DNA of 64,000 bases from the NCBI GenBank assembly GCA_018296165.2, contig JACKQL020000041.1, positions 413,466 to 477,465 of the forward strand, read 5' to 3'. Numbering within the stretch: position 1 is the stretch's first letter; the number at the start of each line of letters is the position of its first letter. Shown in pieces: positions 1 through 64,000 of this stretch. This DNA is from Termitomyces sp. T153 (Eukaryota; Basidiomycota; Agaricomycetes; Agaricales; Lyophyllaceae). The notes under the pieces were generated by a model that saw only the letters and a list, made by a program, of their open reading frames with translations, searched no databases and was not told the origin of the DNA. Both the position numbers and the translations under genes were made by a program.

Positions 1-133
1 GATTGATTGTTTTGTTCATGTGTGACGCAGTTCACACATACTGCACCCGCTATTTGTTACAACGGATGGTTTCGGTGCGATTATCAAACTCTTTTTACTC
101 GTGAGCTGTGTGGCCTTAACCGTTACAAGGACT

Positions 134-1216
134 ATGATTGATACTTATAAGCCTGGAAATCGGCTTACGCTCGTGCTTTCTGAAACCAATGAGAATTTAG
201 TAGTGAGGATTGTCAAGGCGTTCACCCCGTTCACCAATTCTGTTGCTCTCCTGGTCGATGCGCAGACTGATGGGCACGAGACAAACCTCCCATCTCGCTT
301 TTTTCTAAAATTAACGGATCGCCGTATTTATAACACATGGTCTTTCGACTCGGAAAAGGACTACCAGACGAATATTCAATCTCGCGTCAACAAATCTGGA
401 CCGTCCTTTGAACTTGATGACTCAGAGGAGGATTATTTACCATGGATGGATTTGTTCTACAGATGGAAGAGATGGGACGCTTCGTATCACAGAGAACACG
501 AAGCATATAGACGTCTTCCAGAGGCACAAGCATCTGGACTCATTCCGCGTTTCTTTGGTACCGCAAAGATCGAGATGATGCATAGGGCTTTTCATCCATC
601 CCTGAGTCATATCAATGGACTACTCATTGAGTACATTCACGGACGTTCCATGGCATCGTTGAGGCCTGGCATCAACGTCACGATTGCAGAGGCTGAGGTC
701 ATCTCTCAACGCATTCTGGAGCTTGGACGGCATCTTCGCCGTTATGGTGTTTGTAACAATGATGTCCATGTTGGCAATATCATTCTTCGTGCCGAGAATG
801 ACTTTCCAGTCTTGATTGACTGGGGAAATGCTTCATTTCATGCTGCCGATCTTCCTTTGCAAGAACGATGGAATTATGAGGGTCTTTGGCGAGATTTTAA
901 CTCTGACATCCGTAGTATGCTCAGAAGAGGAGTATATTATGAAGGACCTAACAATGATGCAGTATATCCTACTATCCCAGCTGGAGGTATATGGCATCGC
1001 TACAGAACTCCGGAGTCCGACCAGGAGCAGATCCAAGCTGCGCAAGAGTTGGGTTTCAATATGGTGAACAAGCTTATTCAAGAATTGTCATCAAAAGAAG
1101 AATTGGACATGTTTTATGATGAGGACCCTGGTGTGGATGTCAAGCATGGATTGCAGTGGAAGGTGAAGAAGGGCATAAAGACAAGAGGGTTTGATGATCC
1201 ATGTCCAGAGGTGTAG
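134..1216 (+). CDS. Protein-kinase-fold protein (fungal kinase-like family)
   Basis: A single open frame of 360 codons beginning at the first ATG (134); the frame stays open upstream to 101 but without an earlier ATG. The protein reads as a divergent protein kinase. A hydrophobic strand ending FFLKL supplies a candidate ATP-contact lysine near residue 59, and EYIHG looks like a hinge. The catalytic loop is NNDVHVGN (Asp near 210, Asn near 215), and LIDWGNA replaces the usual DFG segment (Asp near 229). The order and spacing fit the small-kinase/phosphotransferase fold seen in large basidiomycete families of unknown substrate. No signal peptide or membrane segment is evident. Unlike the repeats to its right it has ordinary CpG content and no internal stops, so it is probably a functional host gene. 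A 5' exon outside or near the window edge cannot be excluded. Confidence 0.8.
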   Translation: MIDTYKPGNRLTLVLSETNENLVVRIVKAFTPFTNSVALLVDAQTDGHETNLPSRFFLKLTDRRIYNTWSFDSEKDYQTNIQSRVNKSGPSFELDDSEEDYLPWMDLFYRWKRWDASYHREHEAYRRLPEAQASGLIPRFFGTAKIEMMHRAFHPSLSHINGLLIEYIHGRSMASLRPGINVTIAEAEVISQRILELGRHLRRYGVCNNDVHVGNIILRAENDFPVLIDWGNASFHAADLPLQERWNYEGLWRDFNSDIRSMLRRGVYYEGPNNDAVYPTIPAGGIWHRYRTPESDQEQIQAAQELGFNMVNKLIQELSSKEELDMFYDEDPGVDVKHGLQWKVKKGIKTRGFDDPCPEV

Positions 1217-1549
1217 GTTGCAATAAATTTTCTAACCATGACCACATGACACATTAGTTTAATGCACAATGTATGGTGTCTGTTGCATAGGAGGTTGACA
1301 ACTAATAGCAAGGATGATTGTTTGGGGTCACATACTCAAACCATGCAAACTTGATACTTGAGAGATGCAAATCATTTTCTACTAGCAGATCTGTTCTCAG
1401 TGCTTTCTTGCTTATTGATTCAAATACACTTTTACAGTAACATATGGAATGTCAATGCCATGAATAACTTCAGGTTTTGTGATATTCTGAAGATTCTTAA
1501 ACTTGTGAACATTGTACCCATGTATCCTTCCATGAGCACCTGCATTATC
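1217..1549. other. Intergenic flank between host gene and repeat block
   Basis: AT-rich 3' flank of the kinase-like gene. I see no gene, RNA or repeat here. The first LTR begins at 1550 (TGTCACAACC). Confidence 0.6.
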
Positions 1550-2618
1550 TGTCACAACCCACTCCAGACTTCCAGGCCTCCTCCCAAGCCACCCCACTTC
1601 TCTGGAGCTCCCTCTAACATCCCATTCACCCAGGGTGCCCACCCCAGCCATCTCTGACACTTCTCTGGCAAACCCTGATGACCTTCTGGCAAACCCTGGC
1701 ATGTCCCCTGTGGGCCTCCTCAGTTACCCTCCTCCTCCCACAAGGCCCTTGAGCCTCTCTGACATCTCCCCTGACTCAGGCACATGTTGCTAGCTTGTCC
1801 CCACAACCCACTTGACCCCTCCAGAACTTTCTAGCAACTGCAGAGTGGACCATATTCCCATCAGTTCCCATCAGAACATCAATGCAGCCTACTATCTGAT
1901 CAGAACTGACACCCATCAACTCCACATGGCTCCAACAAGTTCTGCTGTTGCACCCCCAATTTCCAGAGGAGTCTAGTAGTCAGTATATAAATTGTAGAGT
2001 AGCATCCATTACCCTAGTCTTGATATTGCATAACCTGGTTACTGTCTCTTGTTTCATTCTGTGTTTGTTATGTCTCCCAGCCTTCTCTCTGTTTCTATCT
2101 CTAGTCTCATATCCCTCTCAATTCTATTTCATTCTTGCTTCTGTCTTGTCTTGACTCTGTCTTGCCTCATTTGCCTCAGTTTCCTTTATTGTTCCTGAGT
2201 TCCTTTCAACTCTGATGTCATTACAAACTCCATGCATACATTACAACTCTCCAAACATTCATAAGTTAACTCTGGACCTTGCCCCACACTTGGCCCTAGA
2301 ACCCATCACTCTTAATTGATCCCCCATCAAACTCTGGCTCTGCTCCCATCACTTGCAAAGCCTCTGCTTGCCCCACCATCTATACATTCACTTATGGACT
2401 TGTGCCTAACATGCCTCTAAACCCAAACTCTACCATGCCTGGTCTTAGACTTTCTTGGGCCACTCTGGACTTGCTTGGACTGCTCCCCTCAACTTATCCT
2501 TGCAAGTGTCTGAAGCCTAGACCACCCTGGAGTGCTAGGTTATAAGTGCAGAACATCAGTCTACCTAGTAAGGACTTGCCCAGTTAAGCTGAGCCCCTGT
2601 GGTCAGCAGAACCTGACA
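1550..2618 (+). repeat. 5' LTR of gypsy A (family 1)
   Basis: 1069 bp, beginning TGTCACAACC and ending AACCTGACA, the same boundary sequences as the other family-1 LTRs. It holds a TATATAA box and the AGTCTTGATATT motif. CpG is almost absent, as expected for an old methylated or mutated copy. Confidence 0.85.
1984..2027 (+). promoter_or_regulatory. LTR promoter of A: TATA box and predicted RNA start
   Basis: TATATAA at 1984 is followed 32 bases later by AGTCTTGATATT (2016-2027), the predicted 5' end of the element RNA. The same spacing occurs in every family-1 5' LTR here. Confidence 0.6.
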
Positions 2619-2631
2619 TAATATCAAGGCT
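2619..2631 (+). promoter_or_regulatory. Primer-binding site of A (self-priming type)
   Basis: TAATATCAAGGCT directly abuts the LTR and is complementary, with one G-U-compatible change and a terminal mismatch, to AGTCTTGATATT in the same LTR. No tRNA-type TGG follows the LTR. Confidence 0.55.
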
Positions 2632-2650
2632 CCCCCTTATTCCATTTTTG

Positions 2651-2995
2651 ATGTCTGCATACAACCCTGCATACAACTCCACTGGCTATCCAACTGATGT
2701 TCACAGTAGGCCAGTGCCCAAAAATTACTATGCCTCATTCTATCCAGGCCCACCTGCAGATCAGTATGCTCCCCATCACTGGACCCTGGATCCAAACCAG
2801 GCCTTCTATGCCCTCTCCATCAGTCAGGGAGTACCACTAAGCTGGCACCACTCCCTGACATTTCCTGCTAATGGGGCCTACTGCCACATGTACCCCAGAG
2901 GATTCTCTGGAGCACCACCAGCTACACCCCACTCTGCCTACCTCCCTCTGGCACACTACTATGCCTACTCAACTCCCACTGTAGTACTGGGTTAG
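2651..2995 (+). pseudogene. gag of gypsy A, N-terminal part
   Basis: Starts at ATG 2651 and is open to the insertion of L. It is proline-, tyrosine- and alanine-rich. It aligns with the start of E's gag through MSxxNPAYN near the start and DQYxPHHWTxDPNQAFY around residues 35-55. The role is the structural capsid protein of the retrotransposon particle. The frame is cut by the 983-bp insertion and is not functional. Confidence 0.7.
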
Positions 2996-3978
2996 AGTAA
3001 TACTGATAGTTCTGGGGCTTTCTTGAAGACTTAGGAAGTCTACTCCAATTCCACACTGATGTCTTGATAAATGCTTGAAGTTGAGGTGGTTTACTTCCAA
3101 AATATTTCTATTCTGAATGCAGAGGGGTTTCAACAGACTCCAGCCTAAGTGATTCACTCCCTGGGAACCACTGAGCCTTTGCCTATTAATTGCCTGTCTA
3201 TTTGCTACTCTACTTGGGCTATTTATACCTCTTTCTACAGTGCACAGACCACCCCTACATGTGACTTTTGGTTCCATACTTTCCAGCCCCTTATTCATAA
3301 TTGTTATTCTAATTCCCCTTTTTGGTATGCCTGTTTCAGTGCCACAGGCCAGTTCCTGGTGCCATCATTCCTCTTTTGCATTCTTAGCTTCCATTTGCCC
3401 TATTTATCTCTTCCTCCTTTGTATTTCTTCCATTCATATTCTTTCCCATTCAGATTCTTTCCCATTCAGGTTCTTACATTCATCTGTTCCCTCCTATTCA
3501 TTCCATTCTTCTTCCTTTATTCATTTCATATTCTTCCCCATTCAGGTTCTTTCCCATTCAGGTTCTTCCATTCAACTGTTCCCTCCTATTCATTCCATTC
3601 ATCTTCCTTTATTCATTTTATATTTTTCCATTCATCTTCCTTTCCCTTCCCTGCATTCCATTCATTACCTCCTTTCAGTCAACATTCCAATCTGGTTATT
3701 CTTAGATCAGATCTAGATCTTGCCAGAATTGATGCCACTCAGGTGCTTTTGCCAGTCCCATGCTTCCCCTCCCATTACAGTGATTGGACTATTATTGAGT
3801 GTATAGTCTAGTATAGTCCTTGTCCTATCCTGTTCTGTATTTCTTCTGGTGTATTTCAAAGGGATAATGTTGCTGGAACTTGTTTTACCAGGAGGCTTAC
3901 AGTTTTCAGCCTTAATAAATGTTTGTTTTGACTTCTGGTGTTTTATTATGTTCCCAATGGTGTGACAACATTGTATCA
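2996..3978. mobile_element. Unclassified 983-bp insertion L in gag
   Basis: Sequence absent from E's gag, bounded by a 10-bp direct repeat CCACTGTAGT (2986-2995 and 3979-3988); gag similarity resumes exactly after the right copy. It contains a TATTTATA-like box near 3218 and a roughly 100-bp direct duplication rich in CATTCAGGTTCTTTCC-like units (about 3440-3650). I see no coding potential and no clear terminal inverted repeats. It could be a non-autonomous DNA element or a solo LTR of an unrelated family. Confidence 0.5.
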
Positions 3979-3988
3979 CCACTGTAGT

Positions 3989-5719
3989 CCCAGCTCTTCT
4001 GAAGCAAATGAAGCAACCAGATAATTATTCCTCTTCTCAACTTTCATTCTCAGCTCAAGTTCCCCCCTTCCCCAGACAGCAACAAGTTGAAGCTTATGAC
4101 CAACAGTGCAATGAAGTCCTCTGCTCCCTCTGCCTCTCCCCTGCAGAGTTTGCACAATGTGCTCATGCCCTCCTTGTTGGCTTGGATTACCATAACACTC
4201 CAGCAATTCCAGAAGTCTGAGCAGACCAACTCCTTAACTTCCACAAACATTACCAGCAGAGCACTCTCTGAAACCACTCAAGGTACTCTGAGAATCAATG
4301 CCAACCTCTGGAATGAGCTCTACACCCTAGTCAACAAAATTCACACCAGCCCAAACCTCTGATGCTTTGAGGACCTATTGGACCCCATCTGCTCCTTCCA
4401 TGTGCAACAAGAGGAAGCCATCAAGGTATGAGCAGAAGCCCTGGCCCCCATTCACTGCCAGCAAGAGGAACTCAATGCTGCATCAAACATCTTGAAGTTC
4501 CTCAACCCCACTGGAGGCCTCTCTGACCAACCTGCCACTCACACTCTGGCCCTCTCCACTTGCCCCCAGGCTAACTCCATCCCCAGTGCCTTCTGCACCT
4601 GGGGTCAGCCCACTGAGCCCAAACTCCATACCCAGAGAGCCCCCCAACCCCTCCCCACTAACAACAATCTTGCCTCCAACACCCTCTCCTACATTGATGA
4701 GCTGAGAAACCTCAGCAGAGAACCTGCCCTTGGGAACAGAGCCCCAGCCCCTCTCTAGGACAGGCCTCTCCACTTCTACCTCCATGCCCCCCATGGAAAT
4801 GTGCCCTCAAATGCACTCCTGCTCTGCCAAAATGTTCCAACCCCCTCACATCAACCCACAGGCCCTAGAGCACCTCAACCCTTCTTCTCCCATAACCCTC
4901 CTTGACCCCTGCCAATCCCCAATTCCCCTGCTGCCAACAACAACTATGGACCACCAACCCCCAGAGGACCTCCTCCCTGCACTGGGCCCTGGGGCCTCCT
5001 CCAGGCAATGCTGGCCAACCTCCAGGTGGCAGGCCTCCCAACAGCAGACCTCCAGGTGGATGGGGCCTGGCCATGGACAACTTTCCCCCTCAGCACAGAG
5101 GTGGGAACAATAATTACTACTACTATTACAACACTGGACTCCCACCCCAAACTCAAAACACCTAGGACAATACTCATGATGCACTGGTCTGAGAAGGAAA
5201 GCTTGACATCCAGAAGCCCAAATCCTTCACTGGCTGTAACCCCCAGAAATGGAGAATCTTCCTGATGCAATGCCTCACTATATTCTAAGCTAAGCACATC
5301 ACTTTCCAGCTTGAGAACTCATGAGTGGCTTTTGCCACCTCATATCTACAGGGCATTACCTTTGATCACTACATGGCACTGCTTCAGTTTGATTCCAACA
5401 ACCCTGTGCTCTCCAACTGGCTTGCTGTTACTCAGGAATTCTCCAGTAAGTTTGGAGTATTTGACACTGTAGCAGAAGTGGAGGAAAACCTCTTCAACCT
5501 CTGGTTGCACAACAACAAATGCTTCACCACCTTCATTGTCTGGTTCAAACAAGAAGCCTACAAGACCAGCTGAAACTACAACACCCTCTAATTTGCCCTC
5601 TGCCACACCCTACCTCAATGCAACAAGGACATCCTCTTCCTCACACCCAAACAAACTACATATGATGGTTACAAGGCACTTATTATGCAGATCAATCAAT
5701 GCTATTGGGAAGACTGGAG
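3989..5719 (+). pseudogene. gag of gypsy A, central part
   Basis: Similarity to E's gag resumes immediately after L (PRQQxVEAY, DEVLCSL-type and LSPxEFAxC segments). It continues through a Pro/Gly-rich linker ending in a tyrosine run (about 5115-5135) to the capsid-like segment FDSNNPVLSNWLAVTQEF near 5390. Reading requires several frame changes and passes in-frame stops (for example TGA and TAG at 4360, 4430 and 4757). It ends at GACTGGAGTGAA, where copia B is inserted; the matching continuation AACAATGCTCC is at 51759. Confidence 0.7.
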
Positions 5720-6013
5720 TGAAGATGGGCATATACTGGACATTTACCTATTTCCCATTGCTTAGTATGTTTTCTGTCTGATCCTGGTGCATCACACCTC
5801 AGTGTTTAACTCTCACCAAGGTGTAAGTCCCCATAGTTATATTCACTTACTACACTTACTAACATACCATAGTTACATTGCATTCTTGCAGGTACATATT
5901 AATATATTCAGTGTTTAACTCTCACTGAGGTTTACATTGCATTCTTGCAGTCTTGCAACTTACTCTAGCTGACCCATCACTTAGCTCCTCCCATAACTGG
6001 CCCCTGCTCAACA
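5720..6013 (+). repeat. 5' LTR of copia B
   Basis: Aligns along its length with 50743-50833 plus 51551-51758, sharing GGGCATATAC, CCATTGCTTAGTATGTTTT and the end CCCCTGCTCAACA. The first bases (TGAAGAT) are shortened relative to the 3' copy (TGTTGAGGATATG), so the exact left edge is uncertain by a few bases. Confidence 0.75.
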
Positions 6014-6026
6014 GGTTATGGGCCCC
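6014..6026 (+). promoter_or_regulatory. Primer-binding site of B (internal initiator tRNA-Met)
   Basis: GGTTATGGGCCCC directly follows the LTR. It is complementary to the anticodon arm of eukaryotic initiator tRNA-Met (GGGCCCAUAACC) rather than to a tRNA 3' end. This is the half-tRNA priming known for Drosophila copia. The gag ATG (6018) lies inside it. Confidence 0.7.
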
Positions 6027-7025
6027 AAAGATACCTATGATGTTTTGACCACAAAACTCACTGTTCCGAAGCTTGCATCTGATGGATTGACCTGGGCATT
6101 GTACCAGGAATGTATCATCAATACAATCATGTCAAAGAAGCTTTGTCAATATGTTGTTGGTACTGCACATAAGCCAGTAGCACTTGTTGAGTGTGATGGC
6201 TTCTTCTTCCTGGATGACAACTTGTTGTTCCTGCTATTGGACAAACAGCTTGAGGAACATGAGGAAGTTATGGAGGACTGGCTTCAGAAGGAAGCAATGG
6301 TTCCTGATATCATCTACATCACTGTTGATCAGTCTACATTCCACCAGACCAAAGAGGAAACTACCACCACTGCTATTTGGAAGAAACTCACCTCTATTCA
6401 TGGCAATAGGGATGCTATGTTTGAGACTGACCTTCTTGCTCAACTGCAGAACTCACATTTCATCAAAAATAGTGAAGTCATGATGCACAATCATCTCACC
6501 AACCTTGTAATCCTTATGGAATGCCTCAATGAAATCAACTGTCCTCTCTCTAACACTTCATTTGCCAGTTACATCTGCACCTCCCTGTCCCTCACACCTT
6601 CAAATAAACCTCTCCTCATAATGCTCACCACTAATGCTCATGTCACTAGAAAGCCTATCCCCAGTCAGGACCTCATTTGGCATATCAATGAGGAAGCCAA
6701 TAATGCTGCTATCAAAAGCAGCATCAACCAGCATCATGAGGCAATGGTTGCAGCTCACACTAAGGCCAAGGGCAAGTCAAAGGATGTAAAAGGGAAGTCA
6801 AAGGATGTAAAAGGGAAGTCTAGATCCAGGGGGAAAGGCAAGAACAAGCATCATTGTAGCAATTGTGGAAAAGATGGACATACCAATGATCAGTGTTTTG
6901 GGGAAGGCAGAGGCATGGCAGGCAAGGCACCCAATTGGTGGATGAAAAAGCACAAGAGTAAGGGGAAGGATAAGGCAAAGTCAGCTAACACTGCTGAAAC
7001 TGAGGACAAGAGCAAAGATAATTAA
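6018..7025 (+). CDS. copia gag with CCHC zinc knuckle
   Basis: Open frame of 335 codons from the ATG within the primer site. The N-terminal two thirds match the UBN2/Gag-polypeptide type of copia capsid proteins (a DGLTWALYQE-like start and IWKKLTSIHG near residue 120). The C-terminus is lysine-rich with repeated KGKSKDV, then a zinc knuckle CSNCGKDGHTNDQC (C-x2-C-x4-H-x4-C, about residues 282-295) that would bind element RNA. A TAA at 7023 separates it from the protease segment, which continues in the same frame (IIVDCGASSHF). The stop is either a mutation or a genuine gag terminator. In the cell it would form cytoplasmic virus-like particles. Confidence 0.8.
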   Translation: MGPKDTYDVLTTKLTVPKLASDGLTWALYQECIINTIMSKKLCQYVVGTAHKPVALVECDGFFFLDDNLLFLLLDKQLEEHEEVMEDWLQKEAMVPDIIYITVDQSTFHQTKEETTTTAIWKKLTSIHGNRDAMFETDLLAQLQNSHFIKNSEVMMHNHLTNLVILMECLNEINCPLSNTSFASYICTSLSLTPSNKPLLIMLTTNAHVTRKPIPSQDLIWHINEEANNAAIKSSINQHHEAMVAAHTKAKGKSKDVKGKSKDVKGKSRSRGKGKNKHHCSNCGKDGHTNDQCFGEGRGMAGKAPNWWMKKHKSKGKDKAKSANTAETEDKSKDN

Positions 7026-7246
7026 GCTTTTCTCACCTTTATCCTCATTGATGCTCTAGATCACCCTGCCAACAAAAATGTCACACTGGCCATCACCTCA
7101 AGTCACAGTCATGAGGCTCACACTGCATCTCCCTCTGCTGGCATAATTGTTGATTGTGGTGCCAGCAGTCACTTCTTGCCATCCCATGATAAGTTCCTGA
7201 ATTATCAGGAAATCAATTCTGAGCCTGTCTGCACTGCCAATGGATG
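7026..7246 (+). pseudogene. copia protease, 5' part
   Basis: In frame with gag after the stop. It carries VDCGASSHF, the retropepsin active-site region in copia form (usually DSGA/DCGA followed by SxH), then HDKFLNY and CTANG. It is cut by D at 7247. The continuation (CTFSALSQDDLHISLP) starts after the duplicated GGATG at 46319, giving the usual copia protease sequence across the join. Confidence 0.8.
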
Positions 7247-8380
7247 TGTCATGACCTGTTCCCTGGACCCCTGTACATCGCCCAACAAACCCCCATCCCC
7301 CCAGAACCTCCCCCAATGCTCCGTCAAACTTCCCCAGCACTCTGCACCTACTCCAGCTAACTCCAACACATTCTCAGCTAACTCCGACGGCCCCCTGGCC
7401 AACTCCGACATCTTCCCTGCAGCTGCTGGCACTTCCCCTGGATCTCCTGAGCCCCTGGGACCACTCCCCTACCATGCCTGACCTCATTACACATCATTGA
7501 CTTGACACCCTGGCTCCTCTGACTTACCTTGGAGTATCACAACAACCTCAGAATGGACTGCATCAACAATTGATCCCATCAACATATCAATGCAGCCCAC
7601 CCTCTGGTTATAACTGACACCCATTGACTCCATCAAGCTCCGCCAAGCCCCACCACCACAGCTGACATTCCCAGAGCTCTCCAGTAGTCAGTATATAAGG
7701 TGTAGAGTAGCTCCTTGTACTCTAGTCTTGAGATTACCTACCTTACCTGATGTGTTTCTGATTGTTTCTTCTTGTGTTTTGTGTTCCATGTCTCGTTTTC
7801 CTTATTCTCAGTCTCCTGGTCTTATCTCATCTCTATTCTGTTATCATTTCGTTATTGTTCCATGTCTCCACCTGAATCTATTCTCATTCCTGTCTCATCT
7901 CCATCTCATTTCATTCAACTCCATCTCATCTTGTTCAATTCTGTCTATTGTGTTCAAGTCCTCTTGACCATAATGCCCTCACAAACTCCATGATTATGAT
8001 TACAAACCTCCAACACTCTTTCACCAACTCTGGACCTCACTACATGCTTGGCTCCAAACCCTATCAATCCCCATTGATCCCCCATCAGAACTCTGGCTCT
8101 ACTCCCATCATTCACATAGCCTCCGCCTCCTCTGCACCCGCAATACTCACATATGGACTTATGCCTGAACCCTGCCAAGCCCATCCCCCTTCCCCACAAC
8201 TCATCCTCTACTCCTCCAGACCTCCCCAGACTTGCTTGGATCAGTTCCCACTAACTATCCTCACAAGTCCCCAGTGTTTGGAACACCTCCAAGTGCCCAG
8301 TTGTCAGTGCAGGGAATCACATCTGCCTAGTAAGGACTTGCCCAGTGTAGCTGAGCCCCCATGGTCAGCAGAACCTGACA
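7247..8380 (+). repeat. 5' LTR of D (family 1)
   Basis: 1134 bp, TGTCATGACC...GAACCTGACA, equal in length to the 3' LTR at 45185-46318. Contains a TATA box, predicted start site and short tandem units based on GCTAACTCC. Confidence 0.9.
7692..7736 (+). promoter_or_regulatory. LTR promoter of D: TATA box and predicted RNA start
   Basis: TATATAA at 7692, then AGTCTTGAGATTA at 7724-7736, a 32-base spacing. Note GAGATTA where the other copies have GATATT; the primer site of D shows the matching change. Confidence 0.65.
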
Positions 8381-8393
8381 TAATCTCAAGACT
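8381..8393 (+). promoter_or_regulatory. Primer-binding site of D (self-priming)
   Basis: TAATCTCAAGACT directly after the LTR is the exact reverse complement of AGTCTTGAGATTA in D's LTR. Compared with the TAATATCAAGACT of C, E, H and I, both partners changed together. Confidence 0.7.
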
Positions 8394-10941
8394 CTACCTT
8401 ACCCCATTTGTGATGTCCACACATGCCCCACACACACATTTGCCAAACAATTCCGATGTCTATGGTTGACCCATGCCTGGAAACCCTTATGATTCATATG
8501 GCCCTGCCCAATTTGCCAAGGCACCCTGAGTTGCAGATCTGACACCAAGTGTCCCTTCCACTCTGGTTACACCCATACAACAGCTCTCTCCATGGACACC
8601 CTCCCCAACACATGCCCAACCCTACACCACTCCCACAAACCACCTCCCACCCTTCCCGTACCTTCTCCACCAGCTCCGCTTCCCCACAAAGACCAAACCC
8701 AGCATCACCAAGGCTTCACCCAGAACCCCAGCAACAATTTGGTCCATTGCTTGACAACTTCTCCAACACTACACAACAGATCATCTGACTTTCACCCACA
8801 ACCCTCCCCAAGAAAGACCACTCTCCAAGCTAGCCCTGCCATCAATTGGAATCAAGCTCAACCCAGCAGCCCCACCCACAATAATGCAAGATTCCAAGCC
8901 CAATGCTATGCCCCAAATTATAGAACCCACTTCTGGGATCAGTTAGGACCCCTGGCCAACTCAGCCATCACTTCCACCCAACAAATGAAAGGAGCCCAAT
9001 GCCTCTGACCTGACCCCAACAACCCCGGAATGAGACCAAGGAATCCCCAAGCTTCTAGGCGATCAAGGAAGGAAGAGATATGCACCTCCACCCCAACCCT
9101 CAAAGCACAACCCCAAAATTAATAGGGAGAACCACAGCACCCTGACTCTTAATAAGGAACAACTCTGGAGTCCCACCCACTACTTCAACACCCCCCCATT
9201 CAATCCGGAACCTCTGACATCGAAGATCCTTGATGCTGACCCTCCCTGCACACCACCATCAGATGTGGACCCCGCCATCAGACTATGCCACCTCCCACAA
9301 CAAGAACCCCCAGCATAGGAGTCACCCTGCCAGAACAAACTATAGGAAAGATGGCCCTATACAAAGTAGTTCCCCGGGGTACTCTAAATTCACTGACATG
9401 TTCATATCAGGGAGGGAGAAGCCCCACCATCATCCCAGAGACTGTCGATCAACCCACTCAAATGTTCTGATGACCCAAAGAGCATATGCTCCAGCATCCT
9501 TGGAGGACTTTCCTGCCAGGATTGACAACTCAAATAACACTGCACCAACTCAAAGTTGCCCCGATCCACCCCTCTGACCCACTCTGGACCCTAGCAACAC
9601 AACTCCAGGGCCCCCACTTTGACTCCGACATCCAACCAAGGGGACCTATGATGCCAGCTCAACAATGAGGCCCCTGTAGCTCCTACCCCACAAGCATAAA
9701 TCACTGACCACTAGCTCCATACAACCCTGCCCCTATGCCAGAAGATGTTTATCAAGCAGGGACCACACCAATAGAGTACCCAGAAACAAACCCCTATGAA
9801 GTAATCTCTCCAGAGTACCCTAAAGTTGCTGATGCCTTCCCCAAGAAGCAAGCAGTGCTTCTCCCCATTGCCACCCACCCCAAATCAACATCTAAAAACT
9901 GGCAAAGGATGTCACATGCCGCAATCCCACCCTTAGAGTCCCAGCCCTGCCACCATCCCACTCCCCTCCCCCAACGTAAAATGCTCCCCAAGAAGAGAAT
10001 AGACTCTAGGACCCTCAAAGTAGCTCCCCCCCAAAATTCACAACACCTCTGGCAAATCCAACCACACCTGACAGAGACCAACCCTGAAGCCAAGAATAAT
10101 GAAGTGGCCCCACCAACTCCGCCCCAACAATTAAGGGACCAATGATGCCCTCCAAAGAAGTGACCAACCCCCACCCACATTTGCAACAACCTCTGGACCA
10201 CTCCAGAGCATGAATGAAGAATTGCCCCAACCCTGCCATGACTCTTGGGGGGTCCAAACCAATGCTCCCCTGTGACTGACTTCCCTGCCACCCCCCAACA
10301 ATCATGAATGACCATCTCCCCCCAATGCAGCAAATATTTTGCACAGAGGGACAATGGCCAGACTCACCCAAAACCTCAAAAGGCAGCTAGACCTGCTCCC
10401 CCCATCCAAGCTTGGCTCCAGGAGCCACCACCACTCTTATACAACAACTCCACTGCTCAGTGAGGAAAACCCCCACTCTGGAGCTCCCCCTCTGGTTCAT
10501 GACACAACCCCACCAACAAGTTAAGACCCAATCCCAACCTCTACATTGACCCTGGACCCCTGGTACTCATGCTTGGAACAGTGGACTGACAAAATGCGCC
10601 TCGGACCCCTTTCTCCACCCCACACTACCCCCAAAGCCAATACAACCAATAAACCCCACACCAAGTGACCCTTGTGTTGACTCCAGACTGCTAACTTTTT
10701 CCCTGATGAAAGAAACACCTACCCCCTAGAAGGAACAACCCACAGGATGAGCCCCCAAAGCATCTCTGCTGGGGTGAGCCATTCCCCAACTGACCCCTGT
10801 GCTGCTCTCACCCAAAGAAGCATCCACCAATACAACTCCAACAGCCCTCCAAACTCTAGGGAGGTCAGAAATACATAAGGCCCCTCTGCCCGTCTCTGGA
10901 CTTACCCTTGGCCAGGAAAGCAATGTCACATAGATGACCTA
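8394..10941 (+). other. Degenerate internal region of D (gag lost, pol traces)
   Basis: No gag. After a leader the sequence jumps to the region just before protease. Two traces of the protease/RT junction remain: GTAGTTCCCCGGGGTACTC near 9370 and GAAGTAATCTCTCCAGAGTA near 9798. Both correspond to the segment encoding EVVPPEYHEFADVF in E, so this part appears duplicated. Nothing else is recognisable as pol, and there is no long frame that matches a known family. Short proline-rich open stretches are low-complexity. Confidence 0.55.
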
Positions 10942-10946
10942 GAACC

Positions 10947-12131
10947 TGTCAGGTTCTGCTGACCCCGGGGGCTCAGCTGCACTGGGTGAGTCCTTACTAG
11001 GTGGGTGTGATCCCCTTGCACTGGCAACCAAACACTCGAAAGCATTCTGGGCACTGATGGCTTGTGCGGATAGGATAGTCGGCGGGATGTGATCTGGACA
11101 GGTCCAGGGAAGTCCGGAGAAGTTGGATTGTGAGGAAATGGGACAGGCTTGGTGGGGTTCAGGCAGAAGACTGTATGGAAGATTCATGGATGCGAAGGAG
11201 TAGGTGGCTACGTGATCAATGGAAGCAGAGCCGGGGTTTGATGGAAGATCAATTGGAGTTGATGGAGTCTGGGACTGAGCAAAGAGCGAGGTTTGGACCT
11301 GGTGAAAGAGTGTCGGGATTTGTAATCATAATCACGGAGTTTGTGAGGTTGTTAAGTTTGAGGAAGACTTGGGCACAATGGTCAGACGGAGTCACTGAGA
11401 CAGCATCGGACAAAATGAGATAGGTCGATATGGAACAAGAGTAGATTCGAGTGGAGATACGAAACGATGACGAGAATAATAATAAAATGGAGACAAGACA
11501 AGACCGGGAGACTGAGATAAGACTGGGAGACTGAGATAAGACCAGGAGACTGAGAGTAAGGAAAACAAAACACAAAACACAAAACACAAGAAGGAAACAA
11601 TCAGACCATAGGTAACATTAAGCAATATCAAGACTAGAGTACAAAGAGCTACTTGACATCTTATATACTGACTACCGGAGAACTTCGGGGTATGTTGGCT
11701 GTGGCAGCGGGGCTTGGCAGAGCTCGATGGAGTGGGCAGGTGTTGGTTGTGATCAAGGGTCAGGCCACGCTGATACATTGATGGGATCATTTGGGAATGC
11801 GGGTCACCCCAAGGTTGTCATGATACTCTGAAATGGGTTGGAGGAACCAGGGTGTTGAGTTGATGATGGGTGGCGAAGATTGGGAACAGCAGGGGTGGTT
11901 CTCGGGGTTCGGAAGATCCAGGGTAAGTGTCAGTGGCTGTGGGGAAGGCATCAAAGTTGGCCAGGGGGCCATTGGAGTTAGCCGGGCAGGCATTGGAGTT
12001 AGCTGAGGTTGCATCGGGGCTAACCAAAATAGGCGCAGGGCATGGGTGGAAGTTCAGTGGAGCGTTGGGGTTTTTGGGGGATCGGGAGGTTGCTGGATGA
12101 TGTGCGGGGGTCCAGGGGATGGGTCATGACA
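10947..12131 (-). repeat. 3' LTR of C
   Basis: Reads TGTCAGGTTCTGCTGACC...GGGTCATGACA on the plus strand, the inverse of the family-1 LTR. Very similar to 16692-17892, with differences mainly being transitions. Confidence 0.9.
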
Positions 12132-12145
12132 TCACCCCCCCTTCA
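12132..12145 (-). promoter_or_regulatory. Polypurine tract of C
   Basis: Minus-strand TGAAGGGGGGGTGA abuts the 3' LTR and would prime plus-strand DNA synthesis. The same tract is found in D, H and I. Confidence 0.75.
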
Positions 12146-12343
12146 GCGTCAAGACCCTTCGAGACGCGGGGAGCAGGACAGGGATCAGCAGGGTGTGGGA
12201 GTTGAAGCCAAGCAATATTGATCAGTCCGCAGTGAGTGATAGCGGCATGGGAGACAAAGTCGAAGCACAGTCGCCACTTCATCAGGGTTCTCTTTAATCA
12301 ATTAAAAGCCTTGGACGTACCCTGGGATTTCCCAAATTTCATC

Positions 12344-13528
12344 ATGTCTTCCCCCAGCATTCCAGTAGTCTCTCCCACTGATTTGGATGAGGTGGTGGTG
12401 TACAACAGTGGGGGAGAGGAGTTTGAGCATCGGCACTGCGCTAGTGTCAGGGACCGGAGTCGTAAGTGGTGTCAACTTGTCTTCTCAGGATGACTGATGG
12501 GGTTTTTGTAGAGTCGTCCGTGGTGGTAGTGGTGGATTTTCCAGGGGTCCTGAAGCAGACCAAGTTTTGTCCCACATTGCTGAAGGAGGGGAGCATGGGG
12601 CAGTCTGCGGGGAAGGCGGGGCTTTTTCGGGGTGATCAGGGAAAGGGGGCATCTTCAGCAGTGATTTGTGGGAAGCGTCAAACCTCCCTGCCCTCAGGAG
12701 CGGGACCCAGCAAGAGGCTGTGTGGGCATGAGCCATCGGCAGGGCCTCCGGAGTCTCTCCTCTTTTCTCCTACTCCAGGCATTCCCTTGGAATGGTCGTC
12801 AAGTCCCCCCACACCTATTCCTTTGATCACAGAGGTCTTCCTTCGCAAGCAGGTGGAGGCTTTGACGATGTCATTGGCAGTACAGGAGGGTGAACTCCAA
12901 CGGGCGAGGGAGGACCATGATGTGGCACGGATGGAGAAAGAGGCGATGGAGCAGGAGAGGAACACATTGGTGCGCGTGGCAACAGAGCGAGTGTTAGAGG
13001 TGCGGGGCTTGCAGGAGCATCTGATGCAGATGGAGGGGCAGCCTGCGGGGGAAGTGGAGGGGCGGGGACAAGTTCCAGAGGGGGATGTGCTATGGGCAGA
13101 GCTGGAGGTGGTAAGGCGGAGGGAGGACTAGTTGGCCAATGAGGCCACTTCGAGGCATGCGGGAATCCTCTGTGAGTTGTCTCTTGTTCCTCCGTTCGTT
13201 ACTGACGGTTCATTTTCTGGGTTTAGGCTGGGTGTGGGAGCATCAGGTCCTCTTGGATGGTCCCTCCATGGCATTTGCATTGATTCAGGACGGGTTGGTG
13301 CAGGGGTCCATGGTTCAGCCTCTGGAGTTACAGCAGGGGATGGCGCAGTTGGAGAGGTTGCTGGCAGGGCATCAGTGATGCAATGCAGTGGCCCCGGGGT
13401 CGTGGTGGGAGGTGGCAGCTGACACGGGGGAGGCATTGCCGGGGTTGGCAGAGGTCTTAGCAGTGGTGCAGGCCCAGATGGAAGTTGACCTGGGGATAGG
13501 GTTGCTGGGGGGTCCAGGGAGGGAGTGA
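12344..13528 (+). pseudogene. Antisense accessory gene of C (short form, no zinc cluster)
   Basis: Lies antisense to element C, 213 bp from its 3' LTR. Exons are 12344-12461, 12545-13171 and 13227-13528, with GT...AG introns of 83 and 55 bases, the second with an ideal TACTGAC branch site. Joined exons total 1047 bases, exactly 349 codons, which supports the model. The protein has an acidic N-terminus (DEVVVYNSGGEEFE), a basic Pro/Gly-rich middle, a heptad-like Glu/Arg/Gln-rich segment (AREDHDVARMEKEAMEQ) and a conserved C-terminal module after the last intron (WVWEHQVLLDG). TAG near 13129 (from TGG) and TGA near 13376 break it. An ATTAAAAG box 44 bases before the ATG is shared with D, E and H and may be its promoter. 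Function unknown. Confidence 0.65.
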
Positions 13529-16500
13529 GGTGGGTGCGGGCCCCATTTCTTGTTGCCCTCGGACTTGCTGCCTCCCTTGCCTTTTGTATATATATAATTT
13601 TTGTATGCGAACATGTCCTTTTCTTAGTCCCTGGGCGTGTGAAGTGAGGTTTTAGTTTATAGGAGGGCGAAGTAAGCAAAACATGCAGGGGTGTGAGAGG
13701 GAGTTGAATCCCTAGTGAATCCAGAGGCGGGGGTTACGCCTGCTAGTGCCGTCTGTGCTGGCTAGTCCTGGGGTTTGTCAGGACAGGGCAGGGCATCGCA
13801 GGGAGGGCTCCCGAGGTTCAGCGGAGTTGGTGGGAGTTCTCCAGTGGAGTTCCGTGGCATTTCAGGGTGGTGTTATTGAGTTCGATTCTCAGAATTTCTG
13901 ACCAGGAGTGTAGGGGTTTTCTTTAGTCTGTGGCGGGGATGTGCGCCATGTTGGTACCAGAGGGCAGACCTTCAAATCTTTCATGGGTGTCCAGTGGGTT
14001 CAGGGCTTTGGTTTTCTTGGCAGTGCAGTTGGTGGGGGGGACGGAGGTCTTCCTGTGATCTGGCCCTTATGCCAGCGCTGGTGGCAAAGGCAGCGGGGGC
14101 CCTCTTCATTGGTGGGGGTCAGGTGGGCAAGGTTCATCCTCATGGCATAGTTGGTCCGGGTCAAGGTCGTGTTCCGGAGTATTGCGTCTGTGGGCAGGCA
14201 TGTTTGGGTGGTGCTTTGGTGTGCTCTGGAGTGTCGATGACCGAGGGGGCAGGGTGTGGGGTGATCAGTCCCAACCAGTTCCTTTGGGTCCAGAGCTGAA
14301 ATCTGAGGTTCCAGGTCATCTACATGATATTGCTTTCCTGACCAAAGGTAAGTCCCGAGACGGACAGAGGGATCTTACGTATTTCTGACACTCCCTCAAG
14401 TTTGGAGGTCTGTTGGAGTTCTGTTGGTGGATGTTTCTTTTGGGCAGGGGCAGCGCAGGGGTTGGTTGGGGGATGGCTCGCCTCAGTGGAGGTGTTTCGG
14501 GGCTCATTCCGAGGGTTGTTCCTTCCTGGGGGTCGGTGGTTCCTTCATTGGGGAAGAAGTGAGCAGTCCCAAAGTCAACACAAGGGTCACTCAGTGGGGG
14601 TTTGTTGGTTGTGTTGGCTTTGGGGGAGGTGGTTTGAGGTGCACTTTGTCAGTCCACAGTTCCAAGCGTGAGTACCAGGGATCAGGAGCTGATGCGGGGG
14701 TTGGGGTTGGGTCTTAACTTGCAAGTGGGGTTGTGTCATGAATCAGAGGGGGAGCTCCAGAGTGGGGTTTTTTTTGCAGAGCAGCAGAGTTGTCATGCAG
14801 GAGTGGTGGTGGCTCCTAGAGCTGAGCTTGGATGGGAGAAGATGGTTGTTCACGATTGTTGGGGGGGTGGCAGGGAAGTCAGTCGTGGGGAGGCACTGGA
14901 GTGGGACTCCCCGGAAGTCATGGCAGGGTTGAGGCAACTCCTCATTCATGCTCTGGAGCAGCCCAGAGATTGTTGCAAATGCGGGGGTGGCAGTGGGGAG
15001 AGGCACCGCTTGCTTCTTGGGGAAAGGCATCAGCAACCTTTAGGGTACTCTGAGAGATTACTTTGCATGTGGCCTGCTTCTGGGTACTCCAAAGAGGGTA
15101 CTTTGTATGTGGCCTGCTTCTGGGTGCTCCGGTGATGTGGTCCCTGTTTGACAGACATACTCTGGCATAGGAGCAGGATTCGGAGCAGGTGGTGATTTAT
15201 GTCACAGAGTTGGGGCTACCAGGGCATCATTGTTGGGCTGGCGCCATGAGTCCCCTCAATCAAATGTCATAGTTGGGGTGGAGGCCCTGGAGTCATGTTG
15301 CCAGGGTCCGGAGCTGTGTCGAGGGGTTTGGAGGGGGTCGGAGGGGTGGGTCAGGCAGTTTTGGGCTGGTGCAGGGTTGTTTGGGTCGTTGAGCTGGGGG
15401 AGGTCCTTTAAGGATATCGGAGCATATGCCCTTTGGGTCATCAGGTCGCTTGAATGGCCGATCGACGTTCTCTAGATGATGGTGGGGCTTCTCCCTCCCT
15501 TATATGAACACATCAGCAAATTCAAAGTACTTAGGGGAACTACTTCGTATAGGGTCCTTTTTCCTATAGTTAGTTCAGGGTGGCTCCTATGCTGGGGGTT
15601 CCTTCATGGGAGGTGGCAGAGTCTGGTGGTGGAGTTTAGGTTCGGGGGTGGCATGCAGGGAGGTTTGGTGTCCAGGGTCCTCATTGTCAGGGGTTCTGGA
15701 TTGTGTGGGGGAAGGTGGTGAAATAGCGGTGCTGTCCGGAGTTGTCCCTTGTCGAGAGTTGGGGTGCTGTGGTCCTCCTCGTTAACTTTGGGGCTGTGCT
15801 TTAGGTGGCGGAGTGATTCTTTTCCTGACTGTCTAGAGGCTCGGAGATGTCTTGGTCTTGTTTCAGGGTTGTCGGGGTTGAGTCGGAGGTGTCAGGGCCC
15901 CTTTATTTGTTGGGCGGAGGTGACAGCCAAATCGACTGAAGTCCAGAAGCAGGTTCTGGGGTTGGAGCATAGCCTAGGTCTGGGGCTCTTGCTCTGTTGT
16001 TGGGGTTGTTGGGTTTGAGCTTGATTTCGATGGTTTCGGGGCTAGTTGTTGGAGGGCGTAGTTCCTTGGGAGTGATCGGGGTGAGGGTTGGGTGGTCAAT
16101 GGTAGGGTTTGGTGATGTTGTTGGTGATTAGTCACATTTGTCAGTCTATGGGGTTGCTAGTGGGTCGGTGGATCCACAGGCGGGCTTTGGAGAAGCACGT
16201 TCTCAGCGGTCTCATTGTGGCTGGCGATCCTTCGCACAATAGGTGACGGTTTCACGGCTGGTTGGCATTATTGTTTGTCGGAGGGTTGGCACAGTGCCAG
16301 AGACTTTGTTGCTCATTTGGTTGGATGGTTGCCAGGCTTTGGAATGCTGTTCTTTGGGTGATGTTGGGGTCAACTTTGTGTGAGGGAACGGAGTTGATGG
16401 AGAGGGTAAGGGTGGGGTGGGGGATGATTTGACAGTTTGCATGAGGGGTTGGGGGTTGGGTGTGAGTTGGGGAGGGTGTCCGTGGGGGGAGCCATTGTAT

Positions 16501-16678
16501 GGATGTAACTGGAGTGGAGGGGACATTTGGTGTTGGATCTGCAACTCATTGTGCCTCAGCAAATTGGGCAGGGCTGTATGAATCATAAGGGTTTCCAGGC
16601 ATGGGTAGACCATAGACATTGGAGTTATTTGATTGTGTGTGTGGAGATAATGTGGGCATCACAGATGGGGAAAGGTAG
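13529..16678 (-). other. Degenerate internal region of C
   Basis: Corresponds to the internal DNA of D, H and I. On the minus strand a trace of the RT N-terminal segment (FPKKQAV near 15030) and the pre-protease leader (MSPPLQLHPYN-type, near 16510) can be read. Otherwise I recognise no gene. Many short open stretches on the plus strand are G-rich composition effects. Confidence 0.5.
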
Positions 16679-16691
16679 AGTCTTGATATTA
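16679..16691 (-). promoter_or_regulatory. Primer-binding site of C (self-priming)
   Basis: Minus-strand TAATATCAAGACT abuts the 5' LTR. Twelve of 13 bases are complementary to AGTCTTGATATT in C's own LTR (17364-17375), which starts 32 bases after the TATATAA (17401-17407, minus strand). Confidence 0.65.
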
Positions 16692-17892
16692 TGTCAGGTT
16701 CCGCTGACCCTGGGGGCTCAGGTGCACTGGGCAAGTCCTTACTAAGCGGGCGTGATCCCCTTGCACTGGCAACCAAACACTCAAAAGTGTTCTGGGCACT
16801 GATGGCTTGTGTGGATAGTCAGCGGGATGTGATCTGGACAGGTCCGGGGAAGTCCGGAGAAGTTGGATTATGAGGAAATGGGACGGGCTTGGCGGGGTTC
16901 AGGCAGAAGACCGTATGGAAGATTTGTGGATGCAAAGGAGTAGGCGGCTACACAATCAATGGAAGTGGAGCCAGGGTTTGATGGAAGATCAATTGGAGTT
17001 GATGGAGTCTGGGACTGAGCGAAGAGCGAGGTTTGGACCTGGTGAAAGAGTGTCGGGATTTGTAATCGTAATCATGGAGTTTGTGAGGTTGTTAAGTTTG
17101 AGGAAGACTTGGGCACAATGGTCGGATGGAGTCACTGAGACAGTGTCAGATGAAATGAGATAGGTCGATATGGAACAAGAGTAGATTTGAGTGGAGATAC
17201 AAAATGATGACGAGAATAATAATAAAATGGAGACAAGACAAGACCAGGAGACTGAGATAAGACTGGGAGACTGAGATAAGACTGGGAGACTGAGAGTAAG
17301 GAAAACAAAACACAAAACACAAAACACAAGAAGGAAACAATCAGACCATAGGTAACATTAAGCAATATCAAGACTAGAGTACAAAGAGCTACTTGACATC
17401 TTATATACTGACTACCAGAGAACTTCGGGGTATGTTGGCTGTGGCAGCGGGGCTTGGCAGAGCTCGATGGAGTGGGCAGGTGTTGGTTGTGATCAAGGGT
17501 CAGGCCGCGCTGATACATTGATGGGATCATTTGGGAATGCGGGTCACCCCAAGGTTGTCATGATACTCTGAAATGGGTTGGAGGAACCAGGGTGTTGAGT
17601 TGATGATGGGTGGTGAAGATTGGGAACAGCGGGGGTGGTTCTCAGGGTTCGGGAGATCCAGGGTAAGTGTCAGTGGCTGTGGGGAAGGCGTTGAAGTTGG
17701 CCAGGGGGCCATTGGAGTTAGCCGGGGAGGCATCGGAGTTAGCCAGGGAGGCATCAGAGTCTGCCGAGGTTGTGTCAGGGCTAACTGAAATAGGCGCGGG
17801 GCATGGGTGGAAGTTCGGTGGAGTGTCGGGGTTTTTGGGGGATTGGGAGGTTGCTGGATGATGTGCAGGGGTCCAGGGGACAGGTCGTGACA
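16692..17892 (-). repeat. 5' LTR of C
   Basis: 1201 bp, family-1 ends. Includes the promoter described under the primer site and a short 19-bp tandem repeat (GAGACTGAGATAAGAC core) near 17250-17300. Confidence 0.9.
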
Positions 17893-17897
17893 GAACC

Positions 17898-18944
17898 CAC
17901 AAACCTCGACTCTGGACCAGAAGGAACTTGTTGGGACTGATCACCCCAAACCCTGCCCCCTCATCATCAACACTCCAGAGCACACCAAAGCACCACCCGA
18001 GCACACCTGCCCATAAGACACAATACTCCAGAGCACAACTTTGACCCAAACCAACACTCTGGAGTGCAGCAAAGCCCTGATCCCAAGTACCCTTCACCAA
18101 ATACAATACTCTGGAGCTTGACAAAACCCCACCATGCACAACCCCACCCAAATGTAAACCTCTGAGCACCCCCAACCAAGGAATCGCAACCCTCACCCTA
18201 AGGGAGTACCTCTGCCTCCATGCTGACCAAACCCACAGCATAGATGGCATGGAAAACAGCCCCCCACCAACTTACTACAGGGACCACCCTACCCTAGGGG
18301 CTCTGCCACTAAGCCACCAGGGACTCCCTCCTCTGACCAACTATGCCCTGAGGACAAACCTCACCCTGCCACCCCCACCATCATTAAAAAGGACCTCCAC
18401 CACCCCACCACCTGCATCGGCATAAAGGCCAGACTGCTGGAAGACCTCCGCCCCTCCCACCAGCTGCACCAACAAAAGACCAAAGCCCTGACCACCCTGA
18501 ACACACATTGAAGACTTGGAGATCCACGCCTTTGAACCAGCACAATGCACATCTCCACCACAGACTAAAGAAAACCCCTACACCCTGGGTTTGAGACCCC
18601 AAGAATCAAACCCAGCAACACTATGCAACTCTGCAGGAAGACTCCCAACACCCCCGCTGAGCCTTGAGAACTCTTCCTACAGCACTCCACCCCATCCCAA
18701 CAACTCCGGGACTAGCCAACACAGACAGCATTAGTGGGCTTAACCCCCGCCTCTGGATCCACTAGGGATTCAACTCCCACCAGCACCCCTGCATGTTTCA
18801 CTTACCTCACCCTCACACAAATTAAACTCTCACTTCACACACCCAGGAACAATGAAGATGCATTGGAGTACAAAAAAAATATAATACAAGGTGGAACGGG
18901 GCAGCGAACTCGAAGACAACAAGAAGCAGGGCCTGACTGCCCCC
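17898..18944 (+). other. Degenerate internal region of D, middle piece
   Basis: Continuation of D after the GAACC duplication. It matches, in inverted form, the internal region of C and lies between the lost pol and the end of the antisense gene. No recognisable coding sequence. Confidence 0.55.
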
Positions 18945-19923
18945 TCACTCTTCCCCCAGAACCCCCACCACCCCCACCCCCAAATCAATCTCCATCTGGG
19001 CCCGCACCACCACCAAGACCTCCACCAACCCCAGCAAAGCCTTCTCCGCATCTGCCACCAATGACCCCGGGGCCACTGTGTTACACCACCAATGCCCTGC
19101 CAGCAACCTCCCTACCCTCACCATCCCCTGCTGCAACTTCAGAGGCTGACCCATGGACATCTGCACCAACCCATCTTGGATCAACACAAATGCTGCAGAG
19201 GCACTATCCAAGAGAACCTGGTGCTCCCGCACCCAGCCTGACCCCAAAAACAACCCATTTTAGTAACAGACAGAGAATTGGGAAAGACACTTACGAAGGA
19301 TCCCTGCGCGCCCTGAAGCGGCCTCATTGGCCAGCCAATCCTCCCTCCACCTCACTGCCTCTAACTCTGCCCACAGTGAACCACCCTCCGGCACCATTCC
19401 CCGCTCCTCTGCCTCCTCCATGGGCCACACCTCCCACTGCATCAGATGCTCCCACAAGCCCCATACTTCTGGCACTTGCTCCATCGCCACTCACACCAAG
19501 GTGTTCTGCACCCACTCCAACACCTCCTTCTCTGCCTGTGCCACATCTCAATCCTCCCTCACCCATTGAAGCTCCCCCTCCCATGCTGTCAATGCCACCA
19601 TTAGAACCTCCACCTGCTTGCAAAGGAAGACCTCCATGATTGAAGGCGGGAGCTCCAGAGAACTTGACACCCATCCCAAGGGCATGCCCAGGGTAGGAGA
19701 GTAAATGTGAGACCCTGGAGGCCCTGCCATTGGCTTGTGCCCCTGCAGCCTCTTGCTGGGCCCTGCCCCTAACAGCGGGGAAGCTCTCCACTTCCCATGG
19801 TCTGCCGCTGAGGATGCCCCCTCCCTCTGCCCACCCCACAGAGGCCCCACCTGCCCTACAGACTGCCCCACACTCCCCTCCCCCGACACCTGGGTCTTCC
19901 ATGCTTCACCCAGCTGACCCCAC

Positions 19924-21073
19924 TGATGTGCTCCTATGCTGCCTAGTGCCATGCAGGAAACCTAAAAAGAGGACCTAACGCTAGTCACTAGATAGGGTAG
20001 CTGGCAGTAGGAAGTTAATAGTTGAGGGCAAATCAGTAACCATCCCAGAGTCAGTAACCATCCCAGAGAACTAGAGCAAAAGTTGAGATGTGGGGTGAAG
20101 TAGAAGGAAGTCACTATCGCTAGCTGAGGTCGCTAGTGACAATAAGGAAAAATGGGTGAAGACAGATAATGTCGCTAAGACAAAGCGAACTCATAATGGT
20201 GGTGAGGAGAGTAGGGAGAGAGAAGGCAGTAAGGGAAGGACTGAAACCAGGGGACGAATGTGAACTAGTCACTAGCTGTAGTCACTAGCATCACTCAGTC
20301 GAATTAACGCAAATAGGCACCCGCAGTTGGTACCAAGCTAAGTCAAAGTCAAAGTCAAGGAGGCTCGTCGCTAAGCCAGAGTCAAAGACAAGATAAGGGA
20401 AAGAAAGGCAAAGTGAAATCTCAAGCTGGTAGGCTTAGAGAGAGCAGCTAGTCAACTCTGAAGGGGGTTCTCTGTTCTTCTTCCTCCTTTTGAGTGTCTA
20501 TGTACAGTCAGTATTTATATGTTGCAAAGTATAGTATGTGAAAGTAAACAAATAAGTACTAGCAATGGCGTCTGTCACTGTGCTTATGGTGCATACAAGG
20601 TGTCAGTCTGTAACTAAGTGAAAAATCATAGGTGAAGTCTTGGCAATGCCTAATTGCTAATAAAAACCAAAAAGAAATGAGTCCAATGTCAACACCTGAA
20701 GCATAGATGCCATTCAAGTATGTGGGTAAGCTCAGCAAATGAAATGATAGTAAAAAGGTACACGTCTGATAATTTGTCCATATATGGTAGGAGAATGCCA
20801 TTTTGTCACCAGGATTGCTAGGGTCACTAATAATTGTCGCTAAGGGGGGTCTAGGCCTTGATGATCTAGGCCCAAGTTCCAGACTCCATGTGATATTTCT
20901 TGTGCTCAATAAGTCTCATGGTCGCTAGAGTCTTGTACTTTGATCCAACCCTCGGGCTCAGTCCTATGTGCTGAGCGTTGTGACTTGTGTCAAATACAAA
21001 GTAGTCAGCTGCCGCTAAGTCTGCAATGCCAAAAATGCCAAAAATGGTGCTCAGCAATAACTGGGGCTCATCA
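19924..21073 (-). repeat. 3' LTR of G (family 2)
   Basis: 1150 bp, unrelated in sequence to family 1. It contains many CACTAGC/GCTAGTGAC-like words and a minus-strand TATAAATA box around 20510. Includes one extra 18-bp unit near 20045 compared with the 5' LTR. Confidence 0.9.
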
Positions 21074-21086
21074 TCCTCCCCCATAC
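21074..21086 (-). promoter_or_regulatory. Polypurine tract of G
   Basis: Minus-strand GTATGGGGGAGGA immediately before the 3' LTR. Confidence 0.65.
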
Positions 21087-21246
21087 TGAAATATTGACTG
21101 TCCTCAGTCAACCTTGAAGTCACGTGCTCGATTGCTTGGTCTGTACACCAAAGAGATTCAAATAAAAATGGCTGGCAGTATCGCTTGAACTTCGTCACCC
21201 CACTTCCTTACCATCTAATCTCCTCCACCATCTCAATCTTATTGCT

Positions 21247-23102
21247 ATGTCCAATCTTGCCTCTCAACTCGAGAAGATTATGATGGCCCACGCTTTTCTT
21301 GATTGGGTCGACAGGTTGCTTGCAGTGGCTCATGCGTCCTTGGCAAAGGATCCTTGCTTGGCAGTCACCGCTATCTTTCAAACGTAGTTGCAGTGGTTCA
21401 AGACCACGGGGAGTGGAGTTGAGTGGCTGGAGTTAGCGACTGTTGAGAGGGAATGTCGCCAGTTATACGAGCAGTACAAGGGAGAAGAATGGGCTCACCC
21501 ATTTGACATTTATTTTGTAAGTTTCTTCCTTTCTTCTTAGTGACAGTTCTGATGAGATTGCTAGGCTCCGGTCAATCCTTCCTTGGAGTTCCTAATGGAT
21601 GACCTTATGGCAGGAATGATGGTAAGTGCCCCAGCAGTCACTAGTGCTAGCGACACTGCTAAGATATGTCAGCTTTTTGAAGAATTGTTGCCAAATGACC
21701 AGTTCTTCTTCCAGCACCTGGTAGGTGCATTAGCAGTGGTGAGGGGGAAGGGAAAGGCACAAGACGAGGAGGACAAGGATATTGAGGTGAGTCCCTTTTT
21801 CTTCTTTTTCACTAACTCTTGGTGACAATTGCTAACTTTTCTTGCAGGATCAAATTGAAGAAACATTTACCAACAAGCACTTAGTGGCACTCCTTTGCTG
21901 GCAAAAGGCCTTGACAGTGATGGATACTGGACTGGGAGCCAGGGTGAAGTTGGAGAAGGCCAAGGGAAAGGTGACAGTGTCACTAGAGAAGCAACAAGAA
22001 TATAAGCATACACAAGGAGTGGTGAGTACTTAGCAATTCTTTTCTCTTTTTGTCACTAATAACTTCTTCCAGTGTGACAATTGCTGGGCTGACAATGACC
22101 CAGAGGGCTGCTGGTACCCCATGGGGGGCCAGCCATGTTATCATTGCGACAGCACAAGAAAGAGCTGTTTGCACAGTGGATGGTCATCAAGGAGTACTGG
22201 CGGCAAGTTTGCTAATAAGATAGTGATGAAGGCAGCATCAGTAAGAAATGCGAGGGCTTTTGTGGAGCAACAGAGGGAGTTGGTGAGGCGAGGGAAGCCC
22301 ATTGAGGTCAAGCGTTTGAGCTTGATTCTACCAACATTGCAGGAGGAGGCTGTAGTTGGAGGGAGTGGAGGCACTAAGGTGAAGAGCAGAGAGGTGGTGG
22401 AGAGCGATGAGGACAACAGCAACAACGACAGCGATGGTGACATGCCCCTGGCATGGAAATGAGCAGCAAGTCCCACATCAGTCACTAGCACTAAGTGACT
22501 TCAAATGGTCACCAGCAAGGAGGGAGAGGGGGATGTGGAGATGAGGGAGACTACTCCCTTAGTGACAGTCGCTGAGGTGGAGTGGGAGGCAAGCAACATG
22601 GAGGTTGAAGGCAAGGAGGAACTCAAGGCTGTCCCAGCTGCAGCTGAGGAGGACAAGGAGGAGGAGAGGGCTGAGGAAGTCAAAGTCTGATGACAGGTAA
22701 GTCCTTTTCTTTCACTAGCTTCTTGATCGCTAACTGCTTTTCTAGAGGACCTGGAGCAACACGCCTTTGCACCAGGTTGGTGACAACAAGCTAGAATGGC
22801 TGGGCGAGGACCTTGGTTGGCCAATGCTGCTAATGTCAGCGGCATCGCTAGCAGATTTCAATGAGAGGGTGGCAGGAGTGGAATAGCAGTTCCAATGGGA
22901 GCTGGAGGCGGCCAAGGAGGAGTTGTTAGCAGCACAGGCCCATTACACTGTCACTAAGCAAATGCTGGCAATTCTGGTGGGATATCAGCATGACTGTCAG
23001 GCCTTCTTGGCCTGGCAGGAGGAGAACAACATCAGAGAGGGAGATTGGGAGGAGGCAGAGGCGATGGAGGTGCCTGATGACGACGCTGCCCTCAATGCTT
23101 AG
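21247..23102 (+). pseudogene. Antisense accessory gene of G: zinc cluster plus coiled coil, five exons
   Basis: Antisense to G, 173 bp from its 3' LTR. Exons 21247-21516, 21565-21786, 21848-22021, 22073-22696 and 22746-23102 are separated by introns of 48, 61, 51 and 49 bases with GTAAGT or GTGAGT donors, CTAAC/CTAAT branch sites in most and pyrimidine tracts. All joins are phase 0 and give about 548 codons. Exon 4 begins with the first Cys of C-x2-C-x8-C-x8-C-x2-C-x6-C (residues about 223-254), a zinc-cluster-like motif. It is followed by basic then acidic Glu-rich sequence. Exon 5 is helical (FQWELEAAKEELLAAQ) and ends acidic. Nonsense codons are TAG for CAG in exons 1 and 5 and TGA, probably from CGA, in exon 4. 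Possible regulator or packaging co-factor; function unknown. Confidence 0.7.
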
Positions 23103-23575
23103 CACCAGTCACCTCCTGTCTATAAATCTTTAGTTTTTCATAGTATGGACACAGACTAGCCCCCTTAAGGGGCCCCAAAAAATGTACAGTATATTTTGGC
23201 AAAGATTCAGAAACTGAGATGAAACAGAAAAAGAAAGCAAAATCAATTGGGCATACTAGTGACTGTCACCTAATGCTAGTGACATCTGAAGGCAAATGCT
23301 CAGTAAATCATCATGGCAAAATACCTCTAGAGGCATGCTGAGCACTGGCGACAGAATAGCCAAGCGCAGCATCAAAACAAGAAAGTAGTAAGGTAGAGTG
23401 TTGTTTTTGTAAAGTATTGTTGGCAGTTTTCTGAATAATAGGGATGGGAACAATAAGAAATGAGGCAGAGTCAAGATAAGTCACTAAAGCTTAGCAATAG
23501 TTAAATTTCTTCTTCACTAGCAACATCGCCAGTATCATCATCATTGACAAGTTCAGTTTGCTCCAGTTCTCTGAG
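23103..23575. other. Tail-to-tail spacer between antisense gene and pol of G
   Basis: 473 bp between the two convergent stop codons, with AATGTACAGTATATTTTGG-type AT-rich sequence that could hold polyadenylation signals for both transcripts. No gene seen. Confidence 0.5.
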
Positions 23576-23839
23576 TCAAGAGGTGTCAATGTCAAAAGCA
23601 TTGCTAGGCACTGTTATGTGTTCTCTAGCAAAATAGGGGACTAGGCAAAAGGTGGCAACAGGGTGATGTAGTATGGAGCAATCTAATTTACAAACAATGT
23701 AAGCGCCTCTATGGTTGTGAGAGATTACCACTAGTGGGCCTAGGTAACGAGGTTTCATCTTTTTGTTATGCATTACCTTGATTCTAGTATTCCTCATCAG
23801 TACAAGGTTGCCTGTTTTGAAATTGTAATCGCATATCAT
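23576..23839 (-). pseudogene. G integrase C-terminal GPY/F-like module
   Basis: Open stretch containing FKTGNLVLMRNT and KPRYLGPLVVISHNHRGAY. This is the GPY/F-type segment that follows the integrase core of gypsy elements and aids DNA binding and multimerisation. It is in the pol orientation and ends 473 bp from the antisense gene. No chromodomain follows, in contrast to E. Confidence 0.7.
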
Positions 23840-24620
23840 AGCGGCATGTTCTGTCTTGAAGTGAATGGCTGCTAAGCAACAAGCGCTAAGAACTTGGCTG
23901 TAAAGGCAGTCTAGATCTTCTTGGCAATGCTGAAGGTCAATTGCTCAGCAGGCTATGAGGTCAGTTGTTGACAACAGCAAGTTTGGCAGTGGTTGCAAAT
24001 ATGTTGCTTCTACTATGTCAGCAGGCAGGAGAGGGTGGGTACCAGTTGTCGCAAAATAAGGGGAGCAACCCATTCACTTGTGCACTGTAACATGTTCTGA
24101 CCAAAAGACTGAGTAAGTAGCAGTACTCCACCTAGACTGATCACCCTCAACCACTTTGAAGAGGGCTTGGCAAACATCAAAATGAGGCCACTCGACTATT
24201 CCATTGGCATGCTTATTGTAACCAGAGATCCAGATGTGGTGCAAGTTATACTTCTTTGCCAAGTAGGTGACTGCCTTCAGAACTGGGGGTCCATTGTCAG
24301 TAACGATTTTGCTAAGCGCTCCCCAATGACAAATGACATCCTCATACAGCCACTTAGCGATGGCTTCAGTGTTCTCTCTGGCAAGCATATGAAACTCAGG
24401 GTAATGAGTCAGCAAACAACGTCCTTGAATGATGTATTTGAACTTATTGGAGGGTGGCATGAACATGGTGTCAACATATATCTTGCTGAACAAGGGCGCT
24501 GGCATAGCAACAGTTGGTGGAATGAGAACCTTGGTTGTCTGATGTATCTGGCAGAGATGGCAAGTCCAAAGGTACCATACAATATCAGCACTAACTTGAG
24601 GCCACCAAAATCATTCTAGG
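23840..24620 (-). pseudogene. G integrase core
   Basis: The open part 24505-24074 holds the integrase core: KIYVDTMFMPP (first Asp), IVTDNGPP (second Asp) and ANGIVEW (Glu), the D,D-E triad that joins element DNA to the target. Upstream, part of the zinc-binding N-terminal domain can be read around 24530-24620. The segment towards 23840 contains stops. Inserts cDNA into host DNA in the nucleus when intact. Confidence 0.75.
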
Positions 24621-25420
24621 AGGGCTGAGCAAGTAGCGAAAAGACCTCTATGTCCCAAGTCATCATGCATAGCCTTCAAGACTCATAAGCAACTAGCAGT
24701 GGGAATGAACAGCTTGTGAGCACCATCTCGATTTCTTTGCCAAAGTTTGCCTCCCATAGCAAAGAGCATAGAGGTGTAGCAAATGAAAGTGGCATAGTCT
24801 TTGTCGCTAAGGCCTTCAGGTCTGACGAGATTGTGAAGCCATTTCTCAACTAAAAGTATGTGAGCATCACTGGTGATAGCTTTGGCACTGCAGGGTACGT
24901 CGCTATAAGTAGTGGTGCCATCATCTCAGAGAGGTAGTATATCATCGCTAGTTGCTACTCATGGGAGAGTGTCAGTGTCACTGGTGAAAGTCGCTAAAGG
25001 ATGCAAATAATTGTACTCAACCAAGGGAGGTAGGCAATGGGAGGCTGTGGAAACTTGGCGAAGTAGCGGCAGCGGTAACTGGACTTGGTGGATGAACCCA
25101 TGCAAGTGATCAATCCAATCCTCATAGACAGAGTTGTCGCTATCATCGATTGGAGGGTCGCCAGGCTGTGGCGGGCATTGCAAGAGACCATCAGGACCAT
25201 GGAAAGTTCCCTTAACATGAACCAGCTCAAAGTGAAACATCAAAATTGCCATAATCCAGTGGTTCATGCTAGCAGAAGGCTGGATGTCAGGGTTCTGAAG
25301 CATACCCTTAATGTATCAAGTGTCGACTTCAATGATAAGGTTCCTAATGCCAATGAGGTACATCCGTAATGCTTGTAGTGCTCAGTAAAGGCCATAGAGT
25401 TCCAACTTGGGCTGACTGAA
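24621..25420 (-). pseudogene. G RNase H and connection domain
   Basis: The readable part 25303-24959 carries NPDIQPSASMNHWIMAI, FHFELVHVKG and GPDGLLQCPPQPGD, typical of the end of RNase H and the following linker in basidiomycete gypsy elements. The stretch 24621-24958 has stops but keeps the orientation. RNase H would degrade the RNA strand of the cDNA hybrid. Confidence 0.65.
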
Positions 25421-26300
25421 TCAGACTTCTCTGTCATTTAGCATAATTGATCCAAAGTGGTTGTAGCGGCATTCCTTGCGATTGTCGCCAGTGCACTGAC
25501 AAAGATAATATCCGACCGCTATATATGATGTATCCACTACTAAGATGACAGGGTCAGGCAATTCATAATCAATAGGAACAAGGGGCTTAGCATCTTGTAA
25601 GGCTTTTATGAGGTCACACTGAGCATTTATCCGATTGGGGCCAAACTCAAAAGGGACGCCAACACGGGTAAGTTTTGTTAGGTTGTTGGCTCGATGGGCA
25701 AAGTTCTTGATGGAAATCCTTAGTACCCTAACAGTACCTAGAAAGGCTTGAACTTCCGATAGCGACTTGCAAGGGCCCCATTGCTTGATTAGCACTAAGT
25801 GACTTTTGTCAGGGATTTGACTACTAGGAGTACAAACATGTCCTAAAATCTTGAATGTCAGGGCGCAAAGAACAAGTTTGTGACTGGAAAAAGTGCCGCC
25901 GCAGTATTTCATTTGCTGGAGAATCCAGTTAAGAAGTTCAAAGAACTCCCAGAGCGCTAGGCAAATGTTCAAGTTAGCGGGATGCTTAGCGGGTTTACCA
26001 TTAACAATCTTCCAGTCCTTGGGTCCTTTAGCGCCAATGTTGTCAATAAAGCGGAGCATGTTATGGGGGATCTCTGGCTGCAAAATCAAGGTAATGTCAT
26101 CATGAAATATAGGCACAGAGTTGGTCCATCCCATCGGCAAGGTCACTAAGCAAAGGGTGCCAAATGGAGTCTGGAATGTCATTAAGTCACGTGATGCTGG
26201 GTCAATAAGTCGCTCATTGTAGCCAACATAGAGATCGAGAGTGGCACCACAGATGCATCCAGTGAAAGATTTCTGCAATGTGATCTGGAAAAGGTGGTAC
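25421..26300 (-). pseudogene. G reverse transcriptase, C-terminal two thirds
   Basis: 285 open codons. Segments TTFQTPFG-like, LVTLPMGWTNSVPIFHDD and LQPEIPH are RT fingers and palm. The catalytic box reads FIDN instead of (F/Y)xDD, so the second catalytic Asp is lost by a G-to-A change. Then come HVCTPSSQIPDKSHL and VQAFLGTVR of the thumb and connection. It is cut at its 5' side by H; the N-terminal part resumes at 32811 after the repeated GGTAC. Confidence 0.85.
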
Positions 26301-27472
26301 TGTCATGACCCGCCCCCTGAACCCCTGCACATTGTCCAGCAACCTCCCAACGCTCTGCACCAAACTGTTCCACCCATGCCCTGCGCCTATTTCAATTAGC
26401 CCTGACGCACCCTTGGCTAACTCTGATGCCTCCCCAGCTAACTCCGATGGCCCCCTGACCAACTTCGACGCCTTCCCCGCAGCCACTGACACTTACCCTG
26501 GATCTCCCGAACCCCGAGAACCACCCCCACTGTTCCTAATCTTCGCCACCCATCATCAACTCAACACCCTGATTCCTCCGACCCATTCTGGAGTATCATG
26601 ACAACCTCGGGGTGACCTGCATTCCCAAATGATCCCATCAATGTATCAGTGCGGCCCGACTCTCAATTGCAACTGACACCCACCCACTCTGTCAAGCTCC
26701 ACCAAGCTCTGCTGCTGCAACTGACGTACTCCAAAGTTCTCCGGTAGTTAGTATATAAGACATCAAGTAGCTCTTTGTACTCTAGTCTTGATATTGCTTA
26801 ATGTTACCTATGGTCTGATTGTTTCCTTCTTGTGTTTTGTGTTTTGTGTTTTGTGATTCGTTTTCCTTAATCTCAGTCTCCTGGCCTTATCTCAGTCTCC
26901 TGGTCTTATCTCAGTCTCCCGGTCTTGTCCTGTCTCCATTTTGTTAATCGTTCTCATTATCATTTCATACCTTCACTTGAATCTACTCTTGTTCCATATC
27001 AACTCCATTTCATTTCAACGCTGTCTCGGTGACTCCATCTGACCATAGTGCCCAAGCCTTCCCCAACCTTAATGACCTCACAAACTCTGCGATTATGATT
27101 ATGAACCCCGACACTCTTCCACCAGGTCCAAACCTCACTCTTCACTCGGTCCCAGACTCCATCAACTCCAATTGATCTTCCATCAAACCCTGGCTCCACT
27201 TCCATTGATTGTGTAGCCGCCTACTCCTTTGCATCCACAAATCTTCCATACGGTCTTCTGCCTGAACCCCGCCAAGCCCGTCCCATTTCCTCATAATCCA
27301 ACTTCTCCGGACTTCCCCGGACCTGTCCAGATCACATCCCGCTGACTATCCACACAAGCCATCAGTGCCCAGAACACTTTTGAGTGTTTGGTTGCCAGTG
27401 CAAGGGGATCACGCCCGCTTAGTAAGGACTTGCCCAGTGCACCTGAGCCCCCAGGGTCAGCGGAACCTGACA
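26301..27472 (+). repeat. 5' LTR of H (family 1)
   Basis: 1172 bp, TGTCATGACC...GAACCTGACA, same length as the 3' LTR. Contains tandem units built on GCTAACTCYGATG near 26420 and a 19-bp tandem repeat near 26875-26930. Confidence 0.92.
26752..26795 (+). promoter_or_regulatory. LTR promoter of H: TATA box and predicted RNA start
   Basis: TATATAA at 26752 and AGTCTTGATATT at 26784-26795, 32 bases apart. Confidence 0.65.
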
Positions 27473-27485
27473 TAATATCAAGACT
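27473..27485 (+). promoter_or_regulatory. Primer-binding site of H (self-priming)
   Basis: TAATATCAAGACT directly after the LTR pairs with AGTCTTGATATT (26784-26795). Confidence 0.68.
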
Positions 27486-30223
27486 CTACCTTTCCCCATC
27501 TGTGATGCCCACATTATCTCCGCACACACAATCAAATAACTCCAATGTCTATAGTCTACCCATGCCTGGAAACCCTTATGATTCATACAGCCCTGCCCAA
27601 TTTGCTGAGGCACATTGAGTCGCAGATCAGACACCAAATGTCCTCTCCGCTCTGGTTACATCCATACAACAGCTCCCCCCCACGGACACCCTCCCCAACT
27701 CACACCCAACCCCCAACCCCTCACACAAACCGTCAAATCATCCCCCACCCCACCCTTACCCTCTCCACCAACTCTGTTCCCTCGCACAAAGTTGACCCCA
27801 ACATCACCCAAAGAACAGCATTCCAAAGCCTGGTGACCATCCAACCAAATGAGCGACAAGGTCTCCAGCACCATGCCAACCCTCCGACCCACAATAATGC
27901 CAACCCGCCGCAAAACCATCACCTATTGCACAAAAGATCGCCAGCCATGATGAGACCACTGAGAACGCACTTCTCCGAAGCCTGCCTATGGATCCACCGA
28001 CCCTCTAGCAACCCCACAGACTGACAAATGTGACTAATCACCAACAACATCACTGAACCCTACTATCAACCACCCGACCTCACCGAGGAACTACACCCTC
28101 CGACAACTAGCCCCAAAACCACCGAAATCAAGTTCAACCCAACACCCCCAACAACAGAGCAAGAACCCCAGACCCAGGCTACGCCCCAACCCCAGAACCC
28201 ACTTCCGGACCTTGGTCGACTCAGCTGTCACCTCTGCCCAACAAATAAAGGGGGCCCCGACACCTCCGACCCAACCCCAACAACCCCAGAACAAGACCAA
28301 GACATCCCCGAGCTTCTAGACAGTCAGGAAAAGAATGGCTACACACCCTCCACTCCGCCACCTGAAGCACAGCCCCAAAGTTAATGAGGAGAACCATGGC
28401 ACCCCACTCCCAACAAGGGACAACTCCGGACCATGCTGCTATTTCAACACCTTCTCCCACACAATCCAGAACCCCCAACCATGAGGACCCTGGACACCGA
28501 ACCTCCCCACATGCCACCCCCGAACCTAAACTCCACCACCAGACCCCACCACCTCCCACAAAGGAACCCCCAGCATAGGAGCCACTCCAAACTAACTATA
28601 GGAAAAAGGACCCTATACAAAGTAGTTCCCCTAAGCACTCTAAACTCACTGACATGTTCATATAAGGGAGGGAGAAGCCCCACCACCATCCAGAACATGT
28701 CGACCAGCCGCTCAAGCGACCTGATGACTCAAAGGGCATATGCTCCGATATCCTTAGGGGACCTCCCCCACCTGGCTCGACGACCCAAACAACCCTGTGC
28801 CAGCCCAAAACCTGCCTGACCCACCCCTCTGACCCCCTCCTCCAGTGCCTCCCCATGACCGACCTCCCTGCCGCCCCCCAACAATCGTGAACAACCATCT
28901 TCCCCCATCCAAGCTCAGCTTCAGGAGCCACCACCACTCCTGCATGACAACTCCACTGCTCTGCAAAAAACCCCACACTGGAGCTCCCCCTCGAATTCGT
29001 GACACAACCCCACTCATAAGTTAAGACCCAACCCCAACCCCTACATCAGCTCTGGACCCCTGGTACTTGCGCTTGGAACTGTGGACTGACAAAATGCACC
29101 TCAGACCCCTTCCTCCACCCGCACCTCCCCCAAAGCCAACACAACCAACAAACCCCCACTGAGTGACCCTTGTGTCAACTCCGGGACTGCCCAATTCTTC
29201 CCTAATGAAGGAACCACTGACCCCCAGGAAGGAACAACCCTCGGAACGAGCCCCAAAGCATCTCCACTGAGGCAAGCCATTCCCCAACCAACCCCTGCGC
29301 TGCCCCTGCCCAAAAGAAACATCCACCAACACAACTCCAACAGACCTCCAAATTCGAGGGAGTGTCAGAAATACATAAGACCCCTCTGTCGGTCTTGGGA
29401 CTTACCTTTGGTCAGGAGAGCAATGTCACGTAGATGACCCAGAACCTCAAATTTTGGCTCCGGACCCAAAGGAACAGGTCGGGACTGATCACCCCGCACC
29501 CTGCCCCCTTGGTCATTGACACTCCAGAGCACACCAAAGCACCACCCAAACATGCCTGCCCACAGATGCAATACTCCAGAACACGACCTCAACCTGGACC
29601 AACTATGCCACAAGGACAAACCTTGCCCACCTGACCCCCACCAATGAAGAGGGCCCCACCGCCTTTGCCACCAGCGCTGGCATAAGGGCCAGATCATGGG
29701 AAGACCTCCATCCCCTCCACCAACTGCACTGCCAAGAAGACCAAAGCCCTGAACCCGCTGGACACCCATGAAAGATTCAAAGGTCCACCCTCCGATACCA
29801 ACACGGCACACATCCCCGCCACAGACCAAAGAAAACCCCTACACCCCTGGTCAGAAATTCCAAGAATCAAACTCAATGCAACACCCTGAAATGCCACGGA
29901 ACTCCACTGGAGAACTCCCACCAACCCCGCTGAACCTCGGGAGCCCTCCCTGCGATGCCCCGCCCTGTCCCGACAAACCCTGGGACTAGCCAGCACAGAC
30001 GGCACTAGCAGGCATAACCCCCACCTCTGGATTCACTAGGGATTCAACTCCCTCTCACACCCCTGCATGTTTCGATTACTTTGCCCTCATACAAACTAAA
30101 ACCTCACTTCACATACCCAGGGACTAAGAAAAGGACATGTTCGCATACAAAAATTATATATATACAACAAGGCAAGGGAGGCAGCAAGTCCAAGAGCAAC
30201 AAGAAATGAGGCCTGCACCCATC
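27486..30223 (+). other. Degenerate internal region of H
   Basis: Begins with the leader seen in C, D and I, then Pro-rich sequence corresponding to the region ahead of protease. A pol trace at about 28618 (GTAGTTCCCCTAAGCACTC) corresponds to EVVPPEY in E. No gag, RT core or integrase can be found. Confidence 0.5.
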
Positions 30224-31420
30224 TCACTCCCTCCCCGGACCCCCCGGCAACCCTACCCCCAGGTCAACTTCCATCTGGGCCTGCACCACCGCTAAGACCT
30301 CCGCCAACCCCGGTAACGCCTCCCCTGTGTCAGCCACCACCTCCCACCATGACCCCAGGGCCACCACATTGCGTCGCCGATGCCCCACCAACAACCTCTC
30401 CAATCATGCCATCCCCTGCTGCAACTCCAGAGGCTGAACCACGGACCCCTGCATCAACCCATCCTGAATCGATGCAAATGCCATGGAGGCACCATCCAAG
30501 AGGACCCGATGCTCCCGCACCCAGCCTAAACCCAGAAAATGAACCATTAGTAACAAACGGAGGAATGGGAGGCAACTCATGGAGGATTCCCACATGCCCC
30601 AAAGCGGCCTCATTGGCCAACCAGTCCTCCCTCCGCCTTACCACCTCCAGCTCTGCCCACAGCGCATCCCCCTCCAGAACTTGTCCCCACCCCTCCACTT
30701 CCCCCGCGGACTGCCACTCCATCTGCATCAGACACTCCCGCAAGCCCCACACCTCTAACGCTCGCTCCATCGCCACATGCACCAATGTGTTCCTTTCCTG
30801 CTCCATCGCCTCTTTCTCCATCTGCGCCATGTCACAGTCCTCCCTTGCCTGTCAGAGCTCACCCTCCTGTACTGCCAATGACGTTGTCAAAGCCTCCACC
30901 TGCTTGCAAAGGAAGACCTCCGTGATCAAAGGAATAGGCATAGGGGGACTCGACGACCGTTCCAAGGGAACACCTGGGGTAGGAGAAAAGAGGAGAGACT
31001 CCAGAGGCCCCACCAATGGCTCGCGCCCATGTGGCCTCTTGCTGGGTCCCACCCCCGAGGGCAGGGAGGCTCGGCACTTTTCCCGAATCACTGCCAAAGA
31101 CACCCCCTTACCCCGACCACCCCGCAAAAACCCCGCCTTCCCTGCAGACTGCCCCACGCTCCCCTCCTTCGGCAATGCGGGACAAAACTTGGTCCACTTT
31201 GGAACCCCCGGAAAATCTACCACCACCACCACGGACGACTCTACAAAAATCCCATCAGTCATCCCAAGAAGACAAGTTGACACCACTTACGACTCCAGTC
31301 CCTGACACTAGCGCAGTGCCAATGCTCAAACTCCTCCCCCCCACTGTCATACACCACCACCTCATCCAAATCAGAAAGTAACAGAATGGGGGAGACTACT
31401 GGAATGCTGGGGGAAGACAT
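30224..31420 (-). pseudogene. Antisense accessory gene of H (short form)
   Basis: Minus strand, starting 213 bp from the 3' LTR of H. Exon 1 31420-31291 is followed by a GTAAGT donor whose acceptor AG has become GG. The long second exon encodes the basic middle (GPSKRPHG), the ARMEKEAMEQERN-type coiled-coil segment and RRREDWLANEAA. The donor of the last intron has changed from GTGAGT to ATGAGT. The final exon has the WVREHRVLLDGA module and ends at TGA 30226-30224. Like C and I it lacks the zinc-cluster exon. Splice-site losses suggest the copy is dead, although the exonic frame is well preserved. Confidence 0.6.
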
Positions 31421-31619
31421 GACAAAAATTTGAGGAACCCTGGGGTATGTCCAAAGCTTTTAATTGATTGAAGAGGACCCTGACAAAGTGGCAGCCGCGC
31501 TTCAACTTCGTCTCCCATGCCGCTATCACTTGCTGCAGACTGATCAATATTGCTTGGCTTTGACTCCCATGCCCTGCCAATCCCCAACCTGCTCCCCACG
31601 TCTCAAAGGGTCTCGACGC

Positions 31620-31633
31620 TGAAGGGGGGGTGA
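31620..31633 (+). promoter_or_regulatory. Polypurine tract of H
   Basis: TGAAGGGGGGGTGA abuts the 3' LTR. Confidence 0.75.
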
Positions 31634-32805
31634 TGTCATGACCCGCCCCCTGAACCCCCGCACATCATCCAGCAACCTCCCAATGCTCCGCGCCGAACTG
31701 TTCCACCCATGCCCCATGCCTATTTCAATTAGCCCTGATGCACCCTCAGCTAACTCTGACACCTCCCCGGCTAACTCTGATGGCCCCCTGACCAACTTCG
31801 ATGCCTTCCCCGCAGCTACTGACACTTACCCTGGATCTCCCAAACCCCGAGAACCACCCCCACTGTTCCCGATCTTTGCCACCCATCATCAACTCAACAC
31901 CCTGATTCCTCTGACCCATTCTGGAGTATCACGACAACCTCAGGGTGACCCATGTTCCCAAATGATCCCATCAATGTATCAGCGTGGCCCGACTCTCGAT
32001 CGCAACCGACACCCGCCCACTCCGTTGAGCTCTGCCAAGCCCCACCACTGCAACTGACGTACTCCGAAGTTCTCTGGTAGTTAGTATATAAGACATCGAG
32101 TAGCTCTTCGTACTCTAGTCTTGATATTGCTTAATGTTACCTATGGTCTGATTGTTTCCTTCTTGTGTTTTGTGTTTTGTGTTTTGTGATTCATTTTCCT
32201 TAATCTCAGTCTCCCGGCCTTATCTCAGTCTCCTGGTCTTATCTCAGTCTCCCAGTCTTGTCCTGTCTCCATTTCATTAATCATTCTCATTATCGTTTCA
32301 TACCTTCACTTGAATCTACTCTTGTTCCATATCAACTCCATTTCATTTCAATGCTGTCTCGGTGACTCCATCTGACCATAGTGCCCAAGCCTTCCCCAAC
32401 CTTAATGACCTCACGAACTCTGCGATTATGATTACAAACCCCAACACTCTTCCACCAGGTCCAAACCTCACTCTTCACTCGGTCCCAGACTCCATCAACT
32501 CCAATTGATCTTCCATCAAACCCCGGCTCTGCTTCCATTGATTGCATAGCCGCCTACTCCTTCACATCCATGAATCTTCCATACGGTCTTCTGCCTGAAC
32601 CCCACCAAGCCCGTCCTGTTTCCTCATAATCCAACTTCTCCGGACTTCCCCGGACCTGTCCAGATCACATCCCACTGACTATCTGCACAAGCCATCAGTG
32701 CCCAGAATGCTTTTGAGTGTTCGGTTACCAGTGCAAGGGGATCACGCCCACCTAGTAAGGACTTGCCCAGTGCAGCTGAGCCCCCGGGGTCAGTGGAACC
32801 TGACA
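31634..32805 (+). repeat. 3' LTR of H
   Basis: 1172 bp, near-identical partner of 26301-27472 with scattered transitions. Confidence 0.92.
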
Positions 32806-32810
32806 GGTAC

Positions 32811-33580
32811 TCCAGAATGGCAAATGGTGACATGGTTTAGTGGCTCAAGACTGTGCACAATCCTGAGCTTACCATTTTTCTTGAGAACACAAAACCATTG
32901 TGAGTGGTAAGTGGAGTTCAAAGGTTTGTAGATGCCAGTGCTAATCTTGTTGTGAATAATTTCGCATACTTCCTTTTCTAGCCCTGGGGGTATGGGATGA
33001 TTGTGCTGGACCCAAGGTACATGTGGAATTGTCAGTATGCATACTGGAGGGAAGAAGTTGGGGCCCAAACTTCCTCGTTTGGAATCTTCCCAAGCAAAAG
33101 CTTTTTCTTGTTTGGTGACTATATTGACTAATACATTGATTTCATTGCTAGTGAGGAACCCTGTGTCATGGTCCTTAACCAGTATCACTTGTTGCTCGCT
33201 AGTGAATTGCTTTGTCAGGATGAAAGTTGGTGGATTTGGGTTAAGTGGAGGCATTGTCACTAGTGGATCGCCAATAATCTGGTGCTCAATTCGAAAGTCC
33301 TCACTAATGTGACTGGTGACAGGTTTGGTTTTCATGGCAACAGGCTTATACTTCTTTTTGACCTGTACTCCTTTTCGCTTAGGGGGTTCATTAGCAACAT
33401 ACTGAGCAGGGAATGGGATGTTAACGTAGGTGGGGGTAGTGTCTGTAATGCATGTGTCAAAGGGTAAAGTCTGTCCAAGAATCAAGGGATTAGATGTATC
33501 AGTGGAAACAAGATATGAACGAGGTGGAAGGGACAAATCAGAAATGTCGCTAGCTGTAATGTAAAGGTATGCTAGCATGG
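32811..33580 (-). pseudogene. G reverse transcriptase, N-terminal part
   Basis: Minus-strand frame with a Lys-rich segment, then ENxIPPGLEKEVCEIIHNK-like sequence, STGIYKPLNSTYHSQWFCVL, KKNGKLRIVHSLEPLN and the end HVTICHSGVP where H is inserted. These are the RT fingers that contact template and nucleotide. The frame joins 26300 across the GGTAC duplication. Confidence 0.8.
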
Positions 33581-33832
33581 GATTAGTCTATGTGTCAGAA
33601 TTAGTAAGTAAAACGTCTTTGTCCAAGTCACAAGATGTTATACAAGTCACTAGACCAGTTGAATGGTTATAGCTGATAATGATTGCTATGTCGCTATCTT
33701 CTTCTTCAATGCCTTCGGCAATGAAAGCAACGGGGCACCTCTGTTTTGAAGCAAACATTTTGGTGGTTGGCCAGTATTGGGGTCCATGATGGTTATAGTA
33801 GTTTCGATGTCGCTAATTGTGTTGACAGTACT

Positions 33833-35624
33833 TCAAGTTAATACATCAAAGGGGCGTCCAAGTAGGATGTCATAAGCAGGGGACCATAAAACGTGGATTT
33901 GGAGATACACAGTAATGTCGCCAATAGTGCAGGGTACGTTGCGAGCAAGTCCTAGCAATTGATCCAGGGTACCATTGGCACTCTGCATATTTAACACAAT
34001 GTTGGGGTTGTAGGATAACCCAATGTCACTAGCAATTTCTGCAGACATCAAAATTATCTGAGAACCACTGTCGTGAATGCATTCCACTTCCTCTTTGTTG
34101 TTGATCAGCATCATGATGGTATGAAGTGACTGAGAATCCTTAGCAACAGTGAGCACCACAGGCTCTTCTCCATGGGGTAGCGAATTGATATAAGCTTTGA
34201 CAGGGTCGACAGAAGCAAATGGTGCCTTGTCAGAGGTAAGTCCATTAGCAGTATCGGCATTGGATCTAAGTGAAAACTGGGGTTCTTCAATAGCGAACAT
34301 TGGCAAAATATCTTTGAAAATGTCACTGGGGTCCTGTACCATATTAGTGCTAGCGCCTACCAAATGTTTGGGCATAACTGCTGTCCTAAACTGATTCCTA
34401 ATGTCCTGTGATACTGAGCAAAGTTTGCCAATTGATACTGTAACCTTGGTGCTTAAAACCTGTTCAAAAACCACTTTAGATTGCTTGATGTCGTAAATGG
34501 GTGGCATAGTTCGATATGTGCTGTCATTAGTTCTGTCTGGAGCAGCGAAATTTCTGTTAGCGGGGGGGGCATAGCGACTAGGGATGCCTGAAAACAGATG
34601 GATGGGAGGCAGTTGTTCATTGGCGATGGTATGTTCAGGTTCTTTGCCTTTGTCTGCAGGCTTAGTGGCAGGAGCCATAGTTGAATCATAAGGGGATGAA
34701 GTTGCCAAGGTGTTGCTAGTCGAGGGTGTTGCCTTTGGGGCATCATTTGCTGGTCGGTAAGCTGCATGGGGAACTTGTATGCCATCAAACTTTTTGCCAT
34801 TTTGCCTGAGTGCAAAGAGTTTGCGTTCCAAAGCCTCAATCCATTCTTCCTTGCTTAGTGCTCGGCCCATAGCAACATCCTGTTGCATTACCTCATGGAT
34901 TAGTGACTGCTGCATAGCTGCCTGCTCTGGATCTGGGTTAGCATTAGAAGAGAGTCTGCCTGTGACAATTTGTCCTGGGTTAAGCCAGTGCCATTCCTTG
35001 ATGCATTCAATATATAGTCGCTTGCCAAAATAATTGGGAATCATAGCGCCAGATGGTAAAATGATCTTGCCTTCAGCGTTACAATGGATCTTACCCTGTT
35101 GAAGCATTTGCTCCATCTTCATACAAGTGCCTCGGACCATGGTGTGACCAACTTCTCTGCAGAAATGACAAGTGCTGTTAGCAAACTGTTGGTGAGATTG
35201 AATGTTACTGTTGGTCAAAAGCGCTTCCAAATGTTCCAAGGCACTGACGATCACTGTAGTGGTCACTAATTCCAAAGTTTCTTGCTTAGGCATAAGCAAA
35301 GGGATGGCTGGCGGGTTAGCAGTTGGCGATGACAAATGAATACCACTGGTGCCATTGCTGGTCTTGGTAGTAGAGGTGTCCATTCCCTTTAAAACCCACT
35401 TCGTGCCTTCAAAAACTTGATCAACTTCATAAGGGTCCTCAGGATGGTGGTTGGGAAGAGTGATTTCAAGATGGTGGATGATTTTAGACCATAGCAATGT
35501 AGGGATCCCTTGTTGGAACAAGCAACATTCCTTGTTTTGATAGAGTTTGCCATTAGCAAGTAACCATCTGGCAATACATTGGAAATCTCTGTAGTAGTCA
35601 GAGAATCTTCCCAAAGTCACTAAG
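33833..35624 (-). CDS. G gag C-terminal part and aspartic protease
   Basis: The longest open frame in the window, 595 codons, in frame with gag upstream of element I (…NSSL joins VTLGRF across the CTAAG duplication). It begins with gag-like helical sequence (YYRDFQCIARWLL) and a Cys/His segment (CHFCREVGHTMVRGTC, about residues 165-180: C-x2-C-x4-H) that may be a modified zinc knuckle. A long variable linker follows, then retropepsin at the end: IHDSGSQIILMS holds the catalytic D-S-G, and DILLGRPF is the usual C-terminal LLGRPW-type motif. It would process Gag-Pol in the particle. A TGA follows at 33833; the pol frame continues with stops toward 33580. Confidence 0.75.
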
Positions 35625-36778
35625 TGTCAGGTTCTGCTGACCTCGGGGGCTCAGCTGCACTGGGCGAGTCCTTACTAGGCGGGCATGATCCCCTTGCACT
35701 GGTAACCGAACACTCAAAAATGTTCTGGGCACTGATGACTTGTGCAGATAGTCGGTGGGGTGTGATCCCGACAGATCTGGGGAGGTCTGGAGGAGTCGGA
35801 TTGCAAGGAAATGGGACAGGCTTGGCGGGGTTCAGGCAGAAGTCCGTGTGGGAGATTCGCAGAAGCGAAGGAGTAGGCGGCTGGGTGATCAATGGGAGTG
35901 GAGCCGGGGTTTGATGGAGGATCAATTGGGTTTGATGGAGTCCGAGACTGAGCAAAGAGCGAGGTTCGAACCTGGTGAAAGAGTGTCGGGGTTCATAATT
36001 GTAATCGCGGAGTTTGTGAGGTTGTTAGGGTTGATGAAGACTTGGGCACAACGGTCAGACAGAGTCACCAAGACAGCATCAGACGGAATGATATGGAACA
36101 AGAGTAGATTCGAGTGGAGGTACAAAACAATAATGAGAATGATAACGAAATGGAGACAAGACAAGACTGGGAGACGGAGGTAAGACTAGGAGACTGAGAT
36201 AAGACCGGGAGACTGAGAGTAAGGGAAACAAGACACGAAACACAAAAAGGAAACAATCAGACCATAGGTAACATTAAGCAATATCAAGACTAGAGTACGA
36301 AGAGCTACTCGACGTCTTATATACTGACTACTGGAGAACTTTGGAGTTCATCAGTTGCGGCAGCGGGGCTTGGCGGAGCTCGACGGAGTGGGCAGGTGTC
36401 AGTTGCGATCGAGAGTCGGGCTGCACTGATACATTGATGGGATCATTTGGGAATGCAGGTCACCCCGAGGTTGTCATGATACTCTGGAATGGGTCAGAGG
36501 AACCAGGGTGTTGAGTTGATGATGGGCGGCAAAGATCAGGAACAGCGGGGGTGGTTCTCAGGGTTCAGGAGATCCAGGGTAAGTGTTAGTGGCTGTGGGG
36601 AAGGCATCGAAGTTGGCCAGGGGGCCGTCAGAGTTAGCCGGGGAGGTGTCGGAGTTAGCCGAAATAGGCGCGGGGCATGGGTGGAAGTTCGGCGGAGCGT
36701 CGGGGGTTTTTTGGGGGATCGGGGGGTTGCTGGACGATGTGTGGGGGTTTAGGGGACGGGTCGTGACATCACCCCCCC
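35625..36778 (-). repeat. 3' LTR of I
   Basis: 1154 bp, family-1 ends, with only two GAGTTAGC minisatellite units near 36630-36660. Confidence 0.9.
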
Positions 36779-36792
36779 TTCAGCGTTGAGAC
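36779..36792 (-). promoter_or_regulatory. Polypurine tract of I
   Basis: Minus-strand TGAAGGGGGGGTGA next to the 3' LTR. Confidence 0.75.
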
Positions 36793-36921
36793 CCTTTGAG
36801 ACACGGGGGGGCAGGATGGGGATTGGCGGGGCATGGGAGTCAAAGCCGAGCAATATTGATCAATCTGCAGCAAGTAATAGCGGCATGGGAGACGAAGTCC
36901 CGGAATTTCCCAAATTTTGTC

Positions 36922-38107
36922 ATGTCTTCCCCCAGCAATCCAGTAGTCTCTCCCGCCAATTTGGATGAGGTGGTGGTGTATGACAGTGGGGGGGAGGAGT
37001 TTGAGCATCGGCGCCACGCTAGCATCAGGGACCAGAGTCGTAAGTGGTGTCAACTTGTCTTTTTGGGATGATTGACAGGGCTTTTGTAGAGTCATCCATG
37101 GTGGTGGTGGTGGATTTTCCAGGGGTTCCAAAGCGGACCAAGTTTCATCCCATGCTGCCGAAGGAGGGGAGCATGGGGTGGTCTGCAGAGAAGGCAGGGC
37201 TTTTGTGGGGTGGTCAGGGAAAGGGGGCGTCCTCGGCAGTGATTCATGGGAAGCGTCGAGCCTCCCCACCCTCAGGGGCAGGACCCAGCAAGAAGCCACA
37301 TGAGTGCAAGCCATTGGCGGGGCCTCCAGAGTCTTTCCTTTTTTCTCCTACTCCGGGCGTTCCCTCAGAATGGTTGTTGAGTCCCCCCGTGCCTATTCCT
37401 TTGATCATGGAGGTCTTTCTTCGCAAGCAGGTGGAGGCTTTGACGATGTCATTGGCAGTACGGGAGGGTGAGCTCCAACAGGCAAGGGAGGACCATGACG
37501 TGGCACGGATGGAGAAAGAGGCGATGGAGTGGGAGAGGAACACTTCAGTGCACATGGCGACAGAGCGAGTGTTGGAGGTGTGGGGCTTGCGGGAGCATCT
37601 GATGCAGATGGAGGGGCAGCCCACGGGGGGAGGCGGAGGGGTGGGGATGAGTTCTGGAGGGGGATGCACTGTGGGTGGAGCTGGAGGCAGTGAGGTGGAG
37701 GGAGGATTGGTTGGCCAACAAGGCCGCTTCGGGGCACGCGGGAATCCTTCGTGAGTTGTCTCCCGTTCCTCCATTCATTACTGACGGTTCATTTTCTGGG
37801 TTTAGGCTGGGTGCAGGAGCATCGGGTCCTCTTGGACAGTGCCTCTGCAGTGTTTGTGTCGATTCAGGACAGTTTGACGCAGGGGTCTGCAGCTCAGCCT
37901 CCGGAGTTGCAGCAGGGGATGGCGCGATTGGAGAGGTTGTTGGCGGGGCATTGGCAACGCAATGTGGTGGCCCCGGAGTCATGGTGGAAGGTGGCAGCTG
38001 ACGTGGGGGAGGTGTTGCCAGGGTTGGCAGAGATCTTAGCGGTGGTGCAGGCCCAGATGGAAGTCGACCTGGGGGTTGGGTTGCCAGGGGGCCTGGGGAG
38101 GGAGTGA
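36922..38107 (+). pseudogene. Antisense accessory gene of I (short form)
   Basis: Exons 36922-37039, 37123-37750 and 37806-38107. Both introns (83 and 55 bases) have canonical ends and match C's in position. Protein features follow C: acidic start (DEVVVYDSGGEEFE), basic GPSKK segment, DVARMEKEAMEWERN coiled-coil segment, then WVQEHRVLLDSA and a 100-residue conserved C-terminus ending GGLGRE. A single extra G in the G-run near 37626 shifts the frame in exon 2; otherwise it is the least damaged short-form copy. It sits 143 bp from the LTR because about 70 bp of the upstream region, including the ATTAAAAG box, is deleted. Confidence 0.65.
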
Positions 38108-41100
38108 GATGGGTGTGGGCCTCATTTCTTGTTGCTCTTGGACTTGCTGCCTCCCCCACCTATTGTATATATAATTTTGTATGTGAACATGTCCTTTTCT
38201 TGGTCCCTGGGTGTGTGAAGTGAGATTTTAGTTTGTATGAGGGCAGAGTAAGCGAAACATGCAGGGGTACAAGAGGGAGTTGAATCCCTAGTGAATCCAG
38301 AGGTGGGGGTTATGCCTGCTAGTGCCATCTATGCCGGCTAGTCCCGGGGTTTGTCAGGATGGGGCGGGGCATTGCAGGGAGGGCTCCTGAGGTTTGGCGG
38401 GGGTGGTGGGAGTTCTCTGGTGGAGTTCCGTGGCATTTTGGGGGGGTGTTATTGAGTTCAATTCTTGGAATTTCCAACCAGGGGTGTAGGGGTTTTCTTT
38501 AGTTTGTGGTGGGGACGTGTGCCATATTGGCATCGGAGGACGGACTTTTGAATCTTTCATGGGTGTCCAGCGGGTTCGGTGCTTTGGTTTTCTTGGCAGT
38601 GCAGTTGGCAGGGGGGGATGGAGGCCTTCCCGTGATCTGGCCCTTATGCCGGCGCTAGTGGCGAAGGTGGCGGGGCCTTCTTCATCGGTGGGGGTCGGTG
38701 GAGTGAGGTTTGTTCTCGCGGCATAGTTGGCCTGGAGCAGGGTCATGTTCCAGAGTATTGTGTCTGTGGGTGGGCATGTTCGAGTGGTGCTTTGGTGTGC
38801 TCCGGAGTGTTGAGGACTGAGGGGGCAGGATGCGGGGTGATCAGTCCCAACCAGTTCCTTCAGATCCGGAGCCGAAATTTGGGGTTCCAGGTCATCTACA
38901 TGACATTGCTTTCCTGACCAAAGGTAAGTCCTGAGATGGACAGAGGGGTCTTACATATTTCTGACACTCCCTCAAGTTTGGAGGTCTCAGTGGAGATGCT
39001 TTGGGGCTCGTTCCGAGGGTTGTTCCTTCCTGGGGGTCGGGGGTTCCTTCATCGGAGAGGAATTGGGTGGTCCCAGAGTCGACACCAGGGTCACTCAGTG
39101 GGGGTTTGTTGGTTGTGTTGACTTTGGAGGAGGTGCAGGCAGAGGAAGGGGTCTGAGGTGCATTCTTGTTGGTCTGTAGCTCCAAGCGTGAGTACCAGGG
39201 GTCCGGAGCTGATGCGGGGGTTGTGGTTGGATCTTAACTTGTGAGTGGGGTCATGTCGCAAATTGGAGGGGGAGCTCCGGAGTGGGGTTTTTGCAGAGCA
39301 GCGGAGTTGTCATGCAGGAGTGGCGATAGCTCCTGGAGCTGAGCTTGGATGGGGGAAGATGGTTGTTCACGATTGTTGGGGGGTGGCAGGGAAGTCGGTC
39401 ATGGGGAGGCACTGGAGTGGGACTCCCCAGGAGTTGCAGCAGGGTTGAGGCAACTCTTCATTTGTGCTCCAGAGTGGCCCAGAGATTGTTGCAAATGCAG
39501 GGGTGGCAGTGGGGAGAGGCACCGCTTGCTTCTTGGGGAAGGCATCAGCAACCTGTAGGGTACTCCGAGAGATTACTTCGCATGTGGCCTGCTTCGGGGT
39601 ACCCCAAAGAGGAGACTCCATATGTGGCTTGCTTCTGGGTGCTTTGATGGTGTGGTCCCCTTTTGGCAGACATATTCCAGTGTAGGGGTGGGATTCGGGG
39701 CAGGTGGTGATTTATGCTGTGGAGTTGGGGCTACCAGGGCATTGTTGTTGGCACCGTAAGTCCCCTTGATCAAATGTTGTAGTCAGAGCGGAGGCCCCGG
39801 AGTTGTGTTGCCAGGGTCCGGAGCTGTGTCGAGGGGTTTGGAGGGGTTCAGAGGGGTGGATCGGGCAGTTTTGGGCTGGCATGGAGTCGTTTGGGTCGTC
39901 GAGCCAGGTGGGGGAGGTCCTTTAAGGATATCGGAGCATATGCCCTTCAGGTCATCAGGTCACTTGAACAGCTGATCGACATGTTCTGGATGATGGTGGG
40001 GCTTCTCCCTCCCTTATATGAACATGTCAGCAAGTTTAGAGTACTTCGGGGAACTACTTCGTATAGGGTCCTTTTTCCTATAGTTAGTTCGGGGTGGCTC
40101 CTATGCTGGGGGTTCCTTCGTGGGAGGTGGCGGAGTCTGGAGTTTAGGTTTGGGAGTGGCATATGGGGAGGGTCAGCATCAAGGGTCCTCAATGTCAGGG
40201 GTTCCAGATTGTGTGGGAGAAGGTGTTGAAATAGTGGCGCAGTCTGGAGTTGTCCCTTGTCAAGAGTGGGGTGCCATGGTCCTCCTTGTTAACTTTGGGG
40301 TTGTGCTTTAGTCGGCGGGGTGGAGGGTGCATAGCCATTCTTTTCCTGACCATCTAGAAGCTCAGGGATGTCTTGGTCTTGTTCCAGGGTTGTCGGGGTC
40401 AGGTCGGAGGTGTCGGGGCCCCTTTATTTGTTGGGCAGAGGTGACAGCCGAGTCAACTGAGGCCCGGAAGCAGGTTCGGGGGTTGGAGCATAGCCTAGGT
40501 CTGGGGTTCTTGCTCTGTTGTTGGGGTTGTTGGGCCAAGCTTGATTTTGGTGGTTTTGGAGCTAGTTGTCGGAGGGCATAGTTTCTCGGGGGTGGTCGGG
40601 GTGAGGGTCGGGTGGTCAATAGTAGGGTTTGGTGATGTTGTTGGTTATTAGTCATGTTCATTGGTCTGTGGGGTTGCTAGTGAGTTGGTGGATCCACAGG
40701 CGGGCTTCGGGGAAGCGTGTTCTCAGTGGTCTCTTCGTGGCTGGCAATCCTCATGCAGTGGGTGACTGTTTTGCAGTGGGTTGGTGTTATTGTTGGTTGG
40801 AGGATTGGCGTGGTGCCGGAGACATTGTTGCTCATTTGGTCAGATGGTTGCCAGGTTTTAGGATGCTGTTCTTTGGGTGATGTTGGGGTCAACTTTGTGC
40901 GAGGGAACGGATTTGGCGGAGAGGGTAAGGGTGGGGTGGGAGATGATTTGACAGTCTGCGCGAGGGGTTTGAGGTTGGGTGTGGGTTGGTGAGGGTGTCC
41001 ATGGGGGGAGCCGTTGTATGAATGTAACCGGAGCGGAGGGGACATTTGGTGTCGGATCCACAACTCAATGTGCCTTGGCAAATTGGGCAGGGCCGTATGA

Positions 41101-41197
41101 ATCATAAGGGTTTCTAGGCACGGGTAGACTGTAGACATCAGAGTTATTTGATTGTGTGTGTGGAGATAATGCGGGCATCACAGACAGGGTAAGGTAG
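38108..41197 (-). other. Degenerate internal region of I
   Basis: Parallel to 13529-16678 in C. A trace of the RT N-terminus is at about 40050 (minus strand), and the pre-protease leader is near 41020. No complete domain is visible. Confidence 0.5.
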
Positions 41198-41210
41198 AGT
41201 CTTGATATTA
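41198..41210 (-). promoter_or_regulatory. Primer-binding site of I (self-priming)
   Basis: Minus-strand TAATATCAAGACT beside the 5' LTR. It pairs with AGTCTTGATATT at 41885-41896, which starts 32 bases after TATATAA (41922-41928, minus strand). Confidence 0.66.
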
Positions 41211-42478
41211 TGTCAGGTTCCGCTGACCTCGGGGGCTCAGCTGCACTGGGCGAGTCCTTACTAGGCAGGCATGATCCCCTTGCACTGGTAACCGAACACT
41301 CGAAAACGTTCTGGGCACTGATGACTTGTGCGGATAGTCGGTGGGGTGTGATCTGGACAGATCCAGGGAGGTCTGGAGGAGTCGGATTGCAAGGAAATGG
41401 GATGGGCTTGGCGGGGTTCAGGCAGAAGTCTGCATGGGAGATTCGCAGAAGCAAAGGAGTAGGCGGCTGGGTGATCAAAGGGAGTGGATCCGGGGTTTGA
41501 TGGAGGATCAATTGGATTTGATGGAGTCCGAGACTGAGCAAAGAGCGAGGTTCGAACCTGGTGAAAGAGTGTCGGGGTTCATAATTGTAATCGCGGAGTT
41601 TGTGAGATCGTTAGGGTTGATGAGGACTTGGGCACAACAGTTGGATGGAGTCACTGAGACAGCATCAGACGGGATGATATGGGACAAGAGTAGATTCGAG
41701 TGGAGGTACAAAATGATAACGAGAATGATAACAAAATGGAGACAAGACAAGACCAGGAGACAGAGGTAAGACTAGGAGACTGAGATAAGACCGGGAGACT
41801 GAGATAAGACCAGGAGACTGAGAGTAAGGGAAACAAGACACGAAACATGAAAAGGAAACAATCAGACCATAGGTAACATTAAGCAATATCAAGACTAGAG
41901 TATGAAGAGCTACTCGATGTCTTATATACTGACTACCAGAGAACTTCGGAGTTCATCGGTTGCAGCGGCGGGGCTTGGCGGAGCTCGACAGTGTGGGCGG
42001 GTGTCAGTTGTGATCGAGAGTCGGACTGCGCTGATACGTTGATGGGATCATTTGGGAACGTGGGTCGCCCTGAAGTTGTCATGATACTCCAGAATGGGTC
42101 GGAGGAACCAGGGTGTTGAGTTGATGATGGGTGGCGAAGATCGGGAATAGCGGGGGTGGTTCTCAGGGTTCGGGAGATCCAGGGTAAGTATCAGTGGCTG
42201 TGGGGAAGGCATCAAAGTTGGCCAGGGGGCCATCGGAGTTAGCCGGGGAGGCATTGGAGTTAGCCGGGGAGGCATCAGAGTTAGCTGGGGAGGCATCGGA
42301 GTTAGCCGGGGAGGCATCGGAGTTAGCCGGGGAGGCATCGGAGTTAGCCGGGGAGGCGTTGGAGTTAGCCAAAATAGGCACAGGGCATGGGCGGAAGTTT
42401 GGCGGAGCATTGGGGGTTTTTTGGGGGATTGGGGGGTTGCTGGACGATGTGCGGGGGTTCAGGAGATGGGTCGTGACA
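41211..42478 (-). repeat. 5' LTR of I with minisatellite expansion
   Basis: 1268 bp. Seven GAGTTAGC-centred units of 21 bp lie in tandem at about 42225-42375, against two in the partner LTR. An extra 19-bp GAGACTGAGATAAGAC-type unit lies near 41795. Confidence 0.9.
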
Positions 42479-42483
42479 CTAAG

Positions 42484-43160
42484 CTGCTGTTAAAAGTCTG
42501 GTTGACAAGTTGTTCCAGGTTGCCAAGATTATAATGAGCGCTAGCATCAGTGCCAGGGTACAACCTAAGCACTGCCACTTTCCATTCCTGGTACATATAT
42601 GGTTGAGGAGCATTGTTGCTGATAATAACATTGTCACCAAATTCAGGTAAGCCAAGCCAGGTTTCTGCCATGTCATAAGAGACATATCAAGCTGCATATT
42701 CCTTCTTCTGTGTGTTGTCAGTGATGCCACAATCAGCAAAGAGATATTCCAGTTCCTTGAAGTATTGGGGGAGTTCCCTAGAGTGACTCTCATCCCACTT
42801 AGGTGCAGTTGTGTCATTGCATGGTGGCATTCTAGCACGCCGAGCAGCGGGGTTGTTCTTCATGTTAGCAATTGTTGGATTTAGCAAAGGAAGGGGGTTA
42901 GTTGGCAATGAAGGGATAGATTGAGCTTCTGGGAAGAATAGAGAGTCAGTAGGTGTCAAAGGTGAAAGTGGTGCATCAAGGAAACTTTCAATAAAGGCAC
43001 CTGGAAAATCAGCAAGGATTTTGCTAACATCACAAAGGTTTCTAGCGGTTTCAAGTTCATTGGCAAGGGGTCGAGGACAGACTGCTGGCAAAGAGTGCTG
43101 AGGGGTCAAAAGGGTAGACTGGGGTGGTTCAATAAGGTTTTCCAAGCGATGTTTTGCTTG
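42484..43160 (-). pseudogene. G gag, N-terminal part
   Basis: Minus-strand frame reading PETRAQAKHRLENLIEPPQ, Pro-rich linker, ARRARMPPCNDTTAPKWDES, then YFKELEYLFADCGI and MAETWLGLPEF, the capsid-like core seen in basidiomycete gypsy Gag. One TGA (probably from CGA) lies at about 42689. The frame has no ATG near its start; the nearest upstream stop is a TAG close to the primer site, so the start is unresolved. The element I insertion splits it at 42478/35625. Confidence 0.65.
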
Positions 43161-43200
43161 AGCTCTTGTTTCTGGCAGAATGGTTAACTACAAAAGCCCC

Positions 43201-43215
43201 TCATGGTGGGCTCCA
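43201..43215 (-). promoter_or_regulatory. Candidate tRNA primer-binding site of G
   Basis: Minus-strand TGGAGCCCACCATGA, three bases inside the 5' LTR edge, begins with the TGG expected for a tRNA 3'-CCA primer. The cognate tRNA is not identified. It shares nothing with the family-1 self-priming site. Confidence 0.5.
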
Positions 43216-43218
43216 AAA

Positions 43219-44350
43219 TGATGTGCTCCTATGCTGCCTAGTGCCATGCAGGAAACCTAAAAAGAGGACCTAACACTAGTCACTAGATAGGGTAGCTGGC
43301 AGTAGGAAGTTAATAGTTGAGGGCAAATCAGTAACTGTCCCAGAGAACTAGAGCAAAAGTTGAGATGTGGGGTGAAGTAGAAGGAAGTCACTATCGCTAG
43401 CTGAGGTTGCTAGTGACAATAAGGAAAAATGGGTGAAGACAGATAATGTCACTAAGACAAAGCAAACTTGTAATGGTGGTGAGGAGAGTAGGGAGAGAGA
43501 AGGTGGTAAGGGAAGGACTGAAACCAGGGGACGAACGTGAACTAGTCACTAGCCATAGTCACTAGCATCGCTAAGTTGAATTAACGCAAATAGGCACCCG
43601 CAGTTGGTACCAAGCTAAGTCAAAGTCAAAGTCGAGGAGGCTTGTTGCTAAGCCAGAGTCAAAGACGAGATAAGGGAAAGAAAGGCAAAGTGAAATCTCA
43701 AGCTGGTAGGCTTAGAGAGAGCAGCTAGTCAACTCTGAAGGGGGTTCTCTGTTCTTCTTCCTCCTTTTGAGTGTCTATGTACAGTCAGTATTTATATGTT
43801 TTGAAGTATAGTATGTGAAAGTAAACAAATAAGTACTAGCAATGGTGTCTGTCACTGTGCTTATGGTGCATACAAGGTGTCAGTCTGTAACTAAGTGAAA
43901 AATCATAGGTGAAGTCTTGGCAATGCCTAATTGCTAATAAAAACCAAAAAGAAACAAGTCCAATGTCAACACCTGAAGTGTAGATGCCATTCAAGTATGT
44001 GGGTAAGCTTGGCAAATGAAATGATAGTAAAAAGGTACACATCTGATAATTTGTCCATATATGGTAGGAGAACACCATTTTGTCACCAGGATTGCTAGGA
44101 TCACTAATAATCATCACTAGGGGAGGTCTAGGCCTTGATGATCTAGGCCCAAGTTCCAGACTCCATGTGATATTTCTTGTGCTCAATAAGTCTCATGGTC
44201 GCTAGAGTCCTGTGCTTTGGTCCAACCCTCAGGCTCAGTCCCATGTGCTGAGCATTGTAACTTGTGTCAAATACAAAGTAGTCAGCTGCTGCTAAGTCCA
44301 CAATGCCAAAAATGCCAAAAATGGTGCTCAGTGATAACTGGGGCTCATCA
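43219..44350 (-). repeat. 5' LTR of G (family 2)
   Basis: 1132 bp, same ends as 19924-21073 and mostly transition differences from it. Confidence 0.9.
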
Positions 44351-45170
44351 CCACACCCAGTCCTTGTCCCACCCCTGCTCTGTGGCAATGCATGCTGCTT
44401 GCCACTCCAACAAAATCAAGCACTTCTTGTGGCTTGCACAACATGGAAGGCAAACAGAAGTGTCATGTTGCAAGCCCATGGAGGGCACATAAAAATGCAG
44501 GCCTTGCCCTGCCATGCACAGAGAACACACTAAAAACAACAGATCAGCACACATGACAAAAGAGAACTCAAAGACTCACTGGGGCCTTGTTTTGACACCA
44601 TTCTAGCGTTGGGGGGCCCCGAGCTCATGCCAATGCCCTTGCAAACTCCTCTGCCGTCACCTCCACCTGAGGGATTTGCTGCAATGGTGGGACCCCTTCT
44701 GCATCCCCTGCCACCAATCAGGGCACCGCAGGATGGAATTTGGCCCACCTAGGACCCCCTGAGGAACCCACCACTACTGTGGACAACTTTGCAAAACTCT
44801 GTCAGCCACCCTGAAAAAACAAGTCAATACTGCTCACAACTCCGGTACATGGCACCAGCTCAGTGCCAATGCTCAAACTCCTCCCCCTCGCTGTTGTACA
44901 CAATCACCTTATCCACATCTGAAAACAATAGGGCAGGGGAAGCAGCTGAGTAACTGGGAGAGGACATGACAAAAGATTTGGGAAGCCCCAGGGTATGTCC
45001 AAGGCTTTTTAATTGATTGGGAAGAACCCCCTGATGAAGTGGCAGCCATGCTTCAACTTCACCTCCCATGCCACCATCACTCACTGCAGATTGATCAATA
45101 TTACTTGGCTTCAACTCTCACGCCCCTGCTGATCCCCAACCCACTCCCCGTGTCTTGAGGGTCTTGATGC

Positions 45171-45184
45171 TGAAGGGGGGGTGA
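45171..45184 (+). promoter_or_regulatory. Polypurine tract of D
   Basis: TGAAGGGGGGGTGA directly before D's 3' LTR. Confidence 0.75.
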
Positions 45185-46318
45185 TGTCATGACCCATTCC
45201 CTGGACCCCCATACATCACCCAACAAACCCCTGTCCCCCCAGAACCTCCCCCAACACTCCATCAAACTTCCCCAGCACTCTGCGCCTACTCTGGCTAACT
45301 CTGACACATTCTTGGCTAACTCCGATGGCCCCCTGGCCAACTCCAATGTCTTCCCTGCAGCTGCTGGCACTTCCCCTGGATCTCCTGAGCCCCTGGGACC
45401 ACTCCCCCACCATGCCTGATCCTGTTACACATCATTGACTCAACACCCTGGCTCCTCTGACTTACCTTGGAGTATCACGACAACTCCAGAACGGACTGCA
45501 TCAACAATTGATCCCATCAACATATCAACGCAGCCCACCCTCTGGTCATAACTGACACCCATCAACTCCATCAAGCTCCACTAAGCCCTGCCACCACAGC
45601 TGATGTTCCTGGAGCTCTCCAGTAGTTAGTATATAAGGCATAGAGTAGCTCCTCATACTCTAGTCTTGAGATTACCTACCTTACCTGATGTGTTTCTGAT
45701 TGTTTCTTCTTGTGTTTCATGTTCCATGTCTTGTTTTCCTTATTCTCAGTCTCCTGGTCTTATCTTGTCTCTATTCCGTTATCATTTTGTTATTGTTCCA
45801 TGTCTCTGCCTGAATCTATTCTTGTTCCCATCTCGTCTCTGTCTCATTTCATTTGACTCCGTCTCATCTCATTCAATTCTGTCTATCATGTTCAAGTCCT
45901 ATCGACCATAAAACCCTCACAAACTCCACGATTACAATTATGAACCTCTGACACTCTTTCACCAGCTCTGGACCTCACTACATGCTTGGCTCCAAACTCT
46001 ATCAATCCCTGTTGATTCCCCATCAGAACTCCAGCTCCACTCCCATCATTCACGTAGCCTCCATCCCCTCCGCACCCACAATACTCACATATGGACTTAT
46101 GCCTGAACCCTGCCAAGCCTGTCCCCCTTCCCTGCAACTCATCCTCTACTCCTCCAGACCTCCCCAGACTTGCTTGGATCAGTTCCCACTAACTATCCTC
46201 ACAAGTCCCCAGTGTTTGAAACACCTCCGAGTGCCCAGTTGTCAGTGCAGGGAATCACATCCACCTAGTAAGGACTTGCCCAGTGTAGCTGAGCCCCCAT
46301 AGTCAGTGGAACCTGACA
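45185..46318 (+). repeat. 3' LTR of D
   Basis: 1134 bp, paired with 7247-8380. It also carries the D-specific AGTCTTGAGATTA at 45664. Confidence 0.92.
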
Positions 46319-47593
46319 GGATGTACCTTCAGTGCTCTTAGTCAGGATGATCTTCACATCAGCCTGCCAATAAAAGAAGGAGAAAAGTCAGTAACTAGTC
46401 TCCTAAAGAGAGTCTATCATGCACCTTAGATGGCCTTCACACTTGTCTCTATATTGTGTCTCAATTGTGCTAGGTGTTCCCTCCTCATTGAGGATGGGAT
46501 ATGTGTTATCTGCAGTCCTAAACCCAAATGCCAAGTCATCAGTCATTTTTCTGCAATCTGTGGTCTCTATTGTGCCAACTCATCCATCAACTCCTCATAC
46601 CCAAAACATACTATCAATGTGGCTTCAAAATCTATCACAATCAGTGAACTCCATTGTCAAATGGGGCATATCAACCACTCAGACTTATGGGAGGCAGTCT
46701 GCCAAGGAGTGATTAATGGTGTTGAGCTTGATATGTCATCCAAGCTGGAGTTCTGTGAAGCCTGCATAAAGGGAAAGGCACAATGTCAATCATTCCCAAA
46801 GAAGAGTAATACAAAATACACTTACTATGGAGAAAAGATCATTAGCAACCTCTGGGGTCCAGCCCAGGTCAAGTCTCTTGGCAGTGCTCTCTATTCCTAT
46901 ACCAACATTGACCTCTATACCTGCAAAGAACATATCATGTTCCTAGCTTGCAAGTCTGACACCTTTAAAGCATACTGTAACTATGAGGCATGGGTCAAGG
47001 TACATAGAGGTGCACAGATCAAGACCTATGGGAGCAATCAAGGCAGTGAATTTATAAGTCTTGAAATAAAAGCTCACCAGAATGCCACTGGCACTGTTTG
47101 TGATCTCACAGTCCACAATTCCCCACAATTCAACAGTGTAGCCAAACATGCTAATTGTACCATTGTCAAAGGTGCACATGCAATGATGATTGCAGCTGGT
47201 GTTCTGAAAAACCTCTGGGCAGAGGCTAAACACTATATGGTCTGGCTAAGGAACAGGGCACCATCAAATGCACTCCTTGGTAATGTTACACTGCTTGAGA
47301 TGGTAACAGGGAAGAAGCCCAACATTGCAGGGCTCAATGAATGGGGCATGCTAGCTTATATTTGGCTTTACAAAGCAGGAAAACTTGAATTCAAAGTTGA
47401 TAAAGGCAAATTTGTTGGTATTGATGAGAAATCTAAGGGATACAGGGTCTACTGGCCTAGCCAGCATGCAGTAACTATGGAAAGGGATGTCTACTTTAGC
47501 AAGAATGCTGCTCTCAACCCAGACAGTGTCCAGATTGAGGGAGTGGGACTTACCTGCCAATCCAGACAATCCCCAGGCCTCTGCACTATCTGA
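46319..47593 (+). pseudogene. copia B protease end, pre-integrase and integrase
   Basis: After GGATG the protease reading resumes (CTFSALSQDDLHISLP); a stop lies near 46425. The main open frame holds the zinc-binding HHCC segment (LHCQMGHINHSDLW...FCEACIKGKAQ) and the integrase core. NIDLYT keeps the first Asp. The second Asp box reads YGSNQGSEF (Asp to Asn) and the Glu box reads NSVAKHANCTI (Glu to Lys), so two of three catalytic residues are gone, each by a G-to-A type change. The C-terminal VGIDEKSKGYRVYWP segment is the usual copia integrase/RT connector. Inactive. Confidence 0.8.
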
Positions 47594-48120
47594 TCCTCTA
47601 AAAACCATGTCTAAACCTGCTCCCAGCACTATTCCCAATGCTTTCAAACCCAAATCCACAAAAAACCACAAAAAACCTACTAAAAATCTGCAAAAACCAC
47701 CCCAAAACACTCCAGACACATCCAAAACCAAGAACTTACCTTCAGCCAATGCCCCACATACTTGCACACATTGAAACTCACTTGCTGGCCTTATCCAGTA
47801 TGATCCTGCGCAATACAGCCATGGACAACATTGAAACACCATGAAAAACACAAATTTGATTGAGTCTGCATTCATTGTTGATGCTGAGGAAATCCTGGAG
47901 CCAAGCAGTGTCAAAATTAATGGCAACAATGGTAGTTGGGTGCAGGAGGCTATTGAACATGCAATGGCTGCCAGCAAAGATGTGCCAACCATCAAAGAAG
48001 CACTATCTAGCACTGAGAACCACAATTGGTCATCAGCCATTGATGCTGAGCTTGCCCAAATCAAGAAACTCAGTACCTGAGACATTGTCAAAGCCCTGTC
48101 TTGCATTGTAAGCATGGTGC
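47594..48120 (+). pseudogene. copia B linker and start of reverse transcriptase
   Basis: A Pro/Lys-rich linker (47594-47770) precedes a frame at 47841-48080 with PTIKEALSSTENHNWSSAID and ELAQIKKLST, the conserved opening of copia RT (W...AI..E). Stops and frame changes follow. Confidence 0.6.
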
Positions 48121-48895
48121 TGATGGCCAGATTGTTTGTTACAAGGCTTGCCTAGTTGCCAAGGGTTTCAAACAACAATTTAGTATCAATTACACCAAAA
48201 CTTTTGCTCCTACTGTCTATGCTACCACACTTTGAATCCTTCCTTCAATCACAGCTTTGCATGGCACCATCATTGAGCAAGCTGATGTCAAAAATACTTA
48301 TCTCAATTCCTCACTCAAAGAGGACAAAATTATTTATATGTAATTTCCCCCTTTCTATTGACACTTTCACAACTTACCTCCAGAATTTGAAAAGTTGCCT
48401 GACTCCAAGCTTGCTTGTAAACTCAGGTACCTGCTCTACAGCACCAAGCAAGGCACCCACCACTGGTATAAAGAAATGTGCCAATCTTTTCTAGATCTCA
48501 GCTATTCAGTCTGCCAAGCTGACATTGCTGTGTTCTACAAAGTCAATGGAGATGGATTCACCATTGTTGCCATTGCCACTGACAATTTTACCACTATTGG
48601 TAATTCTACTGACACCACATTCCTCATCAAGAAACAGTTTAGTGAACACTTTGAGATTGTCAATCTTGGCCCTATCAACTGGCTTCTTGGAGTTAGCCTC
48701 TCTCACAACTTGAATGACTGCACCATTGTGCTCAGTCAACAAGCTTACATTGAACAGATTATCAAATGTTTTGGTCTTGAAGATGCAAGGATTTCAATCA
48801 CCCCCATAGAACCTGGAGCCAATTTCTCTCTGACTCCCATTCTGTCTTGCCAATCCTTCCTTTACCCACTGAGAAGACTCACTACTATGAAATAA
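48121..48895 (+). pseudogene. copia B reverse transcriptase palm and thumb
   Basis: 48395-48895 reads LRYLLYSTKQGTHHWYKEM, QADIAVFYKVNGDGFTIVAI and ATDNFTTIGNS, where the catalytic pair appears as Asp-Asn instead of Asp-Asp. Then FSEHFEIVNLGPINWLLGV and QQAYIEQIIKCFGLEDA, all diagnostic of copia RT. Between 48121 and 48394 the frame is broken in several places. It would copy element RNA to cDNA; this copy cannot. Confidence 0.8.
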
Positions 48896-49183
48896 TTGGT
48901 TCTCTCATGTATGCTGCCATCATGACATGTCCCAATATTGCATATGCAGTTTCTGTTCTTTCTCAGTACCTTGATTCCCCCAGAACAACCCACATGATAG
49001 CTGTCACTTGTGTCTTTTGTTACCTATGTGGTACTCTCAACAAGAAATTGGTTCTTGGTGGTCAGGACCCTAAAGTCTTAGGCTATTCTGATGCTGACTG
49101 GATTGTCACTTCATCTTAGGCTTTGCATTCTTCATCAGATTTTGTGCCATTTCTTGGAGTTCCAAGAAACAACCCATCATCAC
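48896..49183 (+). pseudogene. copia B RNase H, first part
   Basis: GSLMYAAIMTCPNIAYAVSVLSQY and GYSDADW (RNase H Asp residues) are followed by a TAG at 49117 and then, in another frame, SWSSKKQ-type sequence up to solo LTR J. Confidence 0.75.
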
Positions 49184-50450
49184 TGTCAGGTTCCACTAAC
49201 CATGGGGGCTCAGCTGCACTGGGCAAATTGTTACTAGGTGGACATAATTCCCACACTGATAACTGGGCACTTGGAGAGGTCCTAAACATAGGGGACTTGG
49301 GAGGATAAGTGATAGGGAGTGATCCAAACAAGTCTGAGGTGGTCTGGAGAAGTCTAGGACAAGTTGCAGAGAAAGGGGCAGGCTTGATGGGGCATCAGGT
49401 ACAAGTCTGGAAGCAAATATTGTAGGTGTGGAGTAAGCAGAGGTTACACAAGTGATGGGAGTGGAGGCTATGCAAGTAATGGGAGTGGAGGCTATGCAAG
49501 TGATGGGAGCAGAGGCTATGTGAGGGATGGAAGCAGAGGCTACACAAGTGATGGGAGTGGAGGCTATGCAAGTGATGGGAGCAGAGCCAGAGCTTGATGG
49601 GGGATCAACAGAGGTTGATAGCTTTCAGGGCCAAGCAAATAACAAGGTCCAGAGTTGGTTTAAAGAATGTTTGAGGTTTGTAATCATAAGCATGGAGTTC
49701 ATAAAGGCATTAAGGTTGAAAGGACTTGAGCATGATGAAGGAAACAGATCAAACAAGATGAGACAGAGCTGAACAGAATGAGGCAGAGTAAGACAAGATT
49801 GAGATGAGAACAAAAAGAGATTCAGGTGGAGATATGAAATGATAACAAGAACAATAACAGAGATAGAGACAAGACAAGACCAGGAGACTGAGAGAAGAGG
49901 AAATGTAGCATGGAACACAAAACAAGAGATAGAAACAATTAGAAACACATCAGGTAAGGCAATATCAAGACTAGAGTATGAGGAGCTACTCTACAACTTA
50001 TATACTGACTACTGGGGTGCTCCAGGGGACAGCAGGTGTGGTGGCGGGGCTTGGCAGAGCTCAGCAGAGTCAACAGGTGTTGGTTGTGATTAGGGATGGG
50101 CTGCATTGATATATTGATGGGATCAGTTGAGAATGCAGGCTGCTCTGAGGTCATCATGGTACTCCAGAGTAGGTTGGGGAAACCAGGGTGATGAGTTGAT
50201 AACATGTGATGGAGTCAGGAATGGTGGGAGATAGTTTCAGGGGAGCCAGGGGAAGCATTGGCAGCTGTGGAGAAGTTGTTGGAGTTGGCCAGGGGGCCAT
50301 TAGAGTTAGTCAAAGAAGCATCAGAGTTAGCCAGAGTGGATGCAGAGGGTAGATGAGGGTTTGGGAAGGTTGATGGGTTGTTAGGGGAGGCTCTGGGGGA
50401 GTGGGCAGGTTGGGAATGATGTGCGGGGGTCCAGGGAGTGGGTCATGACA
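49184..50450 (-). repeat. Solo LTR J (family 1) in copia RNase H
   Basis: 1267 bp, TGTCAGGTTCCACTAACC...GGGTCATGACA on the plus strand, with no internal domain attached. Flanks are ATCAC and ATCAG, an imperfect duplication. About 75 bp of RNase H expected after KKQPIIT is missing, so the junction may have been altered. It has a 24-bp-type tandem repeat (GGAGGCTATGCAAGTGATGG core) at 49450-49585. Confidence 0.85.
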
Positions 50451-50742
50451 ATCAGAACTTTCCTTTTTCTATTTGCATTCCTTACCTACTAATCTCTTTT
50501 GTGATAATCAGAGTACCATTTGCCTTTCCAAGGATGCTACCTTTCATGCTCATACTAAACACATCGACATTCATTTTCACTTCATTTGCCAGACTGTCTC
50601 TTCCAGTCATTTCCAACTCCACTATATTCCCACTCTCAATATGATCATGGATATCTTCACCAAGTTCCTTGTCTGTGTTGAGTTCAAGAAATTCCATGAA
50701 CTTCTCAGTGTTATCTAGTCCCCTGCTCATATCAAGAGGGAG
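50451..50742 (+). pseudogene. copia B RNase H end and polypurine tract
   Basis: LPTNLFCDNQSTICLSKDA, FHAHTKHIDIHFHFI and NMIMDIFTKFL form the typical end of copia RNase H. The stop at 50716 is followed by the purine tract AAGAGGGAG directly before the 3' LTR. Confidence 0.85.
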
Positions 50743-51758
50743 TGTTGAGGATATGTGGGCATATACCAGACATTCACCTACTTACCATTGCTTAGTATGT
50801 TTTCCATCTGATTCCAGTACATCACACCTCAGTTGTCATGACCCATTCCATTCCCCTCTTCCCTTCACCATTATCCAACCTCAGATTCTATACAGTCCCT
50901 CTCTAAATCTCAGCCACACCCCCAGATCTTAGCCACAGTCCTGTTTCAGCCACATCCAGGTTTTAGCCACCTCTAGGACCACTTTTCCTGTTCCAGATCA
51001 TTCCCACAGGCACAGATTACTTCCACAGGTTCCAGATCACTTCCACAGGTTCCAGATCACTTCCACCTGTTCCAGATCACTTCCACCTGTTCCAAATCAC
51101 TTCCACAGGTTCCAGATCACTTCCACCTGTTCCAGATCACTTCCACCTGTTCCAAATCACTTCCACAGGTTCCAGATCACTTCCACAGGTTCCAGATCAC
51201 TTCCACAGGTTCCAGATCACTTCCAGGATTGCTTCCCTTGTTCCAGATTGCTTTTTCATGACTTAGATCACTTCCTGCTATGACTTAGATCACTTCCATC
51301 TTCTCCTTTTGGCAGTGTCCTACAGCTATATAAGGTCCCTTAGTCTGTAGCTACACCCCAGCCTTGACATTATCTGATATCTTGTTTGTGTTCTGTTGTT
51401 ATCTGATCTTCTCTCCATTCATTACTCACTCTCATTTCTTAGTTTCTTAGTTTCTTTCCCTATTTACATACTTGCTGTTGGCATCACCTCCCCAAGGTGG
51501 TTTTGGCTCCTGTAAGAGTCCCCCTCCAGGACTGTGGTCCTGACATCAGTGTTTAACTCTCATCTAGGTGTAAGTCCCCATAGTTATATTCACTTACTAC
51601 ACTTACTGACATACTGTAGTTACATTGCATTCTTGCAAGTACATATTAATATATTCAGTGTTTAACTCTCACTGAAGTTTACATTGCATTCTCACAGTCT
51701 CACAACTTACTCTAGCCTACCTGTCACTACTCCTCCCACAACCAGCCCCTGCTCAACA
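50743..51758 (+). repeat. 3' LTR of copia B, interrupted by K
   Basis: 50743-50833 and 51551-51758 together match the 5' LTR (5720-6013). It begins TGTTGAGGATATG and ends CTCAACA, followed by resumed gag of A. Confidence 0.85.
50834..51545 (+). repeat. Solo LTR K with 20-bp tandem repeat
   Basis: 712 bp, TGTCATGACC...GTCCTGACA, with perfect TSD TCAGT (50829-50833 and 51546-51550). Its ends and TATATAA/AGCCTTGACATTA promoter (51327 and 51360) show a distant relation to family 1, but the body differs. About a dozen units of a 20-bp repeat (CAGATCACTTCCAC core) lie at 50985-51230. Confidence 0.85.
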
Positions 51759-51929
51759 AACAATGCTCCAGACCCCACAGAAGACCAGGAGGCCCTATGC
51801 ACAAACAAGATTTGGAACAGACCCTGGATTAACATACTAGAGGAGACTCAGGAGAAGCAACAAAAGAAGGGCACATGCATTTTATGTGGTGAGCAAGGAC
51901 ATTTCATTGGCAGTTGCCCTAAATGCTAG
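51759..51929 (+). pseudogene. gypsy A gag, C-terminal zinc knuckle
   Basis: Gag of A resumes after copia B and encodes EDQEALCTNKIWNRPWIN, then a CCHC knuckle CILCGEQGHFIGSC (C-x2-C-x4-H-x4-C) and the stop TAG at 51927. It matches the end of E's gag. Confidence 0.8.
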
Positions 51930-52039
51930 GTGATGGGACATGCTGTGTGAACTATCAATAGATAAGACTGTAACTATCAGTTTACAGAAAATGACTCAGT
52001 GGTTTAGATCTCAAAGATGCACTAGATTGCAGATCAGAC

Positions 52040-52591
52040 ACTGATGTCTTCTCTGCCCCAGCTGCATTCCTCTGTGCAATGGTTCTCTCTCCAGACACCC
52101 TCCCAGCACACCTCTCCTCCTACTTTTCACACCCTCCTCCTCTGCATCACCCTTCCCTTCTCTGCCAACTCTGTATCCACTCTGGTTGATAGTAGCACCA
52201 CCAACAACTTTATTGATGAATCCCTGGCAGCACTTGCTCTCCAACACTTCTGGCACCTCTCCACCTCTATCCTCCTCAAGCCTTCAATGGCAATCCTACT
52301 TCCACTGGAGACATCACACACTACATGGGAACAACCATGACCTTTGCCAACAGATGATGACAGGACCTCCAGCTACTAGTCACCAAACTACATGCCTCCA
52401 TTCCCATTGTTCTAGGCTTTTCATGGCTCTACTCCACCAACCCCTGCATTGACTGGCCCAGTCTCACCCTCCACCTCAACTGGGATAGCCCAACCAACTC
52501 AGGACCAGTCCCTTTCCATGTCTCACCTCACTCTGAGGACTCTGGAGGCACCACTGATGCTCCTCAGACCCCTCCACAGCTCCGCTCAAAG
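52040..52591 (+). pseudogene. gypsy A first protease domain
   Basis: VDSSTTNNFIDESLAALAL near 52178 corresponds to the first retropepsin copy of E (also DSS in place of DSG). TPPQLRSK at the end corresponds to the linker before E's second protease. Frame changes occur after LLKPSMA. Similarity to A-type orientation stops at about 52592. Confidence 0.7.
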
Positions 52592-53191
52592 TTGTGAAAA
52601 GTGGCCATGGACATAGGAGAGCTCCTACCCAGCTATCTAGGGACCCTGGTCATGCTAGTGGCCTAAATGGAAGTTGACTTGGTTGGAGACATGAGAAGGG
52701 AGGTTCTGGAGAAGGGGAGGGAGTGAAATGGCCTAGTCTTCATTCCTTGTGCCTGTCTTTTGGACCATTAGCATGACTATTATGTAGCATTCTGTACCTG
52801 TAGCCTGTTTCTATAATCTCTTAGACTTCCCATTTGGCTGATGTGAAAGAACTAGGTTTCAGATTATGTGAGAGGGATAAGAAGTAAAAAATGCAGGGAG
52901 TTCCTGGTGAGAGTTGAATCCCTAATACATTTAGAGGCAGGGGGTTACCCCCACCAATGCCATCTATATGAGCTAGTCCCAGGAATCCCAGGGCTTGGTG
53001 GGGTGTTGTTGGTGGAAGTTCCAGAGTTTGGCAGAGGTGCCAGAGAGGTTTGCAGAGTTTCCAAGTGTTGTCCTTAGATCCATAGCCCTTTCCAACAGAC
53101 CAACTAGTGGAGTCAACTGCAAATGAAGTGGGACTCAAGAATATGGTTGACTTTGTAGTTGTACTTGTCCTTGACTTTGATGAATGGTGGT
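52592..53191 (-). mobile_element. Gypsy fragment F: tail of a minus-strand element
   Basis: From 52592 to 52726 the plus strand encodes the C-terminus of the antisense gene (MDIGELLPSYLG...EVLEKGRE). From 52821 to 53191 the minus strand encodes a damaged chromodomain (KVKDKYNYKV, GKGYGSKDNTWKL). This is the same tail-to-tail arrangement as in E, so F is a minus-oriented family-1 element joined head-on to A. E is inserted at 53192 in its chromodomain region; the rest of F would lie beyond the window. Confidence 0.75.
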
Positions 53192-54189
53192 TGTCAGGTT
53201 CTGCTGACGATGGGGGCTCAGTACACTGGCAAGTCCTTACTAGGTGGACGCAATGTCCTGCACTTATAACCAGGTGTCCGGAGTTGGAGCAGAGGTGGGG
53301 AAAGCTTGCGAGGGGGTTCCTAGGGAAAGTGGCCTGAGTAAGTCCTGAATGGTCTGGAGGAGTCTAAGACCAAAGGTACTGGTCATTGACTCAGGGTGGG
53401 TGTCAGGGCTAGTTTGTGGGCGCGCAAATAGATTGCAGGGTAAGTGGAGGTTTCTCGGGTGATGGGGGCAGGGTCGGAGCTGGATAGGGGATTTCCAGGG
53501 CTTGAGGGGTCCTGGGGCCAAGCAGGGAGCAAGGGTCAGAGTTGTCGTAAGAATGTTCAGGTTGTGGCATGTGCGCAGAGTTTGTACTGATGTAGGGAGC
53601 AAGAGGAACTTAGAAAAACAAAGGAAATATGTACAGTCGAGATGAGACGGAGATGAGATGAGACTGAGGAAAAAGATAGATTCAAAACTTAAAAACAGAA
53701 ACAGAGATGAGACTAGAGACGAAACATAGGAAACCAGTAAATGTAATATCAAGACTAAAGTTTGAGGAGTTATTCTACGACTTATATACTGACTACTGGG
53801 TACTTTGGAGGGCAGCGGATATGGTGGTGGGGGTCGACGGAGCTGTGCGGAGTCAATGGGTGTCGGGTACAATCCAAGGTCGGGCCATGGCGGTATTCTG
53901 ATGGGATCAGTTGGAGGCGCAGCCGCTCCGGGGACGTCGTGACACTCCGGGACGGGTCAGGTAAACTAGGGTAGGGGGTCGGGGATGTATGATGTGGCCA
54001 GGAATGGTGGGGGAAGGTTTCAGGGGGAATGTTGATGGCTACAGAGAGAGAGTTGGAGTTGCTGTTGGGGTTTGCTGGAGAAGCATCGGAGTTATCCAGT
54101 GTGGGCGTGAAAGTGTGGGTGGGGTTCAGGGGAGTTAGATGGGAAGTTGTGAGGGGTTGGGAGCAGTGTCTAGGGAGTGGGTTGTGACA
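53192..54189 (-). repeat. 3' LTR of E
   Basis: 998 bp. Over the first 109 bp it differs from the 5' LTR at 12 positions, every one a transition. Confidence 0.9.
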
Positions 54190-54399
54190 TTACCCCCCCT
54201 TCAGCGTCGAGACCCTCGAGACACAGGGAGCGAGTCGGGGATCGGTAGGGCATGGGAATCAAAGTTGATCAATATTGATCAAACCACAGCAAGTGGCAGC
54301 ATGGGGAAGGAAGTCAAGGTGCGGCTGCTATTTGTCAGGGGCTCCTTCCTAAGTTATTAAAAGAGGTGGACGCACCCGGGGGTCCCCCAACTTGTTGTA
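54190..54399 (+). promoter_or_regulatory. Purine tract of E and putative antisense promoter
   Basis: Minus-strand TGAAGGGGGGGTAA (54190-54203) is the purine tract. Between it and the antisense ATG lie CAATATTGATCA (54269) and ATTAAAAG (about 54355), both conserved at matching places in C, D and H, suggesting a separate promoter for the antisense gene. Confidence 0.5.
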
Positions 54400-56096
54400 A
54401 TGTCTTCTTCAGCTTATTCTCCCACAGCATCTAGGTCACCGTCTCCGCCATCCCAGCCGTTGTCTTCCAAAGATTCAGAGGGTCACCCAGATCACCATCA
54501 GGTCGAGGCAATGTACCGTAGTCATGAGTGCAGTCTGTCTCATGTACCCCAGAATACTGATTGCTCCTTCGCAGAGTTGTCCGTGGCCGTGGTTGGTCCC
54601 TCAGGGCCACTGTCTGGCATGGATGCAACACAGCCACCAGCGGGCGTGGCCCCTTCTACGCACTCCAAGTCTGGCATTCGTCTGGGGGTGGTCTGGCTTG
54701 TCCCAGAGGGTTTGAGGGTGGTACAGGTGGAGGTGACGCCGGAGCAGTTTGCCAAGGCGGTGGGTCAGGTGAGGGGTCCCCCCACCCTCAAGTGGTGTCA
54801 GGCAGCAGCCCCGGTGAGTGGCTACTTAGCATTATATTTCCCAGACCAACATGCCCCTGCAGTGTGTGTCTTGTACCTGACAAGGGGAGCAGTGTGAATT
54901 TGAGGAACCTGCATTGGGGGTATGGCGGGACATGTCGGTGTGCCTTCTGTGCCATTCACGGCATGAGAAGTGCTCTGTCACCCTGAGTTGGCAGGCCATC
55001 TGCGTCGCAGCGGAGCAAGGGTGGAATTGGGGCTGGGTCACAGCGCAGCTGGAGGAAGGGTGGAAGGGCAGGGTGTCGGGGAGGGTCTCTGGGGCTGGGG
55101 AAGGGGAACGGGTTAGCATGCCTGCCATGAAGGTGGGCCCCCCGCAGGGTGGGCAGAGGGAGGGGGCCCCATCCACGCAGGAGAAAGGGAAACGGAGAGC
55201 GTCCCCTTCACCCAAGGCAGGTCCCAGTAAGCGGGTGCAGGGTGAGCAAGTAATGGGGGGCCCCCCTGGTTCCGTGGTGTACTCCCCTACATCCAAAGCC
55301 CCCATTGAGCAGTCCACAGATAAGTCGTGGTTGGTTGCGGAGGCCTATCTGCGGTGTCGGGTAGAGAGCTTGGAATGGTTGTTGGTCACACGCAAGGAGG
55401 AGATTCAGGAGGTATGGGAGGAGAGGGACAGGGCTCAACAGGAGTTGGATGGGGTTTGGAGGGAATGGGACTTGGCGTGGAAAGACAAGGATGTTGCTGT
55501 CAGGACTGCTGCGGAGCGATTGTCTCGTCTGCAGGAGTTGGAGGTGCGGACGGTGCATTTGCAGGCTTGGGTGGAGGTGGCAGAGGTGGCGACACAGCAG
55601 GCAGGAGGTTCAGGAGTGCAGGAGACCCAGCAGGGTTCCAGTGCTGGGGAAGTCTGGGCGGTGGCGGAGAGGGCGCGGTGGCAGGAGGAATGGCTTGCCA
55701 ACAAGGTGGCCTCGGGCCGGCGAGGAGTTCTTTGTGAGTGGTTTCCCTGCTTCCTGTCTCCTAAGCACAGATTCAGTTTCCATAGACTGGGCCAGGGAGC
55801 ATCGCATCCTTCTCGACGGAGTGTCAGCAGTGCTGGGGTCCATCCATGATGGGTTGGCGAGGATGCCTGGGGACCTTCCGCCAGAGTTAGGTCAAGGGGT
55901 TACGCAGATGGGGCATCTGTTGGCAGGGCATCGGCAGAGGGTGACGGCAGACCCTGGAGCATGGTGGGAGATGGCGATGGATGTGGGGGAACCGCTTCCC
56001 AGGCAACCCAAGGTTCTGGCGATGGTAGTGGTGCAGTTGGAAGTGTTCATGGTGGGGAGGGTAGCAGGGTTTGGGTCAGAGGGGGAGGGGGAGTGA
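54400..56096 (+). pseudogene. Antisense accessory gene of E (long form with zinc cluster)
   Basis: Exons 54400-54523, 54605-54813, 54845-55733 and 55786-56096 join to exactly 511 codons. Introns are 81, 31 and 52 bases. Intron 1 has donor ATGAGT where its relatives have GTAAGT or GTGAGC, and it also reads through in frame. Exon 2 encodes VWLVPEGLRVVQVEVTPEQF. Exon 3 opens with the zinc cluster C-x2-C-x6-C-x15-C-x2-C-x6-C (residues 118-154), broken by one TGA (CGA origin likely) at residue 123. Next come a basic segment (GKRRASPSPKAGPSKR) and about 110 residues rich in Glu, Arg, Gln and Trp that look coiled-coil (EEIQEVWEERDRAQQE). Exon 4 is the conserved WAREHRILLDGV module. Product is probably nuclear and DNA- or RNA-binding, by inference only. 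Confidence 0.7.
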
Positions 56097-56326
56097 GGGG
56101 AACTTGGACCCCATTGTTGAATCGTTCTCTGTCCATCCTTGTTCGATATGTATATTCACCATTTCTCGCTATACATTTTTTTTTTGGTCCTTCTGCTGAG
56201 TGTGGGAGGTTTCAGATAGAGCAAGGAGAGGAGTAAGTGAAAACATGTAGGAGAGTACTGGTGGGAGTTGAATCCCTGGTGAACCCAGAGGCGGGGGTTA
56301 TGCCCACTACTGCCATCTGTGTTGGA
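56097..56326. other. Tail-to-tail spacer of E
   Basis: 230 bp between the stop of the antisense gene and the stop of pol. Contains a T-run (56169-56179) and AT-rich sequence suitable for transcript ends. No gene. Confidence 0.5.
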
Positions 56327-56740
56327 TCAGTCCTGGGGGTTCCGGAGCTTGGTGGGATTTTGTCGGTGGAAGTCCCAAAGTTTGTCGGGGGCTCTGTTGA
56401 GGTTCTTCTGGGGTTCCCATGTGTTGTCCTCAGGTCTGTAGCCCTTCCAGTGGACCAGGTACTGGAGTCGGCCACAGACTATCCAGGAGTCGAGGATCTC
56501 ATTGACCTCATAGTGATACTTGTCCTCGACTTTGATGGGGGGCGGTCGGCTGGGGCATTGGCCAGGGAAGGGGTCTGGGGCGTGCCTTTCAAGGAGTCGA
56601 ACGTGGAACACAGGGTGGAGGCCCTTCAGGCCCGGAGGCAGGTCGAGCTTGTAAGCGTGGGTGGACACCTTCCAGAGGATCTTGAATGGGCCGAGGCGTT
56701 TGTGATTGAGTTTGATGGAAGGCCTCCAGGTCTTAAGATT
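56327..56740 (-). pseudogene. E integrase tail (GPY/F) and chromodomain
   Basis: 56668-56327 reads [22 protein letters not shown], the end of the integrase GPY/F region. The chromodomain follows from about 56530: [34 protein letters not shown] and LWDFH, with aromatic cage positions Tyr, Trp and Trp present. Chromodomains steer chromovirus integration to heterochromatin marks, which fits the nested landscape here. Stop TGA at 56329-56327. Confidence 0.85.
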
Positions 56741-57640
56741 TCACTGGTTGAGCCAGACCAGGGTGCCAGGGAGCCAGTCGGGGGTTGGCTTGTGACGGGC
56801 ATCGGCATGCTTGGAGTAGGCTTGGTTGGCAGTGTTGATCTCATCCTGGAGGAATTGGTGGAGGGATTGGAGGTCCTCGGCAACTTTGTGGGCAATGTGG
56901 GAAGGGATGTCTCTGAGGGACAGCGTGAGTCGAGGATTGTAGCCCTTGTTGGCATAAAAGGGGGAAACTCTGGTGGCAGAGTGAGGCATGTTGTTGTAGG
57001 TGAATTCGGCGAGGGGAAGCTCCGTGTGCCAGTCATTCTGTAAATAGTTAACGTAGAGGTGAAGATACTGTTCTAACATCTGGTTTACGCACTCAGTTTG
57101 TCTGTTGGTTTCCGGGTGGTAGGCAGTAGAGAGGTTGGTTTTGATCTCGAGTGCCTTGCACAGTGATTGCCAAAAATGTGATACGAATAGGGGTCCACGG
57201 TCGGAGACAATGTCATCGGGAAGTCTGTGTTTGGAGAAGACATGTTCAAGAAATAGTTTGGTGAAATCCAGGGCAGTGTCGGTGGTGTGGCAGGGGATAA
57301 AGAGGGCTTGTTTAGTAAGGTGGCAGATGATGACAAGGATTGCGTCGAAACCTTCAGAGTCGGGGAGTTCAACGATATGATCCATCAATATTGAGGACCA
57401 GGGGCGGCAACCAACAGGGAGGGGTTTCAGTAATCCATGGGAGCGATGGCAGGGTACCTTGGCCCATAGGCAGGGTTCGCAGGCTCTTACATATTGCGTG
57501 ACATCCTTCTTCATTCCTGGCCAAAAATAAGTCCAGGAGATGAGTTGAAGGGTCTTACAAATTCCTGGGTGCCCCCAGAGTTTGTGATCGTGGTGCTGCT
57601 GGAGTATGTCAAGGTGAATGGACTTGTGGTCCGGGGCATA
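56741..57640 (-). pseudogene. E integrase
   Basis: An H-H-C-C zinc-binding N-domain is visible across a frame change (QQHHDHKLWGHPGI near 57600; CEPCLWAK near 57480). The core is MDHIVELPDSEGFDAIL (Asp), IVSDRGPLFVSHFW (Asp) and NRQTECVNQMLEQY (Glu), all catalytic residues retained. PHSATRVSPFYANKGYNPR follows. 257 codons are open from 57514. Inserts cDNA into the genome. Confidence 0.85.
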
Positions 57641-58500
57641 GATTTGTCCACTCTAGAGCAGGAGGTGGTGGTCCAGGGATAGTGAAAAGGGGTTGTCTAT
57701 GCTTGACTCGTCAGGGTTGTTGCGGGGGTCATGCTGGTTGAAGAAGGGGTCCAGGGGTGAATTCCTGGTTTGCTGAAGGATTCCTTCTTTGTTTAAAATC
57801 AGCACAGCATGTAGATGTTCAGGTGGGATTACCACTCGATGGTTGAATGCATTTCATTTGGTTTCGAACAATTTCTTTGGATACACGTCGGGTCTTCGAG
57901 TGAGGGCATCAGGCTTTGCACTGAGTTGTCCGGGGCAGTAGTGAATAGTAAAATCGTACTCTGAGAGGGTTTCAGACCATTGAGCCTGGCAGTGGCTGAG
58001 CTGTTTTGTGGTCGTGAAATATTGCAGGTTGTTGTGATCGGAGTAGACTTGGATGCAGTGCAGGGACCCCTCGAGGTAGGCCCGCCACTGACAAAAGGCT
58101 TCGACGATCATGAGGAGTTCCTTGTCATAAATATTGTAGTTGAGTTCCACTGGGATCATTGATTGGGTGTAGAAGGCAACGGGGCAGAGATCCTTGCCCC
58201 CCGAGTTTGACTGGGAGAGTATCCTGGCGATAGCGTAGTTGGAGGTGTCACATTCAAGCATGATCAGTAGGGAGGGGTCAAAATGGTGGAGGACTGGAGC
58301 GGAGGTAAAGGCCTTCTTCAGGAGGAGGAATACGCTCTGGCACTTGCTGTTCCAGTCCCAAGGGGTGTCCTTCCGCGTGAGTTGGTTGAGGGGTTTGGTG
58401 ATCCTGGAGTAGTTGTTGATGAAGTGGCAATAGAAGTTAGCAAACCCCAAGAATGACTGTACCTCCTTGACGTTCCCGGGGAGGGCCAGTTGAGTATTGC
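57641..58500 (-). pseudogene. E RNase H and linker
   Basis: 58480-57854 reads VKEVQSFLGFANFYCHFI, HFDPSLLIMLECDTSNYAI (RNase H Asp), SMIPVELNYNIYDKELL (Glu), YSDHNNLQYF and the end DALTRRPDVYPKKLFE. A one-base deletion near 58480 separates it from the RT frame. 57835-57641 is the linker VIPPEHLHAVLILNKEGIL in a second frame. Confidence 0.85.
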
Positions 58501-59355
58501 ATCGACCTTGGCGGGGTCCATGCACACACTGTCTGGGGTGACAATGACTCCAAGATATTTGACTTCTGCTGTGTGGAATGAGCACTTCTCGGGTTTAGCG
58601 TGAAGGTGATACTCTTGGAGTCGTTCCAAGACACGGCGGACATGCTCTGAATGCTCCGCCGGCAAACTTGAGTAGATCAGGATATCGTCCAAATATATGA
58701 TGACAAAGATGTCATTCATGTCATGGAAGATGTCATTCATGAAGTACTGGAAGGTGGCGGGGGAGTTAGTCATTTTGAAGGGCATTATGAGATACTCAAA
58801 GAGGCCATAGCGGATGCGAAAGGTGGTCTTCCATTCATGTCCCGGGGCAATCCAGACATTGTTGTAGCCGGAACAGAGGTCAATTTTTGTGTAAATCTTG
58901 GTGCTGTGAAGATGATCAACAAGGTCTCTGATTAAGGGGAGGGGGTACCAGTTCTTTTTGGTGACTTTGTTGAGCCCCCAATAGTCCACACAGAGTTGGA
59001 GGGATCTGTCTTTTTTCTTAGCAAACAGAACGGGGGCACCAGCCGCAGAGATCAAGGGGCATATGAAACCTTTGCCGAGCATGTTGTCGAGGTATTCCTT
59101 CAGGGCCTGGAGCTCAATTTTGGACATGTTGTAGATCTTGCCAAACAGGGGTGAGGTACCTTCTTTGAGGTCAATCTGGTGGTCGTAGGAGCGGTGCAGA
59201 GGGAGTTCCTTGGCACTTCCTTTGGAGAACACGTCAGCGAACTCATGATACTCCGGGGGAACTACTTCAGATAGGATCTGTTCCTCTGTCTTGCTTTCTG
59301 GCGCGGTAGTCCCTGCACGGAAGTATTCCTTGGGTAGGGCTGGCGTGACTTGCAA
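58480..59355 (-). pseudogene. E reverse transcriptase
   Basis: In frame with protease and open from 59373 to the frameshift. Diagnostic segments in order are EVVPPEYHEFADVFSKG, LKEYLDNMLGKGFI, VLFAKKKDRSLQLCVDYWGL, IYTKIDLCSGYNN, YLIMPFKMTNSPATFQ and VIIYLDDILIYS, with both catalytic aspartates of YLDD intact. Most damage is conservative transition change (for example Arg to Cys or Trp). Synthesises cDNA in the particle. Confidence 0.9.
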
Positions 59356-60405
59356 CTGGAAGGCAGGAGTGCCTTCTCATAAGAGGCGCGTGAAGGGGAC
59401 GGCGCCGATGATTTTAATGTCAAGGTTTCTGGAGTCGACAGGGTTGGGTACCATAGGTATAACAGTCGGGTTTGGGGTGACATCGAGATCAGAGATAGAC
59501 TGGAAGCAGAGGTGGATGGCGGCCACTAAGCTTGCTTCAGGGCCGGGGAATTGCATGGTGAGGTTCTTCCAGTTGATGTCGGGGTTGACATCTCACAGCC
59601 ACAGGTGTCTGAGCACGATCGGGGTCGACGGGGGTAGTTGGGTAACGAGGAGTCAGGCCTGGAACTGCAGGTCATTATTGAGGGTGAGGGTGTTGTCATG
59701 GTACTGCGTGATTCTTGTCGTGGCGGGGCTTCCGTTGAAGAGTTGGAGCTCGAGGGGTTTGTCAAGGTCATTGCGTTGGAGGTTGAGTTGGTTGCTGATG
59801 AAGACACTGGAGGCACCGCTGTCTACGAGGGTGGGAAGTACCTTGAGTGAGCCACCAAGTTGGACATAGATGATGAACAATCGTGCAGACCTAGAGCAAA
59901 GTTGCGGCGGGGTCCAGAGTTGGTCAATCGGGGTCTCGGAGTTCTTGGAGGGGGGTGAGACATTGAAGGGTACCAGTCCAGAGTCGGTGGGGTTGTCCTG
60001 GTCAAGGTGTAGGGTGAGACTGGGCCAATCAACATGGGGGTTGGTGGAGCGGAGCCATGAGAACCCTAAGATGATGGGGGCGGAGGGGTGTAATTTTGTG
60101 ACGAGTAGTCGGAGTTCTTGCTGTTGTCCATCGGCAAAGGTCAGGGTCATTTCTAGGCAATGAGTGATGTCTCCCGCTGGGGTAGAGCCTCTGTCAAAGA
60201 GTTTGAGGGGGATCAGGGTGGGGAGGTGGTGGAGGGGTTGTGGGGCAAGCGCCGCCAGGGATTCGTCAACAAAGTTATTGGTGGTGCTGCTGTCGACTAG
60301 TGTGGGGACAGGTTTGTTAGTGAATGGGAGAGTGGTGCAGAGGAGGAGGTTTGTGGAGGAGTGGGAGGGGAGGTGTGCTGGGGGGTTATCCGGGGCGAGT
60401 ACCAT
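59356..60405 (-). pseudogene. E tandem aspartic proteases
   Basis: ATG at 60405, same frame as RT. Two retropepsin-like copies lie in tandem. Copy 1 (about residues 35-145) has VDSSTTNNF and ends with PIILGFSWLRSTNP. Copy 2 (about 195 onward) has VDSGASSVF and ends with PIVLRHLWL. Both have the LLVT-LPS/PSxPI strand. Copy 1 carries Asp-Ser-Ser, shared with element A, so it is not a recent mutation. Stops at about 59653, 59591 and 59377 are TGA where CGA is expected. Confidence 0.8.
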
Positions 60406-60557
60406 TGTGCAGAGGAGTGTGGCTGGGGCAGGGAAGACGTCGGGATATGGTCCGTGGTCTAGTGCATCTTCCAGACCTAAACCGCTGACTCATTTTCCAT
60501 GAACTGGTAGTTACAGTCCTCTCCATCAATCGTCCACATGGCGCATCCCATCACCTG
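60406..60557 (-). other. gag-protease spacer of E
   Basis: Short spacer between the gag stop (60558) and the first protease ATG (60405), in another frame than gag. It may need a translational recoding event or reinitiation. Confidence 0.4.
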
Positions 60558-62984
60558 TCATTTAGGACAACTGCAAATAAAGTGTCCCTGCTCACCACAT
60601 AGGATGCACGCACCTTCCTTCCATCGTTTCTCCTGCATTCTACGGCACGTTGATCCACGGGCTGTCCTGGATTCTGTTTGCGCATAGGGCTTCTTGATTG
60701 TTGGTGGGGTCCGGGATGTCGTTGTGGTCGTCAGGGTTGGTATTCAGGGGTACTGGGGTGTCATGGAGGTCGGCGGCATTGAGCTGGGTGGGTGGGTGCT
60801 GCCCCGGGGGTCAGTTGGTGTTGGGGACTCCTTGGCCCAGAGGGAAGCGGGGTGTGGGGTTAGCGGGGTTAGCGGGGATTGAGGATCGAATGCCATTGGT
60901 TGCTCCAGCCTGCCAGTTGGTGTTACCAGAGGTGTTCTAAGAGGTCCAGGGCACTGTGTTTTCGCTGCGGTCTTCCCAGTAACGTTGGTCGACCTGGGTA
61001 ATGAGCACCTTGTACCCGTCATAGGTGGTTTGCTTGGGCGCAAGGCGGAGGACGTCCTTGATCTGTTGGGGTAGGGCACAATGGAGGGTGAACCGGAGGG
61101 TGTTGTAATTCCAGCCGGTCTCGTAGGCCTCTTGTTCAAATCGTACGATAAAGGTCATGAAGCGTTCATTGTCGCGCATTTGGAGGTTGAAGAGATTTTC
61201 CTCTGCCTCTGCTATGGTGTCAAAGACACCAAACTTACTCAAGAACTCTCGGGTGAAAGCGAGCCAGTTGGAGAGTACAGGATTGTTTGGGTCGAACCGG
61301 AGTAGCACAGTGTAGTGGTCGAAGGTGATGCCCTGTAAGTATGATGTGGCGAAGGCTACTCATGAGCTCTCAAGCTGAAAAGTGATGGGCTTAGCTTGGA
61401 ACATAGTTAAACACTGAGTCAGGAAGATTTGCCACTTCCAAGAGTCATGGCTGGTGAAGGGTTTGGGCTTCTGGATGTCAAGTTTACCCTCCCGGGCCAG
61501 TGCGTCGTGGGTATTGTCCTGTGAATTTTGAGTTTGAGGTGGGGGTCTGGTGTTATAGTAGTAGTAGTAGTGATTTCTGTTTCTGTGCTGGGGGGGAAAG
61601 TTGTCCATCGCCGGGCCCCATCCTCCAGGGGGTCCGCCATTGGGTGGTCCTCCACTGGGGATTTGGCCCGCGCTACCTGGGGTGGGTCCTGGGGCCCATT
61701 GAGGGGGAGGGGGTTTTCTGGGAGTCAGGGGTCTGAAATAGTTGGTGTCAGTGGGGGGATTAAGCATTGGGGCGGGTGGGGGACAAGAGGGGTTGGTGGC
61801 AAAAGGGGGCTGGAGCGCCCCAGGGCCCATGGGCTGTCGCGGGGGAACTGGGGCATTAGGACGGGGCAGAGGGGCATTGATACGAGGGGCACGGAGATCA
61901 AAGTGGGGGGGTTGGTCTCGTTGAGGCCCATTGCACAGGGCATGTTTGTTGGCAGGGTTGCCCAGCTCATTGATATAGGAGAGGGTCCGGTTGTCATCAT
62001 TGATGCATAGGGGCAGTTGTTGGGAATGGAGTTTGGGGGTGGCGGGTTGGTTCCAGGTTTGGAAGGTGCTGGGCACGGAGCTGGCCCAGGGCCGGGCAGA
62101 GAGGGCCAAGGTGTGGGCGGCGGGTTGGTCAAACAACCCCCCCGTGGGGTTGAGGTTCCTCAAGATGCTGGAGGCCACATTGAGTTCTTCCTGCTGGTGG
62201 GGAAGGGAAGATGGGGCTTTGTTTCATGTTCCGACGGGTTCCTCGCGTTGCATGTGGAAGGAGCAGGTGGGATCCAGAGGGTCTTCAAAGGGGCAGGGGT
62301 TCAGGCTAGTATGGATTTCTTCAACCAAGGCATGGAGCTCATTCTGTAAGTTATCATCAATGCCCAGAGTGCCTTGCATATTCTCCAGGAGGTTCCCTTG
62401 CAGGTAGCATTCGTGGAAGTCAAGGAGTCGATCCGCCCAGACCTCCGGAGTTGCGGAGGCATCAGGGTAGCCAAGGTTGGTGAGGGTGCGGGTACACCTT
62501 GCAAATTCCACAGGGGACAGGTGGAGGGAGCAGAGAACTTCATCGCGTTGTTGGGCATAGGCTTCGACCCTTTGCTGCCTAGGAGAAGGAGGAGTTTGAG
62601 CGGCAAATGGTGGGCAGGGGGGGGAATCGTTATCCATGAGTTCTGGAGGGACTGGGGCTGCAGCAGGGATTGGATATGGCGGTGGAATGGGCGGGGGGGA
62701 AGGTAGGCAGGATTGGGGGGTGCTGCGGAGTATCCTCCAGGGTTGATATGGGGGTTATTGCCATTGGCGTGGAACGTGAGAGGGCGGCACCAGCCTGGGG
62801 GTATTCCCTGGCTGATGGAGAGGGTGTAGAATGCCTGGTTGGGGTCAGGGGTCCAGTGATGGGGCACGTATTGGTCCACGAAGGGACCCTAGTAGAATGG
62901 GGCATAGGGATTTTCTAGGAGAGGCCAGCCATAGGCATTGGTTGGGTAGCTGACAGGGTTGTACGCAGGGTTAAACACAGACAT
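60558..62984 (-). pseudogene. E gag
   Basis: ATG 62984. Tyr/Pro-rich start (MSVFNPAYNPVSYPT); TAG at about 62892. 62637-61360 carries PRQQRVEAYAQQRDEVLCSL, the LSPVEFARC segment, a long Pro/Gly linker with a tyrosine run (about 61565) and SWKWQIFLTQCLTMF. 61377-60937 is the capsid-like core (NPVLSNWLAFTREF, FIVRFEQEAYETGW, YWEDRSEN). The end has a zinc knuckle CILCGEQGHFICSC near 60590. Several frame changes and stops (62224, 61360, 60937). Packages element RNA. Confidence 0.75.
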
Positions 62985-63003
62985 CGAGAATGGGGTAAGG
63001 GGG

Positions 63004-63016
63004 AGTCTTGATATTA
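63004..63016 (-). promoter_or_regulatory. Primer-binding site of E (self-priming)
   Basis: Minus-strand TAATATCAAGACT immediately next to the 5' LTR. All 13 bases are complementary to AGTCTTGATATTA at 63569-63581. Confidence 0.72.
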
Positions 63017-64000
63017 TGTCAGGTTCCGCTGACAACAGGAGCTCAGTACACTGGCAAGTCCTTACTAGGCGGACGCGATGTCCTGCGCTTATAACCAGGC
63101 ATCCAGAGTTGGAGCGGAGGTGGGGAAAGCTTGCAAGGGGGTTCCTAGGGAAAGCGGCCCAAGTAAGTCCTGAATGGTCCGGAGGAGTCTAAGACCGAAG
63201 GTACTGGTCATTGACCCAGGGCAGGTGTCAGAGCTAATTCATGGGCGCGCAAATAGATTGCAGGGTAAGCGGAGGTTTCTCGGGTGATGGGGGTGGGGTC
63301 GGGGCTGGATAGGGGATTTCCAGGGCTTGAGGGGTCCCGGGGCTGAGCAGGGAGCAAGGGTCAGAGTTGTCATAAGAATGTTCAGGTCATGGCACATGCG
63401 CGGAGTTCGTACTGACGTAGGGAGCAAGAGAAACTTAGAAGGACAAAGGAAATATGTACAGTTGAGACGAGACAGAGACAAGACAAGACTGAGGAAAAAG
63501 ATAGATTCAAAACTTAAAAACAGAAACAGAGACAAGACTAGAGACAAAACATAGGAAACCGGTAAATGTAATATCAAGACTAAAGTTCGAGGAGTTATTC
63601 TACAACTTATATACTGACTACTGGGTACCCCAGAGAGTAGTGGATATGGTGGCAGGAGTCAACGGAGCTGTGCGGAGTCGACGGGTGTCGGGTACAATCC
63701 AAGGGCGGGCCACAGTGGTATTCTGTTGGGATCAGTTGGGGGCGTGGGCCGCTCTGAGGATGTCGTGATACTCTGGAACAGGTCGGGTAAACTAGGGTAG
63801 GGGGTCGGGAACATATGACATGGTCAGGAATGGTAGGGGAAGGTTTCAGGGGGAGTGTTGATGGCTACGGAGAGGGTGTTGGAGTTGCCGTCGGAGTTTG
63901 CCGGAGAAGCACCGGAGTTATCCAGTGTGGGCAGGGTTCAGGGGAGTTAGACGGGAACTTGGGAGGGGTTGGGAACAGTGTCTAGAGAGCGGGTCATGAC
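63017..64000 (-). repeat. 5' LTR of E, reaching the window edge
   Basis: Begins TGTCAGGTTCCGCTGACAAC. At 64000 it reads GGTCATGAC, one base short of the expected end ACA, so essentially the whole LTR is present. Confidence 0.9.
63569..63613 (-). promoter_or_regulatory. LTR promoter of E: TATA box and predicted RNA start
   Basis: Minus strand: TATATAA beginning at 63613 and AGTCTTGATATTA beginning at 63581, 32 bases downstream. Confidence 0.65.

What the first reader, a model, noticed from the sequence alone, without database searches (positions are those of the whole stretch)
54400..56096. Antisense, intron-containing zinc-cluster/coiled-coil gene carried by a gypsy retrotransposon
Seen: opposite to gag-pol of E, between pol and the 3' LTR, four exons join to exactly 511 codons with a C-x2-C-x6-C-x15-C-x2-C-x6-C motif, a basic patch, a coiled-coil-like region and a conserved C-terminal module. 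Related genes sit in the same place in D, C, H, I and F. Known: antisense extra ORFs are reported in some plant gypsy elements, but I know of no described zinc-cluster gene of this kind in fungal elements. Inference: an accessory protein that may regulate transcription, packaging or silencing of the element.
Basis: partly seen in the sequence, partly recalled or inferred. Interest (0 to 1): 0.92.

Follow-up and report, generated by a model that had tools for sequence, protein, structure and literature searches.

The report
Antisense regulator-like gene in mushroom retrotransposons
Retrotransposons of termite-farmed Termitomyces fungi carry, on the strand opposite to their own genes, a real intron-containing protein gene with a zinc-binding-type motif and a coiled coil; selection has kept it, and it probably regulates the element, as antisense genes do in some retroviruses.

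Summary
The gene (54400-56096, +) lies antisense between the chromodomain end of a Ty3/gypsy pol and the 3' LTR. It has four exons and 514 codons, not 511. This copy looks dead: one in-frame stop within the cysteine motif and a lost intron-1 donor. The genome holds at least 39 further copies. A sister gene (35-42% identity) with introns at matching places occupies the same position in other families. Codon-level constraint is shown in the E family (N/S 9/24 for widely shared against 96/59 for private variants, p=0.0004; none in shifted frames) and between families (codon positions 2>1>3>introns); the sister family gave no within-family signal. The six-cysteine motif resembles a Zn2Cys6 cluster with swapped halves, below Pfam's cut-off. 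Every listed homolog is from Termitomyces. Three other elements in the window show no credible gag-pol and carry only this gene, without the zinc region. Best reading: a regulator of the element, working like antisense genes of plant Retand/Grande or HTLV. Expression, zinc and DNA binding are untested. Antisense genes in fungal elements are already known (Boty brtn).

The parts
53192..54188 (-). 3' LTR of element E
   Evidence: 87.5% identical to 63017-64000
54194..54205 (-). polypurine tract (read on the minus strand)
   Evidence: same 12-mer abuts or lies just inside the 3' LTR of C, G, H and E
54206..54399 (+). conserved region upstream of the gene: candidate promoter, with AATATTGATCA and a TTAAAAG box
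   Evidence: 100 nt before the ATG 66% identical between families against 41.5% in introns; AATATTGATCA somewhere in 30 of 30 E loci and 17 of 20 sister loci
54400..54523 (+). exon 1
   Evidence: ATG in 31 of 31 copies
54524..54574 (+). intron 1 (51 nt; donor lost in this copy)
   Evidence: GT..AG in 13 of 31 copies, AT..AG in 18
54575..54813 (+). exon 2
54814..54862 (+). intron 2 (49 nt)
   Evidence: GT..AG in 30 of 31 copies
54863..55733 (+). exon 3: zinc-cluster-like motif, basic patch, coiled-coil-like region
54863..54973 (+). C-x2-C-x6-C-x15-C-x2-C-x6-C motif (in-frame stop 54878-54880 in this copy)
55316..55606 (+). coiled-coil-like helical region
   Evidence: helices 273-369 of P0001 in a low-confidence model, placed here by counting codons
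55734..55785 (+). intron 3 (52 nt)
   Evidence: GT..AG in 23 of 31 copies
55786..56096 (+). exon 4: C-terminal module and stop
   Evidence: 45-60% identical to sister copies over most rows
56330..56740 (-). pol C-terminus: SH3_Tf2-1 and chromodomain
   Evidence: PF00385 E=1.6e-13
56744..57652 (-). integrase
   Evidence: PF17921, PF00665
57857..58594 (-). RNase H
   Evidence: PF17919, PF17917
58321..59376 (-). reverse transcriptase
   Evidence: PF00078 E=6.5e-33
59656..60489 (-). aspartic-protease region
   Evidence: PF13975 E=1.2e-5, PF13650 E=5e-5
61363..62754 (-). presumed gag region (two frames)
   Evidence: position only; no Pfam match
63004..63016 (-). primer-binding-site-like 13-mer abutting the 5' LTR
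   Evidence: same 13-mer abuts the LTR in C, G and H
63017..64000 (-). 5' LTR of E, cut by the contig end
12586..13486 (+). related gene without zinc region in element C (LTRs 10947-12137 and 16692-17898)
30266..31166 (-). related gene without zinc region in element G (LTRs 26293-27472 and 31626-32805)
37164..38065 (+). related gene without zinc region in element H (LTRs 35625-36661 and 41211-42266)
44351..45164 (-). 5' part of a sister-family gene region (its coding match begins near 44798)
18561..19921 (-). 3' part of the same sister-family gene region, split off by a nested insertion (coding match 19092-20015 reaches a little into the insertion's repeat)

Best explanation
Chromodomain Ty3/gypsy elements of Termitomyces, and related elements in which no gag-pol was detected, carry a protein gene antisense between pol and the 3' LTR. 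Shown: gene anatomy, fixed place, introns at matching places in two families, codon-level constraint in the E family and between families. Inferred: the gene is transcribed from its own conserved upstream region towards pol; because it is antisense to the genomic RNA, its introns survive retrotransposition; the spliced mRNA makes a coiled-coil protein whose zinc-cluster-like domain binds the element's conserved upstream or LTR sequence in the nucleus and tunes its transcription, repression being somewhat likelier than activation by analogy with HTLV antisense proteins. Copies without the zinc region would make partners that pair but do not bind DNA.
For: 39 of 40 scored places carry LTR end, gene and pol tail together. 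Introns at matching places in the sister family at 35-42% identity. E family, non-CpG variants: N/S 96/59 private, 23/28 in 2-3 copies, 9/24 in four or more, p=0.0004 (26 copies; p=0.001 with all 31); shifted frames p=1 and 1; integrase control 43/39 against 0/19. Between families: identity 0.57, 0.625, 0.47 at codon positions 1-3, introns 0.415, upstream 100 nt 0.657. Six cysteines at constant spacing in 31 of 31 and 18 of 20 copies; weak Zn_clus matches. HTLV antisense proteins, two of them without bZIP domain, repress their LTRs (passages of PMC10186651).
Against: No expression data. This copy carries a stop. The sister family shows no within-family constraint (115/76 against 15/12, p=0.68). 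Zn_clus stays under its cut-off and is absent in 2 of 5 copies tested; Dickkopf_N matches about as weakly. Both structure models are poor (pLDDT 48). Elements C, G and H keep the gene without its zinc region, so DNA binding is not needed for their spread. The conserved upstream block adjoins the polypurine tract and might be kept for reverse transcription.
Confidence: 0.5

Rival explanations
1. The protein is real and selected but acts elsewhere in the life cycle: a nucleic-acid-binding or coiled-coil accessory protein for packaging, nuclear import or integration of the element.
For: Constraint and basic patch fit any nucleic-acid-binding role; elements without detectable gag-pol keep the gene.
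Against: It is not part of the sense transcript, so it would have to be made from a separate mRNA; the cysteine pattern differs from retroviral CCHC knuckles (recalled).
Confidence: 0.22
2. A captured host gene that is a passenger: it does nothing for the element and is copied along with it.
For: Most copies are decayed: 27 of 31 E copies have in-frame stops or frameshifts under the three-exon model; the sister family gives no within-family signal.
Against: N/S falls with age of variants in the E family only in the true frame; codon-position pattern between families; same gene and place in several families. No host source gene was seen, though none was searched for beyond.
Confidence: 0.12
3. 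What matters is the antisense RNA or the DNA itself (antisense transcript, dsRNA silencing, or sequence needed for reverse transcription), not the protein.
For: Upstream block and a stretch around the pol stop are strongly conserved non-coding DNA.
Against: Third codon positions and introns diverge most, opposite to what RNA or DNA constraint on the gene body would give.
Confidence: 0.1
4. A chance reading: long open frames on a GC-rich strand opposite nothing in particular.
For: Long frames occur on both strands here.
Against: Frame kept in 26 of 31 copies, introns kept between families, codon-level constraint.
Confidence: 0.02

Closest known systems
Antisense additional ORFs between pol and 3' LTR of plant gypsy elements (Grande gene23, RIRE2, Retand TRP28 proteins)
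   Same: Same place and orientation, present in most copies of a family, suspected DNA-binding or nuclear proteins, also present in non-autonomous Retand elements (passages of PMC7264820 and PMC11963269)
   Different: Fungal host; zinc/coiled-coil protein with no TRP28 match; three introns shared between families, where the passages seen mention none
Boty-like elements of Botrytis and Sclerotinia with antisense gene brtn (Zhao et al. 2011, cited in PMC7264820 and PMC8365987; the paper itself not seen)
   Same: A fungal gypsy-type element with an antisense gene between pol and 3' LTR
   Different: Homology could not be tested because the sequence was not at hand; no Botrytis protein among the hits listed
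HTLV-1 HBZ and APH-2/3/4 (passages of PMC10186651)
   Same: Antisense, near the 3' LTR, spliced mRNA, dimerising-type region in HBZ; relatives without the bZIP domain still repress the LTR, as the forms without zinc region here might
   Different: bZIP rather than zinc cluster; promoter inside the 3' LTR, here apparently in the stretch between LTR and gene; no homology claimed
Fungal Zn(2)-Cys(6) binuclear cluster (PF00172)
   Same: Six cysteines in two C-x2-C-x6-C halves; in some copies each half matches part of the profile
   Different: Halves in swapped order, 15-residue linker, all scores under the cut-off of 21 bits

Membership tests
Ty3/gypsy chromovirus (element E) | LTRs; RT, RNase H and integrase in pol; C-terminal chromodomain | tested here: met
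[quoted passage not shown]
   39 of 40 scored places carry the whole block; order
Antisense aORF between pol and 3' LTR | antisense transcription | not testable with these tools
   no RNA data held
Fungal Zn(2)-Cys(6) cluster (PF00172) | six cysteines in two C-x2-C-x6-C halves | tested here: met
   31 of 31 E and 18 of 20 sister copies
Fungal Zn(2)-Cys(6) cluster (PF00172) | Pfam gathering score | tested here: not met
   best 18.9 bits against 21; 2 of 5 copies had no match
Fungal Zn(2)-Cys(6) cluster (PF00172) | order of the two halves and a linker of about 5-12 residues (recalled) | tested here: not met
   second half matches profile 2-15 in 2 of 3, first half 20-35 in 1 of 3 copies; linker 15
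Fungal Zn(2)-Cys(6) cluster (PF00172) | binuclear zinc fold | tested here: inconclusive
   models of pLDDT 48
HBZ-type bZIP antisense protein | bZIP domain | tested here: not met
   no bZIP match in Pfam for two copies and two database relatives
Boty brtn | sequence homology to brtn | not tested
   sequence not at hand

The most novel reading that the evidence does not exclude
The gene is a circularly permuted zinc-cluster regulator at the heart of a shared control circuit: elements without gag-pol, carrying nothing recognisable but this gene plus the same primer and polypurine sites, spread as satellites of the autonomous element. Some families keep the DNA-binding form; others carry an in-frame form without the zinc region that acts as a natural dominant-negative partner, so that retrotransposons contend with each other through variants of one regulator gene.
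Probability: 0.2. Interest if true: 0.85.

Novelty: new variant of a known kind. Interest (0 to 1): 0.62.

Why it matters
According to the two reviews and surveys seen in passages, antisense accessory genes of LTR retrotransposons have no settled function. Here one gene family offers many copies in one genome, carriers with and without gag-pol, natural deletion variants, measurable selection and a candidate regulatory region, so whether such genes regulate their elements can be tested directly. The antisense orientation also explains how an intron-bearing gene can persist in a retroelement.

Tried and rejected
Three-exon model (531 codons): used, replaced by four exons after seeing the 514-residue J132 protein and the matching intron of the sister family, 49 nt long in 18 of 20 copies (so keeping it would break the frame). 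The anchor named 'chromo' was read in a wrong frame; it marks a conserved stretch around the pol stop, and the true chromodomain is. CpG transitions were set aside in the selection tests because they dominate the decay; among them N/S shows no drop (166/92 against 10/6). Rfam gave nothing for 54100-56600. PDB sequence searches gave one chance-level match (E 0.98) and none. The two AlphaFold models were too poor for a fold search. Relatives outside Termitomyces: none among the listed hits, 95 of 95, 120 listed of 144 (24 unseen), 70 of 70; searches scored only the roughly 8000 candidates sharing most words, and the tool needs shared 5-residue words, so distant relatives can be missed. Paper searches listed nothing on a zinc-type antisense gene in Termitomyces elements; I saw listings only, apart from the papers cited by passage or section.

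Full report
What was given.

Organism. The window is the end of a contig of an unnamed 72.4-Mb genome. Every listed protein hit is from the mushroom genus Termitomyces, and five database proteins of that genus match loci of this genome at 99-100% over 120-224 residues. The genus belongs to Agaricales, family Lyophyllaceae.

The element. E lies on the minus strand. Its LTRs are 53192-54188 and 63017 to the contig end, 87.5% identical. Pol pieces give reverse transcriptase, RNase H and integrase and a chromodomain (E=1.6e-13). The pol stop is at 56327-56329, so gene and pol converge without overlapping. E's own gag-pol is spread over several frames with stops between.

The gene. Exons 54400-54523, 54575-54813, 54863-55733 and 55786-56096 encode 514 residues, the length of the annotated J132 protein P0001. 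In this copy one stop lies inside the cysteine motif and intron 1 has no GT. Of 31 copies aligned, 26 keep an exon length divisible by three and 4 have no in-frame stop (three-exon model). The start codon is present in 31 of 31. GT..AG ends: intron 1 in 13 of 31 (AT..AG in 18), intron 2 in 30 of 31, intron 3 in 23 of 31.

Copies. The gene's DNA matched 40 scored places, the window's own included, over at least 1672 of 1697 bases. A 2.8-kb probe spanning LTR end, gene and pol tail matched 40 scored places, 39 of them over at least 2.7 kb. These are lower bounds; the first looks listed 659 and 2304 candidates.

Sister families. A protein of another Termitomyces (P0093) matched 127 scored candidates in this genome. 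In 20 fetched copies (L039-L058) three introns lie at matching places, with GT..AG in 11, 20 and 13 of 20, at 35-42% identity to E's exon 3. In 19 of 20 a stretch that in E surrounds the pol stop lies downstream on the opposite strand (compared as DNA for five of them). Three more divergent copies keep the gene (L059-L061).

Selection. E family, non-CpG variants: private N/S 96/59, in 2-3 copies 23/28, in four or more 9/24; p=0.0004 (26 in-frame copies) or 0.001 (all 31). Two shifted frames show no drop (p=1 and 1). Integrase in 29 of 30 loci (one short match dropped) gave 43/39 private, 11/8 in 2-3 copies and 0/19 in four or more (p=1e-5), so the gene is constrained but less than integrase. 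The sister family gave 115/76, 39/31 and 15/12 (p=0.68), which counts against uniform constraint. Between families, identity at codon positions 1, 2, 3 is 0.57, 0.625, 0.47, introns 0.415, 3' flank 0.45.

Upstream region. The 100 nt before the ATG are on average 66% identical to the sister family, more than any codon position (single copies 48-70%). AATATTGATCA is somewhere in 30 of 30 E loci and 17 of 20 sister loci; the 18-bp palindrome around it is in 26 of 30 E loci and 0 of 20 sister loci. This may be a promoter or a reverse-transcription signal.

The motif. Six cysteines at C-x2-C-x6-C-x15-C-x2-C-x6-C are present in 31 of 31 E copies and 18 of 20 sister copies, although 15 and 1 of these have a stop within the 37 codons. 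Zn_clus scored E=0.0016 and 0.0035 in two of five copies, 1.9 in one and nothing in two, all under the cut-off; Dickkopf_N matched weakly too. Tested apart, second halves matched profile positions 2-15 in 2 of 3 copies and first halves 20-35 in 1 of 3. A zinc cluster with swapped halves is a hypothesis from this. AlphaFold predicts long helices with mean pLDDT 48 and does not settle the fold.

Elements carrying the gene alone. C, G and H (6.5-7.0 kb) and the stretch of a sister element in L062 show no credible RT, integrase or protease: weak tblastn matches only (E 0.001 to 0.09 in C, G and H; 0.64 or more in L062) and no Pfam match in the four largest sense frames of each (16 frames). Weak RT and RNase H matches at 25.2-26.2 kb lie outside these elements. 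C, G and H share with E a 13-nt primer-site sequence and the polypurine tract; L062 has the 13-mer with one change. C, G and H lack the zinc region while the frame runs on into the coiled-coil part, apart from stops; a T. cryptogamus protein (P0183) has the same form. P0183 matched 115 scored places in this genome; counted by eye, 22 run without break across the junction and 51 of 115 stretches have no stop (best-scoring places only). Codon positions of C, G and H against the sister family: 0.75-0.76, 0.70-0.73, 0.66-0.67, introns 0.57-0.60, a weak coding pattern.

Relation to known systems. [quoted passage not shown] HTLV antisense proteins repress their LTRs, some of them without a bZIP domain. 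The present gene is a new variant of that kind: no Pfam family above cut-off, intron-bearing, present in elements with and without detectable gag-pol, and found so far only in Termitomyces.

Verdict. Real, selected, element-borne gene: about 0.95. Regulator of the element through a zinc/coiled-coil protein: about 0.5, inferred from anatomy and analogy. Nothing here shows expression, zinc binding or DNA binding.

Noticed in passing
63004-63016 with 63569-63581 and 53744-53756; LTRs of C, G, H; L062:2363 and 3030: The 13-mer next to the 5' LTR is complementary to a 13-mer inside the LTR: in 8 of 8 window LTRs (exact in E's two, one mismatch in six), and in L062 both sides carry the same change. 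This looks like Tf1-type self-priming of reverse transcription.
   Followed up: partly
19922-44350: A nested insertion of about 24 kb with 1.1-kb direct repeats at its ends (93.8% identical) splits a sister-family gene in two and contains elements G and H.
   Followed up: partly
56240-56340 and matching places in L039, L042, L044, L052, L057, C, D, G, H: A stretch of about 100 nt around the pol stop (GGGAGTTGAATCCC...) is strongly conserved between families although largely non-coding; no Rfam match.
   Followed up: partly
E copies L007, L009-L038: Copies differ mostly by C/T and G/A changes, with CpG the most frequent context; nearest copies are 89-94% identical, suggesting methylation-type decay of an older burst.
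   Followed up: no
50973-51272: A tandem array of about 20-nt units.
   Followed up: no
5997-7022, 25424-26302, 33836-35626: Pieces of other retroelements: a copia-type gag match (E=3.5e-11), a weak RNase H match and a protease-type match; a gag-like stretch related to E's at 4020-5321.
   Followed up: no
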